Of a stretch of 50,195 nucleotides of DNA, positions 1 to 50,195 are shown in pieces. The DNA comes from Geobacteraceae bacterium. GTDB taxonomy: Bacteria > Desulfobacterota > Desulfuromonadia > Geobacterales > Geobacteraceae. The stretch is taken from positions 1 to 50,195 of the forward strand of contig JAMXLF010000049.1 of NCBI GenBank assembly GCA_024281055.1. The letters run 5' to 3'. Each line of letters starts with the position of its first letter. Position 1 is the first letter of the stretch. Both the position numbers and the translations under genes were made by a program. The notes under the pieces are model-generated. The model saw nothing but the letters and a program-made list of their open reading frames with translations, made no database searches and had not been told where the DNA came from.

Positions 1-1146
1 ATCCTCGCCCCCACCCGCGAGCTCGTGGTGCAGATCGAGAAGGACGCCCAGCTCCTCGGGAAGCACGCCGGCTTCACCATTCAGGCCATCTATGGCGGGG
101 TCGACTACATGCTCCAGAAGAACGCCCTCAAGGAGGGGGTCGACGTGGTGATCGGCACCCCGGGGCGGCTCATCGACTACCTGAAGCAGAAGGTCTACAG
201 CCTCAAGAACATCGAGGTCCTCGTGATCGACGAGGCGGACCGGATGTTCGACATGGGATTCATCGCCGACCTCCGCTTCATCCTCCGCCGGCTCCCCCCC
301 TATGAGGCGCGCCAGAACATGATGTTCTCCGCCACCCTCAACCGGCGGGTGATGGAACTCGCCTACGAGTTCATGAACGTCCCGGAAAAGGTCTCCGTCA
401 CCCCGGAGCAGATGACCGCCGAGCGGGTGGAGCAGGTGCTCTACCACGTGGGGCGCAAGGAGAAGTTCCCGCTCCTCCTGGGCCTCCTCCGCAAGGAGGG
501 GATGGAGCGGACGATGCTCTTCGTCAACACCAAGCGGGAGGCGGAGTTCCTCTACGAGCGGCTGAACGCCAACGACTTCCCCTGCCGGGTGATCTCCGGC
601 GACGTTGAGCAGCGAAAGCGCCTCAAGATCCTGGAGGACTTCAAAACCGGCAAGCTCCCGATCCTCGTCGCCACCGACGTCGCCTCCCGCGGCCTCCACA
701 TCGAGGGGGTTTCCCACGTCATCAACTACGACCTCCCCCAGGACCCGGAGGACTACGTCCACCGCATCGGCCGGACCGCCCGCGCCGGGGCCGAGGGAAA
801 GGCGATCTCGCTCGCCGACGAGGACGGCGCCTTCTACGTGGAGGCGATCGAGGAGTACATCAAGGAGAAGGTCCCCACCGAGTGGGCCGAAGACGAGTTG
901 TTCGTCCACGACTACGTCCGCACCAAGCCGCGGCCGAAGGAGCCGAAACCGGCACCCGGCGAGAAGAAGGGGGCGCGAAAGCGTGGCGGCCGGCGGACAC
1001 AACCTGCTGATGATCGGGCCGCCCGGCCGGCTGAAAGCGCGGCGGCCCCGGCCGTGACAGCGGCGGAAGGAGAGGGCGAGGCGAAGAAGAAGCGCCGGCG
1101 CCGGCCGCGGAAGAAGAAGCCAGCGGGAGAAGGGAGCGAGGCATGA
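1..1146 (+). CDS. DEAD-box RNA helicase, RhlB/RhlE type (5' end outside window)
   Basis: ATP-dependent RNA helicase acting in RNA turnover or ribosome assembly in the cytoplasm. The reading frame is open from base 1, where the protein is already in motif Ia (PTRELV), so the start and the Walker A (Q and I) motifs lie upstream of the window. Visible motifs in order are GTPGR (Ib), VIDEAD (II), SAT (III), the LFVNT strand (IV), ATDVASRG (V) and [10 protein letters not shown] (VI). The tail after about residue 310 is low-complexity and very basic, ending in runs of Lys/Arg, as in RNA-binding extensions of RhlB/RhlE. The stop overlaps the queC start by 4 bases (ATGA), so the two are translationally coupled. 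Odd point: bases 983-1027 of the tail match the Walker A region of comM in another reading frame. Assignment to RhlB rather than RhlE is inference. Confidence 0.93.
983..1027 (+). repeat. comM-derived fragment inside the helicase tail
   Basis: Aligned to 8599-8645 of the comM gene in this window, 39 of 45 bases are identical with one 3-base gap. Read in the comM frame (not the helicase frame) it encodes [12 protein letters not shown], identical to the ComM Walker A region, and most of the base differences are synonymous in that frame. In the helicase frame it encodes low-complexity tail sequence. This is seen directly; its origin by copying from a comM gene is inference. Confidence 0.7.
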
Positions 1147-1823
1147 GCAGGAAGGCCGTCGTCCTCTACAGCGGCGGGCTCGACTCCACCACCTGCCTCG
1201 CCATCGCGAGGAGCGAGGGGTTCGAACCGTACGCCATGAGCTTCTCCTACGGCCAGCGCCACCGCCACGAGCTGGAGGTGGCAAGGGCGAACGCAAAGGC
1301 CATGGGGGCCGCGGAGCACCTGGTGGTGGAGTTCGACCTGCGCAAGGTGGGGGGGAGCGCCCTCACGAGTAACATCGCCGTACCCAAGGAGGGAGTGGGG
1401 AGCGACATCCCGGTCACCTACGTCCCGGCCAGGAACACCATCTTCCTCTCCTTTGCCCTGGGGTGGGCCGAGGTGCTGGGCGCCTTTGACATCTACATCG
1501 GCGTGAACGCCCTCGACTACTCCGGCTACCCCGACTGCCGCCCCGAGTACATCGCCGCCTACGAGGCGATGGCGAACCTCGCCACCAAGGCCGGCGTGGA
1601 GGGGACGGGGCGCTTCGCCATCCACACCCCGCTCATCAGCCTCACCAAGGCCGAGATCATCCGGAAGGGGCTCGCCCTCGGCGTCGACTACGGCCGCACC
1701 CACTCCTGCTACGACCCCACCCCGGAGGGGCTCGCCTGCGGGCTGTGCGACTCCTGCCGCCTGAGGCTGAAGGGGTTTGCCGAGGCGGGGATCGAAGATC
1801 CGGTGAAATACGTTAAAAGGTAG
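1143..1823 (+). CDS. queC: 7-cyano-7-deazaguanine synthase QueC
   Basis: Makes preQ0 from 7-carboxy-7-deazaguanine with ammonia and ATP, in the queuosine tRNA-modification pathway. The 226-residue protein has the PP-loop SGGLDSTT at residues 9-16, the typical [11 protein letters not shown] segment, and near the C-terminus the Cys cluster (HSCYD...CGLCDSC) that binds zinc. Length is normal for the family. It starts inside the helicase stop codon (ATGA overlap), which implies shared transcription. The TAG stop at 1821-1823 is also the beginning of a palindromic repeat (1820-1875), so the 3' end may have been redefined by that element. No preQ1 riboswitch is seen upstream. Confidence 0.97.
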
Positions 1824-1875
1824 GGGCAGGCCCGCTTGCCGGCCCTGACCGGGCGACCAGCCGGTCGCCCCTACG
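1820..1875. repeat. GTAGGGGC...GCCCCTAC palindromic repeat, copy 1 (degenerate)
   Basis: The left arm starts with GTAGGGGC at 1820 and the right arm ends GGTCGCCCCTAC at 1875. The right arm closely resembles that of the perfect copy at 46045-46115. The TAG in the left arm is the queC stop codon. Probably a non-autonomous intergenic repeat. Confidence 0.75.
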
Positions 1876-1889
1876 CCAACCCCTTTGGG

Positions 1890-2750
1890 ATGCCAATGAC
1901 CGACAAAAACAAAGATTCCAACTCAAAACTCAAAACTCTTCAGGCCCGCAGTCTGGGTCAAAACTCAAAACCGCAACCGCTGCACGATGTGCAGCGGCGG
2001 CGCGACACCCGCCAGATCGCCATCAACAAGGTGGGGGTGAAGGACATCTCCTACCCCATCGTGGTGATGGACAAGAACCGCTCGTTCCAGCACACCGTGG
2101 CCCGGGTGAACATGTACGTGGACCTTCCCCACCACTTCAAGGGGACCCACATGAGCCGCTTCGTGGAGATCCTCGACGCCTATCGGGAGAAGATCGCCCT
2201 CGACAAGATGGAGACGATCCTGGCGCGGATGAAGGAGAAGCTCGGGGCGAGCTCCGCCCGCATTGAGATCGAGTTCCCCTACTTCATCGAAAAGCGCGCC
2301 CCGGTCTCCGGCGCCCGGGGGCTCATGGAGTACACCTGCGAGTTCCGCGCCACCCTCGGCGACACCTTCGACTTCGTCCTCGGGGTGAAGGTGCCGGTCA
2401 CCTCGCTCTGTCCCTGCAGCAAGGAGCTCTCCGCCTACGGCGCCCACAACCAGCGCTCCATCATGACGGTGCGGGTCCGCTACCGGGAGTTCATCTGGAT
2501 CGAGGACCTGGTGGAGCTCATCGAGTCGTGCGGCAGCGCCCCGGTCTACTCGCTCCTGAAGCGGCAGGACGAAAAGTTCGTCACCGAGCAGGCCTACGAG
2601 AACCCGCGCTTCGTGGAGGACATGGTCAGGGAAGCGACCCTGCGGCTCTCCGCCCTGGACAACATCACCTGGTTCAGCGTGGAGGCTGAGAACTTCGAGT
2701 CGATTCACAAGCATTCGGCGTATGCCGCCGTCGAGCAGGACAAGAGATAA
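1890..2750 (+). CDS. folE2: GTP cyclohydrolase FolE2 (type IB)
   Basis: Converts GTP to 7,8-dihydroneopterin triphosphate, the first step of folate synthesis and also of queuosine synthesis, which fits its place next to queC. Family signatures are VGVKDISYPI, LPHHFKGTHMSRF, and TSLCPCSKELS with the metal-ligand Cys, followed by GAHNQRS. The start is uncertain. ATG 1890 (or ATG 1896, six bases later) lacks a clear Shine-Dalgarno site, and the first 30 or so residues are poorly conserved sequence encoded by a repeat-rich stretch (1824-1985). The conserved core begins only near HDVQRRRD (about 1983), where a GTG at 1989 is an alternative start. The N-terminal extension may therefore be an artefact of a repeat inserted in front of the gene. 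Confidence 0.93.
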   Translation: MPMTDKNKDSNSKLKTLQARSLGQNSKPQPLHDVQRRRDTRQIAINKVGVKDISYPIVVMDKNRSFQHTVARVNMYVDLPHHFKGTHMSRFVEILDAYREKIALDKMETILARMKEKLGASSARIEIEFPYFIEKRAPVSGARGLMEYTCEFRATLGDTFDFVLGVKVPVTSLCPCSKELSAYGAHNQRSIMTVRVRYREFIWIEDLVELIESCGSAPVYSLLKRQDEKFVTEQAYENPRFVEDMVREATLRLSALDNITWFSVEAENFESIHKHSAYAAVEQDKR

Positions 2751-2755
2751 CGGCC

Positions 2756-2833
2756 GTTCAATGTTCGAGGTTCAACGTTCAATGTTAACCTCTCAAACCC
2801 CAAACCTTGAACATTGAACGTTGAACATTGAAC
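2756..2833. repeat. TTGAACATTGAAC inverted repeat
   Basis: The left arm (2756-2786) and right arm (2810-2833) are built from alternating GTTCAATGTTC / GAACATTGAAC units and are largely complementary, flanking a short AACCTCTCAAACCCC-like spacer. It can form a long hairpin directly after folE2 and could serve as its 3' end, although no T-run follows. Confidence 0.7.
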
Positions 2834-2847
2834 AGCCTCTCGGGTTT

Positions 2848-2887
2848 TGTGGACAACCCTGTGGATAATTCGCAAAATTGTGGAAAA
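2848..2887 (+). promoter_or_regulatory. Three DnaA-box-like 9-mers in one orientation
   Basis: TGTGGACAA (2848-2856), TGTGGATAA (2860-2868) and TGTGGAAAA (2879-2887) lie on one strand with start-to-start spacings of 12 and 19 bases. The middle one is the exact complement of the consensus DnaA box TTATCCACA. They sit upstream of the glycosyltransferase-like gene. Function (DnaA-dependent regulation or titration) is inferred from the motif only. Confidence 0.45.
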
Positions 2888-2989
2888 AGCTAGACTTTTT
2901 CGACACAGTGCCCCTTGTCAAACCCTTGACAGACGCGGCTTCACGGGTTTTTCCCCACTACAGGAAATTTTCAGGTTAAACAGTCGGTT

Positions 2990-3676
2990 ATGTCCCCATC
3001 CCTCTCCCAGGCCTTGATCATTTTCGCCCGAATGCCCCTCCCCGGCCGGGTGAAGACCCGCCTCGCCCCCCCCCTCACCCCGCCGGAAGCGGCTGAACTC
3101 TACCGCTGCATGCTTCTCGACATCCTGGCACGGACCGGCCGGCTTGATCGGGTGGAGCGACTCCTCTTTTACGAGGATGAGCCGGAAGCCGTCTCCTTCT
3201 TCCGCACCGTCACTTCCCTGACACCCCTTCCCCAGCAGGGCGATGGACTGGGGGAACGGATGGCGGCGGCCTTCGCCGCGGCCTTTGCCCGGGGCCACGA
3301 GCGGGTCGCCATCATCGGCACCGACTCCCCCGATCTACCCCTCGCCCACATCCGGGAGGCCTTCGCCCGCCTGGACGGCGCGGACACCGACGCGGTCTTC
3401 GGCCCGAGCGAGGACGGCGGCTACTACCTCCTGGCCATGAAGCGGCTGCACCATGAATTGTTCCGGGGGATTCCGTGGTCAAGCGGCGAGGTGCTGCGGG
3501 AGAGCCTGGCAAGGGCGCATGCGGCAGGGATTTCCTGTTCTCTCCTGCCAACGTGGTACGACGTGGACACGGCGGCGGACCTGGAGCGGCCAGGACTCCT
3601 CGACGAGGCGAACGAAGCGCCCCTCACCCGTGAGTTCATAAGAACAAGGCTCGGGGCTCTAGGCGCCAGGCTCTAG
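2990..3676 (+). CDS. TIGR04282/DUF2064 family glycosyltransferase-like protein
   Basis: A 228-residue GT-A-fold protein of the family often annotated as 'arsenosugar biosynthesis glycosyltransferase' (TIGR04282, DUF2064). Visible signatures are the N-terminal IFARMPLPGRVKTRL nucleotide-binding loop, the GTDSPDLP segment with its metal-binding Asp, FGPSEDGGYYLLA, and WYDVDTAADL near the end. The substrate is unknown; the arsenosugar label applies only to members within ars clusters, and no ars gene is present here. The ATG at 2990 follows a gap containing TTGACA-like sequence and the DnaA-like boxes. It stands alone between the folE2 block and the convergent ilvA. Confidence 0.88.
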   Translation: MSPSLSQALIIFARMPLPGRVKTRLAPPLTPPEAAELYRCMLLDILARTGRLDRVERLLFYEDEPEAVSFFRTVTSLTPLPQQGDGLGERMAAAFAAAFARGHERVAIIGTDSPDLPLAHIREAFARLDGADTDAVFGPSEDGGYYLLAMKRLHHELFRGIPWSSGEVLRESLARAHAAGISCSLLPTWYDVDTAADLERPGLLDEANEAPLTREFIRTRLGALGARL

Positions 3677-3697
3677 GCGCTGGACTCCGGACTTTCG

Positions 3698-3740
3698 CCC
3701 CTCACCCGGCCTCCGGCCACCCTCTCCCGCTGGGAGAGGG
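3698..3740. repeat. CCCCTCACCC...CTCTCCC palindromic repeat, short copy
   Basis: Starts CCCCTCACCCGGCCTCCGGC and ends in the CTCTCCC/GGGAGAG hairpin. The first 33 bases match the beginning of the longer copy inside pfa3 (43615-43705). The 282-base gap between the glycosyltransferase-like gene and ilvA holds this and the following repeat, and no gene. Confidence 0.75.
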
Positions 3741-3870
3741 TAAAACAAATAGGCACATTATAGAAACGCGATTTTTTGATTCGCCCTGCGGCCTCACCCT
3801 GCGGGCAGCCTCCGCTGTCCAATTCCTTCGGAATTGTCGCAAGGTCAAGGCGCCCCAAGGATTGCGCGGA

Positions 3871-3904
3871 GGCGTAGTACCCGCGGGACATAAACAGCGC
3901 TACG
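3871..3904. repeat. GGCGTAGTACCC...CAGCGCTACG repeat, copy 1
   Basis: A 34-base unit matching 31 of 34 bases of 7868-7901. Its ends (GCGTAG / CTACGC) are complementary, so each copy can form a hairpin. Both copies lie in gene-free gaps. Confidence 0.7.
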
Positions 3905-3958
3905 CCGCACAAAGAATCCTGCCGGGCAACGCAGAGATTGCGGAAAAGGCGCGTTTCT

Positions 3959-5167
3959 CTACTTCCGGACCTCCACGTCATAGCCCTGCTTGTTCAGATA
4001 GTCCACAATCTCCTCGATATGCTCGTAGCCGCGGGTTTCCAGCTCCAGGAGCACCTCGGTCCGCCCAAGCGGGAGGGAGATGGAACGCCGGTCGTGGGAG
4101 ATGAGATAGATGTTTGCCCGGGTGGCGGCGATGTCGGCGGAAAGCCGCGCCAGGGAGCCGGGGACATCCTCCAGCTCCACCTTCAGCTTCAGGTAGCGCC
4201 CGGCGGCCAGAAGCCCCCGCTCCACCACGGTGGCGATGGTCTTGACGTCGATGTTCCCCCCCGAGAGGAGGCAGACGGTCTTGCCGGCCCCACTGCCGAT
4301 CTTCCCGTTGAGAAGTGCCGCCAACGTCACCGCACCCGCCCCCTCCACCAGGAGCTTGGTCCGCTCCAGGAGCGCCACGATCGCCTGGGCGATCTCCTCC
4401 TCCTCCACGAGGACCACCTCGTCCACCAGGTCCCGGACGATGGGATAGGTGTTCCGCCCCACTTTCTTCACGGCGATGCCGTCGGCCAGAGAGAGCGTGA
4501 GCGGCGCCTCGACGATCTTCCCCTTTTTCAGCGAGTAGTGCATGGACGGAGCGGCCGCGGCTTCCACGCCGATCACCCGCACCCGGGGGTGGGTCTCCTT
4601 GATGGCCGAGGCGATGCCGGAGATCAGCCCGCCGCCGCCGATGGGGACAAGGACCGTGGCCAGGTCGGGGAGCTCGTGAAGGAGCTCCACGCCGATGGTC
4701 CCCTGCCCCGCCATGACCAACGGGTCGTCGAAGGGATGGACGAACAGGGCGCCAGACTCCTTTCCCGCTTTGACCGCCGCGGCATACGCCTCGTCGAAGT
4801 TCCTCCCGGTGAGAACCACCTCGGCGCCATAGTCCCTGGTGGCGAAGACCTTCTGGGGAGGCGTGCTCTCGGGCATGAAGATGGTCGCCTTCACCCCGAG
4901 GAGGTCGGCGGAGAAGGCCACCCCCTGGGCGTGGTTGCCGGCGGATGCGGTGATGACGCCGTTCGCCAGCCTCTCCCGCGGCTGGGCGGTCATGAAGTTC
5001 AGCGCCCCGCGGATCTTGAAAGAACCGGTCCGCTGCAGGTTCTCGCACTTGAAGTGGACGGAGAACCCGAGCTTTTCGCTGAAATGGTGCGAATAGATCA
5101 GTTCAGTGCGGCGCACCCTCTTCTTGAGGCGGTCGGCGGCTTCCTGGATCAGGGTGTAGGGGAGCAT
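3959..5167 (-). CDS. ilvA: Threonine ammonia-lyase (catabolic-type, with C-terminal ACT domain)
   Basis: PLP-dependent deaminase that turns threonine into 2-oxobutyrate and ammonia, feeding isoleucine synthesis. The protein has 402 residues. The PLP lysine is K51 in GSFKIRG, ASAGNHAQG follows, and the glycine-rich phosphate loop is PIGGGGLISG. The last 75 or so residues form a single ACT domain (VELEDVPGSLARL...), which matches the short TIGR01127-type enzyme rather than the roughly 510-residue IlvA with two regulatory domains. An open frame extends 16 codons further upstream, but ATG 5167 is chosen because it has a GGAG site and gives the usual N-terminus. ACT domains commonly bind amino acids, so allosteric control is expected. 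Confidence 0.95.
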   Translation of the reverse strand: MLPYTLIQEAADRLKKRVRRTELIYSHHFSEKLGFSVHFKCENLQRTGSFKIRGALNFMTAQPRERLANGVITASAGNHAQGVAFSADLLGVKATIFMPESTPPQKVFATRDYGAEVVLTGRNFDEAYAAAVKAGKESGALFVHPFDDPLVMAGQGTIGVELLHELPDLATVLVPIGGGGLISGIASAIKETHPRVRVIGVEAAAAPSMHYSLKKGKIVEAPLTLSLADGIAVKKVGRNTYPIVRDLVDEVVLVEEEEIAQAIVALLERTKLLVEGAGAVTLAALLNGKIGSGAGKTVCLLSGGNIDVKTIATVVERGLLAAGRYLKLKVELEDVPGSLARLSADIAATRANIYLISHDRRSISLPLGRTEVLLELETRGYEHIEEIVDYLNKQGYDVEVRK

Positions 5168-5180
5168 GCTTTCTCCAACT

Positions 5181-5293
5181 TGATTAAATTCCAAATTCCA
5201 AGCACCAAATCTCAAAACAATCTACAAAAAAACAATGCTCCAATTTGCGTTTCGGCATTGTTTGAAATTTGGGATTTGAGATTTGTGATTTCA
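5181..5293. repeat. AT-rich inverted repeat (CCAAATCTCAAA / TTTGGGATTTGAGATTTG)
   Basis: The left part has TCCAAATTCCAAGCACCAAATCTC and the right part has the roughly complementary GAAATTTGGGATTTGAGATTTGTGATTT, around a CAATGC...GCATTG core. It fills the gap between the CDF transporter and ilvA and is clearly richer in AT than the flanking genes. Confidence 0.65.
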
Positions 5294-5302
5294 CGCAGTT
5301 TT

Positions 5303-6343
5303 TCAATGGTCGTGGTGGTGTCCGTGGTCATGGTCGTGATCATGGTCGTGCTCGTGATGGGCGTGCCCGTGGGCGTGGCCATGGCCGTGGTCGTGCCCAT
5401 GGGGGTGGTGATGGTCGTGATGGTCGTGCCCCACGCGGGGGCGGTGACGGAGCTCCTTGATGATCGGGGCTTCGATGCACATGGTGCACTCCACCTGGAG
5501 AGTGGTGTGGGTGATGTGGTAGCGCTCCAGGAGGAGCTCCTCGATGGCCCGCAGCACCCCGGCCTGTTTCCCCTTGAACTCGGGGACGATGTCCACGTGG
5601 GCCGACAGGGCGAGGATGTGAGAGCAGATAGCCCAGAGGTTCATGTGGTGGACGGCGTTCACCCCCTCGACCCCGTTGATGGCCTCGGCCACCTCGGCCG
5701 TGCTCAGGCCGCGCGGCACCCCTTCGAGGAGGATATGGGCCGCCTCCCGCAGCACCCGCCAGGCCCCCAGGAAGATGACGCAGCCGATGCCGATGGAGAT
5801 GATGGCGTCCGCCACGTACCAGCCGGTGAAGTACATGACGATGCCGCCGATGATCACCCCCACCGAGGCCGCCGCATCGCCGATCATGTGGAGAAAGGCG
5901 CTGCGCACGTTGAGGTCGTCGTGGGAATGGCCGTGAAGGGCGCCTGCCGCCACCAGGTTCATGGCGAGGCCGATCGCGGCGATGATGAACATGGGGAGGC
6001 TCTTCACCTCCTCGGGCTTGAAGAGGCGGCCCCACGCCTCGTAGAAGATGCCGATGGCGATGAGGAAGACCGACGCCCCGTTGATGAACGAGGCGAACAC
6101 CTCGGTGCGGTGCCAGCCGTAGGTGCGGGTGTCCGAGGCGGGGTAGGAGGCGAGCTTGATGGCCACCAGGGAGAGGATGAGGGCGAACATGTCGAGGAAG
6201 ACATGGGCCGCGTCGGAGAGGAGCGCCAGGGAGTTGGTCCAGATCCCGCCGACGACCTCGGCAACGAGGGTGAGGGCGGTGAGCACTATTGCGTAGCGGA
6301 ACCTGCCGGCGATACTCCGGTCGAGTTGGGATTCTGCATTCAC
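5303..6343 (-). CDS. Cation diffusion facilitator transporter with His-rich C-terminal tail
   Basis: Proton-coupled exporter of divalent metals such as Zn, Co or Cd (CzcD/ZitB family) in the inner membrane. The 346 residues hold six predicted membrane segments. The metal-site motifs are SDAAHVFLD in segment 2 and HMIGDAAAS in segment 5, followed by a cytoplasmic domain. After about residue 300 comes a tail of roughly 45 residues made almost entirely of His, Asp and Gly. In many CDF proteins such stretches lie at the N-terminus or in the loop between segments 4 and 5, so a C-terminal one is less common. The start is set by GAGGAG upstream. A sigma-70-like promoter and a perfect palindrome precede the gene. 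Confidence 0.93.
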   Translation of the reverse strand: MNAESQLDRSIAGRFRYAIVLTALTLVAEVVGGIWTNSLALLSDAAHVFLDMFALILSLVAIKLASYPASDTRTYGWHRTEVFASFINGASVFLIAIGIFYEAWGRLFKPEEVKSLPMFIIAAIGLAMNLVAAGALHGHSHDDLNVRSAFLHMIGDAAASVGVIIGGIVMYFTGWYVADAIISIGIGCVIFLGAWRVLREAAHILLEGVPRGLSTAEVAEAINGVEGVNAVHHMNLWAICSHILALSAHVDIVPEFKGKQAGVLRAIEELLLERYHITHTTLQVECTMCIEAPIIKELRHRPRVGHDHHDHHHPHGHDHGHGHAHGHAHHEHDHDHDHDHGHHHDH

Positions 6344-6356
6344 GGGACGCTCCTCG

Positions 6357-6376
6357 GGAGACAGGATGCTGTCTCC
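6357..6376. promoter_or_regulatory. Perfect palindrome in the leader of the CDF gene
   Basis: GGAGACAGGATGCTGTCTCC is an inverted repeat with 8-base arms and a 4-base centre. It lies between the predicted transcription start (about 6381) and the CDF start codon, so it could be a repressor operator or an RNA hairpin in the 5' leader. Metal-dependent control is inference. Confidence 0.5.
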
Positions 6377-6387
6377 TTCTATGATAA

Positions 6388-7602
<1,215 letters not shown>

Positions 7603-7630
7603 CCCCCGCCATACATCGTCTCAATGCGAA

Positions 7631-7656
7631 AAGCCCGCTTCTGCGGGCTTTATTTT
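7631..7656 (+). terminator. Rho-independent terminator after trxB
   Basis: AAGCCCGC - TTCT - GCGGGCTT is a perfect 8-bp stem followed by TATTTT. The 372-base gap between trxB and comM otherwise holds an AT-rich stretch (7695-7755, with a TATAGT hexamer at 7749) and a repeat copy, but no gene. Confidence 0.85.
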
Positions 7657-7867
7657 CGTCTTGGCGAAGCCGCCTTCTCCCACCTGCAGTCACGCTATTT
7701 AATGAAAAAATACAACTTTTGTGTTGTGTTTATTTTTTTCGAATGCTGCTATAGTGCGACGGTCGCGGCCAAAGAGGGCTCTTCGAAGCTTGTCCGCAAT
7801 TAACCGCCGTGCAGTACCGCGCCCGGATTTGGGGCAGATTTGGCTTGGCCGATTGAGCAAAACCGCA

Positions 7868-7901
7868 GGCGTAGTACCCACTGGGCATAAACAGCGCTAC
7901 G
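7868..7901. repeat. GGCGTAGTACCC...CAGCGCTACG repeat, copy 2
   Basis: 31 of 34 bases are identical to copy 1 at 3871-3904, with the same terminal GCGTAG/CTACG complementarity. It sits directly upstream of comM. Confidence 0.7.
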
Positions 7902-7974
7902 TCGAGGATTTTGCGATTGAGGCCGGGGCAAAGATGCCGTGAAGACGGGATGCGGGACCGGAAAGGAGTTCTTC

Positions 7975-9504
7975 ATGCTCGCCAAAGTCCTCAGTTCGGC
8001 CCTCCACGGCATCGACGCCATCATCGTCGAGGTGGAGGTGGACATCGCCCAGGGGCTTCCCCAGTTCGCCACGGTGGGGCTTCCCGATGGGGCGGTGAAG
8101 GAGAGCAAGGACCGGGTGAAGTCGGCCTTGAAGAACTCGGGCTACGATTTTCCCAACCGCAAGATCACCGTCAACCTCGCCCCCGCCGACATCAGGAAGG
8201 AGGGGGCCTCCTTCGACCTCCCGGTGGCCGTGGGGATCCTCGCCGCCACCGGCGTGGTGAAGAAAGAGCGGCTCAAGGAGTACCTCCTCCTGGGCGAGCT
8301 TTCCCTCGACGGGCGGATCAAGCCGGTGCGCGGCTGCCTCTCGGTGGCGGTGGCGGCGAAACGGGAGGGTTTTTCCGGGATCGTCGTCCCGCGGGATAAC
8401 GCCTGCGAGGCCGGGGTGGTGGAGGGAATCCAAGTCTTCGGCGTGGAGGAACTGGCGGAGGTGGTGGAGTTCCTGAACGGCGACCGTGCCATCGTCCCCC
8501 ACGCCGTCGATATCCACGAGCTTTTTCGGCAGAACTCCGACTACGTCGAGGACTTCTCCGAGGTGAAGGGGCAGGAGCACGCCAAACGGGCGCTGGAAGT
8601 GGCGGCGGCGGGCGGTCACAATCTGCTGATGATCGGTCCTCCGGGCTCGGGCAAGACCATGCTCGCCCGGCGCATCCCCTCCGTCCTTCCCCCGATGTCC
8701 TTCGACGAGGCAATCGAGACCACCAAGATCTACAGCGTCATGGGGCTCCTGGAGCGGGAGCGGGCGCTCATCGCCAGCCGGCCGTTCCGCTCGCCCCACC
8801 ACACCATCTCCGACATCGGCCTCATCGGCGGCGGCAACACCCCCAAACCGGGGGAGGTCTCCCTCTCCCATAACGGGGTGCTCTTCCTGGACGAGCTCCC
8901 CGAGTTCAAGAAGCACGTCCTGGAGGTCCTGCGCCAGCCCTTGGAGGACGGGCGGGTCACCATCTCCCGGGCGCTCACCTCGCTTACCTACCCTTCCCGC
9001 ATCATGCTCGTCACCGCCATGAACCCCTGCCCCTGCGGCTACCTGGCCGACCCGGTCCACCCCTGCACCTGTACGCCGCTCATGATCCAGCGCTACCGCT
9101 CGCGCATCTCCGGGCCGCTCCTCGACCGGATCGACATCCACATCGAGGTGCCGGCCGTGAAGTACCGGGAGCTCGCCGACCGGAGCGAAGGGGAGAGCTC
9201 GGCCCGGATTGCCGCCCGGGTCGTCGGCTCCCGCGCGGTCCAGCTGGAGCGCTTCAAAGGCTCCCGGGTCCACTGCAACGCCCAGATGCCCCCTCGCTTC
9301 ATCAAGAAATTCTGCGAACCCGACGCGGCCGGCCACCGGATGCTGGAACTGGTCACCGACCGGCTCGGGCTATCGGCCCGTACCTACACCCGCATCCTCA
9401 AGGTCGCCCGCACCATCGCCGACCTGGAGGGGAGCGACGGGATCCGGGAGAACCACATCTCCGAGGCGATCCAGTACCGGAGCCTCGACCGCAAGCCGGC
9501 GTAA
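7975..9504 (+). CDS. comM: ComM/YifB family AAA+ ATPase (Mg-chelatase-like)
   Basis: A 509-residue member of the family whose characterised member ComM is a helicase promoting branch migration during natural transformation. An N-terminal Lon-protease-like domain ([18 protein letters not shown]) is followed by the AAA+ core: Walker A GPPGSGKT, Walker [11 protein letters not shown], and the sensor segment [13 protein letters not shown] with a Cys cluster (CPCGY...HPCTC). The C-terminal magnesium-chelatase subdomain ends near residue 505. ATG 7975 is preferred over an upstream in-frame ATG (7939) because AAAGGAG precedes it and the protein then begins MLAKV, as in the family. Short fragments of closely related sequence occur elsewhere in this window (983-1027; 25014-25073 with 25957-26005). 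Confidence 0.95.
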
Positions 9505-9732
9505 GTACCCCAGCGGGCTTTCCCTGCATTTCGACGGCGTTATCCAACAATTTTTTATTTTACTTAAAATTTCCTTATTTTTTCCTTATTTTTCTGGTAA
9601 TGATTTTTTATTGTCGCCAAGGGAGCCCTATGCTCAAAATCATAGTTATTGGTGTGTGCAACTCGTCTTTCCCACGTTCAATTGCGTTTCTGTCATCACT
9701 GCGGCGGCTTATGCGTTCTTAGGAGAAACTCC

Positions 9733-10257
9733 ATGCGGCGGGCGTTGTTAATGGCGACCCTTGTCTGGTTCTGTTGTGTCGGAACCGGTCTTGTCCATGC
9801 TGATGGCATATCAAGACACGATACGATGACCACCCGTCACCGCCATGTGATAATTGTCGATGTCCGAACCGCCGAGAATCTGCACCTCCGACAACATGTC
9901 TGTCCACGCCTGACACAACTCATAATGAATTACATCAACACAAAGTTCTCTGGCAGATACATTTCTGAAAAATCAACCACGGATTCCGATGCACTCTACC
10001 TGTATGTCTTAATTTCCCGCTATGACAATGGTAACCCTTTCCCGGGCGTGGTTGTTCCGGGGGCACTCCGCATGAACGGAGAAGTTACCCTCTTAGACGC
10101 CAATATGAATAAGCTCGCAGAATTCAAGGTGTCCAAGACATCGGATCGCAGCGACTCAGATCGTAGCGACTCATCTGACAGACCACCGACCATCGAAGAA
10201 CTCGAACCTGAATTTGTGCAAGAGGTGGTTAAAGGAATCTTTCAACAAGGGGCGTAG
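9733..10257 (+). CDS. Small exported protein of unknown function
   Basis: 174 residues beginning with a clear Sec signal peptide: MRRA, a hydrophobic stretch LLMATLVWFCCVG, then cleavage likely after VHA. The mature part has alternating hydrophobic strands, a PFPGVVVPGAL segment, NGEVTLLDANMNKLAEFKVSK, and a Ser/Asp-rich stretch (SDRSDSDRSDSSDR). The central beta-rich segment resembles DUF4410-type periplasmic proteins, but this is only an impression. No lipobox is present. AGGAGA before ATG 9733 fixes the start. The upstream 228-base gap is AT-rich (9540-9620) and probably holds the promoter, though I cannot pick out clear hexamers. Confidence 0.75.
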   Translation: MRRALLMATLVWFCCVGTGLVHADGISRHDTMTTRHRHVIIVDVRTAENLHLRQHVCPRLTQLIMNYINTKFSGRYISEKSTTDSDALYLYVLISRYDNGNPFPGVVVPGALRMNGEVTLLDANMNKLAEFKVSKTSDRSDSDRSDSSDRPPTIEELEPEFVQEVVKGIFQQGA

Positions 10258-10334
10258 CTCCGGTAGCTACCAACACCCCGATGATAGTACTCTGCGCTCC
10301 GATTATGACGCTTCACACCCTTCTGGTTCCCCGC

Positions 10335-10363
10335 TTGACAAGCAACCATTAAAGCCGAATAAT
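10335..10363 (+). promoter_or_regulatory. Predicted sigma-70 promoter of the Kelch gene
   Basis: TTGACA (10335-10340), a 17-base spacer and AATAAT (10358-10363) lie about 125 bases before the likely start codon. Confidence 0.5.
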
Positions 10364-10487
10364 AATTAATAAGCTATATACCCGGGAGCGTGCATTCTCT
10401 CGCCAGCTCCGCCATTGACGCCGCCATCCATCGCTCCTGGAAGCATCGTTGGACAACCAGACTGTACTCGACCCTACAAGAAGGCTG

Positions 10488-11909
10488 ATGATGAGGATGC
10501 CTTTCCTGCTCGGTTTGACGCTGTCATTCTCTCTGTACGGCCTGATTGCGGTGATGGGTCCCGGCGCAGCCCACGGCGCCGGCTGGAGTGTCACGGCAAG
10601 CATGGCCGTGGCCCGCAGCAATCATACGGCAACGCTTCTTCCCAACGGGAAAGTGCTGGTGGCGGGAGGAATCGACAACACTACTCCCCTCGCAAGCGCC
10701 GAATTGTATGATCCGGCATCCTCCACGTGGAGCAGGACGGCAGACATGGCCACTCCGCGACACAGTCATACGGCGACGCTCCTCACCAATGGAAAAGTGC
10801 TGGTTGCGGGCGGCTACTCCAATGAATATCTGACCAGTGCGACGTTGTACGACCCTGCCACCAACACCTGGAGCAGTGCAGGAAGTATGGCCTTTGCACG
10901 CGCAAGCCACACGGCGACCCTGCTTCCGAACGGGAAAGTCCTGGTGACCGGTGGCTACACGACGAGCGGGTATCTGGCCAGCACCTAACTGTACGACCCG
11001 GCAACGAACAGCTGGACCACAGCCGGGAGCATGGCAACGGGCCGCGTCGAGCACACGGCGACACTGCTCCGGAACGGAACCGTTCTCGTGGTCGGAGGAG
11101 ATAGCGTTTCAACCGCCGAGAATTACGATCCGGCGACGGGGAGGTGGAGCAGCGCCGGAAGCATGGCAAGCTCACGTTCACGACACTCCGCCACGCTGCT
11201 GCCGGACGGTAAGGTCATGGTGGCGGGAGGTATCCAGCTGGCAACAGTCGAGGTGTGCGACCCGGCCAGCGGCACATGGAGCAGCGCAGCAAGCATGGAC
11301 TACAGCCGCTGGGATCATACGGCGACCACGCTGCCCGACGGGAGGATCCTGGTAGCCGGCGGCATAAGCGGCGGCAACTCCTCTGCCGCGCTCCGCTACG
11401 ACCCGGGTACCGACAGCTGGAACGGCGGGGGGTACATGGCCACAGCCCGGCACGGGCACACGGCAACGCTCCTTGCCAACGGAAAAGTCCTCATTGCGGG
11501 CGGCACCGCCGATTACGTCACATCGCTGGCGAGCGCCGAGCTGTACGACTCGGCGACCAATACCTGGCGACCCGCGGCGAGCATGTCGGAGACCCGTTCA
11601 GCCCATACGGCAACGTTGCTCTCCGAAGGAAATGTCGTCCTGGCGGGAGGGTTCACTGGTTCCGATGCCATTGCCACTGCCAGCGCCAACCTGTACAACC
11701 CGACATTCAATTTCTGGTATGCATATTTTATGAACATGGGTTTCGCGCGTGTGTATCACACCGCGACGCTCTTGCCCGGAGACAAGGTGCTGGTGGCAGG
11801 GGGCCTCGACAACTATGCTCCCCTTACCGATGCGGAGATGTTCGATCGGGCGTCGGCTTCCTGGAACTTTGCGGGGACTCAGTTAGCGCGGTTAGTCAAT
11901 GCTTCATAG
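10488..11909 (+). pseudogene. Secreted Kelch-repeat protein interrupted by one nonsense codon
   Basis: The frame encodes a signal peptide (MMRMPFLLGLTLSFSLYGLI..., cut after AHG) and then nine Kelch-type blades of about 49 residues, each carrying a variant of HTATLLPNGKVLVAGG followed by LYDPATNTW. A single in-frame TAA at 10986-10988 replaces the Glu codon expected in 'ASAELYDP' (the reading is AST-stop-LYDP). The frame continues unbroken to the stop at 11907-11909. The most likely change is GAA to TAA. A truncated product of about 166 residues with three blades would be made; a full six- or seven-blade propeller would not. AAGAAGG precedes the ATG cluster at 10488/10491. The target is unknown; the protein would act in the periplasm or outside the cell. 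Confidence 0.85.
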
Positions 11910-11931
11910 AGATGGGACGCTCTCGGCATTG

Positions 11932-12258
11932 TCAGCTTGCTTTAGCTGTTTTAGTTGGAACGAGGTGAACTTCGAGCTTGCAGCCGACCGCCTGAGCATA
12001 TTTTTTCAAGGTCGCAATGGTCGGCGAGTGCCTCTGGTCCGAAAGCGCCGTCTCCAGCCGGGTCACGGCGGGCGGCTTCGTTCCCATCTTTTCCGCCACT
12101 TCCGCCTGAGTCAAACCAGCCTGCTGTCTCGCGAGCAGGAGTTCACGCAGAAGAGTGAACTCCATTTCCAGTTCCTCATATGCCGCTTTGAATTCCGGCT
12201 GCCGTTCCCATTCATCCACCATCTGGCGGTGCGTTTTCGTGGGTGCTTTTCTGGTCAT
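11932..12258 (-). CDS. XRE-family antitoxin (HigA-like)
   Basis: A 108-residue protein with a helix-turn-helix in its C-terminal half (ARQQAGLTQAEVAEKMGTKPPAVTRLE), preceded by a helical stretch. It would neutralise the toxin encoded just upstream and repress the operon by binding the palindrome at 12590-12607. Its start overlaps the toxin stop by 4 bases, giving toxin-first order as in HigBA systems. It is separated from the Kelch pseudogene by about 20 bases, convergently. Confidence 0.88.
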   Translation of the reverse strand: MTRKAPTKTHRQMVDEWERQPEFKAAYEELEMEFTLLRELLLARQQAGLTQAEVAEKMGTKPPAVTRLETALSDQRHSPTIATLKKYAQAVGCKLEVHLVPTKTAKAS

Positions 12259-12581
12259 GTTCCTGATACCTCCTTCTGCCGGCGGCGGGCAATGTCAAGC
12301 TCCCGCTTCGGCGTTTCCTGCGTCTTCTTGATGAACGAGTGGAGCATGATGATCCTCTTGCCCACCTTCATGCAATAGAACACCCGTGCAATTCCCTCGC
12401 GTCCTCTTGGCCGAAGTTCGAACAACCCTCCTCCCATTGCCCGCGAATGGGGCATGCGGAGATCGAGACCAAACTCTTCGAGCAGCTCGGTCAGCCGGGT
12501 ATAGGATGCTCGAATGTCAGCTGGCAAGGCATCAATTTCGAGCCGGACCTCTTCACTGTAGTAATCGATAGTCCACGGCAT
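12255..12581 (-). CDS. RelE/HigB-superfamily toxin (phage-derived Gp49-like)
   Basis: A 108-residue protein of the Gp49-like/HigB group. Features are YYSEEVRLEIDALPADIRASY, MPHSRAMGGGLFELRPRGREGIARVFY and VGKRIIMLHSFIKKTQETP, the last two being the conserved beta-sheet core with Arg and Lys residues of RelE-type mRNA interferases. The final KRELDIARRR helix is also typical. Probable activity is ribosome-dependent mRNA cleavage; this is by family and not shown. It is first in a two-gene operon with the antitoxin. Confidence 0.9.
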   Translation of the reverse strand: MPWTIDYYSEEVRLEIDALPADIRASYTRLTELLEEFGLDLRMPHSRAMGGGLFELRPRGREGIARVFYCMKVGKRIIMLHSFIKKTQETPKRELDIARRRQKEVSGT

Positions 12582-12587
12582 AAGTAT

Positions 12588-12616
12588 CTCATAACATATT
12601 TGTTATGTTTTTTCAA
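12588..12616 (-). promoter_or_regulatory. Promoter and operator of the toxin-antitoxin operon
   Basis: On the minus strand TTGAAA (12616-12611), a 17-base spacer and TATGAG (12593-12588) lie just before the toxin start. The perfect inverted repeat CATAACA-TATT-TGTTATG (12590-12607) covers the spacer and the -10, an arrangement expected for autorepression by the XRE antitoxin. Confidence 0.6.
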
Positions 12617-12632
12617 GAAGCAAAACCGACCG

Positions 12633-14201
12633 TTAGTTATCAAGCAGTCTTAGCAGCGCCGGGTAATCAACCTTGGCGTTATGCCGCTTGTCGAGGGGGA
12701 TGTGCCCGACAACCCGCACCTCGTCAATGCGGGCCCAAGAAAGCGCCGCCAGCAGCTCCGCTTCGGGGATCTCCACGCCCCTGGCCGGTTCGACGACGAT
12801 GACGCGTTTTCCCCTGCGCCGCACCAGTGCCGCCCTGCGCACCGCCGGATGCCCCAACGCCGCGCACTCGACCGCAAAGGGATACAGTGTTCCCCTCTCG
12901 TCGTCGATGACCGCGGACGACCTCCCCATGAGCCAGAGGCGGCCCAGGGCGTCGAAATAGCCGCTGTCCCCCGTGCGATGCCAGATCTCCCCGTCGACCC
13001 GCACTTTTGTCTCCTGGTCGCCGATATGATTGACGTACCCCTTCAGCACGTGGCCGCCGCTGACGACGATCTCTCCCGTTTCGCCGTCCGGGAGGCGCAG
13101 CCGCTCGAACTCCCCCGTCCCGAAAGGTCCGAGGGGTTTCCCCCACTGCGAGCCGATGATCCTGACCCGAATCTCGGCAACCGGCGTGCCCGCGAGCAAT
13201 CCCCCTCCCGTGCTCATTCTGGTCACGTCCGTTTCCGTCACCTCGCGCCATTTCAGCGTTGCAATCGGCTCCGCCTCCGTGGAACCGAATACCGCCACGA
13301 TGTCCGCCTCCGGAAAGACTTCCGCGAACCGCTTAAGGGAGCGGGGAAACACCGGCCCGCCGCCGGTAAAAACGGCAGCAAACCCGTCGATCCTCCGCCC
13401 CGCCTCTGCGCACCCGTCGCAGAGACGCTCCAGGAGCGCGGGGGAAGCCGTGGTCCGCGTCGGCCGGAGCCGGTCGATCTGGCGCAGAACCGGGGCAGGG
13501 TCGATTGACCCGGGCCGGCGCAGGTCCGCGTCCGGGATGATCGAAGTGACCCCGGAGGCCAGGTTCGCCAGGACGAAAACGGGAAGCGTGGTCAGGTCGA
13601 TTTGCCCCGGGGCCAGGGACACGGCCTTCTCCAGCACCCGGTACTGTTCGAGCAGAAAGCCGTGGCTGCGGACCACCCCCTTGGGAAGGCCGGTGCTGCC
13701 GCTCGTGAAGGTGATCAGCGCCGGCGCGTCTTCGGAGCAAGGGGAGATGTCCCGTTCCGGAGGCAGGTCCGCCGGGAGTCGCCACGGGACGGCCCCGGGG
13801 ATGAAGCCCGTGGCAAACCGGTGCGGGATGCGCCGCAGCGCGGGAGACACGAGCCGAAGAAGATGGGCCTTCGGCGAAGCGATGAGTCCCTGCGGCGGCA
13901 CGAGGGAGCAGCAGCGCTCCAGGTGGTCCCTGCCGGCGGACGGGTCGACGATCATGGCGGTGATTCCCCGGCGAAAGAGCGAGAGGAGTACGATGTAGAG
14001 ATCGATGGACAGGGGCTGGAAGACCAGGACCGTCTCGCCGGCCAGAAGTCCGTTTGTCCGCAGAAACGCTGCCCCCCTGGCCGTGGCCTCCTCCAGCCCG
14101 GCGAACGTCACGGTCCGGTCCCTGCCGCCACGGGACTCGATGATCGCCGCTGCTTCCGGACGTTCGCGCGCCCGCTGCTGCAGGAACTCCACGATGTTCA
14201 C
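12633..14201 (-). CDS. OleC-like adenylating ligase (beta-lactone synthetase family)
   Basis: A 522-residue ANL-superfamily enzyme. The P-loop is FTSGSTGLPKGV (165-176), FGSTEAEP is the A5 motif, RTGDSGYF is A7, and the C-terminal catalytic lysine lies in RHNAKVDYP (K510). The RHNAK ending and the DLTTLPVF...GVTSIIPDADLRRP segment resemble OleC, which converts beta-hydroxy acids to beta-lactones in olefin synthesis, more than ordinary acyl-CoA ligases. The start is GTG at 14201, overlapping the stop of the GNAT gene (GTGA). It is the last gene of the seven-gene minus operon. The true substrate is unknown; acyl-CoA or acyl-AMP synthesis is the alternative. Confidence 0.8.
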   Translation of the reverse strand: MNIVEFLQQRARERPEAAAIIESRGGRDRTVTFAGLEEATARGAAFLRTNGLLAGETVLVFQPLSIDLYIVLLSLFRRGITAMIVDPSAGRDHLERCCSLVPPQGLIASPKAHLLRLVSPALRRIPHRFATGFIPGAVPWRLPADLPPERDISPCSEDAPALITFTSGSTGLPKGVVRSHGFLLEQYRVLEKAVSLAPGQIDLTTLPVFVLANLASGVTSIIPDADLRRPGSIDPAPVLRQIDRLRPTRTTASPALLERLCDGCAEAGRRIDGFAAVFTGGGPVFPRSLKRFAEVFPEADIVAVFGSTEAEPIATLKWREVTETDVTRMSTGGGLLAGTPVAEIRVRIIGSQWGKPLGPFGTGEFERLRLPDGETGEIVVSGGHVLKGYVNHIGDQETKVRVDGEIWHRTGDSGYFDALGRLWLMGRSSAVIDDERGTLYPFAVECAALGHPAVRRAALVRRRGKRVIVVEPARGVEIPEAELLAALSWARIDEVRVVGHIPLDKRHNAKVDYPALLRLLDN

Positions 14202-15190
14202 GGCAATCTCCGCGCAAAGATCGCGTACTCCCGCATCTCGACGCCATGGTGGCCGCTGAGAATGCGGGAGCGGTTGTCCTCGTGGATGAGGGCGTGGATG
14301 GAGCGGCGGAAGCCTCTCCCTCGGGCCTGCTCCGTGAGTCTCGCCAGTAAAAGTGCCCCGATCCCTTTCCCGTTCCAGGCGGGGAGCACCGCGATCGACT
14401 TGAAGATCACCGTGTCGGCCGGCTCCCCCCGCCGTACCCGCAGCATGTCGGGCACGGCAAAGAGGAACCCGACCGGCATGCCTTCCCGCTCGGCAAAACA
14501 GACCAGCTCGGGCACGATGAACGGCCGCAGCGGGGAATACATCGCCAGGAATTCGCTCCGGTCGATGGCGGTGTACAGAAAGTTGTTCCGGAAACAGGCC
14601 ACGGAGAGCTCGTAGAGCCGTTCGAGCTCCCCCTCGAATTCATCCGGGTTCAGCGACCGAAAGGTTACGCCCGTGTCCCGTCTATTCCCCTCCAACGCCG
14701 TTCCGGCAACCGTCCATCCCAGGTCCGGGTCCAGGTTCGAGTAGTAGCGGGCAAGGGGCGAAAAACCGGCCGCCGCGAAGTGCCGGGGATAGTCGTCGGG
14801 ATTGTCCGGCTCCAGGAAGAACGGCGGCTCCGTCCCGCGCCGGGTCACAAACCGGTAGCGGCGCCAGGTGTTTCCGTCCATGGGGCCGATGGCGAGCGTA
14901 CACCCCTGGTCGGCCAGCACCCGGCAGGCGTGTGCCAGCAGGAGGGCGCCGGTGGTCGCATCCCGCGCCTCATAATGGCCGACCAGGCCGACCCGCTCGC
15001 CGGGACAGGGCGGCGTGGCGTGCCACCAGACGGAACAGCGGCCGGCGAGCATGCCGCTTGTGTCCAGTGCAGCAAAGTGGGCATCGGGTGCATGGAGGGT
15101 GAACTCCCTCCTTCCAAGCGGCGCAACACCTCCCCGCGCGCCGAGGGCCTCGAGCTCTTCGATGGATGCGACCTTCACGATCTCCGGCAT
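14198..15190 (-). CDS. Tandem GNAT-fold N-acetyltransferase-like protein
   Basis: 330 residues with two GNAT-like halves. The N-terminal half has HYEARDATTGALLLAHACRV and IGPMDGNTWRRYRF, a segment typical of two-domain GNAT proteins of unknown function. The C-terminal half has the acetyl-CoA loop VLPAWNGKGIGALLLARL followed by HALIHEDNRSR. It could acylate an amine or carry an acyl or aminoacyl group onto the operon's product, but no substrate can be read from sequence. AAGGTGG before ATG 15190 sets the start; a longer upstream open frame runs through a palindromic repeat and is rejected. It overlaps the OleC-like gene by 4 bases. Confidence 0.82.
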   Translation of the reverse strand: MPEIVKVASIEELEALGARGGVAPLGRREFTLHAPDAHFAALDTSGMLAGRCSVWWHATPPCPGERVGLVGHYEARDATTGALLLAHACRVLADQGCTLAIGPMDGNTWRRYRFVTRRGTEPPFFLEPDNPDDYPRHFAAAGFSPLARYYSNLDPDLGWTVAGTALEGNRRDTGVTFRSLNPDEFEGELERLYELSVACFRNNFLYTAIDRSEFLAMYSPLRPFIVPELVCFAEREGMPVGFLFAVPDMLRVRRGEPADTVIFKSIAVLPAWNGKGIGALLLARLTEQARGRGFRRSIHALIHEDNRSRILSGHHGVEMREYAIFARRLP

Positions 15191-15235
15191 GTTTCCACCT
15201 TCTCTTCGGCAGACAGCCGAACCGCCCCCCTCCTT

Positions 15236-15296
15236 CCTCCCCCCGCCGGGGGGAGAACACTTCGCCCTCCCACAGCGGGGGAGGGTGGGGTGGGGG
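15236..15296. repeat. C-rich/G-rich palindromic repeat between the UbiA and GNAT genes
   Basis: CCTCCCCCCGCCGGGGGGAG is followed by CCCTCCCACAGCGGGGGAGGG and a GGGTGGGGTGGGGG run. It resembles the CCCTCACCC/CTCTCCC element seen at 3698 and 43615. It provides the only sizeable gap (106 bases) in the seven-gene operon and could lower expression of the last two genes. Confidence 0.6.
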
Positions 15297-16208
15297 CTAT
15301 CTACCCAGATATCTGACAAGCAGGGGGATCACCCCAAGGCTCAGATACATGGCAAGCGTCCAGAGTCCGGAAAAGTTCTCGATCTGTTTTCCCCTGCCCG
15401 GCGACGGTGCGCGTCCGAAGGAGCGGGCAAGGCACGACGCCGCAAGCAGCAGGACGGCGAGGAGCAGGGTTACGGGGACCCCGAAGCCCACCAGGCGGGC
15501 CCCCTGCGAGACGCAGAGGGCAGTGAGAAACATGACCCCCACCCACACCGCCAGTGCCCTTCCCCTCCCCCAGAGCCAGGAGTAGGTTTCCACCCCCTCC
15601 TCCTCGTCCTCGGGGGCCCGGATCTTTCGGCCGATCTCGATGACGATGCCGTTCAGGTAACTGGCCACGAGGAACCAACCGAGCCCCCGCGGCGGACCTG
15701 AGCCGGCCGGCAGCCAGTCGCAGGCGGTGGCGTAAATGTCGAAGATCGGCATGACCAGCATGTGGGAGAGCATGTAGGCAACGGGCCTCCCCCTCAGCCA
15801 CCGCCGGACGAAGAACTCCTTGCCCATGAGGGCGAGGTATGCCCAGGCGACGATGAGCAGCAGCGCCTGCATCGGCCGGAGCCAGAGGGAACCCGCCAGC
15901 TGGATGGCTGCCGCGCCGACTCCCACCCAGCCCAGCTCCCGCAAGGTGATCAACCCGCGGGGAACCGGCCGATACGGCCGGAAACGGGCGTCTTCCTCCG
16001 CATCCTTGAATTCGTCCGCGATGCGAAGTTGCAGGAAGAAGAAAAAGGCGGTGACGAAGGCAACCAGGGCCGCCGCGGGCCGGAGCGTGCTGGCGCCCCT
16101 CAGCAGCGCCGAATAGCTCATGGCCGAAAGACTGAACGCGAGAATGAGCGGCCCGTGAGCACATACCGGGAAACGCTCCTTCTGGTAGATCCACCATCGG
16201 CTGGTCAT
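15297..16208 (-). CDS. UbiA-superfamily prenyltransferase
   Basis: Integral membrane enzyme of the family that transfers a prenyl chain from its diphosphate to an aromatic or polar acceptor. 303 residues with about eight or nine hydrophobic segments. The first Asp-rich motif is ADEFKDAEED (D65, D69, D73) followed by RPYRPVPRGLI, typical of the family. The second is an acidic cluster EIGRKIRAPEDEEEGVETY near residue 210. The acceptor cannot be read from sequence; quinone, heme O, chlorophyll and digeranylgeranylglyceryl phosphate enzymes all share these motifs. GGAGGG precedes ATG 16208. It lies 26 bases after the dikinase-like gene in the operon with HMG-CoA reductase and a polyprenol-kinase-like gene, which supports an isoprenoid substrate. 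Confidence 0.88.
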   Translation of the reverse strand: MTSRWWIYQKERFPVCAHGPLILAFSLSAMSYSALLRGASTLRPAAALVAFVTAFFFFLQLRIADEFKDAEEDARFRPYRPVPRGLITLRELGWVGVGAAAIQLAGSLWLRPMQALLLIVAWAYLALMGKEFFVRRWLRGRPVAYMLSHMLVMPIFDIYATACDWLPAGSGPPRGLGWFLVASYLNGIVIEIGRKIRAPEDEEEGVETYSWLWGRGRALAVWVGVMFLTALCVSQGARLVGFGVPVTLLLAVLLLAASCLARSFGRAPSPGRGKQIENFSGLWTLAMYLSLGVIPLLVRYLGR

Positions 16209-16234
16209 GGCTTCCCTCCGGGAAAAGAGCAGAC

Positions 16235-18964
16235 TCACACCCCGGCCTTGTGCAGTATCGTGATGAGCCCTTCGGCCCCGTTCAGGCGGACCCTGTCGCC
16301 GTCGCCCAGGATCTTCGTCGCGTTCTTCACCCCGACCACCGCGGGAATGCCCATTTCCCGGGCGACGATCGCCGAGTGGGAGAGGAGGCTCCCCTTTTCG
16401 ACGATCAGGCCGCTGATCGAGGGAAAAAGGACGATCCAGCCGGGATCGGTCTGCTGCGCCACCATTATTTCGCCGTTGAGCCTCACCTCGCTGTCCGGTT
16501 CCCTGACGATCCGCACCTCGTTCTCCACGATGCCCCGGCAGCAGCCGAGTCCCTTCAGCTGGCCCGCCTTTTCCACTTCCTCTTCTTCTCCCGCAAAGAC
16601 GTTGCGCCGGTAGACCTCCCCGTAGGTTTCGAGACGGTCGTCCGGGGTGGCCGCTGCGTAACGGGCGAACTCCTTGCGCCGGACCTTGGCCAGCGCCCCC
16701 AGGTCGGGACAGGTCGACGTCCCTTCGATGAAGGACCAGACCTCGTCGATCTGCAGGTAGAAGATGTCCTCCCGGTCCGCCAGGATCCCTTCCCCACGCC
16801 ATTTGTCCCCCAGTGCCCGCATGATCCTGCGCACCAGGTCATAGGCCTCGCTCCGGGCAAAGCGCTGGTTTTCCCGGTTCTTGACCGCTTTGCGGGTGTT
16901 CCCCAGGACCCACCGGTAGACGAGAAGCTTCGGCACGACGAGGAGACATCTCTTCCCCGTGAGCCGTTGCCGCACCGACTCTTCGGCCTGCTCGCGGATC
17001 TTCCGTTCGTGCGCGAAGCTGCTATCTGGATCGGGGACCCCGCTGCGGAGATAATTCTGGATGACGGAAACGCAGAAGGTGGGATCGTCCTTCACCGGGA
17101 CGGATTCCAGTTTCATCTCGTTGATGGAGCGGACGCCGTATTTCGCCAGATAAGCGGCGAACGCCGCGCCTATCCCGGCGAAGGCCGGGTCCTGCCTCAG
17201 AAGGAGGACAACCTCCCTGGGCGGATGCTCCAGAAAGGCCGCCTTCAACGCCGGGTCGGCGGCGATCTGCGCGGCCACCCGGAACAGTTCGGTGGTGACC
17301 TCGGTGCTCCTGATGCCCCCTTCGCCGCAGAGCAGGTCGTTGTGCAGGCTCCCGGTCGGGTCCAGCTGCCATTTCTCGGTCAGCCGCCGCAGAAGGCCAT
17401 AGAACACCATGGCTTCGAAATCGTTCAGGATCGGCGCCTTCCACTGCCAGAGCACCTCGTCCTCCAGCAGCCGGAAGGTTTCGAACAGCCGGGAGGCACT
17501 AAGCCCACTGAAATCACGGCCCGCGTACCGGGAGTACATATCGTCGAAATGGCGGTGAAAGGCGGCGATCCTCTTCTCCAAGGTAACATGGTTGACCAGC
17601 ATCCTCACGCCGACCCAGAGAAGTCGCGGGAAATGCACCAGGTACCGTTCGAAGGCGCTTTTCGGCTGCCCGTCCGGGTTGAATTCGCCGGTCACCTGCA
17701 CCCCCATCATCTGCTCCATGAAGGCCTTGTTGTACTTGTAGCCGGGCATCAGCGAAATGAGCCGGTACCAGTTGAGGAGGTTGTAGTAGACCCGGCCCTG
17801 GATGAGGCCGAGCATGTTCTCGAAGACGTACCGGCTCCTGAAGACGGTCTTCGCGTCCACTCCCATCATCTGGCAGAACTGGCAGTAGACCGCGAAGTAC
17901 GCCTTCCGGATGAAGGAGAAGGTCAACGGGGTGGTTACCCCGGCATAGCTTTCGACGATGTTGGAGTTGTCCCAGACCTTGTGATTGTCCCGCTCCGGCG
18001 CCGGGGCTTCCCCGAGGGTGGTGATGGGGCGGGCCTGGAGGAGATAGATGCGGCCGCCGGAGACGGCGAACTCGATATCCATCGGTCTCCCCGCGTCATC
18101 CTGGACCTTGCGGGCAAACGCGTGCAACTCCCGCAGCATCCGTTCATCGAGGGTCGGCTGGTACGACGTCTCCCCGGTCACGTCGACCTTTTCCGTGCCC
18201 CCCTCCGCCGCGAAGGCGACGCTCTGCCTCTTTTCCGCCAGCTCGCGGCTGACGCAGGCGCCACCCGCATCGAGCACATAGGTATCCGCGGTGAGGGTTC
18301 CGGCAACGAGCCCCTCGCCCAGCCCCCAGGTGCTGCAGACGAGCATCTCTTCCCGGTTGCCGGTGAGGGGATTCGCCGTAAAGATGACGCCCGCCACCTC
18401 GGGCTCGACCATCTGCTGCACGACCACGGCTATCTGGAGCGACCAGTAGGCCAGGCCGCTCTTCTGCCGGTAGAACACGGCCCGGTCGCCGAACAGGGAT
18501 GCCCAGCAGCCGCGGACGGCGTCCATGAACTGGCCGAAGCTCCGCACATTCAGAAAACTCTCCATCTGCCCGGCAAAGGAGAGATTGACGCTGTCCTCGT
18601 CGGCCGCCGACGAACGGACCGCCACCGGTCGGCGCCCGTTTTCGGAAACCCTTTCCCAGACGGCACGAAGAACGGCCGTGTCCTCTTCGGCAATGGCCAT
18701 GGTTTCCAGGTGCTTGCGGACCCGGGCAGCTTTTGCCGGGATTTCGGCAGCCTCCGTCGCGAGCAGCGTCAGCAGCTCCCCATCCCCCTCGCTCACGTGG
18801 CGCAGGAACAGGGTGCTGATGGTGGCCCACGGGGGCACGGGGACGCCGAGAGCTTTCAGGCGATGAAGCCCCAGCGCCTTTCCTCCCACGAGCGTGACAG
18901 CATCACTGCCGGAAGGGGGGGATTCGGTATCCCGGACGATATAGCTCGACTCGTTCTCGTTCAT
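16235..18964 (-). CDS. PEP/pyruvate-binding dikinase-like protein (rifampin-phosphotransferase-like)
   Basis: 909 residues. The N-terminal third is the PPDK-type ATP-grasp domain (VGGKALGLHRL near residue 26, AVRSSAADEDSVNLSFAGQ, GLGEGLVAG, DIEFAVSGGRIYLLQARP). A long helical middle domain (about 340-790) takes the place where rifampin phosphotransferases bind their drug. The C-terminal swivelling domain has TDPGWIVLFPSISGLIVEKG and the phosphohistidine in SLLSHSAIVARE (about H863). Such proteins move a phosphoryl group from ATP through His to an alcohol or to pyruvate. A role phosphorylating an operon intermediate is more likely than PEP synthase, given the divergent centre and the neighbours. 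AGGAA before ATG 18964 sets the start, 10 bases after the previous gene. Confidence 0.87.
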   Translation of the reverse strand: MNENESSYIVRDTESPPSGSDAVTLVGGKALGLHRLKALGVPVPPWATISTLFLRHVSEGDGELLTLLATEAAEIPAKAARVRKHLETMAIAEEDTAVLRAVWERVSENGRRPVAVRSSAADEDSVNLSFAGQMESFLNVRSFGQFMDAVRGCWASLFGDRAVFYRQKSGLAYWSLQIAVVVQQMVEPEVAGVIFTANPLTGNREEMLVCSTWGLGEGLVAGTLTADTYVLDAGGACVSRELAEKRQSVAFAAEGGTEKVDVTGETSYQPTLDERMLRELHAFARKVQDDAGRPMDIEFAVSGGRIYLLQARPITTLGEAPAPERDNHKVWDNSNIVESYAGVTTPLTFSFIRKAYFAVYCQFCQMMGVDAKTVFRSRYVFENMLGLIQGRVYYNLLNWYRLISLMPGYKYNKAFMEQMMGVQVTGEFNPDGQPKSAFERYLVHFPRLLWVGVRMLVNHVTLEKRIAAFHRHFDDMYSRYAGRDFSGLSASRLFETFRLLEDEVLWQWKAPILNDFEAMVFYGLLRRLTEKWQLDPTGSLHNDLLCGEGGIRSTEVTTELFRVAAQIAADPALKAAFLEHPPREVVLLLRQDPAFAGIGAAFAAYLAKYGVRSINEMKLESVPVKDDPTFCVSVIQNYLRSGVPDPDSSFAHERKIREQAEESVRQRLTGKRCLLVVPKLLVYRWVLGNTRKAVKNRENQRFARSEAYDLVRRIMRALGDKWRGEGILADREDIFYLQIDEVWSFIEGTSTCPDLGALAKVRRKEFARYAAATPDDRLETYGEVYRRNVFAGEEEEVEKAGQLKGLGCCRGIVENEVRIVREPDSEVRLNGEIMVAQQTDPGWIVLFPSISGLIVEKGSLLSHSAIVAREMGIPAVVGVKNATKILGDGDRVRLNGAEGLITILHKAGV

Positions 18965-18974
18965 GGTAGCGTTC

Positions 18975-20348
18975 CTATCTCGACGCCAGGGTCCGGACGG
19001 CGTAGACGGCGACCGCCGAAGCTCCCACGCACGCCAGGCGCACCCGCTGGCGCAGCAGGCTGTCTTCCCCGATGACCCGGTACCGGTCCAGGAGGACCGT
19101 GAAGGTCGTGACCGCCAGCAGGCTCCCGCCCCATACCAGGGCGAGCGCCGCCAATTCCTCCCCATCCGCGTAAAGGACGACGGGGAGCACCGCAATGCAG
19201 ACCGTTGCGGCAATACTGCACGCAAGTCCGGCCGGATATCTTCGATCGTGCAATTTCTCCGTGAATCCCCCCGTGCCGGCAACCACTCTCGTCAGGAAGT
19301 AGAAGGAGATGATCGTGATCTGCCCGACGACCGACGTGAGGTACGGCAGGAAGATTTCCCGGTAGTTTTCCACCGTGTTGGCCACGAAGATCAAGACGGC
19401 CGGGACGAGGGCCGAGTAGAAGAGGACCTTTATCTGGTATCTCTTGATCTCTTCCGCCACCCGCGACGAAAAGTAGGAGACGAGAACGTAGAGGAAAACC
19501 TGGGCCAGCAGCAGGGGGAGAAACCAGTAGACATCGCACAGGCTCCAGGCGGCGTAATTCAAAAGGATCATGCCGATGAGGCCGCTGGTCCTGAATATCC
19601 TCTGCCTGACGGAGATCAGGGCGGTCAGCGCGATAAGGAAGAGGAGGATGAACAGCTGCGTGGCGGCCTCGGCCAGGGAATGGCCGGTCATCTTCGCCAG
19701 GATGTAGTAAGTGCCGAACGGCACGAAGATGTTGTCGCTCCCCGCCGTGGAGATCGCCTCGAAGCCCGTGACGAGGAGGGCTATGACCAGGGCGGTCAGG
19801 ACCGATTCCGGTCTGCCGATGGGGGTGAGCAGCAGGAGGGAGAGATGGACACAGAGGAACGTGACGAAAAAGAAGGCGAGCGACCCTTCGAGGCTCTTCC
19901 TGTTTCCTTCCACGTCGAAGGTGATGGCGCCGTACCTTTCACCGACGAGCGCGGCAAACGTGTCGGCCACGGTCATGACCAGGATGGAGACGAGGTACAG
20001 GACCGGTCTGTCGTGCGCCAGGAGAAACACCAGGTAGACGGACACCGGGAAGTAGACGGCGCCGTGAGACTCACGCCCCACGCCGTGCACCGACCGAAGC
20101 CCTCCCATCCTCCTGGTCAGCTCGATGATCCCGATCATCCCCGCCGCCAGGACGAGGACCGTCCAGTGGGAACGGATGACGAAGGGGAGCGCGAGGGCGA
20201 CGAGCCCCCCCAGGAGATGGACGGTTTTCCGCGCCAGCTCGGGGAGCGAGGGAAACGCCCTGCGGACCGCTTCGCCGGCGGCAAAGACCAGGAGGTAGGC
20301 GCAGGCGACGGCGGCAGCGCTCATCAGTTCGGCACGGACGGAGATCAT
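18975..20348 (-). CDS. SEC59/VTE5-like CTP-dependent polyprenol/phytol kinase with extra membrane domain
   Basis: 457-residue integral membrane protein. The first 210 or so residues match dolichol/phytol kinases and CDP-diglyceride synthetase-like enzymes: ELARKTVHLLGGLVAL (38-52), VADTFAALVGERYG (127-140) and GNRKSLEGSLAFF (148-160), the CTP- and metal-binding region. Such enzymes phosphorylate isoprenoid alcohols with CTP. A second half of similar size with several more membrane segments is unusual, since these kinases are commonly half this length. ATG 20348 overlaps the stop of the DUF3419 gene (ATGA). Its neighbours HMG-CoA reductase and UbiA point to an isoprenoid substrate; cytidylyltransferase activity is the alternative. 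Confidence 0.82.
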   Translation of the reverse strand: MISVRAELMSAAAVACAYLLVFAAGEAVRRAFPSLPELARKTVHLLGGLVALALPFVIRSHWTVLVLAAGMIGIIELTRRMGGLRSVHGVGRESHGAVYFPVSVYLVFLLAHDRPVLYLVSILVMTVADTFAALVGERYGAITFDVEGNRKSLEGSLAFFFVTFLCVHLSLLLLTPIGRPESVLTALVIALLVTGFEAISTAGSDNIFVPFGTYYILAKMTGHSLAEAATQLFILLFLIALTALISVRQRIFRTSGLIGMILLNYAAWSLCDVYWFLPLLLAQVFLYVLVSYFSSRVAEEIKRYQIKVLFYSALVPAVLIFVANTVENYREIFLPYLTSVVGQITIISFYFLTRVVAGTGGFTEKLHDRRYPAGLACSIAATVCIAVLPVVLYADGEELAALALVWGGSLLAVTTFTVLLDRYRVIGEDSLLRQRVRLACVGASAVAVYAVRTLASR

Positions 20349-21442
20349 GTCACCTCTTCGATCACGAGGGACTTGTAGAAGAACGCCTTGTCCTCGGCGA
20401 ACAGGCGCCCTGCGAGCTCGGTCAGGGGAGTGAGCCTTTCCGCAAGCGACTCCGGGTGCTTCCGGTCCGCCAGCATGTTCCAGTAGACAAGGCGGGCTCC
20501 CTGCCGGGAAGACCCGACGATCCTCTCCAGCTCTGCGGCATACTCTTCCCGGCTCATGTACTCGAAGATGTCGGAAAGGTTGAACCCGTCGAAGCGCAGC
20601 TCCCCGTGGGCCGTCAGCGCCTCGGTGACGCCTCCCCTGAACGTCACCAGCCGGTCGAGATTCCCCCGGATGGCGGCGAAGTTCTCCCTTCTCAGGTAGA
20701 AGGGGAGCGCCCGGTCGAACCCGCCGGTCAGGATGTATTCGAGATAGGGATTGCGGTCGGTGGGGAGGGCGGTGAGCGCATACCGGGTCCGGTCGAGGAT
20801 GCGGCCAGCCACATCCCCCTCGACGTAGCGGAAGAACTCGGGATCGCGCCCCAGCCGTCCCATCACCGTGCGGCCGAAGAATATCCTGAACAGGAGCCGC
20901 CAGCGGAGGTTGTCCCAGACGTCCCGGTAGAACGCGGCGCGCCCGGCCGCGTCCCGCGGCTCCAGGAGTGCGGCGACGGTGGCGCGGCCGTGGATGAGCG
21001 GCAGGACCCACCTGCGGAACAGGCGAAAATAGCCCTCGAACCTGCCGATGGTGGTGATCCCCCTGGCGATCAGCTCCCGGTGCCCGTCCCAGTAACGGCG
21101 CGCCTCCGGGGCCAGCCCCTCCCGAAGGCTCCGGTAGGTGCCGACCCGGTCCGCCCCGCTGCGCACACCGAGGAACGCCAGCAGCTCGTCATGGTCGAGG
21201 GAGGCGAAGGCGGCCCGGCGCAGTTCCAGGCATGCCAGCTGGGCTTCGCTGAGGTCGACGGCAAGGACCAGCGACGGAGCGCCGCTGAGAATGCTGAAGG
21301 TGTTGTCGCCGGCGGACGCTACGGAGAGGTAGACGCCCCCCTCCTTCACGTCGAGCGCCCGCAGGAGGACATCCGCGTCCTCCCAGCAGTTCGCGTACCG
21401 GACCAGGTCGAAGCTCGCCCGCTCTTCTATCCCTCGTTCCAT
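20345..21442 (-). CDS. DUF3419 family protein (BtaA-like SAM-dependent transferase)
   Basis: 365 residues with the DUF3419 pattern: the N-terminal LVRYANCWEDADVL, the SAM-binding loop SVASAGDNTFSIL (40-52), LAVDLSEAQLACLELR, and the later segment FDGFNLSDIFEYM. The characterised relative BtaA transfers a 3-amino-3-carboxypropyl group from S-adenosylmethionine to diacylglycerol in betaine lipid synthesis. No BtaB methyltransferase is beside it, so ordinary DGTS betaine lipid is unlikely to be the sole product. It could attach the same group to a different lipid alcohol. It is 16 bases downstream of the HMG-CoA reductase stop and overlaps the next gene. Confidence 0.85.
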   Translation of the reverse strand: MERGIEERASFDLVRYANCWEDADVLLRALDVKEGGVYLSVASAGDNTFSILSGAPSLVLAVDLSEAQLACLELRRAAFASLDHDELLAFLGVRSGADRVGTYRSLREGLAPEARRYWDGHRELIARGITTIGRFEGYFRLFRRWVLPLIHGRATVAALLEPRDAAGRAAFYRDVWDNLRWRLLFRIFFGRTVMGRLGRDPEFFRYVEGDVAGRILDRTRYALTALPTDRNPYLEYILTGGFDRALPFYLRRENFAAIRGNLDRLVTFRGGVTEALTAHGELRFDGFNLSDIFEYMSREEYAAELERIVGSSRQGARLVYWNMLADRKHPESLAERLTPLTELAGRLFAEDKAFFYKSLVIEEVT

Positions 21443-21458
21443 GGCACCCCGCTGCCCG

Positions 21459-22739
21459 TCACTCCTTCCGTCTGCCGTACCTCAGGTGGGCCAGGGTGAA
21501 CTGGTCCGCCGCCAGGGCCCCCATGATGGAGATCTCCCCCGCCAGCACCGTGGCGGCACAAATCTCGGCAAACTTCCGGGCCGTCCCCTCTCCCCGGCAC
21601 CCCAGCATCTCCAGGCATTCGCGCTGGGTCGGCAGGCCGGTCCCGCCGCCTACGGTGCCAACGATCAGGTTGGGGAGGGAGACGGAGATGTAGAGGTCCC
21701 CCGCACCGGTCACCTCGACGCGGGTTATCCCGACCGACGCCTCGGCCACGCAGGCGGCGTCCTGCCCGCAGGCGATGAACAGGGCGGCCAGGCCGTTGGC
21801 GTAATGCCCCTGGACGCCGATGGAGCCGCTTTGCACCCCGCCGACGAACGACATCTTCCAGTACTCCATCACCATCTCGGGGGTGGTGTGGAGAAAGCGC
21901 ATGAAGAGCTCGCGGGGGACGACCACTTCCGCCGTGACCTTCTTCCCCCGGACGAAGAGGTGGGAGATGGCGGTGGCCTTCTTGTCGCCCGACAGGTTGC
22001 TTTCGATGAACCAGTGCCGCGGCTTTATGGGACATTCGGCGACAATGCGCCGGCAGACCGCGTCGGTGGCGATGGTGACCATGTTCTGGCCGGCCGCGTC
22101 CCCGGTGACGTACTCGAAATTGAGGTACACGTGGTTCCCCTCCAGGGTCACCTTCATGTCCTCCAGCCGGCCGTGGCCGGTGGTCTTCCCCGCCTCTTCC
22201 CGCAGGGCGTCGAACTGCCCGACGACCCAGACGATGAAGCGGCCCGCCTCCACCATGTCGTCGAACACGAACCCGGGCGCCCGCGACACCCGTTCGGTGA
22301 GGCAGAGGACGCTTGCACCGCCGCTCAGGCTGATGATCTTGGCGCCGCGGTTGTGGGAGGCGACCAGGGCCCCCTCGGACGTCGCCAGGGGGACGAAGTA
22401 GTCGCCGTGGGCGTACGCCCCGTTTATCCGGAGCGGACCCACCACCCCGACGGGGAGCTGGGCGGTGCCGATGTAGTTCTCGATGTTTCCCCGAAAGATC
22501 TCCGGCTCCTCGATGTGCCGTTCCCCGCTCAGGTACTCGAACCGTATGCCGCTCCCCTCCAGGATGGCAAGCCTGCGCTTCTGCGCCTCCCCGCTCCCGT
22601 CGGTCTCCCGGGGGAGACCCGGCGGCAGCGGCTCCTCGCTGACCGGCCTCGGCCTGAGCCGTGCCGCGATCCGGTCGAGGTCCTTCCCCTTGAGCAGCGT
22701 TTCGATGATCCCTTCCGTTACCACCCTGGAAACCGGCAT
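21459..22739 (-). CDS. Hydroxymethylglutaryl-CoA reductase, class I-like
   Basis: NADPH-dependent reduction of HMG-CoA to mevalonate by family. 426 residues without a membrane anchor. Motifs are ENYIGTAQLPVGVVGPL (87-103), the catalytic Glu in TSEGALVAS (E122), GDAAGQNMVT, the Lys in GDKKAT, the Asp in CGQDAACVAEAS, TVGGGTGLPTQRECLEMLG, and the C-terminal His in LAHLRYG (H418). The TVGGGTGLP and ENYIG forms are those of class I (archaeal/eukaryotic) enzymes. GGAGG precedes ATG 22739. It is the first gene of the seven-gene operon. No other mevalonate-pathway gene is in the window, so it may act on another acyl thioester or depend on genes elsewhere. Confidence 0.92.
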   Translation of the reverse strand: MPVSRVVTEGIIETLLKGKDLDRIAARLRPRPVSEEPLPPGLPRETDGSGEAQKRRLAILEGSGIRFEYLSGERHIEEPEIFRGNIENYIGTAQLPVGVVGPLRINGAYAHGDYFVPLATSEGALVASHNRGAKIISLSGGASVLCLTERVSRAPGFVFDDMVEAGRFIVWVVGQFDALREEAGKTTGHGRLEDMKVTLEGNHVYLNFEYVTGDAAGQNMVTIATDAVCRRIVAECPIKPRHWFIESNLSGDKKATAISHLFVRGKKVTAEVVVPRELFMRFLHTTPEMVMEYWKMSFVGGVQSGSIGVQGHYANGLAALFIACGQDAACVAEASVGITRVEVTGAGDLYISVSLPNLIVGTVGGGTGLPTQRECLEMLGCRGEGTARKFAEICAATVLAGEISIMGALAADQFTLAHLRYGRRKE

Positions 22740-22993
22740 CCGACACCTCCGTTCACATCTCCTTCATGCCGGGAAACAACCTTGACCAGATCCCCTTTAC
22801 CGCATGCTCCCATAATCAAGAATATCATCGGCGGGAGAAACCTCAATGAAGCGAAGGCAGGTAGCCCGTGACGAGCTTGTCTGTTTAATTAGCATTTGCA
22901 ATTTCCGCATATTGGAGTTAGCATGAATTGTTATTATTTTCCGTGGTGTTAGCCACGCAGGCTCCCACCGGGAAGCATTCCGCAAGGATCCCC

Positions 22994-24997
22994 GTGATAT
23001 TTTCCAGCATGAAAACCAAGATGACGTTCATGGTTTTTTCCCTGGTGCTCGTGCTCATCTCGACGATCGCCGGGATTACCTTCGTCTACTTCGAGACAAC
23101 AATCAAGGGGATCATCTCCAGTCAACAGTTTACGCTGGTCACGGCCGAGGCCGACCAGATCGACAACAAGATTCATGACGCGCGGATCGGTCTCGAAACC
23201 CTGGCCGAGATCATCACCCCGGACATCATCGCCGACCGCGGGAAAGCCCGGCGGTTTCTCGATCTCCAGAAGGATGAACGGGAATTCTTCAACGACGGCC
23301 TGTTCCTCTTCTCGGCGGGAGACGGACTGGTCGCAGCCGCTCCCGGAAAGCCCGACAGCATCCACCAGGTCAACACTGTCCGTGCCTACGTCGAAAAAAC
23401 GCTGCAAACCGGTAGGCCCGCTATCGTCGGGCCATTCACCTCCACTTCCCCGCAGAAAAGTCATCCGATCATCGTGTTCACCGTTCCCGTCGTCGATGCC
23501 CGCAAGAAGACGATCGCGGTACTGGGGGGCAGCATGAACCTGCGGGAACAGCGTTTCCTGGGGCAGATGGCCGCCATCAAGCTGGGCAAGAGCGGCTATC
23601 TTTCCCTGTACGACAAGAACAGGGTGATCATCGTCCACCCGAAAAAACATCTGATCCTGGAAAAGGCCCCCGAGGGGACCAACAAGTTGCTGGACAAGGC
23701 CCTGGCAGGGTTCGAAGGGACCGACGAAACGGTCATACCGGATGGCAGGCGCGTCCTGAGGTCGGTGAAGCGCCTGAAATCGGTCGGCTGGGTCCTGGCG
23801 GCCACCTATCCGCTGGCCGAGGCGTACACCCCCGTCTACCTGGCCCGCCAGTACTTTTTGATCGGCGGGATCGCGGCAGCCTTCCTGTCGGTGCTCCTCG
23901 TCTGGTCAGCGATGAAGTACCTTACCGCGCCGCTCGTGTCGTTCACGCGGCATATCAAGGCGTTATCGAACGGGGAGGAAGGAAAGCATCTCGTCCCGAT
24001 CGCCTCCGACGACGAGATCGGCACCCTTGCCCAGGCGTTCAACCAGATGCTGCTGGAACTTGACCGGCAGAAAACGGAGCTGCACCAGAGCGAGGAACGG
24101 TATCGGCTGCTGGCCGACAATGCCACCAATGTCATCTGGACCATGGACCTGGCGGGTCGTTTCACCTACTTCAGTCCTTCGGTCGAGCGTCACTGGGGCT
24201 ACACGGCGGACGAGGCGCTGAACTTGTCGCTGGAGCGACTGCTGACCCCGGCTTCCGCCGCCCTGGTGCGGAAGAAGTTCGACGAGGCCGTTGCCCTCGT
24301 GAGCGCCGGCAGGCGCATGCAGGGGGGATATTTCGAACTGGAGATCATCCACAAGGATGGCTCGGCGTGGTGGGCCGACGTGACCTACGGCGGCATGTAC
24401 AGCGCCTCGGGCGAATTCGTCAGCTTCATCGGCTCGACCCGGGATATTACCGAGCGCAAGGAGGCGGAGCGGGAACTTGAGCGGCTTGCCCGTGAAGATG
24501 CCCTGTCCGGGGTGGCAAATCGCCGACATTTCGACGAGCTCCTGGAAATCGAGGTGCGCCGGGCTTCCCGCAACGGTGATTACCTCTCGCTCCTTCTGTG
24601 CGATGTGGATTTTTTCAAGCCCTTCAACGATCATTACGGCCATCTCGCCGGCGACGCCTGCCTTCAGGCCGTGGGCCGGATCCTCCGCCACGTTTTCCGG
24701 CGGGCCGGCGACATTCCCGCGCGCTACGGCGGCGAGGAGTTCGCAGTCATCCTGCCGGGAACCTCTCCCGAGAATGCCGCCATAACGGCCGAAACACTGC
24801 GCCGGGAGATGATCGGCGCAGCCATTCCCCATGCCCGCTCGGATGTGGCGGACTGCGTCACCATCAGCATCGGCGTGGTCGGGGCCCGGGTCAGTGCCGA
24901 CCGGAAGGCGGTGTGGTTCACCCACGAAGCGGACAAGGCACTGTACCAGTCGAAGAAAAACGGAAGAAACCGGGTGACCTGCGTTTCCTTCGACTGA
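22994..24997 (+). CDS. Membrane diguanylate cyclase: Cache-HAMP-PAS-GGDEF
   Basis: Makes cyclic di-GMP in response to an external ligand. The domains in order (667 residues) are a membrane helix (MTFMVFSLVLVLISTIAGITF), a periplasmic double-Cache domain (about 40-275), a second helix (YFLIGGIAAAFLSVLLVW), HAMP, a PAS/PAC sensor (about 365-490), and GGDEF from about 500 to the end. The active-site loop is GGEEF at 579-583, and the inhibitory I-site RAGD stands five residues before it, so the enzyme should be active and feedback-inhibited. Start: ATG 23009 has no ribosome site, whereas GTG 22994 has AAGGA five bases before it, so GTG is chosen. It diverges from the HMG-CoA reductase operon; the 254-base gap shows no other gene. 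Confidence 0.92.
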   Translation: MIFSSMKTKMTFMVFSLVLVLISTIAGITFVYFETTIKGIISSQQFTLVTAEADQIDNKIHDARIGLETLAEIITPDIIADRGKARRFLDLQKDEREFFNDGLFLFSAGDGLVAAAPGKPDSIHQVNTVRAYVEKTLQTGRPAIVGPFTSTSPQKSHPIIVFTVPVVDARKKTIAVLGGSMNLREQRFLGQMAAIKLGKSGYLSLYDKNRVIIVHPKKHLILEKAPEGTNKLLDKALAGFEGTDETVIPDGRRVLRSVKRLKSVGWVLAATYPLAEAYTPVYLARQYFLIGGIAAAFLSVLLVWSAMKYLTAPLVSFTRHIKALSNGEEGKHLVPIASDDEIGTLAQAFNQMLLELDRQKTELHQSEERYRLLADNATNVIWTMDLAGRFTYFSPSVERHWGYTADEALNLSLERLLTPASAALVRKKFDEAVALVSAGRRMQGGYFELEIIHKDGSAWWADVTYGGMYSASGEFVSFIGSTRDITERKEAERELERLAREDALSGVANRRHFDELLEIEVRRASRNGDYLSLLLCDVDFFKPFNDHYGHLAGDACLQAVGRILRHVFRRAGDIPARYGGEEFAVILPGTSPENAAITAETLRREMIGAAIPHARSDVADCVTISIGVVGARVSADRKAVWFTHEADKALYQSKKNGRNRVTCVSFD

Positions 24998-25013
24998 ACC
25001 CGCCCCGACGTCC

Positions 25014-25073
25014 TCCCGGGCGCTCACCTTCCTCACCACCCCCTCCCGCATCATGCTCGTCACCGCCATGAAC
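25014..25073 (+). repeat. comM fragment, left piece
   Basis: 54 of 60 bases are identical to comM 8965-9024. In the comM frame it encodes SRALT..., [11 protein letters not shown]. It begins 17 bases after the diguanylate cyclase stop and ends exactly where the right piece (25957) would continue the gene. Confidence 0.85.
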
Positions 25074-25203
25074 ACCTTGGGTGATTATCTCTTTTCTGCA
25101 CTCATTCTTCATGGCATCTAAAACCTTTTACCCCTGGGTGGTCTATTGAGAGTAAAAGCAGCGGCTGGCTTACCAGATTCTGCCCCTTAAGATTGTTTTT
25201 TTA

Positions 25204-25379
25204 TCATCGGAGTATACCCAACCAAGGAAGCCGCAGAAAAAGCAGCGCCAAACCACACACCGCCACCAAAAATACAGCTCTAGCCTCAATGCTGCAACTA
25301 CCGGCGTTCCGTAATTCAAACGGAGCGTCGGTTTGGTATAGAAAGGCCAGCAAAAAAGAGGGGATGGCATAGAGCCTAT
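25204..25379 (-). pseudogene. Possible second half of a small membrane protein, -1 frame
   Basis: Directly after the stop of the 26-codon gene, the -1 frame stays open for about 58 codons and reads like a membrane protein (RLYAIPSFLLAFLYQTDAP, then AVFLVAVCGLALLFLRLPWL), ending at TGA 25206-25204. It has no ATG. A single-base frameshift at 25379 would join both parts into an 84-residue protein with two or three membrane segments. There is no obvious slippery heptamer, so a mutation is more likely than programmed frameshifting. Confidence 0.4.
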
Positions 25380-25456
25380 TTGCGAAGTGAAAGGATCAGA
25401 TACAAGAAAAAGAGCACCTGGGCCACAGAAACGATTAACGCAGTAAGGTTCTTCAT
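25376..25456 (-). CDS. 26-residue single-span membrane protein
   Basis: The ATG at 25456 is preceded by an excellent AAGGAGG site six bases upstream. The product MKNLTALIVSVAQVLFFLYL followed by ILSLRK is one hydrophobic helix with Lys at both ends. It is too short for most gene finders. No homologue can be named. It may be a complete small protein or the start of a longer one cut by a frameshift (see 25204-25379). Confidence 0.55.
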   Translation of the reverse strand: MKNLTALIVSVAQVLFFLYLILSLRK

Positions 25457-25537
25457 AGGTTCCTCCTTGGATTTATCCTCAGCGAAGATTTTTGTGATTT
25501 CAAATGGTCCTTGCCGCCAAAAAAAAAAGCCGAAAAT

Positions 25538-25586
25538 AAAAAAAGCCAGTTGTGGTTTTCACCGTAAAAGGCGATTCACAACCGGC
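25538..25586 (-). terminator. Strong Rho-independent terminator (minus strand)
   Basis: In minus-strand RNA, GCCGGUUGUG pairs with CACAACUGGC (10 bp with one G-U), capped by a second stem UCGCC/GGUGA around UUUUAC, and followed by seven U and then a second U-run. The G-U pairs become A-C mismatches on the other strand, so the fold is strand-specific. It lies about 80 bases upstream of the 26-codon gene, so it ends an unknown minus-strand transcript or acts as an attenuator for that gene. Confidence 0.7.
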
Positions 25587-25956
25587 TCAGGAGTTACCGT
25601 ACCGAAGTCAAAAAAATGGTACGTCATTTAGTAGGCTGTTTCAAGGGGAATAAGCGATTCAATTTATAACTTACCGTATTTACACGTTTTAAAAATAAAG
25701 TAAGTCGCCCTGTGAAACAAAAAGTGTCCACGGATAGAGAACTATCAAGCCTTATCTCAAGAATCCTCCCGCCGGAAGAGTTAAAAGCTCGATCCCGGTT
25801 CCGGATCACGAACGCCTGTAGCAGAAGACGACGGCTAAAACAGAACATGATGAGCCAAGCATATTAATGATGCAATAAGCAGAATGATGCAGGGACTATG
25901 CATTAGTTTTTGCTTACACTGTTTATTTTGATGAAGAGTGGAAAGGGGTAACAACT

Positions 25957-26005
25957 CCTGCCCATGCGGGTACCTGGCCGACCCGGTCCATCCCTGCACC
26001 TGCAC
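25957..26005 (+). repeat. comM fragment, right piece
   Basis: 45 of 49 bases are identical to comM 9026-9074, and all four differences are synonymous. It encodes [15 protein letters not shown] in the comM frame. It continues the left piece (25014-25073) with at most one comM base missing between them. Confidence 0.85.
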
Positions 26006-26174
26006 TTTCCCGGCAACGAACTTTACCTTGCAATCAGGACATTGATCAAACTGTTGCACCGAGACGGGAAATGCGGCATAATTAAAGCAAGTTAACACTA
26101 ATTAGCCGCCCCACTTGCGCTGGGAGTGATGGAGTGATGCCTGACGTGCTTAAATCTAACATCAGGTGGGAAAC

Positions 26175-29060
26175 ATGAAAATCATGAAGGGACTACATGC
26201 ATTAATTTTCCTGTCCATTCTGCTTCCCCATACAGTGCTGTGCGCCCCTGGCGACATTGTCACAGTTGCAGGTGGCGGACTCGGTGACGGGGGCGCGGCG
26301 ACTAAGGCGACATTGAATGGACCTTTTTGCGCGGCGGTGGATAGCACGGGGAATCTCTACCTGGTCGACAGGGAAAATAACCGCATCCGGAAGGTAACCG
26401 CAGGGGGTACCATTACCACCGTGGCGGGAAACGGGACGCAAGGTTATTCGGGCGACAACGGTACGGCAACGGCAGCGATGCTGAACCTTCCAACTGACGT
26501 GGCTTTGGACAACATGGGGAACCTCTACATTGCCGATGAGTTCAATCACCGAATCCGGAAGATGGCCATCGAAACCGGCATTATCACCACCGTGGCGGGG
26601 AACGGGACAGAAGGTTATTCAGGCGACAACGGTGCGGCAGTTGCGGCGAGTCTGTCCAGTCCATGCAGCGTTGCCGTGGACAGCGCTGGGAACCTCTTCA
26701 TAGCCGATGGCGCCAATCACCGCATCCGGAAAGTGGCCGCCGGAACCGGCATCATCACCACCGTGGCGGGGAACGGAGCGCGTGGCTATACCGGCGACAA
26801 CGTCGCAGCGACCGCAGCGGCATTGTTTTTTCCCACCGGCGTAGCCGTAGACAGGAATGGGAACATCTTCATCGCCGATCATTTAAATCAACGTATTCGC
26901 AAGGTGGCTGCCGTTACCGGCATCATCACCACCCTGGCGGGAGCCGGATATGCAGGCTATTCCGGCGACGGCGGGCCGGCGGAGGCGGCGCTCATAGATA
27001 ACCCTAACGGCTTAGCCGTGGACGATGCCGGGAATTTATTCATCGCAGATACGTTAAATAACCGTATCAGGAAGGTAGCCGCCGGGACCGGCATTATCAC
27101 CACCGTTGCAGGGGGGGTGGAATGGCAATTTAATTTAGGTGATAACGGCCTAGCGACTGCGGCAAACCTGACTTATCCTAACGGGGTCACGGTGGATGGC
27201 GCCGGCAACATCCTTATCGCCGATACGTTGGCTCAGCGCATCAGAAAGGTAGCCGCGGATACTGGGATCATCACCACCGTAGTCGGGAATGGGTTGGCCA
27301 GCTCTGCCGGAAGCTATTCCGGAGATGGCGGCACGGCAACCGCAGCAACCCTGAATCATTCCAGCGGAGTGGCCGTAAACAGCGCCGGTAACCTCTATAT
27401 CGTCGATTCTGAAAACAACCGTATCCGAAAGGTGGCCGCCGGGACCGGCATCATCACCACCGTGGCGGGGAACGGAGCGCGTGGCTATGCCGGCGACGGC
27501 GGCCTTGCGACAGAGGCGAGCCTTTTCCCTTGTGGGATTGCCCAAGACAGTGCCGGGAACCTCTTCATTGCCGATTGCCTCAATAACCGCATCAGGAAGG
27601 TAGATGCCGGGACGGGCATTATCACCACCGTGGCGGGGAACGGAGTAGCAGGCTATTCCGGCGACGGCGGCGCTGCGATAGCAGCGACCTTGTTTTATCC
27701 GGACGGCATTGCCGTGGACAGCGCTGGGAACCTCTTCATAGCCGATGACTACAATCACCGAATCCGGAAAGTGGCCGCCGGAACCGGCATCATCACCACC
27801 GTGGCGGGAAACGGAGCGCAAGGCTATGCCGGCGACAACGGCGCGGCAACCGAGGCAACCCTGAATTATCCCAATGGGGTAACCCTGGACAGTGCCGGTA
27901 ACCTCTACATCGCCGATTCGCCAAACTACCGGAAGGTGGCCGCCGGAACCGGCATCATCACCACCGTGGCGGGGAACGGGACGCACGGCTATTCCGGCGA
28001 CGGCGGGGCAGCTACCTTGGCGAGCCTAGATGGGCCCACGGGTATAGCCCTGGATAGTGCAGGAAACTTCTACATCGCCGACATCGGCAATAACCGCATC
28101 AGAATGGTGGCCGCCGGAACCGGCATCATTACCACTGTAGCGGGGAACGGGACACAAGGTTATTCCGGCGACAACAGCGCGGCGACCGCGGCGGCACTTA
28201 ATAGTCCTACTGGTGTAGCAGTGGACAGCGCCGGGAACCTCTACATCGCCGATTATGACAATAACCGAATCCGAATGGTCATAGGAAGTGTCATACCTGT
28301 CGTGATCGCTTTACCCGATGGCGGCACGTTTATCTCGGCGCAGGATGTTACCCTGACCTCCAGCAAGCCCGCCACAATCTACTATACGGCCGATGGCTCC
28401 GATCCGACGACCAACGGTACCCGGCAGAACTTCGCCACCTCCGGCCTAATTACCATCAGGGCTACCACGACGCTGAAGTACTATGCGGTGGCTACGGATG
28501 GTCATGCAAGCGGTGTGGCGACGCGGACCTACACCATCATCCCCCAGCCGTTTTCCCTTAACCTCATCTTTGCCGGCACCGGCAGCGGTTCGGTGCACAG
28601 CAGTCCGGCCGGCATCGCCTGCAGCACTGGACCTTCAGGGATTTGCACAGTCCAGTTCGACCAGGGGCTTCAGGTAACCCTTACGGCTTCCCCGTCCGCG
28701 GGCTCGGTCTTTGCCGGCTGGACAGGGGCCTGCACCAACGACAGCGGTGATTGCGTGACAATCATGAATGCCAACAAGAGTGTCACGTCCGTCTTTAACT
28801 ATTTCCCGGTACGCATTTACGGCAGTCCGGTCATGTACATATCGCTCCAGTCCGCTTATGATGCGGCAACAAGCGATGACGTACTCCAGGCGCAGGCAGC
28901 CGTTCTCGTCGAGAGCCCCATCCTGGACAAACCGGCTGCCGTCACCATCAAAGGCGGCTACGACAATGAATTCAATGCCGTTACGGGGATCACCACCCTG
29001 CAAGGAACACTGACCCTGAAAAAAGGAACAGTGACCATCGACGGCTTGATGATCCGCTAG
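26175..29060 (+). CDS. Secreted NHL-repeat protein with C-terminal HexNAc-like and InlB-like domains
   Basis: 961 residues. A signal peptide (cleavage after VLCA) is followed by twelve tandem repeats of about 56 residues with the pattern IITTVAGNG..GYSGDGG.AT.A.L..P.GVAVDSAGNLYIAD..NNRIRKV, the NHL beta-propeller unit; two six-blade propellers would account for all twelve. From about residue 710 comes a chitobiase/beta-hexosaminidase C-terminal-like module (PATIYYTADGSDPTTNGT). From about 795 a GTGSGSVHSSPAGIACS...AGWTGAC module of the divergent InlB B-repeat kind follows, with a short tail. AGGTGGG precedes ATG 26175. It is extracellular or surface-attached; the ligand is unknown. Repeat DNA is highly similar between units, so copy number may vary. 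Confidence 0.9.
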   Translation: MKIMKGLHALIFLSILLPHTVLCAPGDIVTVAGGGLGDGGAATKATLNGPFCAAVDSTGNLYLVDRENNRIRKVTAGGTITTVAGNGTQGYSGDNGTATAAMLNLPTDVALDNMGNLYIADEFNHRIRKMAIETGIITTVAGNGTEGYSGDNGAAVAASLSSPCSVAVDSAGNLFIADGANHRIRKVAAGTGIITTVAGNGARGYTGDNVAATAAALFFPTGVAVDRNGNIFIADHLNQRIRKVAAVTGIITTLAGAGYAGYSGDGGPAEAALIDNPNGLAVDDAGNLFIADTLNNRIRKVAAGTGIITTVAGGVEWQFNLGDNGLATAANLTYPNGVTVDGAGNILIADTLAQRIRKVAADTGIITTVVGNGLASSAGSYSGDGGTATAATLNHSSGVAVNSAGNLYIVDSENNRIRKVAAGTGIITTVAGNGARGYAGDGGLATEASLFPCGIAQDSAGNLFIADCLNNRIRKVDAGTGIITTVAGNGVAGYSGDGGAAIAATLFYPDGIAVDSAGNLFIADDYNHRIRKVAAGTGIITTVAGNGAQGYAGDNGAATEATLNYPNGVTLDSAGNLYIADSPNYRKVAAGTGIITTVAGNGTHGYSGDGGAATLASLDGPTGIALDSAGNFYIADIGNNRIRMVAAGTGIITTVAGNGTQGYSGDNSAATAAALNSPTGVAVDSAGNLYIADYDNNRIRMVIGSVIPVVIALPDGGTFISAQDVTLTSSKPATIYYTADGSDPTTNGTRQNFATSGLITIRATTTLKYYAVATDGHASGVATRTYTIIPQPFSLNLIFAGTGSGSVHSSPAGIACSTGPSGICTVQFDQGLQVTLTASPSAGSVFAGWTGACTNDSGDCVTIMNANKSVTSVFNYFPVRIYGSPVMYISLQSAYDAATSDDVLQAQAAVLVESPILDKPAAVTIKGGYDNEFNAVTGITTLQGTLTLKKGTVTIDGLMIR

Positions 29061-29082
29061 CAATATCCCGACCCGGGAAAAG

Positions 29083-29122
29083 AACGCCCCGTCACTGCCA
29101 TTCTCGGCAGCGACGGGGCGTT
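29083..29122. terminator. Bidirectional Rho-independent terminator
   Basis: AACGCCCCGTC-A-CTGCC pairs with GGCAG-C-GACGGGGCGTT around ATTCTC (16 pairs, one mismatch), followed by TTTCGG on the plus strand and preceded by GAAAAG, which gives U's on the minus strand. It serves the convergent NHL and Spy-like genes. Confidence 0.9.
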
Positions 29123-29150
29123 TCGGTCAAAGATTCACCCAGCAGGTGCG

Positions 29151-29714
29151 CTATTCTTCCGGACCGGGCCGATCGAAGCGCTCGTCCATCCGCCCGCGAA
29201 ACTCGTCGAAGTGGCTATCCCGTTCCTTCTGCATGGCATTGAATTTCGCGATCTGGTCGGGAGTAAGCAGGGCGCGCACCTGCTTGCTTACCTGTGCCCG
29301 CCGCACGGCCAGGTCCGCCTCGATGCCGGCAACTTTCGCCGCCTGGGAACGGATGGCGGACTCATCCGCGGTTCCGCTCTGGACGAGTGTTCTCAGCGCC
29401 CGTTTCTCTGTGACGAGCTTGTCCAAAAGCGGTTTTGCCTGCGGCCGGCTCTTGGCGAAAATATCCTTGATCTGCGACTTCTGCTTCTCGGAGAGGCCGA
29501 GATTCTTCGCCAGCTTCGCGAACGGATGGCGATGCCGGCCGCGGTGGTCACCGTCCCGGTCGTGGCAGCCACAGGGGCGGTCTTCGGGGGCTCCCTGCGG
29601 ATGGCCCGCTACCGCGGCAGGGGGCGCGTCGTCAGGCGCGGGTACGGCGTTGGCGGCAACGGCACCGCCGCAGCCCATGACGGCGACCAGGGCAATGATG
29701 ATCTTCTTTTTCAT
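29151..29714 (-). CDS. Spy/CpxP-like periplasmic protein
   Basis: 187 residues with a Sec signal peptide (MKKKIIIALVAVMGCGGAVAANA). A Pro/Ala-rich linker and a metal-binding-looking stretch HDRDGDHRGRHRHP are followed by a helical domain with LGLSEKQKSQIKDIF and LLTPDQIAKFNAM, the two LTxxQ-type motifs of the Spy/CpxP family. Such proteins act as periplasmic chaperones or sense metal and envelope stress. AGGAG before ATG 29714 selects this start. No envelope-stress regulator lies beside it other than the atypical receiver 73 bases upstream, which may or may not be linked. Confidence 0.85.
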   Translation of the reverse strand: MKKKIIIALVAVMGCGGAVAANAVPAPDDAPPAAVAGHPQGAPEDRPCGCHDRDGDHRGRHRHPFAKLAKNLGLSEKQKSQIKDIFAKSRPQAKPLLDKLVTEKRALRTLVQSGTADESAIRSQAAKVAGIEADLAVRRAQVSKQVRALLTPDQIAKFNAMQKERDSHFDEFRGRMDERFDRPGPEE

Positions 29715-29787
29715 GATTTTTTCTCCTTTCAGGTTGTGACGTCCTGCAAAGCCGGGCACTCGGACGGCCGCGGAATGTGGCGCCGGC

Positions 29788-30189
29788 TCAGGACACCAGG
29801 TGTTTCTTGACGGGAATCCCCAACCGCGTGCAGGTCCTCAGCAGTTCCTTGATATAAATCGGCTTGTTCAGGTATGTGAGGGCATTGCGCCGGTATGCCC
29901 GTTCCTCGATTTCCCCCAGGCCGTACCCGGTCATGACGATCACCTCCGTGCAGTAGTGCTGCCTGATGAACGTCAGCAGTTCCAGTCCTTCGACGACGTT
30001 CGCCCCCAGCACCCTGATCTCGGCAATCACCAGGTCGAAACGCTCCGCGACCAGGGCCTCGACTGCCTGCCCGATCCCCGTGCACGTGACGACCTCGACC
30101 CCTTCCGCCTGTAACGCATAGGACAGGCTCGCGAGGATCGCCTCTTCATCGTCCACGACCAGGATTCTCTTCGTGCCGCTGTCCGCCAT
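29788..30189 (-). CDS. Stand-alone response regulator receiver with Glu at the phosphorylation site
   Basis: 133 residues, a CheY-like domain only. ILVVDDEEAI provides the acidic pocket (D13, D14), VMTGYG the conserved Thr, and NKPI the conserved Lys. The position of the phospho-accepting Asp reads DLVIAEIRV, so residue 57 is Glu. Glu at this site often mimics the phosphorylated state, so the protein may be locked in one form. There is no output domain. ATG 30189 begins the usual N-terminus; longer frames upstream start in non-conserved sequence. It is transcribed away from the pfa operon, and the 265-base gap holds promoters. Confidence 0.88.
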   Translation of the reverse strand: MADSGTKRILVVDDEEAILASLSYALQAEGVEVVTCTGIGQAVEALVAERFDLVIAEIRVLGANVVEGLELLTFIRQHYCTEVIVMTGYGLGEIEERAYRRNALTYLNKPIYIKELLRTCTRLGIPVKKHLVS

Positions 30190-30318
30190 CGCGCCTCCAT
30201 TCCCCAGCTGAGTCGGTTCCCCGCGCTCCCGACAGGGACGCCGTGCCACTGGAGGGGAACATAGCGGCAAAATGGGGAGGAAATGTGTAAGAAATGGGGA
30301 AATACACCACCTCCGGGC

Positions 30319-30347
30319 TTGCAATTTTTCCCTTTTTCGGGTAAATA
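30319..30347 (+). promoter_or_regulatory. Predicted promoter of the pfa-ole operon
   Basis: TTGCAA (30319-30324), 17 bases and TAAATA (30342-30347) lie about 110 bases before the pfa1 start, within the AT-rich part of the divergent gap. Confidence 0.5.
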
Positions 30348-30454
30348 TCATCCATTTGTCGAATACGCTCCCCTCACCGTTCCCCTGTAAGCGATAGTCC
30401 AATTCGACGCCGCATCATCACCCGAAGTCTGCCGAACCTTTACCAGGAGTACCC

Positions 30455-32047
30455 GTGAGCGAGACTCATCCCGGCGCTGCCGCCTCCGGCAAGCCCGCCG
30501 CATCACCTTCGGCCGCGCAGCGCCTCGCTGAATCGCTGCGCCAGGTCACCGCTCCTGCCCGCCTCGCGGAGCGCGGCGGCGAATTCGTCATCGAGAAGGA
30601 TGGCGTTTCCTCCCTTGCGTATATCCCGCCATGTCGACCGGAAGAATTGGGCGACCCGGGGTTCTGCGCCGACCTGGGCATCCGCTATCCCTACCTGGGG
30701 GGCTCCATGGCCAAGGGGATCAGTTCAGCGGCCATGGTGGAGGAACTGGGGCGGGAAGGGATGCTTGGCTTTTTCGGCGCCGCGGGCCTGCCACTCCCGG
30801 CGGTGGAAGCGGCCGTCGAGCGCCTCGCCGCCTCACTGGGGGATACGCCCCACGGGTTCAACCTCATCCACTCCCCCCACGAGCCCGACCTGGAACAGGC
30901 CCTTGCCGAGCTCTACATCCGCAAAGGCGTGCGCCTCGTGGAGGCCTCGGCCTTCCTCGACCTCACCCTGCCGCTGGTCCGCTACCGGATCCACGGCATC
31001 CACCGCGGCCCCGACGGCGCCATCGTCACGCCGAACCGGATCATCGCCAAGGTCTCCCGGGAAGAGCTGGCCGCAAAATTTTTCGCGCCGCCCCCCGATG
31101 CGTTCCTCAGGGAGCTGGTCGCAACCGGCGAGATCACCACGGAGCAGGCGGAGCTGGCGGGCCTGATTCCGATGGCCCGGGAGGTCACCGCCGAGGCCGA
31201 TTCGGGAGGGCATACCGACAACCGGCCGGCCGTGGCCCTCTTTCCCACCATGGCGTCTCTCGCCGCCCGGCTGGCAACGACCTACGGTTACGACTGCAAG
31301 CTTCGCGTGGGGCTTGCCGGCGGCATCTCCACCCCGGCCGCGGCCGCGGCCGCCTTCGCCATGGGCGCGGCATACATCATGACCGGCTCGGTGAACCAGG
31401 CGTGCGTCGAGTCGGGGACCTCGGACGAGGTGCGGACCATGCTCGCAGAGACCCGCCAGGCCGACGTGACCATGGCCCCGGCCGCCGACATGTTCGAGAT
31501 GGGGGTGACGGTCCAGGTCCTGAAGCGGGGGACCATGTTCCCCATGCGCGCCGCCCGCCTCTACGAGATCTACCGCGGCAGCGCCGGCATCGACGAGATT
31601 CCCCCCGCCGAACGGGACAAGCTGGAGAAGACCCTGTTTCGCGTCCCGCTGGAGGACATCTGGCGGGAAACCCGCTCCTACTTCCTCCACCGCGACCCGC
31701 GCCAGGTGGAGCGGGCGGAGCGGGACCCGAAGCACCGCATGGCCCTCGTCTTCCGCTGGTACCTGGGGCAGGCCGCCCACTGGGCCAAGGACGGCGAGCC
31801 GTCCCGCCGGATCGACTACCAGGTCTGGTGCGGTCCGGCCATGGGGGCCTTCAACGAATGGGTCGCCGGCTCCTTCCTGGAGTCCCCCGCCCGGCGCACG
31901 GTGACAACCGTCGCCCTCAACATCCTCTTTGGCGCCGCGGTTCTCACCCGCGCCCACTTTCTCCGCTGCCAGGCCGTCCACCTCCCGCCGGAATCCCTCC
32001 GGACGGAGCCGCTGGAACTCGCACGGATCAAGGAGTATCTCAGGTGA
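30455..32047 (+). CDS. pfaD: PfaD-type enoyl reductase of the polyunsaturated fatty acid synthase (Pfa1)
   Basis: FMN-dependent TIM-barrel enzyme that reduces the trans-enoyl intermediate on the synthase. 530 residues, the usual PfaD length. Seen: YPYLGGSMAKGISSAAMVEELGREG in the barrel start, the family signature EADSGGHTDNRP near residue 250, the phosphate-binding GLAGGISTPAA, MGAAYIMTGSVNQ, and a PfaD-specific C-terminal part from about 390. The start is GTG 30455 with CCAGGAG before it. Its stop overlaps the GTG start of pfa2 (GTGA). Enoyl reductase first is the order of myxobacterial pfa clusters, whereas in marine gamma-proteobacteria pfaD is the last of pfaA-D. Confidence 0.93.
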   Translation: MSETHPGAAASGKPAASPSAAQRLAESLRQVTAPARLAERGGEFVIEKDGVSSLAYIPPCRPEELGDPGFCADLGIRYPYLGGSMAKGISSAAMVEELGREGMLGFFGAAGLPLPAVEAAVERLAASLGDTPHGFNLIHSPHEPDLEQALAELYIRKGVRLVEASAFLDLTLPLVRYRIHGIHRGPDGAIVTPNRIIAKVSREELAAKFFAPPPDAFLRELVATGEITTEQAELAGLIPMAREVTAEADSGGHTDNRPAVALFPTMASLAARLATTYGYDCKLRVGLAGGISTPAAAAAAFAMGAAYIMTGSVNQACVESGTSDEVRTMLAETRQADVTMAPAADMFEMGVTVQVLKRGTMFPMRAARLYEIYRGSAGIDEIPPAERDKLEKTLFRVPLEDIWRETRSYFLHRDPRQVERAERDPKHRMALVFRWYLGQAAHWAKDGEPSRRIDYQVWCGPAMGAFNEWVAGSFLESPARRTVTTVALNILFGAAVLTRAHFLRCQAVHLPPESLRTEPLELARIKEYLR

Positions 32048-35000
32048 AAAAGGAAGACGTGAACCCGGACCTCCCCCGCAGCGCCGCTCCGCTGGCGATC
32101 ATCGGCATCGGCTGCCTCTTTCCCCAGGCGGACGACCGCAACGCTTACTGGGCGAACATCCTCGACGGGGTCGACGCCATCAGCGAGATTCCGCCGACCC
32201 ACTGGCGGACGGCCGACTACTACGACGGCGACCCCAAGAGTCCCGACCGGACCTACGGCCGGCGCGGCGGGTTCCTCTCCCCGATTCCCTTCAACCCGAT
32301 GGAGTTCAACATTCCTCCGAACACCCTGGAGGCGATCGACACCTCCCAGCTCCTCGGTCTCGTGGCCACCGGCCAGGCCCTGAAGGACGCCGGCTACGGC
32401 CCGGAGCGGGAGTATGACCGGAGCCGGGTGAGCGTGATCCTCGGGGTCACCGGCACCCTCGAACTGGTGATTCCCCTCGGGGCCAGGCTCGGCCACCCCG
32501 TCTGGCGAAAAGCCCTGAAGGAAGCCGGGGTGGACGATACGGTCGCCGAGGACGTGGTGGAGCGGATCGCCGATTCCTACGTCTCGTGGCAGGAGAACTC
32601 CTTCCCCGGCCTCCTCGGCAACGTGGTGGCGGGGCGGATCAGCAAGCAGTTCGACCTGGGGGGGACCAACTGCGTGGTGGACGCGGCCTGCGCCAGCTCC
32701 TTCAGCGCCCTTCACCTCGCCTCCCTGGAGCTCGCCGACGGCAAGGCCGACATGGTGGTCACCGGCGGGATCGACACCTTCAACGACATCTTCATGTACA
32801 TGTGCTTCAGCAAGACCCCGGCCCTCTCCCCCTCCGGGAATGCCAAGCCCTTCGACACCGGCGCGGACGGGACCACCCTCGGCGAAGGGCTCGGGGTCGT
32901 GGTGATCAAGCGGCTCGCCGACGCGGAACGGGACGGGGACAAGATCTACGCGGTCATTCGCGGGGTCGGCTCCTCCAGCGACGGAAAAGGGGATGCGATC
33001 TACGCCCCGAGCGCTTCCGGCCAGAAAAAGGCGTTGCGCGACGCCTACCAGCGGGCCGGGGTGACCCCGGAAAGCATCGGCCTCGTCGAAGCCCACGGCA
33101 CCGGCACCAGGGTAGGTGACGCGGTGGAGGTGAACGCGCTGCGCGAAGTGTACGGCGAGGCGGACACCCCCTGGTGCGCCCTCGGCTCGGTCAAGTCACA
33201 GATCGGCCACACCAAGGCGGCGGCAGGGGCAGCCGGGCTGATCAAGGCGGCCCTGGCGCTCCACAACAAGGTGATCCCCCCCACCATCAAGGTTGAAACA
33301 CCCCTGGAGGAGGTATCCGAAGGCCATACCCCCTTCTACCTCCCCACCGAGAAGCGCCCCTGGCTCTCGCGCAACGGAGCGCCGCGCCGTGCCGGAGTGA
33401 GCGCCTTCGGCTTCGGCGGCTCCAACTTCCACGCCGTCCTCGAGGAGTACCGGCCGAAGAAGGAAGCAGCCGACTGGGACGGCACCGTCCAGATCCTCAC
33501 TTTTTCCGGGAAGGACGCAACTGAGCTGGAAAACGCCCTCGCCGGGATTCCGGCCGACGGTTCCTGGCAGGAGCTGCGGGCAAAGGCCCAGACCCTCCGG
33601 GCCGCCTTCGCCGCGGATGCCCCCTGCCGCCTCGCCCTGGTCGTGGAACGGGCGAGGACCAACCTGGCCACCCTTCTCGCCAACGCCCGGGCGATGCTGC
33701 GCAAGACGCCGGAAGGCGCCTGGAGCACCCCGGACGGCGCCTTCTTCGGCTGCGGGAAAGAGCAGGGAAAACTCGCCATGCTCTTCCCCGGCCAGGGTGC
33801 CCAGTACACCGGCATGCTCCGTGATCTCGCCTGCTGCTTTCCCCAGATGCTCGACGCCCTTGCCGCCGGCGACGACGGCTTCGTCCTCCCGGACGGCGCC
33901 CGCCTGTCCGACCGGATCTATCCGGTTCCGGCCTTCGACGCCGACGCAAAGGAGCGGCAGGAAGCGGCCCTGCGGGCCACCGAGGCGGCACAGCCCGCCA
34001 TCGGCGCGGTCAGCCTCGGCGCCCTGCGGGTGCTGGAAGCGTTCGGCATCGCTCCCGACGCGGTGGCCGGCCACAGCTACGGCGAGCTGACGGCCCTCTG
34101 CGCCTCCGGTCGGCTCGACGAAGAGACGTTCCACGGCCTCTCCCGCCTGCGCGGCCGTCTCATGGGCGAAGGCGCCGGCGACAAGGGGAGCATGCTCGCG
34201 GTCGCCGCACCCCTGTCCCAGGTGGAAGAGATGCTCGCGGCGGAAAAGCTCGACCTCGTCATCGCCAACCGCAACGCCCCCACCCAGGCGGTATTGTCGG
34301 GGAGCACCGCGGAGATCGACCGCGCGGCCGCGGCTTTCGACGCCCGCGACCTCACCTGCAGGCGCCTGCCGGTTGCGGCCGCCTTCCACAGCCCGCTCGT
34401 CGCCGACGCCGCCGGGCCGTTCCTCGCCGCCCTGGAGAATGTCCCGTTCGACGCGGGAACCATTCCCGTGTACGCCAATACCACGGCCCTCCCCTACCCT
34501 GCCGATCCCGCCGAGGCGAAGGTCCTCCTCGCCGGCCAGCTGGCCCGGCCGGTGGAGTTCGTGGCGGAGATCGAGGCGCTGTATGCGGCAGGAGTGCGCA
34601 CTTTCGTCGAGGTGGGACCGGGGGCTCGGCTCACCGGCCTCGTCAGGGCGATCCTCAAAGATCGTGACCATGCGGCCGTCCCCCTGGATGCCTCCGCTGG
34701 CAAGCGCCCGGGAATCAGCGACCTCGCCCGCCTTCTTGCGCAACTGGCCGCCCTCGGACACGGGGTACGACTCACGGCCTGGGACGAGGGGTTCCAGCCG
34801 CCGGTCACCGGGAAGAAGCCCGCCATGACCGTGCCGCTCTGCGGTGCCAATTACGTGAAAGAAAAACCGAAACGGCCCCCCGTCGCCCCCCGGCCTGCCG
34901 CCACGGCCGCTCCCGCGCCCCGCGCGGTTCCGACCGGCGAAGCGCTTCCCGGAGTGACGGCCCGGCCGACAGCCTCGACCACCCCCGCGTTCAGCCCCGC

Positions 35001-38000
35001 ATCCCGGGAATCCCTGGTAGAGGCGCTCCGGATGACCCGCGAGAGCATGACGCTTCTCCAGAAGATGCAGGAGGAGACCGCCCAGCTCCACCGCCGTTTC
35101 CTTGAGGGGCAGGAAGCTGCCGGCCGCACCTTCCAGACCCTCCTGGAGCAGCAGCAACACCTTCTTGCCGGAGAGACACCCCTTCCTGTGGTGCCTGCCA
35201 GGGCCGCGAACGAGGCCCCTTCGCCCGTACCGCCGCCTTCCTTCAGCCAGGCGAAAAGCACGGTGACAAGCACAGTCTCCCCGGCCGTCGCCTCCCCAAC
35301 GCCGGCAGCTGCACCATCGATCCCGACCGCAGCGGCAGCCGCACCGGCCACCGACCGGGTCGCGGGCACCCTCCTCGCCGTGGTGAGCGAGAAGACCGGC
35401 TACCCCGCCGAAATGCTCGAACTCGACATGGGACTCGACGCCGACCTCGGCATCGACTCCATCAAGCGGGTGGAGATCCTCTCCGCCCTTCAGGAACGCC
35501 TCCCCGGTGCCCCCGTCATCGGCCCCGAGCACCTGGGCACACTGCACACCCTCGGCGAGATCGCCCGCCACCTCGGTGCCGGTGCCGCTCTCGCTGCCGC
35601 GCCTTCGGCGGCACCGGTCCCTGCCACGATCGCGGCAGCTCCGGCGCTTGCTGCCGATGCCGTGGCAACGACCCTCCTCGCCGTGGTGAGCGAGAAGACC
35701 GGCTACCCCGCGGAGATGCTCGAACTCGACATGGGGCTCGACGCCGATCTCGGCATCGATTCCATCAAGCGGGTGGAGATCCTCTCCGCCCTCCAGGAGC
35801 GGCTCCCCGGCGCCCCCGTCATCGGCCCCGAGCACCTGGGAAGCCTGCACACCCTCGGCGAGATCGCTCGCCACCTCGGTGCCGGCACCACCCCCGCTGC
35901 CGCGCCCGAGACGGCACCGGCACCTGCCATGATCGCGGCAGCTCCGGCGCCCACCGCCGACACCGTGGCGGCGACTCTCCTCGCCGTGGTGAGCGAGAAG
36001 ACCGGCTACCCCGCGGAGATGCTCGAACTCGACATGGGACTCGACGCCGACCTCGGCATCGACTCCATCAAACGGGTGGAGATCCTCTCCGCCCTCCAGG
36101 AGCGCCTCCCCGGCGCCCCCGTCATCGGCCCCGAACACCTGGGCACACTGCGCACCCTCGGCGAGATCGCCCGCCATCTCAGCGCCGGCGCGGCAGCAGT
36201 CCCTGAAGCGCCGGCGGCCGCGGCTGCACCAGTGCTCGCCGCCGACGCCGTTGCGGCGACCCTTCTCGCCGTGGTGAGCGAGAAGACCGGCTATCCGGCG
36301 GAGATGCTCGAACTCGACATGGGGCTCGACGCCGACCTCGGCATCGACTCCATCAAGCGGGTGGAGATCCTCTCCGCCATCCAGGAGCGCCTCCCCGGTG
36401 CTCCCGTCATCGGCCCCGAGCACCTGGGCACACTGCGCACCCTCGGCGAGATCGCCCGCCACCTGGCCGGCACGCCGGCACCTGCCGAGACAGCTGCACC
36501 GACCGCCCCCGCCCAGGAACCCGAAACCGCACCTATCGCCGCCATTCCCGGCGTCGGGCGAAGCGCCATCTTCCCGGTTCTTCTCCCTGCCGAAACGGGT
36601 GAGACGGCCGCGGCAACGGCGGGCGAGTTTCTGGTGAGCGACGACGGCTCCCCCTTTGTAGCGGAGCTTATCCTCCTCCTGCGTGAGAAGGGTCACGCGG
36701 TCAGGACGGTCGCCCCGCGCGATGCGGAGACGCTCGTTCCGCCCGGCTCACTCGCCGGTCTGATCATCGCCGCCCCCGCGGCATGCACCGATGACCGTTT
36801 CCTGGAAGATGCCTTCGTCCTCCTGAAAAACGCCGCGCCGGCCCTGCGCAAGGAAGGAGAGGCGGGAAGCGCCCTCTTCGTCACCGTTTCGCGCCTCGAC
36901 GGCGCTTTCGGCTGCAGCGACGCCTCGACCATCGCCGACCCTCTCTCGGGGGGACTTGCCGGCCTCGCCAAGACCGCGACCCGTGAGTGGCCCGAGGTGA
37001 CCTGCAAGGCCATCGACCTGGGTGGGTTCCCCGATGACGCGGCCGCGGCACGGGCCGTAGCCGACGAGATCTCCCGCTCCGGCCCGACGGAGGTGGGGCT
37101 CACCCCGGCCGGCCGGACCGCCCTCAACCTCGCCGACCTCCAAACGCTTCCCGACAACGCCGTTCCCCCGGTGACGGAGGGTGACGTGGTGGTTGTGACC
37201 GGCGGCGGCCGCGGAGTGACGGCGGCTGCAGCCGTCGCCCTCGCCAGGGCGTACCGGCCGTTCCTCGTCCTCCTGGGCAGAAGCCCGGAGCCCCTCCCCG
37301 AACCGGCCTGGCTCACTCCCCTGACCGACGAGACGCGGATCAAGCGGGCGATCCTCGAACAGGCGGGTGAAAAGCTCCACCCCCGGGACATCGAGGAGCG
37401 CTATCAGCGGATCGCTGCCGGCCGGGAGCTCAACGCCACCCTTGCGCGGATCGCCGCGGCCGGCGGACAAGCCATCTACCGCAGCGTCGACATCCGCGAC
37501 GCCAACGCCGTCACCCTGGTCCTCGCCGAGGTCCGTCGCGAGCACGGCCCGGTGCGGGGAATCGTCCACGGCGCCGGCGTCCTCGCCGACCGCCTCATCG
37601 CCGACAAGAGCCGGGAGCAGTTTGCCCGCGTCTACGGCACCAAGGTAGACGGCCTGCGTGCCCTCCTCTCGGCAACGGCCGGCGACGAACTCCGCTTCCT
37701 CGCCCTCTTCGCCTCCACCACCGGTCGCTTCGGCCGCACCGGCCAGGTCGACTACGCGGTGGCCAACGAGGTTCTCAACAAGCTCGCCCAGGCAGAGTCG
37801 CGGCGCCGTCCCGGCTGCCGGGTGGTGAGCATCAACTGGGGGCCGTGGGACGGCGGCATGGTCACTCCCGCCCTGAAGAAGGTCTTCGCCGGGGAAAAGG
37901 TCGGCCTCATCGACCTGACGGCGGGGGGAGAATTCCTGGTCCGGGAGATCGCCGCCACGGCCGCACCGGTTGAGGTAGTGGCAATGGCCGGAACTGCGGC

Positions 38001-38925
38001 GGTATCTGCGGTCGCGCCTCCACCGCACCGGACGAAGCCCCTCAGCGAGGCTCTCTCCCTCACCCTCACTGTGGACGAGTACCCCTTCCTCCGCTCCCAC
38101 GTCCTGGACGGCAGGGCCGTCCTCCCCATGGCGGTGATCGTCGAGTGGCTGGCCCACGGGGCGCTCCACGGCAACCCGGGGTTCCGCTTCCACGGCTTCA
38201 ACGACCTGCGCATCTGCAAGGGGGTTGTCTTCGACCGGAAGAACCCTTGCACCCTGCGGGTCATGGCCGGGCGCGCCGAAAAGCGGGAATCGTTCCACCT
38301 GGTGCCGGTTGAGCTCGCCAGCACCGGCGAGGGGGGGCGCACCATCCTCCACGCCCGGGCGGAGATCGTCCTGGCCACCCGTCTCCCCGAAGGGATCCGC
38401 TCAATTACCGAGATCCCCTCTGCCCCCTATGCACCCCACAACGGCAAGCTGTACGACCCCGAGCGCCTCTTCCACGGCCCAGACCTGCACGGCATCGAGC
38501 AGGTGGACGGTTGCTCGGCCATGGGGATCGCGGCCACGGTCAAGAGCGCGCCCATGCCGGCCAAGTGGATCAGGCAGCCGCTCCGGAGCAACTGGCTCAC
38601 CGACCCGCTGGTAATCGACAGCGCCTTCCAGCTCATGATCCTCTGGAGCTTAGAGCGCTTCGGCGCCGGCTCGCTCCCCTGCTTCGCCGGGCGCTACCGG
38701 CAGTTCCACGAGTCCTTCCCCAAAGAAGGAGTGCAGGTGGTGATCCGGGTCACCGCCGAGCGGGAGCATGGCGCCACCGCCGACATGGAGTTCCTCGATC
38801 GGCACACCGGCAAACTGATCGCCCGCCTCGAAGAGTACGAATGCGTCATCGATCCCTCCCTGGAGCGGGCCTTCCAACGCAACCAGCTGTCGGAGTCTGG
38901 GCGCGTCGAGCTGGGGGCCGCCTGA
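32044..38925 (+). CDS. Polyunsaturated fatty acid synthase subunit Pfa2: KS-AT-ACPx4-KR-DH
   Basis: A 2293-residue iterative synthase, starting at GTG 32044 (AAGGAG upstream). The ketosynthase is residues 15-470 with Cys216 in DAACASS and His in EAHGTGT and GHTKAAAG. The malonyl/acyltransferase is about 575-880 with GQGAQYTG and the Ser in GHSYGE (about 678). A Pro/Ala linker with a helical stretch (about 940-1040) follows. Four ACPs have phosphopantetheine Ser at 1139, 1240, 1341 and 1436, each in GIDSIKRVEIL. The ketoreductase is 1716-1945 with VTGGGRGVT. The PKS-type dehydratase is about 2000-2285 with HVLDGRAVLP and DSAFQ. The layout matches PfaA/myxobacterial Pfa2. It needs a phosphopantetheinyl transferase, which is not in the window. 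Confidence 0.95.
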   Translation: MKKEDVNPDLPRSAAPLAIIGIGCLFPQADDRNAYWANILDGVDAISEIPPTHWRTADYYDGDPKSPDRTYGRRGGFLSPIPFNPMEFNIPPNTLEAIDTSQLLGLVATGQALKDAGYGPEREYDRSRVSVILGVTGTLELVIPLGARLGHPVWRKALKEAGVDDTVAEDVVERIADSYVSWQENSFPGLLGNVVAGRISKQFDLGGTNCVVDAACASSFSALHLASLELADGKADMVVTGGIDTFNDIFMYMCFSKTPALSPSGNAKPFDTGADGTTLGEGLGVVVIKRLADAERDGDKIYAVIRGVGSSSDGKGDAIYAPSASGQKKALRDAYQRAGVTPESIGLVEAHGTGTRVGDAVEVNALREVYGEADTPWCALGSVKSQIGHTKAAAGAAGLIKAALALHNKVIPPTIKVETPLEEVSEGHTPFYLPTEKRPWLSRNGAPRRAGVSAFGFGGSNFHAVLEEYRPKKEAADWDGTVQILTFSGKDATELENALAGIPADGSWQELRAKAQTLRAAFAADAPCRLALVVERARTNLATLLANARAMLRKTPEGAWSTPDGAFFGCGKEQGKLAMLFPGQGAQYTGMLRDLACCFPQMLDALAAGDDGFVLPDGARLSDRIYPVPAFDADAKERQEAALRATEAAQPAIGAVSLGALRVLEAFGIAPDAVAGHSYGELTALCASGRLDEETFHGLSRLRGRLMGEGAGDKGSMLAVAAPLSQVEEMLAAEKLDLVIANRNAPTQAVLSGSTAEIDRAAAAFDARDLTCRRLPVAAAFHSPLVADAAGPFLAALENVPFDAGTIPVYANTTALPYPADPAEAKVLLAGQLARPVEFVAEIEALYAAGVRTFVEVGPGARLTGLVRAILKDRDHAAVPLDASAGKRPGISDLARLLAQLAALGHGVRLTAWDEGFQPPVTGKKPAMTVPLCGANYVKEKPKRPPVAPRPAATAAPAPRAVPTGEALPGVTARPTASTTPAFSPASRESLVEALRMTRESMTLLQKMQEETAQLHRRFLEGQEAAGRTFQTLLEQQQHLLAGETPLPVVPARAANEAPSPVPPPSFSQAKSTVTSTVSPAVASPTPAAAPSIPTAAAAAPATDRVAGTLLAVVSEKTGYPAEMLELDMGLDADLGIDSIKRVEILSALQERLPGAPVIGPEHLGTLHTLGEIARHLGAGAALAAAPSAAPVPATIAAAPALAADAVATTLLAVVSEKTGYPAEMLELDMGLDADLGIDSIKRVEILSALQERLPGAPVIGPEHLGSLHTLGEIARHLGAGTTPAAAPETAPAPAMIAAAPAPTADTVAATLLAVVSEKTGYPAEMLELDMGLDADLGIDSIKRVEILSALQERLPGAPVIGPEHLGTLRTLGEIARHLSAGAAAVPEAPAAAAAPVLAADAVAATLLAVVSEKTGYPAEMLELDMGLDADLGIDSIKRVEILSAIQERLPGAPVIGPEHLGTLRTLGEIARHLAGTPAPAETAAPTAPAQEPETAPIAAIPGVGRSAIFPVLLPAETGETAAATAGEFLVSDDGSPFVAELILLLREKGHAVRTVAPRDAETLVPPGSLAGLIIAAPAACTDDRFLEDAFVLLKNAAPALRKEGEAGSALFVTVSRLDGAFGCSDASTIADPLSGGLAGLAKTATREWPEVTCKAIDLGGFPDDAAAARAVADEISRSGPTEVGLTPAGRTALNLADLQTLPDNAVPPVTEGDVVVVTGGGRGVTAAAAVALARAYRPFLVLLGRSPEPLPEPAWLTPLTDETRIKRAILEQAGEKLHPRDIEERYQRIAAGRELNATLARIAAAGGQAIYRSVDIRDANAVTLVLAEVRREHGPVRGIVHGAGVLADRLIADKSREQFARVYGTKVDGLRALLSATAGDELRFLALFASTTGRFGRTGQVDYAVANEVLNKLAQAESRRRPGCRVVSINWGPWDGGMVTPALKKVFAGEKVGLIDLTAGGEFLVREIAATAAPVEVVAMAGTAAVSAVAPPPHRTKPLSEALSLTLTVDEYPFLRSHVLDGRAVLPMAVIVEWLAHGALHGNPGFRFHGFNDLRICKGVVFDRKNPCTLRVMAGRAEKRESFHLVPVELASTGEGGRTILHARAEIVLATRLPEGIRSITEIPSAPYAPHNGKLYDPERLFHGPDLHGIEQVDGCSAMGIAATVKSAPMPAKWIRQPLRSNWLTDPLVIDSAFQLMILWSLERFGAGSLPCFAGRYRQFHESFPKEGVQVVIRVTAEREHGATADMEFLDRHTGKLIARLEEYECVIDPSLERAFQRNQLSESGRVELGAA
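35369..36470 (+). repeat. Four tandem near-identical ACP-coding units in pfa2
   Basis: Each unit starts ACCCTCCTCGCCGTGGTGAG (first unit CACCCTCC...) and encodes GYPAEMLELDMGLDADLGID. The Ser codons are at 35458, 35761, 36064 and 36349, so periods are 303, 303 and 285 bases. Linkers between them are Ala/Pro-rich and vary more. The near-identity of the DNA suggests recent duplication or gene conversion. Confidence 0.9.
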
Positions 38926-39028
38926 GCATGACGCATGCTAGTACATCCGCAGTATTCGCAAAGGAAAGAGGGTGGCACGGAGACAGTGACGCCGGCGTAG
39001 TCCTTTCTGCGCCGAGGAGCTGACGCCG

Positions 39029-42000
39029 ATGCAGACGAACGTAACGCGTGAATACAGCGGCGTGGCCGTCGTCGGGATCGGCGGGATTTTCCCCGACGCT
39101 CCCGATCTGGAGCGCTTCTGGGACAACATCCGCAACGGCCGGAGTGCCGCCCGTGAGGTCCCGCCCAGTCGCTGGTCCCTCTCCGCCGACGCGGCCTTCG
39201 ACCCCGTTCAGGGCACTCCTGACCGGGTCTATTCCCGGCGGGGGTGCTTCATCGACGGGCTCCCCCCCATCGCCGAGCTGGCCGGACTCGGCCTCGATCC
39301 GGAGCTCGTCGCTGGACTCGATCCCCTCTTCCAGCTCCTCCTCCATGCCGGCAAACGGGCCTTTGCCGACGGCATCACGGAACCGGTCGACCGCTCCCGC
39401 ATGGGGGTGATCATCGGCAACCTGGCACTGCCGAGCGAAACCTCGGGGCGCCTCGCCCGGCAGTGGCTGGGACGGACCTTCGAAGAGAAACTCCTCGGCA
39501 GGAGCGCCGACAGGCCCGGGACCAACCCCCTCAACCGCTACGTGGCCGGCCTTCCCGCCGGGCTCCTCGCCCACGCCCTCGGGCTCGGGGGGGGAGGCTT
39601 CACCCTCGACGCCGCCTGCGCCTCGTCCCTCTATGCCATAAAGCTCGCCGCAGACGAGCTCCTCGCCGGCCGGGCCGACGCCATGCTCGCCGGCGGACTC
39701 TCCCGCCCCGACCCCCTCTACACACAGATGGGCTTCTCCCAGCTCCGCGCCCTTTCGAAGCGCGGCGTCTGCTCTCCCTTCGATGCGGCCGGCGACGGCC
39801 TTGTGGTCGGCGAAGGGGCCGGGCTTTTCCTCCTCAAGCGGACCGCGGACGCCGTTGCCCACGGTGACCGGATCTACGGGATCATCCGGGGAGTGGGGCT
39901 CGCCAACGACGTGGGAGGAAGCCTCCTCGCCCCCCTCTCCGAGGGGCAGCTGCGCGCCATGCGCGCCGCCTACGCCCGCGCCGGCTGGCGTCCCCAGGAC
40001 GTGGACCTCATCGAGTGCCACGCCACCGGTACGCCGGTGGGGGACGCGGTGGAATTCGCCAGCCTGTGCGAGCTATGGCAGGACAAGGTCCCGGGCGGAG
40101 AGGGCTGCGTCATCGGCTCGGTCAAGTCGAACATCGGGCACCTTCTCACCGCGGCCGGTGCCGCGGCCCTGACCAAGGTCCTCCTTGCCCTGCAAGCGGA
40201 AGCGCTCCCCCCCACCGCCAACTTCTCGGCCCCGCCGCCGGGGATCGACCTGGCGGAGAGTCCCTTCCGCGTCCTCCCCGCCGCCGCGCCCTGGAAACGG
40301 CGGGGAGACGGCATCCCGCGCAGGGCTGCGGTGAGCGCCTTCGGCTTCGGCGGTATCAACGCCCACCTCCTCGTGGAGGAATGGCTGGGAGAGGCCACGC
40401 CGGTGAAAGGGAAGCAAGCAGAGGTGCAGACGGAGGACAAGGTCGCCCCTGCCGAGCCCATCGCCGTGGTCGGCCTCGACGCCCGGTTCGGCCCCTGGCA
40501 GTCCCTCCGCTCCTTCCAGGAACGGGTCCTGGGGGGAAGGCCGGACACCGCCCCTACCTCCCCTAAAAACTGGTGGGGTACCGAAAAAAGCGCCTGGTTC
40601 CGGGCCAAGGAACTTCACGAAACACCATTTGCCGGCTACTTCCTTGACGAGGTGGCGGTGGCTGCCGAGCAGTTCCGCATCCCCCCCCGGGAGATGGAGG
40701 AGATGCTTCCCCAGCAGCTCCTCATGCTCCAGAGTGCGGCCGCGGCCATGGCCGACGCCGGCCTCGACCGGGAGGGAAACCTGGAGAGCGGTGTCTTCAT
40801 CGGCATCGCCCTCGACCTCAACTCCACCAACTTCACCCTCCGCTGGTCCCTTGCCGAGGAGGCCGCCGCCTGGGAACGGGAGCTGGGCCGGGAGCTTACC
40901 GCCGCAGAGCGGACGCAATGGACCGCGGCGCTGCGCGAAGCGGCCGGACCGCCCCTCACCGCCAACCGGACCATGGGCGCCCTCGGCAGCGTCGTCGCAA
41001 GCCGGATCGCCCGGGAGTTCCGAGTCGGCGGGCCAAGCTTCACCGTCTCCAGCGAGGAAAGCTCCGGCATCCGCGCCCTGGAAACCGCAGTCCGCCTCCT
41101 CCAGGGTGGGGAACTGGACCGGGCGCTGGTCGGCGCGGTGGACATGGCCGGCGACCTGCGCGCGGTCCTCGGCCACCATGCCATCCGCACCCTTTCCGCC
41201 TCTGGCCGGGCACTTCCCTTCGATCAAAATGCCGGCGGGAGCATCGTCGGCGAAGGGGCGGCGGCTCTCGTGCTGAAACGGCTCGCCGACGCAGAGCGGG
41301 ACGGCGACCGGATCTACGCAGTCATCAAGGGGATCGGGGCCGCCGGGGGAACGACCGTCGTCCCCGGACCTGCCACCTACCGGCAGGCCCTGGAGCGGGC
41401 TTACGCCGATGGCGGGGTCGATCCCGCCACCGTCGGCTACCTGGAGGCTCACGCCAGCGGCCACCCCGCCACGGACCGGATGGAGGCGACGGCCCTCGCT
41501 TCCTTCTTCGGCAGCCGGACGCTGCGCCGCAGCTGTGCCGTTGCCAGCGCCTCCGGAGATATCGGCCACTGCGGCGCCGCGGCAGGACTCGCCTCCCTGG
41601 TCAGGGGATGTCTCGCCCTTTACCAGGAGATCATCCCGCCGCTACGCCCCCTGGAAACGCCCCTCCCCGAGCTGGCGGACGCAGGCTCGCTCCATTTCCC
41701 CCGCGCCCCCCGTTACTGGCTCCGCAACCGGGTCGACAGCTCCCGCCGTGCCGGGGTGAGCGTGGTCGGCGTGGACGGCAGCTGCGCTCACGTGGTCCTC
41801 GAAGGGTGGGAAAAACTCACCCCGCGGGCCGAGGCTGAACGGCTTGCCCCCCTCGGTCCCGGCGCCGAGTTCCTCTTCCCCCTTGCCGGCGAAACCCCCG
41901 CCGAGCTTCTCCGGGGACTCGGAGAGCTGCGTCGCACGGCTGTGGAGGCGCAAGACCACGACCTCTTCCCCATCGCCCGGGAATGGCAGATCCGGCAGGA

Positions 42001-45000
42001 AGGGATGGGCTCCAAGCTCCTCGCCCTTGCCCTCGTAGCCCGTGACGGCGCCGAGCTGCAGGAGCTTGCAGATCAGGCCACGAGCCACCTCACGGCCAAC
42101 CCGGACCAGCCCATCGACGGCACCATCACCCCGCTTCATCTGCGCGACCGGCTCTTCTATTCGCCGGCCCCCCTCGGCCGTGAGGGGAAGGTTGCCTTCG
42201 TCTTTCCCGGCTCGGGGAACCACTTCCCCGGCATGGGGATGGAGCTCTCCAGCCGCTGGCCGGAGATCCTCCGGCGCCAGGACAGGGCCAACCTCTACCT
42301 GCGGAGCCAGTTCCAGCCGGAGCTCTTCTGGAACGGCGCTCCTGCGGCAGAACTCGACCGTGACCACCGGGCGGTCATCTTCGGTCAGGTCGCCCTCGGG
42401 ACCATGGTGAGCGACCTGGTGCGGAGCTTCGGGGTCGAGCCCAATGCGGTGATCGGCTACAGCCTCGGCGAGTCAGCCGGTCTCTTCTCCCTCGGGGCCT
42501 GGCGCGACCGGGACGGGATGCTGGCGCGGATGAACGCCTCCACTCTCTTCACCCGTGACCTGGCCGGGGAATGCCGGGCCGCCCGACGCACCTGGAGGTT
42601 CCCGGAGGGAAAGCCCGTGGAATGGAGCCTCGGCGTGGTGGACGTCCCGGCCCGCGAGGTGCGCCGAGCCCTGCGCGAGACGCCGCGGGTCTACCTCCTC
42701 ATCGTCAACACCCCCGACGAATGCGTGGTGGGCGGCGACGCCAAGGGAGTGAAGCGCCTCGTCGCCATGCTCGGCTGCCGCTTCTTCCCACTCCAGGGGG
42801 TGACCACGGTCCACTGCGAGGTGGCGCGGGATGTGGCCGAGCCCTACCGCTCGCTCCATCTCTTCCCGACCACGCCACCCGCCGGGGTAACCTTCTACCG
42901 CGGTGCCCGGGGTGACGCCTACACAGTCACCCGGGAAAGCGCCGCCGACGCCATCCTCGCCCAGGCGGTGGAGGGGATCGACTACCCGGCGGTGATCGAG
43001 GCCGCCTATGCCGACGGGGCCCGCCTCTTCCTGGAGATGGGTCCGGGCGGCTCCTGCAGCCGGATGATCGGCCGGATCCTCGCGGGGCGCCCCCACCTGG
43101 CCCGCTCCGCCTGCCACTCCGGGCAGGAGCCGGTCGGCGCGGTCCTCCGTCTCCTTGCCCAGCTCGTCGCCGAGCGGGTGCCGGTGGACCTGGCGCCGCT
43201 CTATGCCGTCCCCCAGGCAGAGTCCGCCGCCGAAGGAGCGGGGCGGACCCTGGTCCGGGTCCGGGTCGGCGGCGCTCACTTCGCCCCCCCCCTGCCACCC
43301 CGGCGCGCGGCCGCCAGTGTCTCACCGGAACTGGCGACGGCTCCTCTCACGGAAAAGGAAACGGAGCGCATGGAGGCGCCCATTTTCAGCAGCCCCGAAG
43401 ATAAGGCCGTACCTCCGGCGGAGGATATGTCGCTGTCACCGCTCCTCCGCGAGTTCGCCGCCGCCCAGGAAGCGCGACTCAAGGCCCACGGGGCATACCT
43501 TGGCGCGGCCGACCAGATCACCCGCTCCATGGCGGACACCGTGGCGCTCCAGAACTCCCTCCTGGCGGCGCTGGGTGGCGATATTCCAGCTGATCTCGCG
43601 ACTACGGCACCGGTCACCCCTCACCCGGCCTCCGGCCACCCTCTCCCGGAGGGAGAAGGGAAATTTGACACCCTCTCCCTCCGGGAGAGGGACGGGGTGA
43701 GGGGGACGGAAGTTGCCTTCGACCGGGAGATGTGCCTCGAATTCGCCCGCGGCAGCGTCGGCCGCATGCTCGGTCCTGACTTTGCCGAGGCGGACGGCTT
43801 TCCGACCCGGGTGCGGCTCCCCGACGAGCCGTTGATGCTCGTCGACCGCATCGTCACGGTGGAGGGAGAGCCCCGCTCCATGACCAGCGGCCGGGTGGTG
43901 ACCGAGCACGACATCCTTCCCGGCGCCTGGTACCTGGACGGCGGCCGCATCCCCACCTGCATCGCCGTGGAGGCTGGGCAGGCGGACCTTTTCCTCTCCG
44001 GCTACCTGGGGATCGACTTCATCTCCCGGGGGCTGGCGGTCTATCGGCTCCTCGACGCGGTGGTCACCTTCCACCGGGGGCTCCCCGGCCCGGGCGCGAC
44101 CATCAGCTACGACATCCACATCGACCGCTTCTTCCGCCAGGGGGAGACCCACCTCTTCCGCTTTCGCTTCGAGTCCCACGTGGACAGCCAGCCCCTCCTC
44201 ACCATGCGGGACGGCTGCGCCGGCTTCTTCACGGAGGCGGAGCTCGCCGCCGGCAAGGGGATCGTCCGGCCCGCCCTCGATCTGCGTCCCACCACCGGCA
44301 CCCTTCCCGCAGACTGGACGGAGCTCGTCCCCATGGCCAGGGAAGCGTACGATGCAAAACAACTCGACCAGCTCCGTGCGGGGGACCTGGCTGGCTGCTT
44401 CGGCCCCGCCTTCGCCGGGCTTCCCCTTACCCGGCCCCTGACCATCCCGGGGGGGAGGATGAAGCTGGTTCACCGGGTGACCGAGCTCGACCCCCGTGGC
44501 GGGCGCTGCGGCCTGGGGCTCATCCGCGCCGAGGCGGATATCCGCCCCGACGACTGGTTCCTCACCTGCCACTTCGTGGACGACCGGGTGATGCCCGGCA
44601 CCCTCATGTATGAGTGCTGCCTCCATACCCTGCGCATCTATCTGTTGCGCCTGGGCTGGGTGGCGGAAGACGACGGGGCGGCCTGGGAGCCGGTGCCGGG
44701 GGTGGCGAGCGGGCTTCGCTGCCGCGGCCAGGTGCTGGAGACGACGCGGGTCGCCGCCTACGAGGTGACCATCCGCGAACTCGGCTACCGCCCCGAGCCG
44801 TACGCCGTCGTCGACGCCCTCATGTACGCCGACGGCAAACCGATCGTCGAGATCACCGGCATGTCGGTGCGGCTTGCCGGGACGACGAAGGAACAATTAA
44901 CAGCATTGTGGCAGAAGAGAGGTATAGCAACGACTTCGGCTGGCACCCGGGAAGAGGGGAAATCGAAGAAACCCGCCCACTACACCAAGGAACAGATCCT

Positions 45001-46048
45001 CGCCTACAGCAACGGCAAGCCCTCTGAGGGGTTCGGCGAACCCTACCGGATCTTCGACGCCGAGCGCCGAATCGCCCGCCTCCCCGGTCCCCCGTACCAG
45101 TTCATGGACCGGGTAACGGCTGTGCAGGGCGAGCCGTGGCGGATGGTCCCCGGCGCCATGGCCGAGGCCCAGTACGACGTCCCCGTCGACGAGTGGTACT
45201 TCGCCGCCGACCGTCAGCCGCGCATGCCCTTCGCGGTCCTCCTCGAAGCGGCGCTGCAGCCGTGCGGCTGGCTCGCCGCCTACGTGGGCTCGGCCCTCAC
45301 CAGCCCCACCGACCTCTCCTTCCGCAACCTGGGGGGAAGCGCGGTGCAACACCGGCCGGTCACCCCGCAGAGCGGCACCCTCACCGCCACCGCCACCCTC
45401 ACAAAGGTGGCGACCAGCGGCGGCATGATCATCCAGGAGTTCGACTTCGCCGTGGCCGACGGGGCTGGGATCCTCTACGAGGGGGAGACCATGTTCGGCT
45501 TCTTCGCCAAGGAGGCCCTCGCCAACCAGGTGGGAATCCGCGACGTCGTTCCCTATCAGCCTTCGGCAGCGGAAGAGGCGCGCGGCCGAAGCCTTCCCTA
45601 TCCCGAAGAGCCCCCCTTCCCGGAGAAGCAATTGCGGATGGTCGACCGGATCGAGCTCTTCGTCCCCGACGGCGGGCCGGCCGGCCTCGGGTTCCTCCGG
45701 GGGGTGAAGGAGGTCGACCCGGGCGAGTGGTTCTTCAAGGCCCACTTCTACCAGGACCCGGTCACCCCCGGCTCGCTGGGGCTCGAGGCGTTCCTCCAGC
45801 TCGTCCGGTTCGCCGCCGTCGAGCGCTGGGGGTGGCGGGAGGGGGACCTCCTCGAAACGGTCGCATTGGAGCACCGGCACCGCTGGCTCTACCGGGGGCA
45901 GGTCATCCCGGCCAACCGCCTGGTCACCGTGACGGCCTGGATCACCACCGTGGATGATGAGGCAAAGGTCCTCACCGCCGACGGCTTTCTCTCCGTGGAC
46001 GGCCGGGTCATCTACCAGATGAACGATTTCACGGTGCGGATGGTGTAG
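39029..46048 (+). CDS. Polyunsaturated fatty acid synthase subunit Pfa3: KS-CLF-AT-DH-DH
   Basis: 2339 residues. The active ketosynthase is 9-455 (Cys197 in DAACASS, His in CHATGT and NIGHLL). The chain-length-factor-like second KS is 477-905, with Glu677 aligned to the catalytic Cys (SSEESSG). The acyltransferase is about 1050-1390 with FPGSGNHFPG and Ser1145 in GYSLGE, as in PfaB. Two FabA-like double-hotdog dehydratases lie at about 1590-1960 (CHFVDDRVMPG) and 2010-2339 (AHFYQDPVTPG). Myxobacterial Pfa3 has the same order but continues with an AGPAT domain, which is absent here. A palindromic repeat lies in frame at about residues 1529-1560, between AT and DH. GAGGAG precedes ATG 39029. 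The TAG stop comes from another repeat. Confidence 0.94.
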   Translation: MQTNVTREYSGVAVVGIGGIFPDAPDLERFWDNIRNGRSAAREVPPSRWSLSADAAFDPVQGTPDRVYSRRGCFIDGLPPIAELAGLGLDPELVAGLDPLFQLLLHAGKRAFADGITEPVDRSRMGVIIGNLALPSETSGRLARQWLGRTFEEKLLGRSADRPGTNPLNRYVAGLPAGLLAHALGLGGGGFTLDAACASSLYAIKLAADELLAGRADAMLAGGLSRPDPLYTQMGFSQLRALSKRGVCSPFDAAGDGLVVGEGAGLFLLKRTADAVAHGDRIYGIIRGVGLANDVGGSLLAPLSEGQLRAMRAAYARAGWRPQDVDLIECHATGTPVGDAVEFASLCELWQDKVPGGEGCVIGSVKSNIGHLLTAAGAAALTKVLLALQAEALPPTANFSAPPPGIDLAESPFRVLPAAAPWKRRGDGIPRRAAVSAFGFGGINAHLLVEEWLGEATPVKGKQAEVQTEDKVAPAEPIAVVGLDARFGPWQSLRSFQERVLGGRPDTAPTSPKNWWGTEKSAWFRAKELHETPFAGYFLDEVAVAAEQFRIPPREMEEMLPQQLLMLQSAAAAMADAGLDREGNLESGVFIGIALDLNSTNFTLRWSLAEEAAAWERELGRELTAAERTQWTAALREAAGPPLTANRTMGALGSVVASRIAREFRVGGPSFTVSSEESSGIRALETAVRLLQGGELDRALVGAVDMAGDLRAVLGHHAIRTLSASGRALPFDQNAGGSIVGEGAAALVLKRLADAERDGDRIYAVIKGIGAAGGTTVVPGPATYRQALERAYADGGVDPATVGYLEAHASGHPATDRMEATALASFFGSRTLRRSCAVASASGDIGHCGAAAGLASLVRGCLALYQEIIPPLRPLETPLPELADAGSLHFPRAPRYWLRNRVDSSRRAGVSVVGVDGSCAHVVLEGWEKLTPRAEAERLAPLGPGAEFLFPLAGETPAELLRGLGELRRTAVEAQDHDLFPIAREWQIRQEGMGSKLLALALVARDGAELQELADQATSHLTANPDQPIDGTITPLHLRDRLFYSPAPLGREGKVAFVFPGSGNHFPGMGMELSSRWPEILRRQDRANLYLRSQFQPELFWNGAPAAELDRDHRAVIFGQVALGTMVSDLVRSFGVEPNAVIGYSLGESAGLFSLGAWRDRDGMLARMNASTLFTRDLAGECRAARRTWRFPEGKPVEWSLGVVDVPAREVRRALRETPRVYLLIVNTPDECVVGGDAKGVKRLVAMLGCRFFPLQGVTTVHCEVARDVAEPYRSLHLFPTTPPAGVTFYRGARGDAYTVTRESAADAILAQAVEGIDYPAVIEAAYADGARLFLEMGPGGSCSRMIGRILAGRPHLARSACHSGQEPVGAVLRLLAQLVAERVPVDLAPLYAVPQAESAAEGAGRTLVRVRVGGAHFAPPLPPRRAAASVSPELATAPLTEKETERMEAPIFSSPEDKAVPPAEDMSLSPLLREFAAAQEARLKAHGAYLGAADQITRSMADTVALQNSLLAALGGDIPADLATTAPVTPHPASGHPLPEGEGKFDTLSLRERDGVRGTEVAFDREMCLEFARGSVGRMLGPDFAEADGFPTRVRLPDEPLMLVDRIVTVEGEPRSMTSGRVVTEHDILPGAWYLDGGRIPTCIAVEAGQADLFLSGYLGIDFISRGLAVYRLLDAVVTFHRGLPGPGATISYDIHIDRFFRQGETHLFRFRFESHVDSQPLLTMRDGCAGFFTEAELAAGKGIVRPALDLRPTTGTLPADWTELVPMAREAYDAKQLDQLRAGDLAGCFGPAFAGLPLTRPLTIPGGRMKLVHRVTELDPRGGRCGLGLIRAEADIRPDDWFLTCHFVDDRVMPGTLMYECCLHTLRIYLLRLGWVAEDDGAAWEPVPGVASGLRCRGQVLETTRVAAYEVTIRELGYRPEPYAVVDALMYADGKPIVEITGMSVRLAGTTKEQLTALWQKRGIATTSAGTREEGKSKKPAHYTKEQILAYSNGKPSEGFGEPYRIFDAERRIARLPGPPYQFMDRVTAVQGEPWRMVPGAMAEAQYDVPVDEWYFAADRQPRMPFAVLLEAALQPCGWLAAYVGSALTSPTDLSFRNLGGSAVQHRPVTPQSGTLTATATLTKVATSGGMIIQEFDFAVADGAGILYEGETMFGFFAKEALANQVGIRDVVPYQPSAAEEARGRSLPYPEEPPFPEKQLRMVDRIELFVPDGGPAGLGFLRGVKEVDPGEWFFKAHFYQDPVTPGSLGLEAFLQLVRFAAVERWGWREGDLLETVALEHRHRWLYRGQVIPANRLVTVTAWITTVDDEAKVLTADGFLSVDGRVIYQMNDFTVRMV
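43615..43705. repeat. CCCCTCACCC...GGGTGAGGGG palindromic repeat inside pfa3
   Basis: The left side starts CACCCCTCACCCGGCCTCCG and the right side ends GGACGGGGTGAGGGGG, with CTCTCCC/GGGAGAG hairpins inside. The first part matches the intergenic copy at 3698-3740. It is read through as PASGHPLPEGEGKF...LSLRERDGVRG, a peptide typical of such elements and unlike the rest of Pfa3. Confidence 0.85.
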
Positions 46049-46115
46049 GGGCGACCGGCGGGTCGCTCATCATTGAAACGTCGGCCAAAGCGGGCGACCC
46101 GCCGGTCGCCCCTAC
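46045..46115. repeat. GTAGGGGCGACC palindromic repeat, perfect copy
   Basis: Arms 46045-46066 and 46094-46115 are perfectly complementary over 22 bases with a 27-base loop. Bases 46046-46048 of the left arm are the pfa3 TAG stop. A degenerate copy at 1820-1875 supplies the queC stop in the same way. The hairpin lies between pfa3 and oleA and could cause partial termination or stabilise the upstream RNA. Confidence 0.9.
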
Positions 46116-46147
46116 AAATTTTAAACATCTCTGGTTGCGGGTATCCC

Positions 46148-47191
46148 ATGAAGTACACCAACGTCCATATTTCTTCTCTCGGCTACGAGCTGGCGCCGGT
46201 GGTGGTCATCTCCTCGGAGCTGGAAAGCCGGCTGGAGCCACTCTACAAGGCACTCCACTTCACCCCGGGGCAGCTGGAGGCCCTTACCGGCATCCGCGAG
46301 CGGCGCTGGTGGGAGCCGGGCTATCCCCTTTCCCGGGGCGCCATCGCCGCGGGAAAGAAGGCCCTGGCCGGGGCCGGCCTTTCCCCCCGCGACATCGGCG
46401 TCCTCATCTACGCCGGGGTCTGCCGGGAACAGTTCGAGCCGGCCACCGCCTGTCGGGTCGCCGCCGGGCTCGGGATCCGCGGGGACGCCGCGGTCTTCGA
46501 CCTCTCCAATGCTTGCCTCGGCGTGCTGAACGGCATCCTCGACGTGGCAAACCGGATCGAGCTCGGCCAGGTACGGGCCGGCCTGGTGGTCTCCTGCGAG
46601 AGCGCCCGTGAGATCAACGACCTCATGATCGTCCGGATGCTGGAGGAACGGAGCATGGAGCGCTTCGCCGTGTCCCTGGCAACCCTCACCGGCGGCTCCG
46701 GGGCGGTGGCGGTCCTCCTCACCGACGGCTCCTTCACCACAGCAGGAAAGCACCGGCTTCGAGGCGGCGTCACCAAGGCGGCTCCGGAGCACCACGGGCT
46801 CTGCCTCTGGGGGGTGAGCCCGGACGGCAGCGGCCGCTTCATCCAGTCGATGACCACCGATGCGGTGAGCGTCATGAAATACGGTGTGGAGCTCGGCCGG
46901 CGCACCTGGGAGGCCTTCCTCCCGGAGCTGGGGTGGTCGGCAGAGCAGGTCGACCGGGTGGTCTGCCACCAGGTGGGCTCGGCCCACCAGGCCACCATCC
47001 TCGAAACCCTCGGCATCCCCCGGGAAAAGGACTTCACCACCTTCGAGTTCCTCGGCAACATGGGGACGGTGTCCCTCCCCCTCACCGCCGCATTGGCCGC
47101 AGAGCGGGAGATGCTGGAACCGGGCGACCGGGTGGCTTTCCTCGGCATCGGGAGCGGGCTGAATTGTCTGATGTTAGGAGTGGAGTGGTAG
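46148..47191 (+). CDS. oleA: OleA-type head-to-head acyl condensing enzyme (thiolase superfamily)
   Basis: Joins two fatty acyl thioesters by Claisen condensation to a beta-keto acid, the first step of long-chain olefin or ketone synthesis. 347 residues, thiolase/FabH fold. Catalytic Cys123 is in SNACLG, His274 in CHQVGSAH and Asn304 in GNMGTVSLP. Glu97 in CREQFEP corresponds to the intersubunit Glu that marks OleA against FabH. The C-terminus GIGSGLNCLMLGVEW is also OleA-like. ATG 46148 gives the family N-terminus, though the ribosome site is weak. The position directly after the polyene synthase suggests that Pfa products are its substrate. A KAS III-type transfer role is the alternative. 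Confidence 0.88.
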   Translation: MKYTNVHISSLGYELAPVVVISSELESRLEPLYKALHFTPGQLEALTGIRERRWWEPGYPLSRGAIAAGKKALAGAGLSPRDIGVLIYAGVCREQFEPATACRVAAGLGIRGDAAVFDLSNACLGVLNGILDVANRIELGQVRAGLVVSCESAREINDLMIVRMLEERSMERFAVSLATLTGGSGAVAVLLTDGSFTTAGKHRLRGGVTKAAPEHHGLCLWGVSPDGSGRFIQSMTTDAVSVMKYGVELGRRTWEAFLPELGWSAEQVDRVVCHQVGSAHQATILETLGIPREKDFTTFEFLGNMGTVSLPLTAALAAEREMLEPGDRVAFLGIGSGLNCLMLGVEW

Positions 47192-48081
47192 TGAGTTCCG
47201 ACATAAAAAAACACTACCCCTTCACCGGCCATTTTCTCGACCTCGACGGCCTGCGCTACCACTACCTCGACGAGGGGGAGGGGCCGCTCGTGGTGATGGT
47301 GCACGGGAACCCCTCCTGGTCGTTCTACTACCGCAACCTCGTCCTCGCCCTGCGCGACCACTTCCGCTGCATCGTCCCGGATCACATCGGGTGCGGTTTT
47401 TCCGACAAGCCGGGGGATGAGCGTTACGACTACACCCTTCCCCGCCGGGTAGCCGACCTGGAGCGGCTCCTGGAGCACGTGGGAGGGTCGGCGAAGGTGA
47501 CCCTGGTCGTCCACGACTGGGGGGGGATGATCGGCATGGCGTGGGCCGCGCGCCACCCCGAGCGGGTCGAACGGCTCGTCATCCTCAACACGGGGGCCTT
47601 CCACCTGCCAGCGGAGAAGAAGTTCCCGCCGGCCCTGCGGATCTGCCGCGACACAGGGCTCGGCGCCTTCCTGGTGCGCGGCTTCAACGCCTTCGCGCTG
47701 GCCGCCTCCTTCGTCGGCTGCAAGCGCCATCCCATGCCGAAGGATTTGCGCCGGGCCTACCGCCTCCCCTACGACTCGTGGCAAAACCGCATCGCCACCC
47801 TGCGCTTCGTCCAGGATATCCCCCTCGCAGCAGGGGACCGGAACTTCGACCTGGTAAGCGAGGTCGCCGCCTCCCTCGAACAGTTCCGCGACCTCCCGAT
47901 GCTCATCTGCTGGGGGGAGCTCGACTTCGTCTTCGACCGGCATTTCCGCGCCGAGTGGGAGCGGCGCTTCCCGAAGGCCACGGTACACTCCTTCGCCGAT
48001 GCCGGCCACTACATCCTCGAGGATGCCGCCGAAGAGGTGATCCCGCTGATCAGCAGGTTCCTTGCCCCTGGGAAACAATAG
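47191..48081 (+). CDS. oleB: OleB-like alpha/beta hydrolase (beta-lactone decarboxylase)
   Basis: 296 residues of the haloalkane-dehalogenase-like alpha/beta hydrolases. The oxyanion loop is HGNPSWSFYYR, the nucleophile Asp109 is in VHDWGG, the acid is in WGELDFVFD, and His273 is in DAGHYILED. OleB uses this triad to decarboxylate beta-lactones to cis-olefins. The GTG start at 47191 overlaps the last base of the oleA stop (TAGTG), with AGGAGTGGAG upstream, so the two are tightly coupled. OleB needs a beta-lactone made by OleC (candidate at 12633-14201) after reduction by OleD (not in window). A generic dehalogenase or epoxide hydrolase is less likely here. Confidence 0.85.
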   Translation: MSSDIKKHYPFTGHFLDLDGLRYHYLDEGEGPLVVMVHGNPSWSFYYRNLVLALRDHFRCIVPDHIGCGFSDKPGDERYDYTLPRRVADLERLLEHVGGSAKVTLVVHDWGGMIGMAWAARHPERVERLVILNTGAFHLPAEKKFPPALRICRDTGLGAFLVRGFNAFALAASFVGCKRHPMPKDLRRAYRLPYDSWQNRIATLRFVQDIPLAAGDRNFDLVSEVAASLEQFRDLPMLICWGELDFVFDRHFRAEWERRFPKATVHSFADAGHYILEDAAEEVIPLISRFLAPGKQ

Positions 48082-48111
48082 TCATTTTTATAACCATGGA
48101 GGATATGTCGC

Positions 48112-49296
48112 ATGAATATCGGAACCCCGCTTAAACCCGGTGCCACCAAGCTATTGCTGTTGGGATCAGGAGAACTGGGCAAGGAGGTCGCCATCGAGGC
48201 GCAGCGTCTCGGGGTGGAGGTCATCGCCGTTGACCGGTATCCCCACGCCCCGGCCATGCAGGTGGCCCACAGGAGTCATGTCATCAGCATGCTGGACCGG
48301 GACGCGCTGCGGCGGGTGGTGGAAGAGGAGCGGCCCGACCTGATCGTGCCGGAGATCGAGGCCATCGACACGGCATTCCTCCTGGAGCTGGAGCAGGGGG
48401 GACAGCGGGTGATCCCCACGGCCCGGGCGACCAACCTGACCATGAACCGCGAGGGGATCCGGCGCCTCGCCGCCGAGGAACTCGGCCTCCCCACGGCGCC
48501 CTATGCCTTTGCCAGCAGCGCGGCGGAGCTGAGCGCCGCGGCCGCGACCATCGGGTTTCCCTGCGTGGTGAAACCGATCATGAGCTCGTCAGGCAAGGGT
48601 CAAAGCGTGGTGAAGACCGCCGCGGAGCTGGATGCCGCCTGGCGCTATGCCATGGACGGCGCCCGCGGCGCGTCCGACACCGTCATCATCGAGGGCTTCA
48701 TCGACTTCGACTACGAGATCACCCAGCTGACCGTGCGCCACGCCGGAGGCACCTCGTTCTGCCCCCCCATCGGCCATGTCCAGATAAAAGGGGATTATCA
48801 CGAATCCTGGCAGCCCATGGCCATGTCTCCGGCGGCTCTGGCCGAGGCGCGGCGGCAGGCGGAGGCGGTGACCGGCGCCCTGGGGGGTTACGGCATCTTC
48901 GGGGTGGAGCTGTTCATCAAGGGGGACACGGTCCTGTTCAGCGAGGTATCCCCCCGCCCCCACGACACCGGCATGGTGTCCATGATCTCCCAGAACCTCT
49001 CCCAGTTCGAGCTCCACGTGCGCGCCATCCTCGGACTGCCGGTGCCCGAGATCGTAAACCTCGCCCCCTCGGCCAGCCACGTGATTCTGGCGGAAGACCA
49101 CCAGGACAACGTCCGTTTCGAAGGAATTGTCGACGCGCTCACCGTCCCCACCGCCAAGCTGCGCCTGTTCGGCAAACCGGACACCCGTCCGGGCCGTCGC
49201 ATGGGAGTTGCCCTGACACAGGGTGCCTCCACGGATGAGGCACGAAGCCGTGCCGAGGCTTGTGCGCATAGCGTTCGCCTGGTTCCCCAGGGGTGA
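48112..49296 (+). CDS. purT: Formate-dependent phosphoribosylglycinamide formyltransferase
   Basis: ATP-grasp enzyme that makes formyl-GAR from GAR, formate and ATP in purine synthesis. 394 residues, normal length. [20 protein letters not shown] is the N-terminal nucleotide fold, [14 protein letters not shown] the ATP-grasp loop, and [27 protein letters not shown] the metal-binding and catalytic part. GGAGG precedes ATG 48112. It lies only 30 bases after oleB and may be cotranscribed, but as a housekeeping gene it is unlikely to belong to the pathway. Confidence 0.97.
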
Positions 49297-49346
49297 GCGG
49301 GTAATAGAATCCCGGAACTCTGCGGAACTTTTACAAGCTTATACCA

Positions 49347-49388
49347 AAGCCGCCCATGTCTGCATTTGCTGGCTGGGCAGCTTTTTTA
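49347..49388 (+). terminator. Rho-independent terminator after purT
   Basis: AAGC-C-GCCCA pairs with TGGGC-A-GCTT (9 pairs, one mismatch), followed by TTTTTTATT. It closes the pfa-ole-purT block. Confidence 0.8.
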
Positions 49389-49445
49389 TTGAAATTTAAC
49401 CCTGTGGCGATACAATGCTGGAACTATTTACGGCGGGAGGGGTTC

Positions 49446-49724
49446 ATGGACGCTGATGACTTGAAAAAAATCGAGGAGATGTTCAAACATCACATCGGCA
49501 TCATGTCCGAGGATTCCCAGCACAAACTGGATATTGTCGTTGAAGGGCATCAGATGCTCAGTGAGAAGATCGACCGGGTCGAAGACACGCTGACGAAAAG
49601 GATCGATGGCGTCGAAGCCGCTCTGACACGGCGTATCGATGCCATTGCCGTCGATCTTTCCGCGCATCGCGCGGATACCGAGGCGCATCATGGCGTGTAT
49701 CGGGTGAGGGAGAGCGGGGAGTAG
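49446..49724 (+). CDS. Small coiled-coil protein of unknown function
   Basis: 92 residues starting MDADDLKKIEEMFKHHIGIM. GGGAGG before ATG 49446 sets the start; an open frame 30 codons longer runs through the purT terminator and is rejected. The middle is a regular heptad pattern (EGHQMLSEKIDRVEDTL, KRIDGVEAALTRRID), and the end is the conserved-looking SAHRADTEAHHGVYRV. The pattern recalls a conserved hypothetical family that I associate with Geobacter genomes, often near mobile or abortive-infection-like genes; this is memory, not search. No function can be assigned. Confidence 0.75.
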   Translation: MDADDLKKIEEMFKHHIGIMSEDSQHKLDIVVEGHQMLSEKIDRVEDTLTKRIDGVEAALTRRIDAIAVDLSAHRADTEAHHGVYRVRESGE

Positions 49725-49774
49725 TTGAATTGGTATCTTTCATAATTCATAATTCATCCTTCATACTTTGATTG

Positions 49775-49909
49775 TTGACTCTTTCGCCTCCCGCGGTGTA
49801 TGTATGTGAAATATTTCTTATGCAGTGCCCGGGAGGGGCGGATGTCGTCAGAGAGCAGGTTCAGAGAGCCGCTTGGTCAGCAGGGGAAGCTGATGGAGCG
49901 GCTTTTTTT
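49775..49909 (+). ncRNA. Candidate small transcript (sRNA or 32-codon gene)
   Basis: TTGACT (49775) and TATGTA (49799), spaced 18 bases, could start an RNA of about 100 bases that ends at the strong hairpin and T-run at 49867-49909. Inside, GGGAGGGG precedes an ATG (49842) opening a 32-codon frame (MSSESRFREPLGQQGK...) that runs through the hairpin to about 49940. Whether it is an sRNA or a peptide gene cannot be told. Confidence 0.4.
49867..49909 (+). terminator. Rho-independent terminator
   Basis: AGCCGCT...AGCGGCT encloses a second stem TCAGC...GCTGA, followed by TTTTTTT. It ends transcription from the small coiled-coil gene or the candidate sRNA. Confidence 0.85.
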
Positions 49910-49927
49910 GCGATTTAATTCAGTCCG

Positions 49928-50052
49928 ATTACCGATATAAGTAATTGGTAGCCGATGGCGGAGGGTGGTGCAGATTACTTATATCGGTAATGAGGAACTT
50001 CATTATATAGGTAATAACTTCCCGATATAGGTAATAAATTACTTATATCGGG
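49928..50052. repeat. Cluster of five CCGATATARGTAAT-type motifs
   Basis: ATTACCGATATAAGTAAT (49928-49945) has its exact inverse at 49974-49991. Further copies are a degenerate TATATAGGTAATAA (50004-50017), CCGATATAGGTAATAA (50022-50037) and the inverse ATTACTTATATCGGG (50038-50052), the last two abutting. The pattern suits an operator or iteron array for a DNA-binding protein encoded beyond the window. No gene is visible from 49910 to the end. Confidence 0.75.
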
Positions 50053-50162
50053 AAACATACTAATAAGTAGTTGAACTAAACCGCTGCGCGGTAGAAATAA
50101 AAGCTAATAAAATCAAAGACTAAGAAAGGCTGATTTAAAATCAAAAAGCTAAACAGGTATTG

Positions 50163-50190
50163 GGCGGCTTCCCCGGGGGCTGCCTTTTTT
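50163..50190 (+). terminator. Possible Rho-independent terminator
   Basis: GGCGGC - TTCCCCGGGG - GCTGCC followed by TTTTTT. No gene is seen just upstream, so it may be the 3' end of a non-coding RNA or a degenerate element. Confidence 0.5.
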
Positions 50191-50195
50191 GTTGC

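Follow-up and report, generated by a model that had tools for sequence, protein, structure and literature searches.

Seven consecutive open reading frames on the minus strand, running from 22739 to 12633 of the window (the whole 50,195-nucleotide stretch of Geobacteraceae DNA that was analysed), form a gene block that recurs in other genomes and is probably a single biosynthetic unit spread by horizontal transfer. Chances are about even that the operon directs the synthesis of an undescribed prenyl-containing, aminocarboxypropylated and N-acylated polar lipid through the five-step route outlined below. A bolder proposal, to which we give somewhat less than even chances, is that this product would define a novel class of membrane lipids in bacteria, with a prenylated core and an aminocarboxypropyl head that bears an N-acyl group. 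Its pathway, found in at least seven phyla, would be mobile and would have recruited a homologue of HMG-CoA reductase (HMGR) for the four-electron reduction of a non-HMG acyl thioester. The operon contains the following features:

21459..22739, minus strand: HMGR (HMG-CoA-reductase family), 426 aa, gene 1 of the operon; PF00368
20345..21442, minus strand: DUF3419/BtaA-like protein, 365 aa, putative SAM-dependent 3-amino-3-carboxypropyl transferase; PF11899
18975..20348, minus strand: KIN, membrane protein of the CTP-transferase/SEC59-VTE5-DUF92 type, 457 aa, putative CTP-dependent lipid/prenol kinase
16235..18964, minus strand: rifampin-phosphotransferase-like dikinase (DIK), 909 aa; PPDK_N and PEP-utilizers domains
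15297..16208, minus strand: UbiA superfamily protein, 303 aa; PF01040
15191..15296, no strand: intergenic gap of 106 bases with a G+C-rich palindrome at 15265-15285
14198..15190, minus strand: GNAT, YghO/bacterial-ceramide-synthase-type N-acyltransferase, 330 aa; PF00583
12633..14201, minus strand: AMP-dependent acyl ligase, 522 aa, overlapping the GNAT gene by 4 bases; PF00501

In gene order, the genes are separated by 16 bases, an overlap of 4, 10, 26 and 106 bases, and an overlap of 4; the coordinates thus reproduce the layout described in the sequence-only reading, with seven genes in the same direction, gaps of -4 to 26 bases and one gap of 106. The repeat that had been placed in the long gap is also present: a pattern search of the window finds look-alikes of the palindrome at 3720-3740 and 43639-43691, and with up to 3 mismatches the pattern matches 16 times in the window versus 5.0 expected, a count reached in none of 100 shuffles. 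Within 12000-23500, no further copy is prominent among the best 20 of 41 direct-repeat families. Both the gene spacing and the recurrence of the seven-family block elsewhere bear out the earlier proposal of a single operon.

The co-occurrence of the seven families in related genomes, which had been suggested as a check on the grouping, was examined in 80 loci, which represent the more similar half of 158 relatives of UbiA; the condition named there for refutation, that no related genome keeps the block, is clearly contradicted. All seven genes lie on one strand in 35 loci, six (all except HMGR) in 9, and fewer than six in 36, many of them at contig ends; of the 45 loci whose sequence extends far enough in both directions, 30 carry seven genes and 5 carry six. 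Because the seven families recur as a single block in so many loci, their grouping is above chance; of the other neighbouring families, the commonest is present in 11 of 81 sources. The order HMGR-UbiA-DIK-BtaA-KIN-GNAT-ligase is identical in 33 of the 35 complete loci, which span seven phyla by record title and of which 25 belong to Verrucomicrobiota. The pairwise identity matrices of six genes from 34 sources are correlated (0.70-0.90), at values that 500 permutations did not equal for any of the 15 pairs. Among 97 relatives, the 4 genomes with BtaA matches are also those with strong UbiA and HMGR matches. The dikinase and UbiA occur together in 70 of the 80 loci. HMGR is dispensable, being absent from 13 of the 52 genomes that carry an operon-type UbiA, and in Calothrix-type stretches the kinase gene is missing too.

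The UbiA protein matches PF01040 with 39.9 bits against a cut-off of 34.2, and its predicted structure (pLDDT 95.6) has the UbiA superfamily fold, with digeranylgeranylglyceryl-phosphate (DGGGP) synthase 6m31 as the best Foldseek match (E 5.3e-6) and 4od5 as the best VIA match (Z 21.1, rmsd 3.4, 264 aligned). The first Asp-rich motif is present (D65, D69 and D73, invariant in 61 rows); as the second metal-binding DxxxD motif is replaced by EIGRKIRxPxDEExG, prenyl transfer by this protein is an assumption. The dikinase contains PPDK_N (244.4 bits) and PEP-utilizers (84.8 bits) domains in Pfam and an invariant H863 in its mobile-His domain, and its nearest solved structures are 5hv2 and 5fbs (E about 3e-122), named PEP synthase in the PDB and presumably rifampin phosphotransferase. 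Assignment of the dikinase itself as PEP synthase is not supported: Pfam reports two domains and no C-terminal PEP/pyruvate-binding domain, and the best NCBIfam score is 821.1 against a cut-off of 883. KIN has no Pfam match at E <= 0.001; within its family (34 proteins including that of the window), PF01148 is matched in 6 and DUF92 in 4, with best E values of 7.4e-6 and 2.1e-4, and the window protein matches neither. The family alignment reveals the invariant positions E37xxRKxxH, D129, G136 and K151xxEG, and CDP-DAG synthetase is the sole outstanding PDB fold match to the model (pLDDT 90.4), with 4q2g aligning at VIA Z 8.6 and rmsd 4.5 over 158 residues; KIN is thus a putative CTP-dependent lipid or prenol kinase, only weakly tied to this function. 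The DUF3419 protein, for which a family alignment of 24 rows was made, is assigned through its Pfam match (PF11899, 200.8 bits against a cut-off of 28.2) as a putative SAM-dependent 3-amino-3-carboxypropyl transferase. None of the other six operon proteins matches a methyltransferase family in Pfam or NCBIfam, and the operon has no recognised BtaB partner.

The GNAT protein matches PF00583 (43.9 bits) and aligns with E. coli YghO over 250 columns, covering window residues 76-328 of 330 (hhalign probability 98.9, E 2.1e-17). CC_1154, the Caulobacter counterpart of YghO, is required for dihydroceramide (PMC9386255). The ligase matches PF00501 (AMP-binding, 165.8 bits), falls below the cut-off of 478 for NCBIfam PRK09274 (381.8 bits), scores 230.1 and 218.7 bits with OleC models whose cut-offs are 900 and 850, and shares 25% identity over 361 columns with the E. 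coli fatty acyl-AMP ligase; in E. coli BL21, yghO adjoins the genes for fatty acyl-AMP ligase and spt. The GNAT and ligase together look like an N-acylation module and not an OleC pathway. The OleC-type beta-lactone chemistry envisaged earlier is left unsupported, since the ligase lies far below the OleC cut-offs and a gene for a YghO-type N-acyltransferase stands next to it.

The HMGR protein is the sole match to PF00368 in its genome (394.8 bits in Pfam) and scores 358.1 bits with TIGR00533, below the NADPH-HMGR equivalog cut-off of 441.8. When residues are mapped through alignment to 1dq8, the equivalents of E559, K691, D767, H866, N755 and R590 are kept in all 52 operon-type HMGRs, the first four being, in human numbering, what we take to be the catalytic Glu, Lys, Asp and His. 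The position of K735, presumably the lysine that binds the HMG carboxylate in human HMGR, is Lys in the aligned human HMGR and 6hr7 chains and never Lys in the operon-type proteins (M in 36, V in 7, T in 4, A in 2, L in 2 and S in 1), and the position of S684 is Glu in 52 of 52. In 47 of the 52 proteins, an Arg or Lys directly precedes the K735 position and could substitute for the lost lysine in carboxylate binding. The pocket changes are not special to the operon, because a Salinivenus HMGR of another branch is altered at the same two positions. The operon HMGR is a putative reductase of an acyl thioester other than HMG-CoA.

The intact catalytic residues and family membership of HMGR would also suit a mevalonate-boosted prenyl lipid pathway, in which its mevalonate feeds prenyl diphosphate to UbiA. 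This explanation, quite improbable in our view, was compared with the 52 genomes carrying an operon-type UbiA, for 3 of which completeness is stated. None of the 52 has a match above cut-off to mevalonate kinase, to diphosphomevalonate decarboxylase or to archaeal HMG-CoA synthase; among 14 control genomes, the same models pass in 5, 2 and 3, and HMG-CoA synthase in 4. HMG-CoA synthase (PF08540) is matched in 2 of the 52, both Roseofilum, and in none of the 35 with HMGR inside the block, whereas Dxr of the MEP pathway is matched in 50 (48 over cut-off). On the other side, sub-cut-off matches occur to the mevalonate kinase model (GHMP kinases) in 47 genomes and to the decarboxylase in 11, and the comparison covered the standard mevalonate route. 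HMGR itself is found in 39 of the 52 genomes: in 35 it lies within the block, in 3 it is of the operon type but located elsewhere, and in 1 it belongs to a different branch. Because the rest of the mevalonate pathway is not found by the models used and K735 is missing, the earlier placement of HMGR as an isoprenoid-supply gene is not sustained; judged from sequence, the operon HMGR very likely acts outside any mevalonate pathway.

An archaeal-type glycerol ether lipid, with UbiA acting like DGGGP synthase, the dikinase forming glycerol phosphate, KIN replacing CDP-archaeol synthase and the other genes decorating the product, is unlikely, although DGGGP synthase is the closest match of UbiA by both sequence and Foldseek and the KIN fold is nearest to CDP-DAG synthetase. 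Other UbiA folds match equally well (Z 21.1 for 4od5 versus 19.1), and 15 of the 52 genomes match the PcrB/GGGP-synthase family, 11 of them above its cut-off, with 2 matches near full length and the others short. There is a slim chance that KIN produces a lipid phosphate on which UbiA acts as a DPPR-synthase-type phosphoribosyltransferase: the membrane PRTase 8j8j matches the UbiA fold (Foldseek E 2.8e-3; VIA Z 16.9, rmsd 3.8, 257 aligned) and GRK is invariant in the second UbiA motif, but 8j8j ranks below DGGGP synthase and archaeal UbiAs, and a profile search of PDB chains, which matched 3 sequences at E <= 1, did not recover it. Most improbable is a long-chain hydrocarbon branch unrelated to the rest of the operon, in which the ligase would be an OleC partnering an OleA-type synthase and an OleB-like hydrolase at 46073-48081. 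The product of 46073-47191 passes PRK09258 (497.9 against a cut-off of 285) and that of 47188-48081 is haloalkane-dehalogenase-like, under cut-off, these models being equated by us with OleA and OleB; however, GNAT and ligase are adjacent in gene order in 46 of 48 GNAT-bearing loci, the family of the 46073 gene occurs in 3 of 81 sources (the window, L029 and L032), and the ligase misses the OleC cut-offs.

An unusual polar membrane lipid, as first suggested in the sequence-only reading, stays the most economical interpretation, and the two families that point to an isoprenoid in it are UbiA and the kinase. The substrates, order of steps and identity of the product in the following route are those that we infer. 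A small acceptor, probably phosphorylated first by the rifampin-phosphotransferase-like dikinase, would be prenylated by UbiA to give a lipid alcohol or phosphate, and the CTP-dependent SEC59/VTE5-like KIN would phosphorylate or activate a lipid alcohol of the pathway. The DUF3419 enzyme would then move the 3-amino-3-carboxypropyl group of SAM onto a hydroxyl of a lipid, much as BtaA modifies diacylglycerol; because the block is without a BtaB partner, the amine is expected to stay free and not to be trimethylated. The ligase would activate a fatty acid, which the YghO-type GNAT would attach to this amine, similar to N-acylation in bacterial ceramide synthesis, and the HMGR-family protein would carry out the four-electron reduction of a non-HMG-CoA acyl thioester to provide an alcohol for the lipid.

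If this proposal holds, bacteria of many phyla make an undescribed lipid, and the HMGR family, famous for one substrate, uses another. Bacterial HMGR genes would then be unsafe markers of the mevalonate pathway, because 37 of the 39 HMGR-bearing genomes have no PF08540 match. The block also provides testable roles for DUF3419 and YghO-type enzymes in contexts other than those already known, and points to a lipid that can be sought.

The proposed pathway shares parts with several known systems. In betaine-lipid (DGTS) synthesis, BtaA adds the 3-amino-3-carboxypropyl group of SAM and BtaB trimethylates it; the operon DUF3419 enzyme is likewise expected to transfer this group to a lipid hydroxyl, but the operon lacks a methyltransferase family and contains UbiA, kinases, HMGR and the N-acylation module. 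Like the bacterial ceramide cluster (spt, acpR, aasR, epimerase and YghO/CC_1154), it pairs an adenylate-forming enzyme for acyl activation with a GNAT of the YghO type, whereas serine palmitoyltransferase (spt), ACP and epimerase are absent from its seven families. The affinities of UbiA to DGGGP synthase and of KIN to CDP-DAG synthetase recall archaeal ether-lipid synthesis, from which the operon differs in the additional aminocarboxypropyl, acyl and reductase steps; of the 52 genomes, moreover, only 2 have a GGGP-synthase-family match of nearly full length. The dikinase resembles rifampin phosphotransferase and PigC in its ATP-binding domain and related middle and phosphohistidine domains but, unlike them, travels with UbiA. 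Phytol salvage for tocopherol in plants employs the VTE5 and VTE6 kinases with the UbiA-type HPT; the operon similarly places a prenol-kinase-type membrane protein beside UbiA, yet it is bacterial, has no recognised aromatic-acceptor gene and contains five further enzymes.

The source genome comprises 4.44 Mb in 103 contigs, of which the window is contig C49. The following block was delineated from open reading frames and families:

22739 down to 12633, minus strand: seven-gene block encoding, in gene order, an HMG-CoA-reductase-family protein (HMGR), a DUF3419/BtaA-like protein (BtaA), a SEC59/VTE5-like membrane protein (KIN), a rifampin-phosphotransferase-like dikinase (DIK), a UbiA-superfamily protein (UbiA), a YghO-type putative N-acyltransferase (GNAT), and an AMP-dependent acyl ligase

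The sequence-only reading had the coordinates and description of this operon right: the seven minus-strand genes are separated by 16, -4, 10, 26, 106, and -4 bases, and six of the seven families were confirmed with Pfam, KIN having no Pfam match at E up to 0.001. G+C-rich palindromes occur at 3720-3740, 15265-15285, and 43639-43691, one of them inside the 106-base gap, and their pattern, with up to three mismatches, has 16 matches in the window, where 5.0 would be expected. Two overlapping small minus-strand genes (11932-12581) immediately downstream of the operon resemble, by eye, a RelE/HigB-type toxin and an HTH antitoxin.

Among 97 relatives, BtaA, strong UbiA, and HMGR matches were each found in four genomes, and these were the same four, namely the source genome, G011, G028, and G091; weak UbiA matches in G030, G039, and G052 were counted as other UbiAs. 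The full set of seven is present in G011 and G091, arranged as HMGR-UbiA-DIK-BtaA-KIN-GNAT-ligase; the order in the window is a rearranged form of this. In G028, parts of the set sit at the ends of contigs and frames are broken. When 84,980 species genomes were scanned with a UbiA alignment, 158 relatives emerged, and the best 80 of these were kept; judged by record title, the 80 span 12 phyla, with four records lacking a phylum. By profile detection, with bit thresholds set by hand, all seven genes lie on one strand in 35 of the 80 loci (identical order in 33, GNAT-ligase shifted to the front in two), nine loci hold six genes without HMGR, and 36 hold fewer than six. The co-occurrence that the sequence-only reading had proposed to look for in other genomes therefore exists: the 35 complete blocks fall in seven phyla, comprising Verrucomicrobiota (25), Nitrospirota, Thermodesulfobacteriota (Geobacteraceae), Bacteroidota, and Pseudomonadota (two each), and Planctomycetota and Gemmatimonadota (one each). 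Through six-gene sets the range extends to Elusimicrobiota, Melainabacteria, and Cyanobacteriota, and UbiA alone was detected in Hydrogenedentota and Rhodothermota among the 80 loci. Where flanking sequence sufficed on both sides (45 loci), seven genes were found in 30, six in five, five in four, and three or fewer in six.

When all open reading frames from the 80 loci and the window were clustered, 46 to 72 of the 81 sources held each of the seven families and only 11 held the eighth, so the unit ends with these seven. Pairwise identity matrices of six genes (KIN excluded) from the 34 sources in which these six were full enough correlate at 0.70 to 0.90, a value to which host kinship contributes; in each of the 15 comparisons, all 500 permutations stayed below what was observed. 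The rows of the alignments were hand-picked (HMGR 22, BtaA 24, UbiA 3, 26, or 61, KIN 17 or 34, DIK 22, GNAT 21, ligase 21). In the UbiA tree, phylum labels are clustered beyond chance (16 changes against 34.5 when shuffled), and the two Nitrospirae rows are nested among Geobacteraceae rows with support of 98/91 and 100/98; the Nitrospirae metagenome-assembled genome (MAG) GWC2_56_14 contains two diverged copies of the whole block. The nesting and the two copies suggest horizontal transfer, on an informal reading of the tree and of MAG contigs in which mis-binning may occur. The block is solidly established, as are its discreteness and its spread.

Pathway searches covered 52 genomes, all with operon-type UbiA. 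A first list combined 57 of the 80 loci with the source genome, G011, and G091, and loci L025, L040, L056, L065, L070, L091, L095, and L097 were then dropped; among the 23 unlisted loci, L020, L021, L022, and L083 were taken, from record titles or position, to share a genome with listed loci, and 19, many of them short Verrucomicrobiota contigs, were omitted by choice. All seven genes lie in the fetched stretch in 29 of the 52, HMGR lies in the block in 35, and eight show just one or two genes.

HMGR is present in 39 of these genomes and absent from 13, including Gastranaerophilales, Endomicrobia, Calothrix, and a Burkholderiales MAG. At four of the nine six-gene loci the sequence starts within 1.5 kb of UbiA, so that the absence of HMGR rests there on the genome search, which covered L082 (taken as the genome of L083 too) and L094 and left out L091 and L097. 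A cyanobacterial variant is formed by Calothrix and Spirulina relatives (L044, L051, L055, L056, L063, and L087; at about 6.7-10 kb of these loci), in which UbiA-DIK is consistently preceded by a radical-SAM/SPASM protein, a 364-aa membrane protein, which has no Pfam match in the L044 set, and a small protein. Between their DIK and BtaA genes, L044, L051, and L056 have a large AMP-ligase-containing gene; that of L051, the only one of the three scanned, is an AMP-ligase/acyl carrier protein (ACP)/thioester-reductase fusion. As L055 has no such gene in that place, it was rejected as a replacement for HMGR and is probably an insertion. The cyanobacterial and HMGR-less variants may make related lipids.

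The sequence-only reading counted HMGR among three families that act on isoprenoids; mevalonate supply was rejected as the main reading. HMG-CoA synthase (PF08540) was matched in two of the 52 genomes, both Roseofilum (82.9 and 83.9 bits) with HMGR apart from UbiA, and in none of the 35 with HMGR in the block. Because PF08540 matched only four of 14 control genomes, and neither Methanocaldococcus nor Sulfolobus, an archaeal HMG-CoA synthase model was also run, and none of the 52 exceeded its cut-off. The same holds for mevalonate kinase (weaker matches in 47) and diphosphomevalonate decarboxylase (weaker in 11), and the MEP-pathway marker Dxr was matched in 50 of the 52 (48 over cut-off), being absent from G011 and G097.

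The protein itself points the same way, with the HMGR of the window scoring 358.1 bits, below the equivalog cut-off of 441.8. For comparison with the human enzyme, in which K735 binds the HMG carboxylate, 52 operon-type HMGR sequences were used: that of the window, 48 taken from the loci, and three of Roseofilum and UBA2566. Positions aligned with E559, R590, D690, K691, K692, N755, D767, and H866 are kept in all 52; at the S684 position every sequence has Glu, and at the K735 position M, V, T, A, L, or S, so that this lysine is lost throughout. Just before the K735 position, 46 sequences have Arg and one has Lys, which leaves room for a shifted carboxylate site. In Roseofilum and UBA2566, HMGR is separate from the other operon genes, none of which was found in the 20 kb around it. 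Both changes recur in an HMGR of another branch from a Salinivenus MAG (G126:C186, 2112-3356, minus strand; 40% identity; Val at the K735 and Glu at the S684 position), whose genome has no HMG-CoA synthase over cut-off; they are thus not peculiar to the block, and HMGRs that do not use HMG may be more widespread than this operon. An HMGR without the synthase has precedent, since most Legionella lack HMG-CoA synthase according to excerpts of an isoprenoid-gene review (PMC13001223). Judged by its sequence and surroundings, the HMGR of the block very likely has no part in a mevalonate pathway, and it probably acts on a substrate other than HMG-CoA.

The predicted UbiA model (pLDDT 95.6) has digeranylgeranylglyceryl phosphate synthase 6m31 as its best Foldseek match (E 5.3e-6), and VIA gives 4od5 at Z 21.1 (rmsd 3.4, 264 aligned), 6m31 at Z 19.1 (4.7, 279), and the membrane PRTase 8j8j at Z 16.9 (3.8, 257). 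The motif 1 acids D65, D69, and D73 do not vary across 61 rows; motif 2 departs from its usual form and contains an invariant G193-R194-K195. Near-full-length GGGP-synthase matches are scarce, which makes archaeal ether-lipid synthesis less likely as the function of the block. The solved structures nearest to DIK are 5hv2/5fbs, which we take to be rifampin phosphotransferase, and DIK accompanies UbiA in 70 of the 80 loci, including cyanobacterial stretches (L036, L063, L070, and L087) in which the remaining operon genes were not found; because of this constancy, DIK is guessed to phosphorylate the acceptor of UbiA. In KIN, E37xxRKxxH, D129, and K151xxEG do not vary, forming a motif presumably linked to SEC59/DGK1/VTE5 kinases, and there are weak matches of its family to PF01148 (6/34 members) and DUF92 (4/34), the latter presumably linked to VTE6. 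No PDB chain was found for it by sequence at E up to 10, and CDP-DAG synthetase is the sole notable fold match of its model (Foldseek E 0.09, prob 0.99; VIA Z 8.6, rmsd 4.5, 158 aligned).

Other lipid-related and neighboring genes of the window are as follows:

1836-2750: FolE2-type GTP cyclohydrolase, near the next gene
2990-3676, plus strand: TIGR04282 arsenosugar-biosynthesis glycosyltransferase (206 bits against 134)
within 30631-49296, plus strand: PfaA-type polyunsaturated-fatty-acid synthase (TIGR02813, 1744 bits against 1010)
within 30631-49296, plus strand: second KS/FabA megasynthase
within 30631-49296, plus strand: PRK09258 ketoacyl synthase III (497.9 against 285), which we take to be OleA-type
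within 30631-49296, plus strand: haloalkane-dehalogenase-like (OleB-like) hydrolase, then a PurT-like gene

The 30631-49296 region looks, from its gene content, like a polyunsaturated-lipid or hydrocarbon cluster. The OleC-type role that the sequence-only reading gave the operon ligase, like membership in a hydrocarbon pathway, was rejected as the main reading, since the ligase falls short of the OleC model cut-offs and adjoins GNAT in gene order in 46 of the 48 loci having a GNAT.

Each enzyme of the block is within a known superfamily, and the block probably makes a polar lipid. We somewhat favor a prenyl part in this lipid, and the chances that it carries an N-acylated aminocarboxypropyl group are about even. 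The BtaA of betaine-lipid synthesis transfers an aminocarboxypropyl group of SAM, and the DUF3419 protein of the block, for which no convincing PDB chain was found by sequence (best E 0.2), would supply the amine for N-acylation in this form; no methyltransferase family that could cap the amine was found among the proteins of the block. The ligase would activate a fatty acid, and GNAT would place the acyl group on the amine. No published description of the seven-gene set was found in open-licence PMC text, and the product may be a new lipid class.

The GNAT profile matches E. coli YghO with 98.9% probability (E 2.1e-17, 250 columns). In Caulobacteraceae, it matches 13 of 40 genomes at E up to 0.001, comprising the query genome, eight others at E 1.8e-14 or better, and four weaker ones. 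Dihydroceramide production in Caulobacter depends on five genes, two of them being the counterpart, CC_1154, and that of the acyl-activating enzyme CC_1165, according to excerpts of PMC9386255. In E. coli BL21(DE3), yghO lies beside genes for a fatty acyl-AMP ligase, an epimerase, an ACP, and serine palmitoyltransferase (spt). The YghO homology, the ceramide precedent, and the neighboring gene order make fatty acid activation and amine acylation the most likely role of the GNAT-ligase pair. Although spt is present in the E. coli BL21(DE3) cluster and absent from the seven families of the block, the block and the bacterial ceramide cluster both pair a YghO-type GNAT with an acyl-activating gene.
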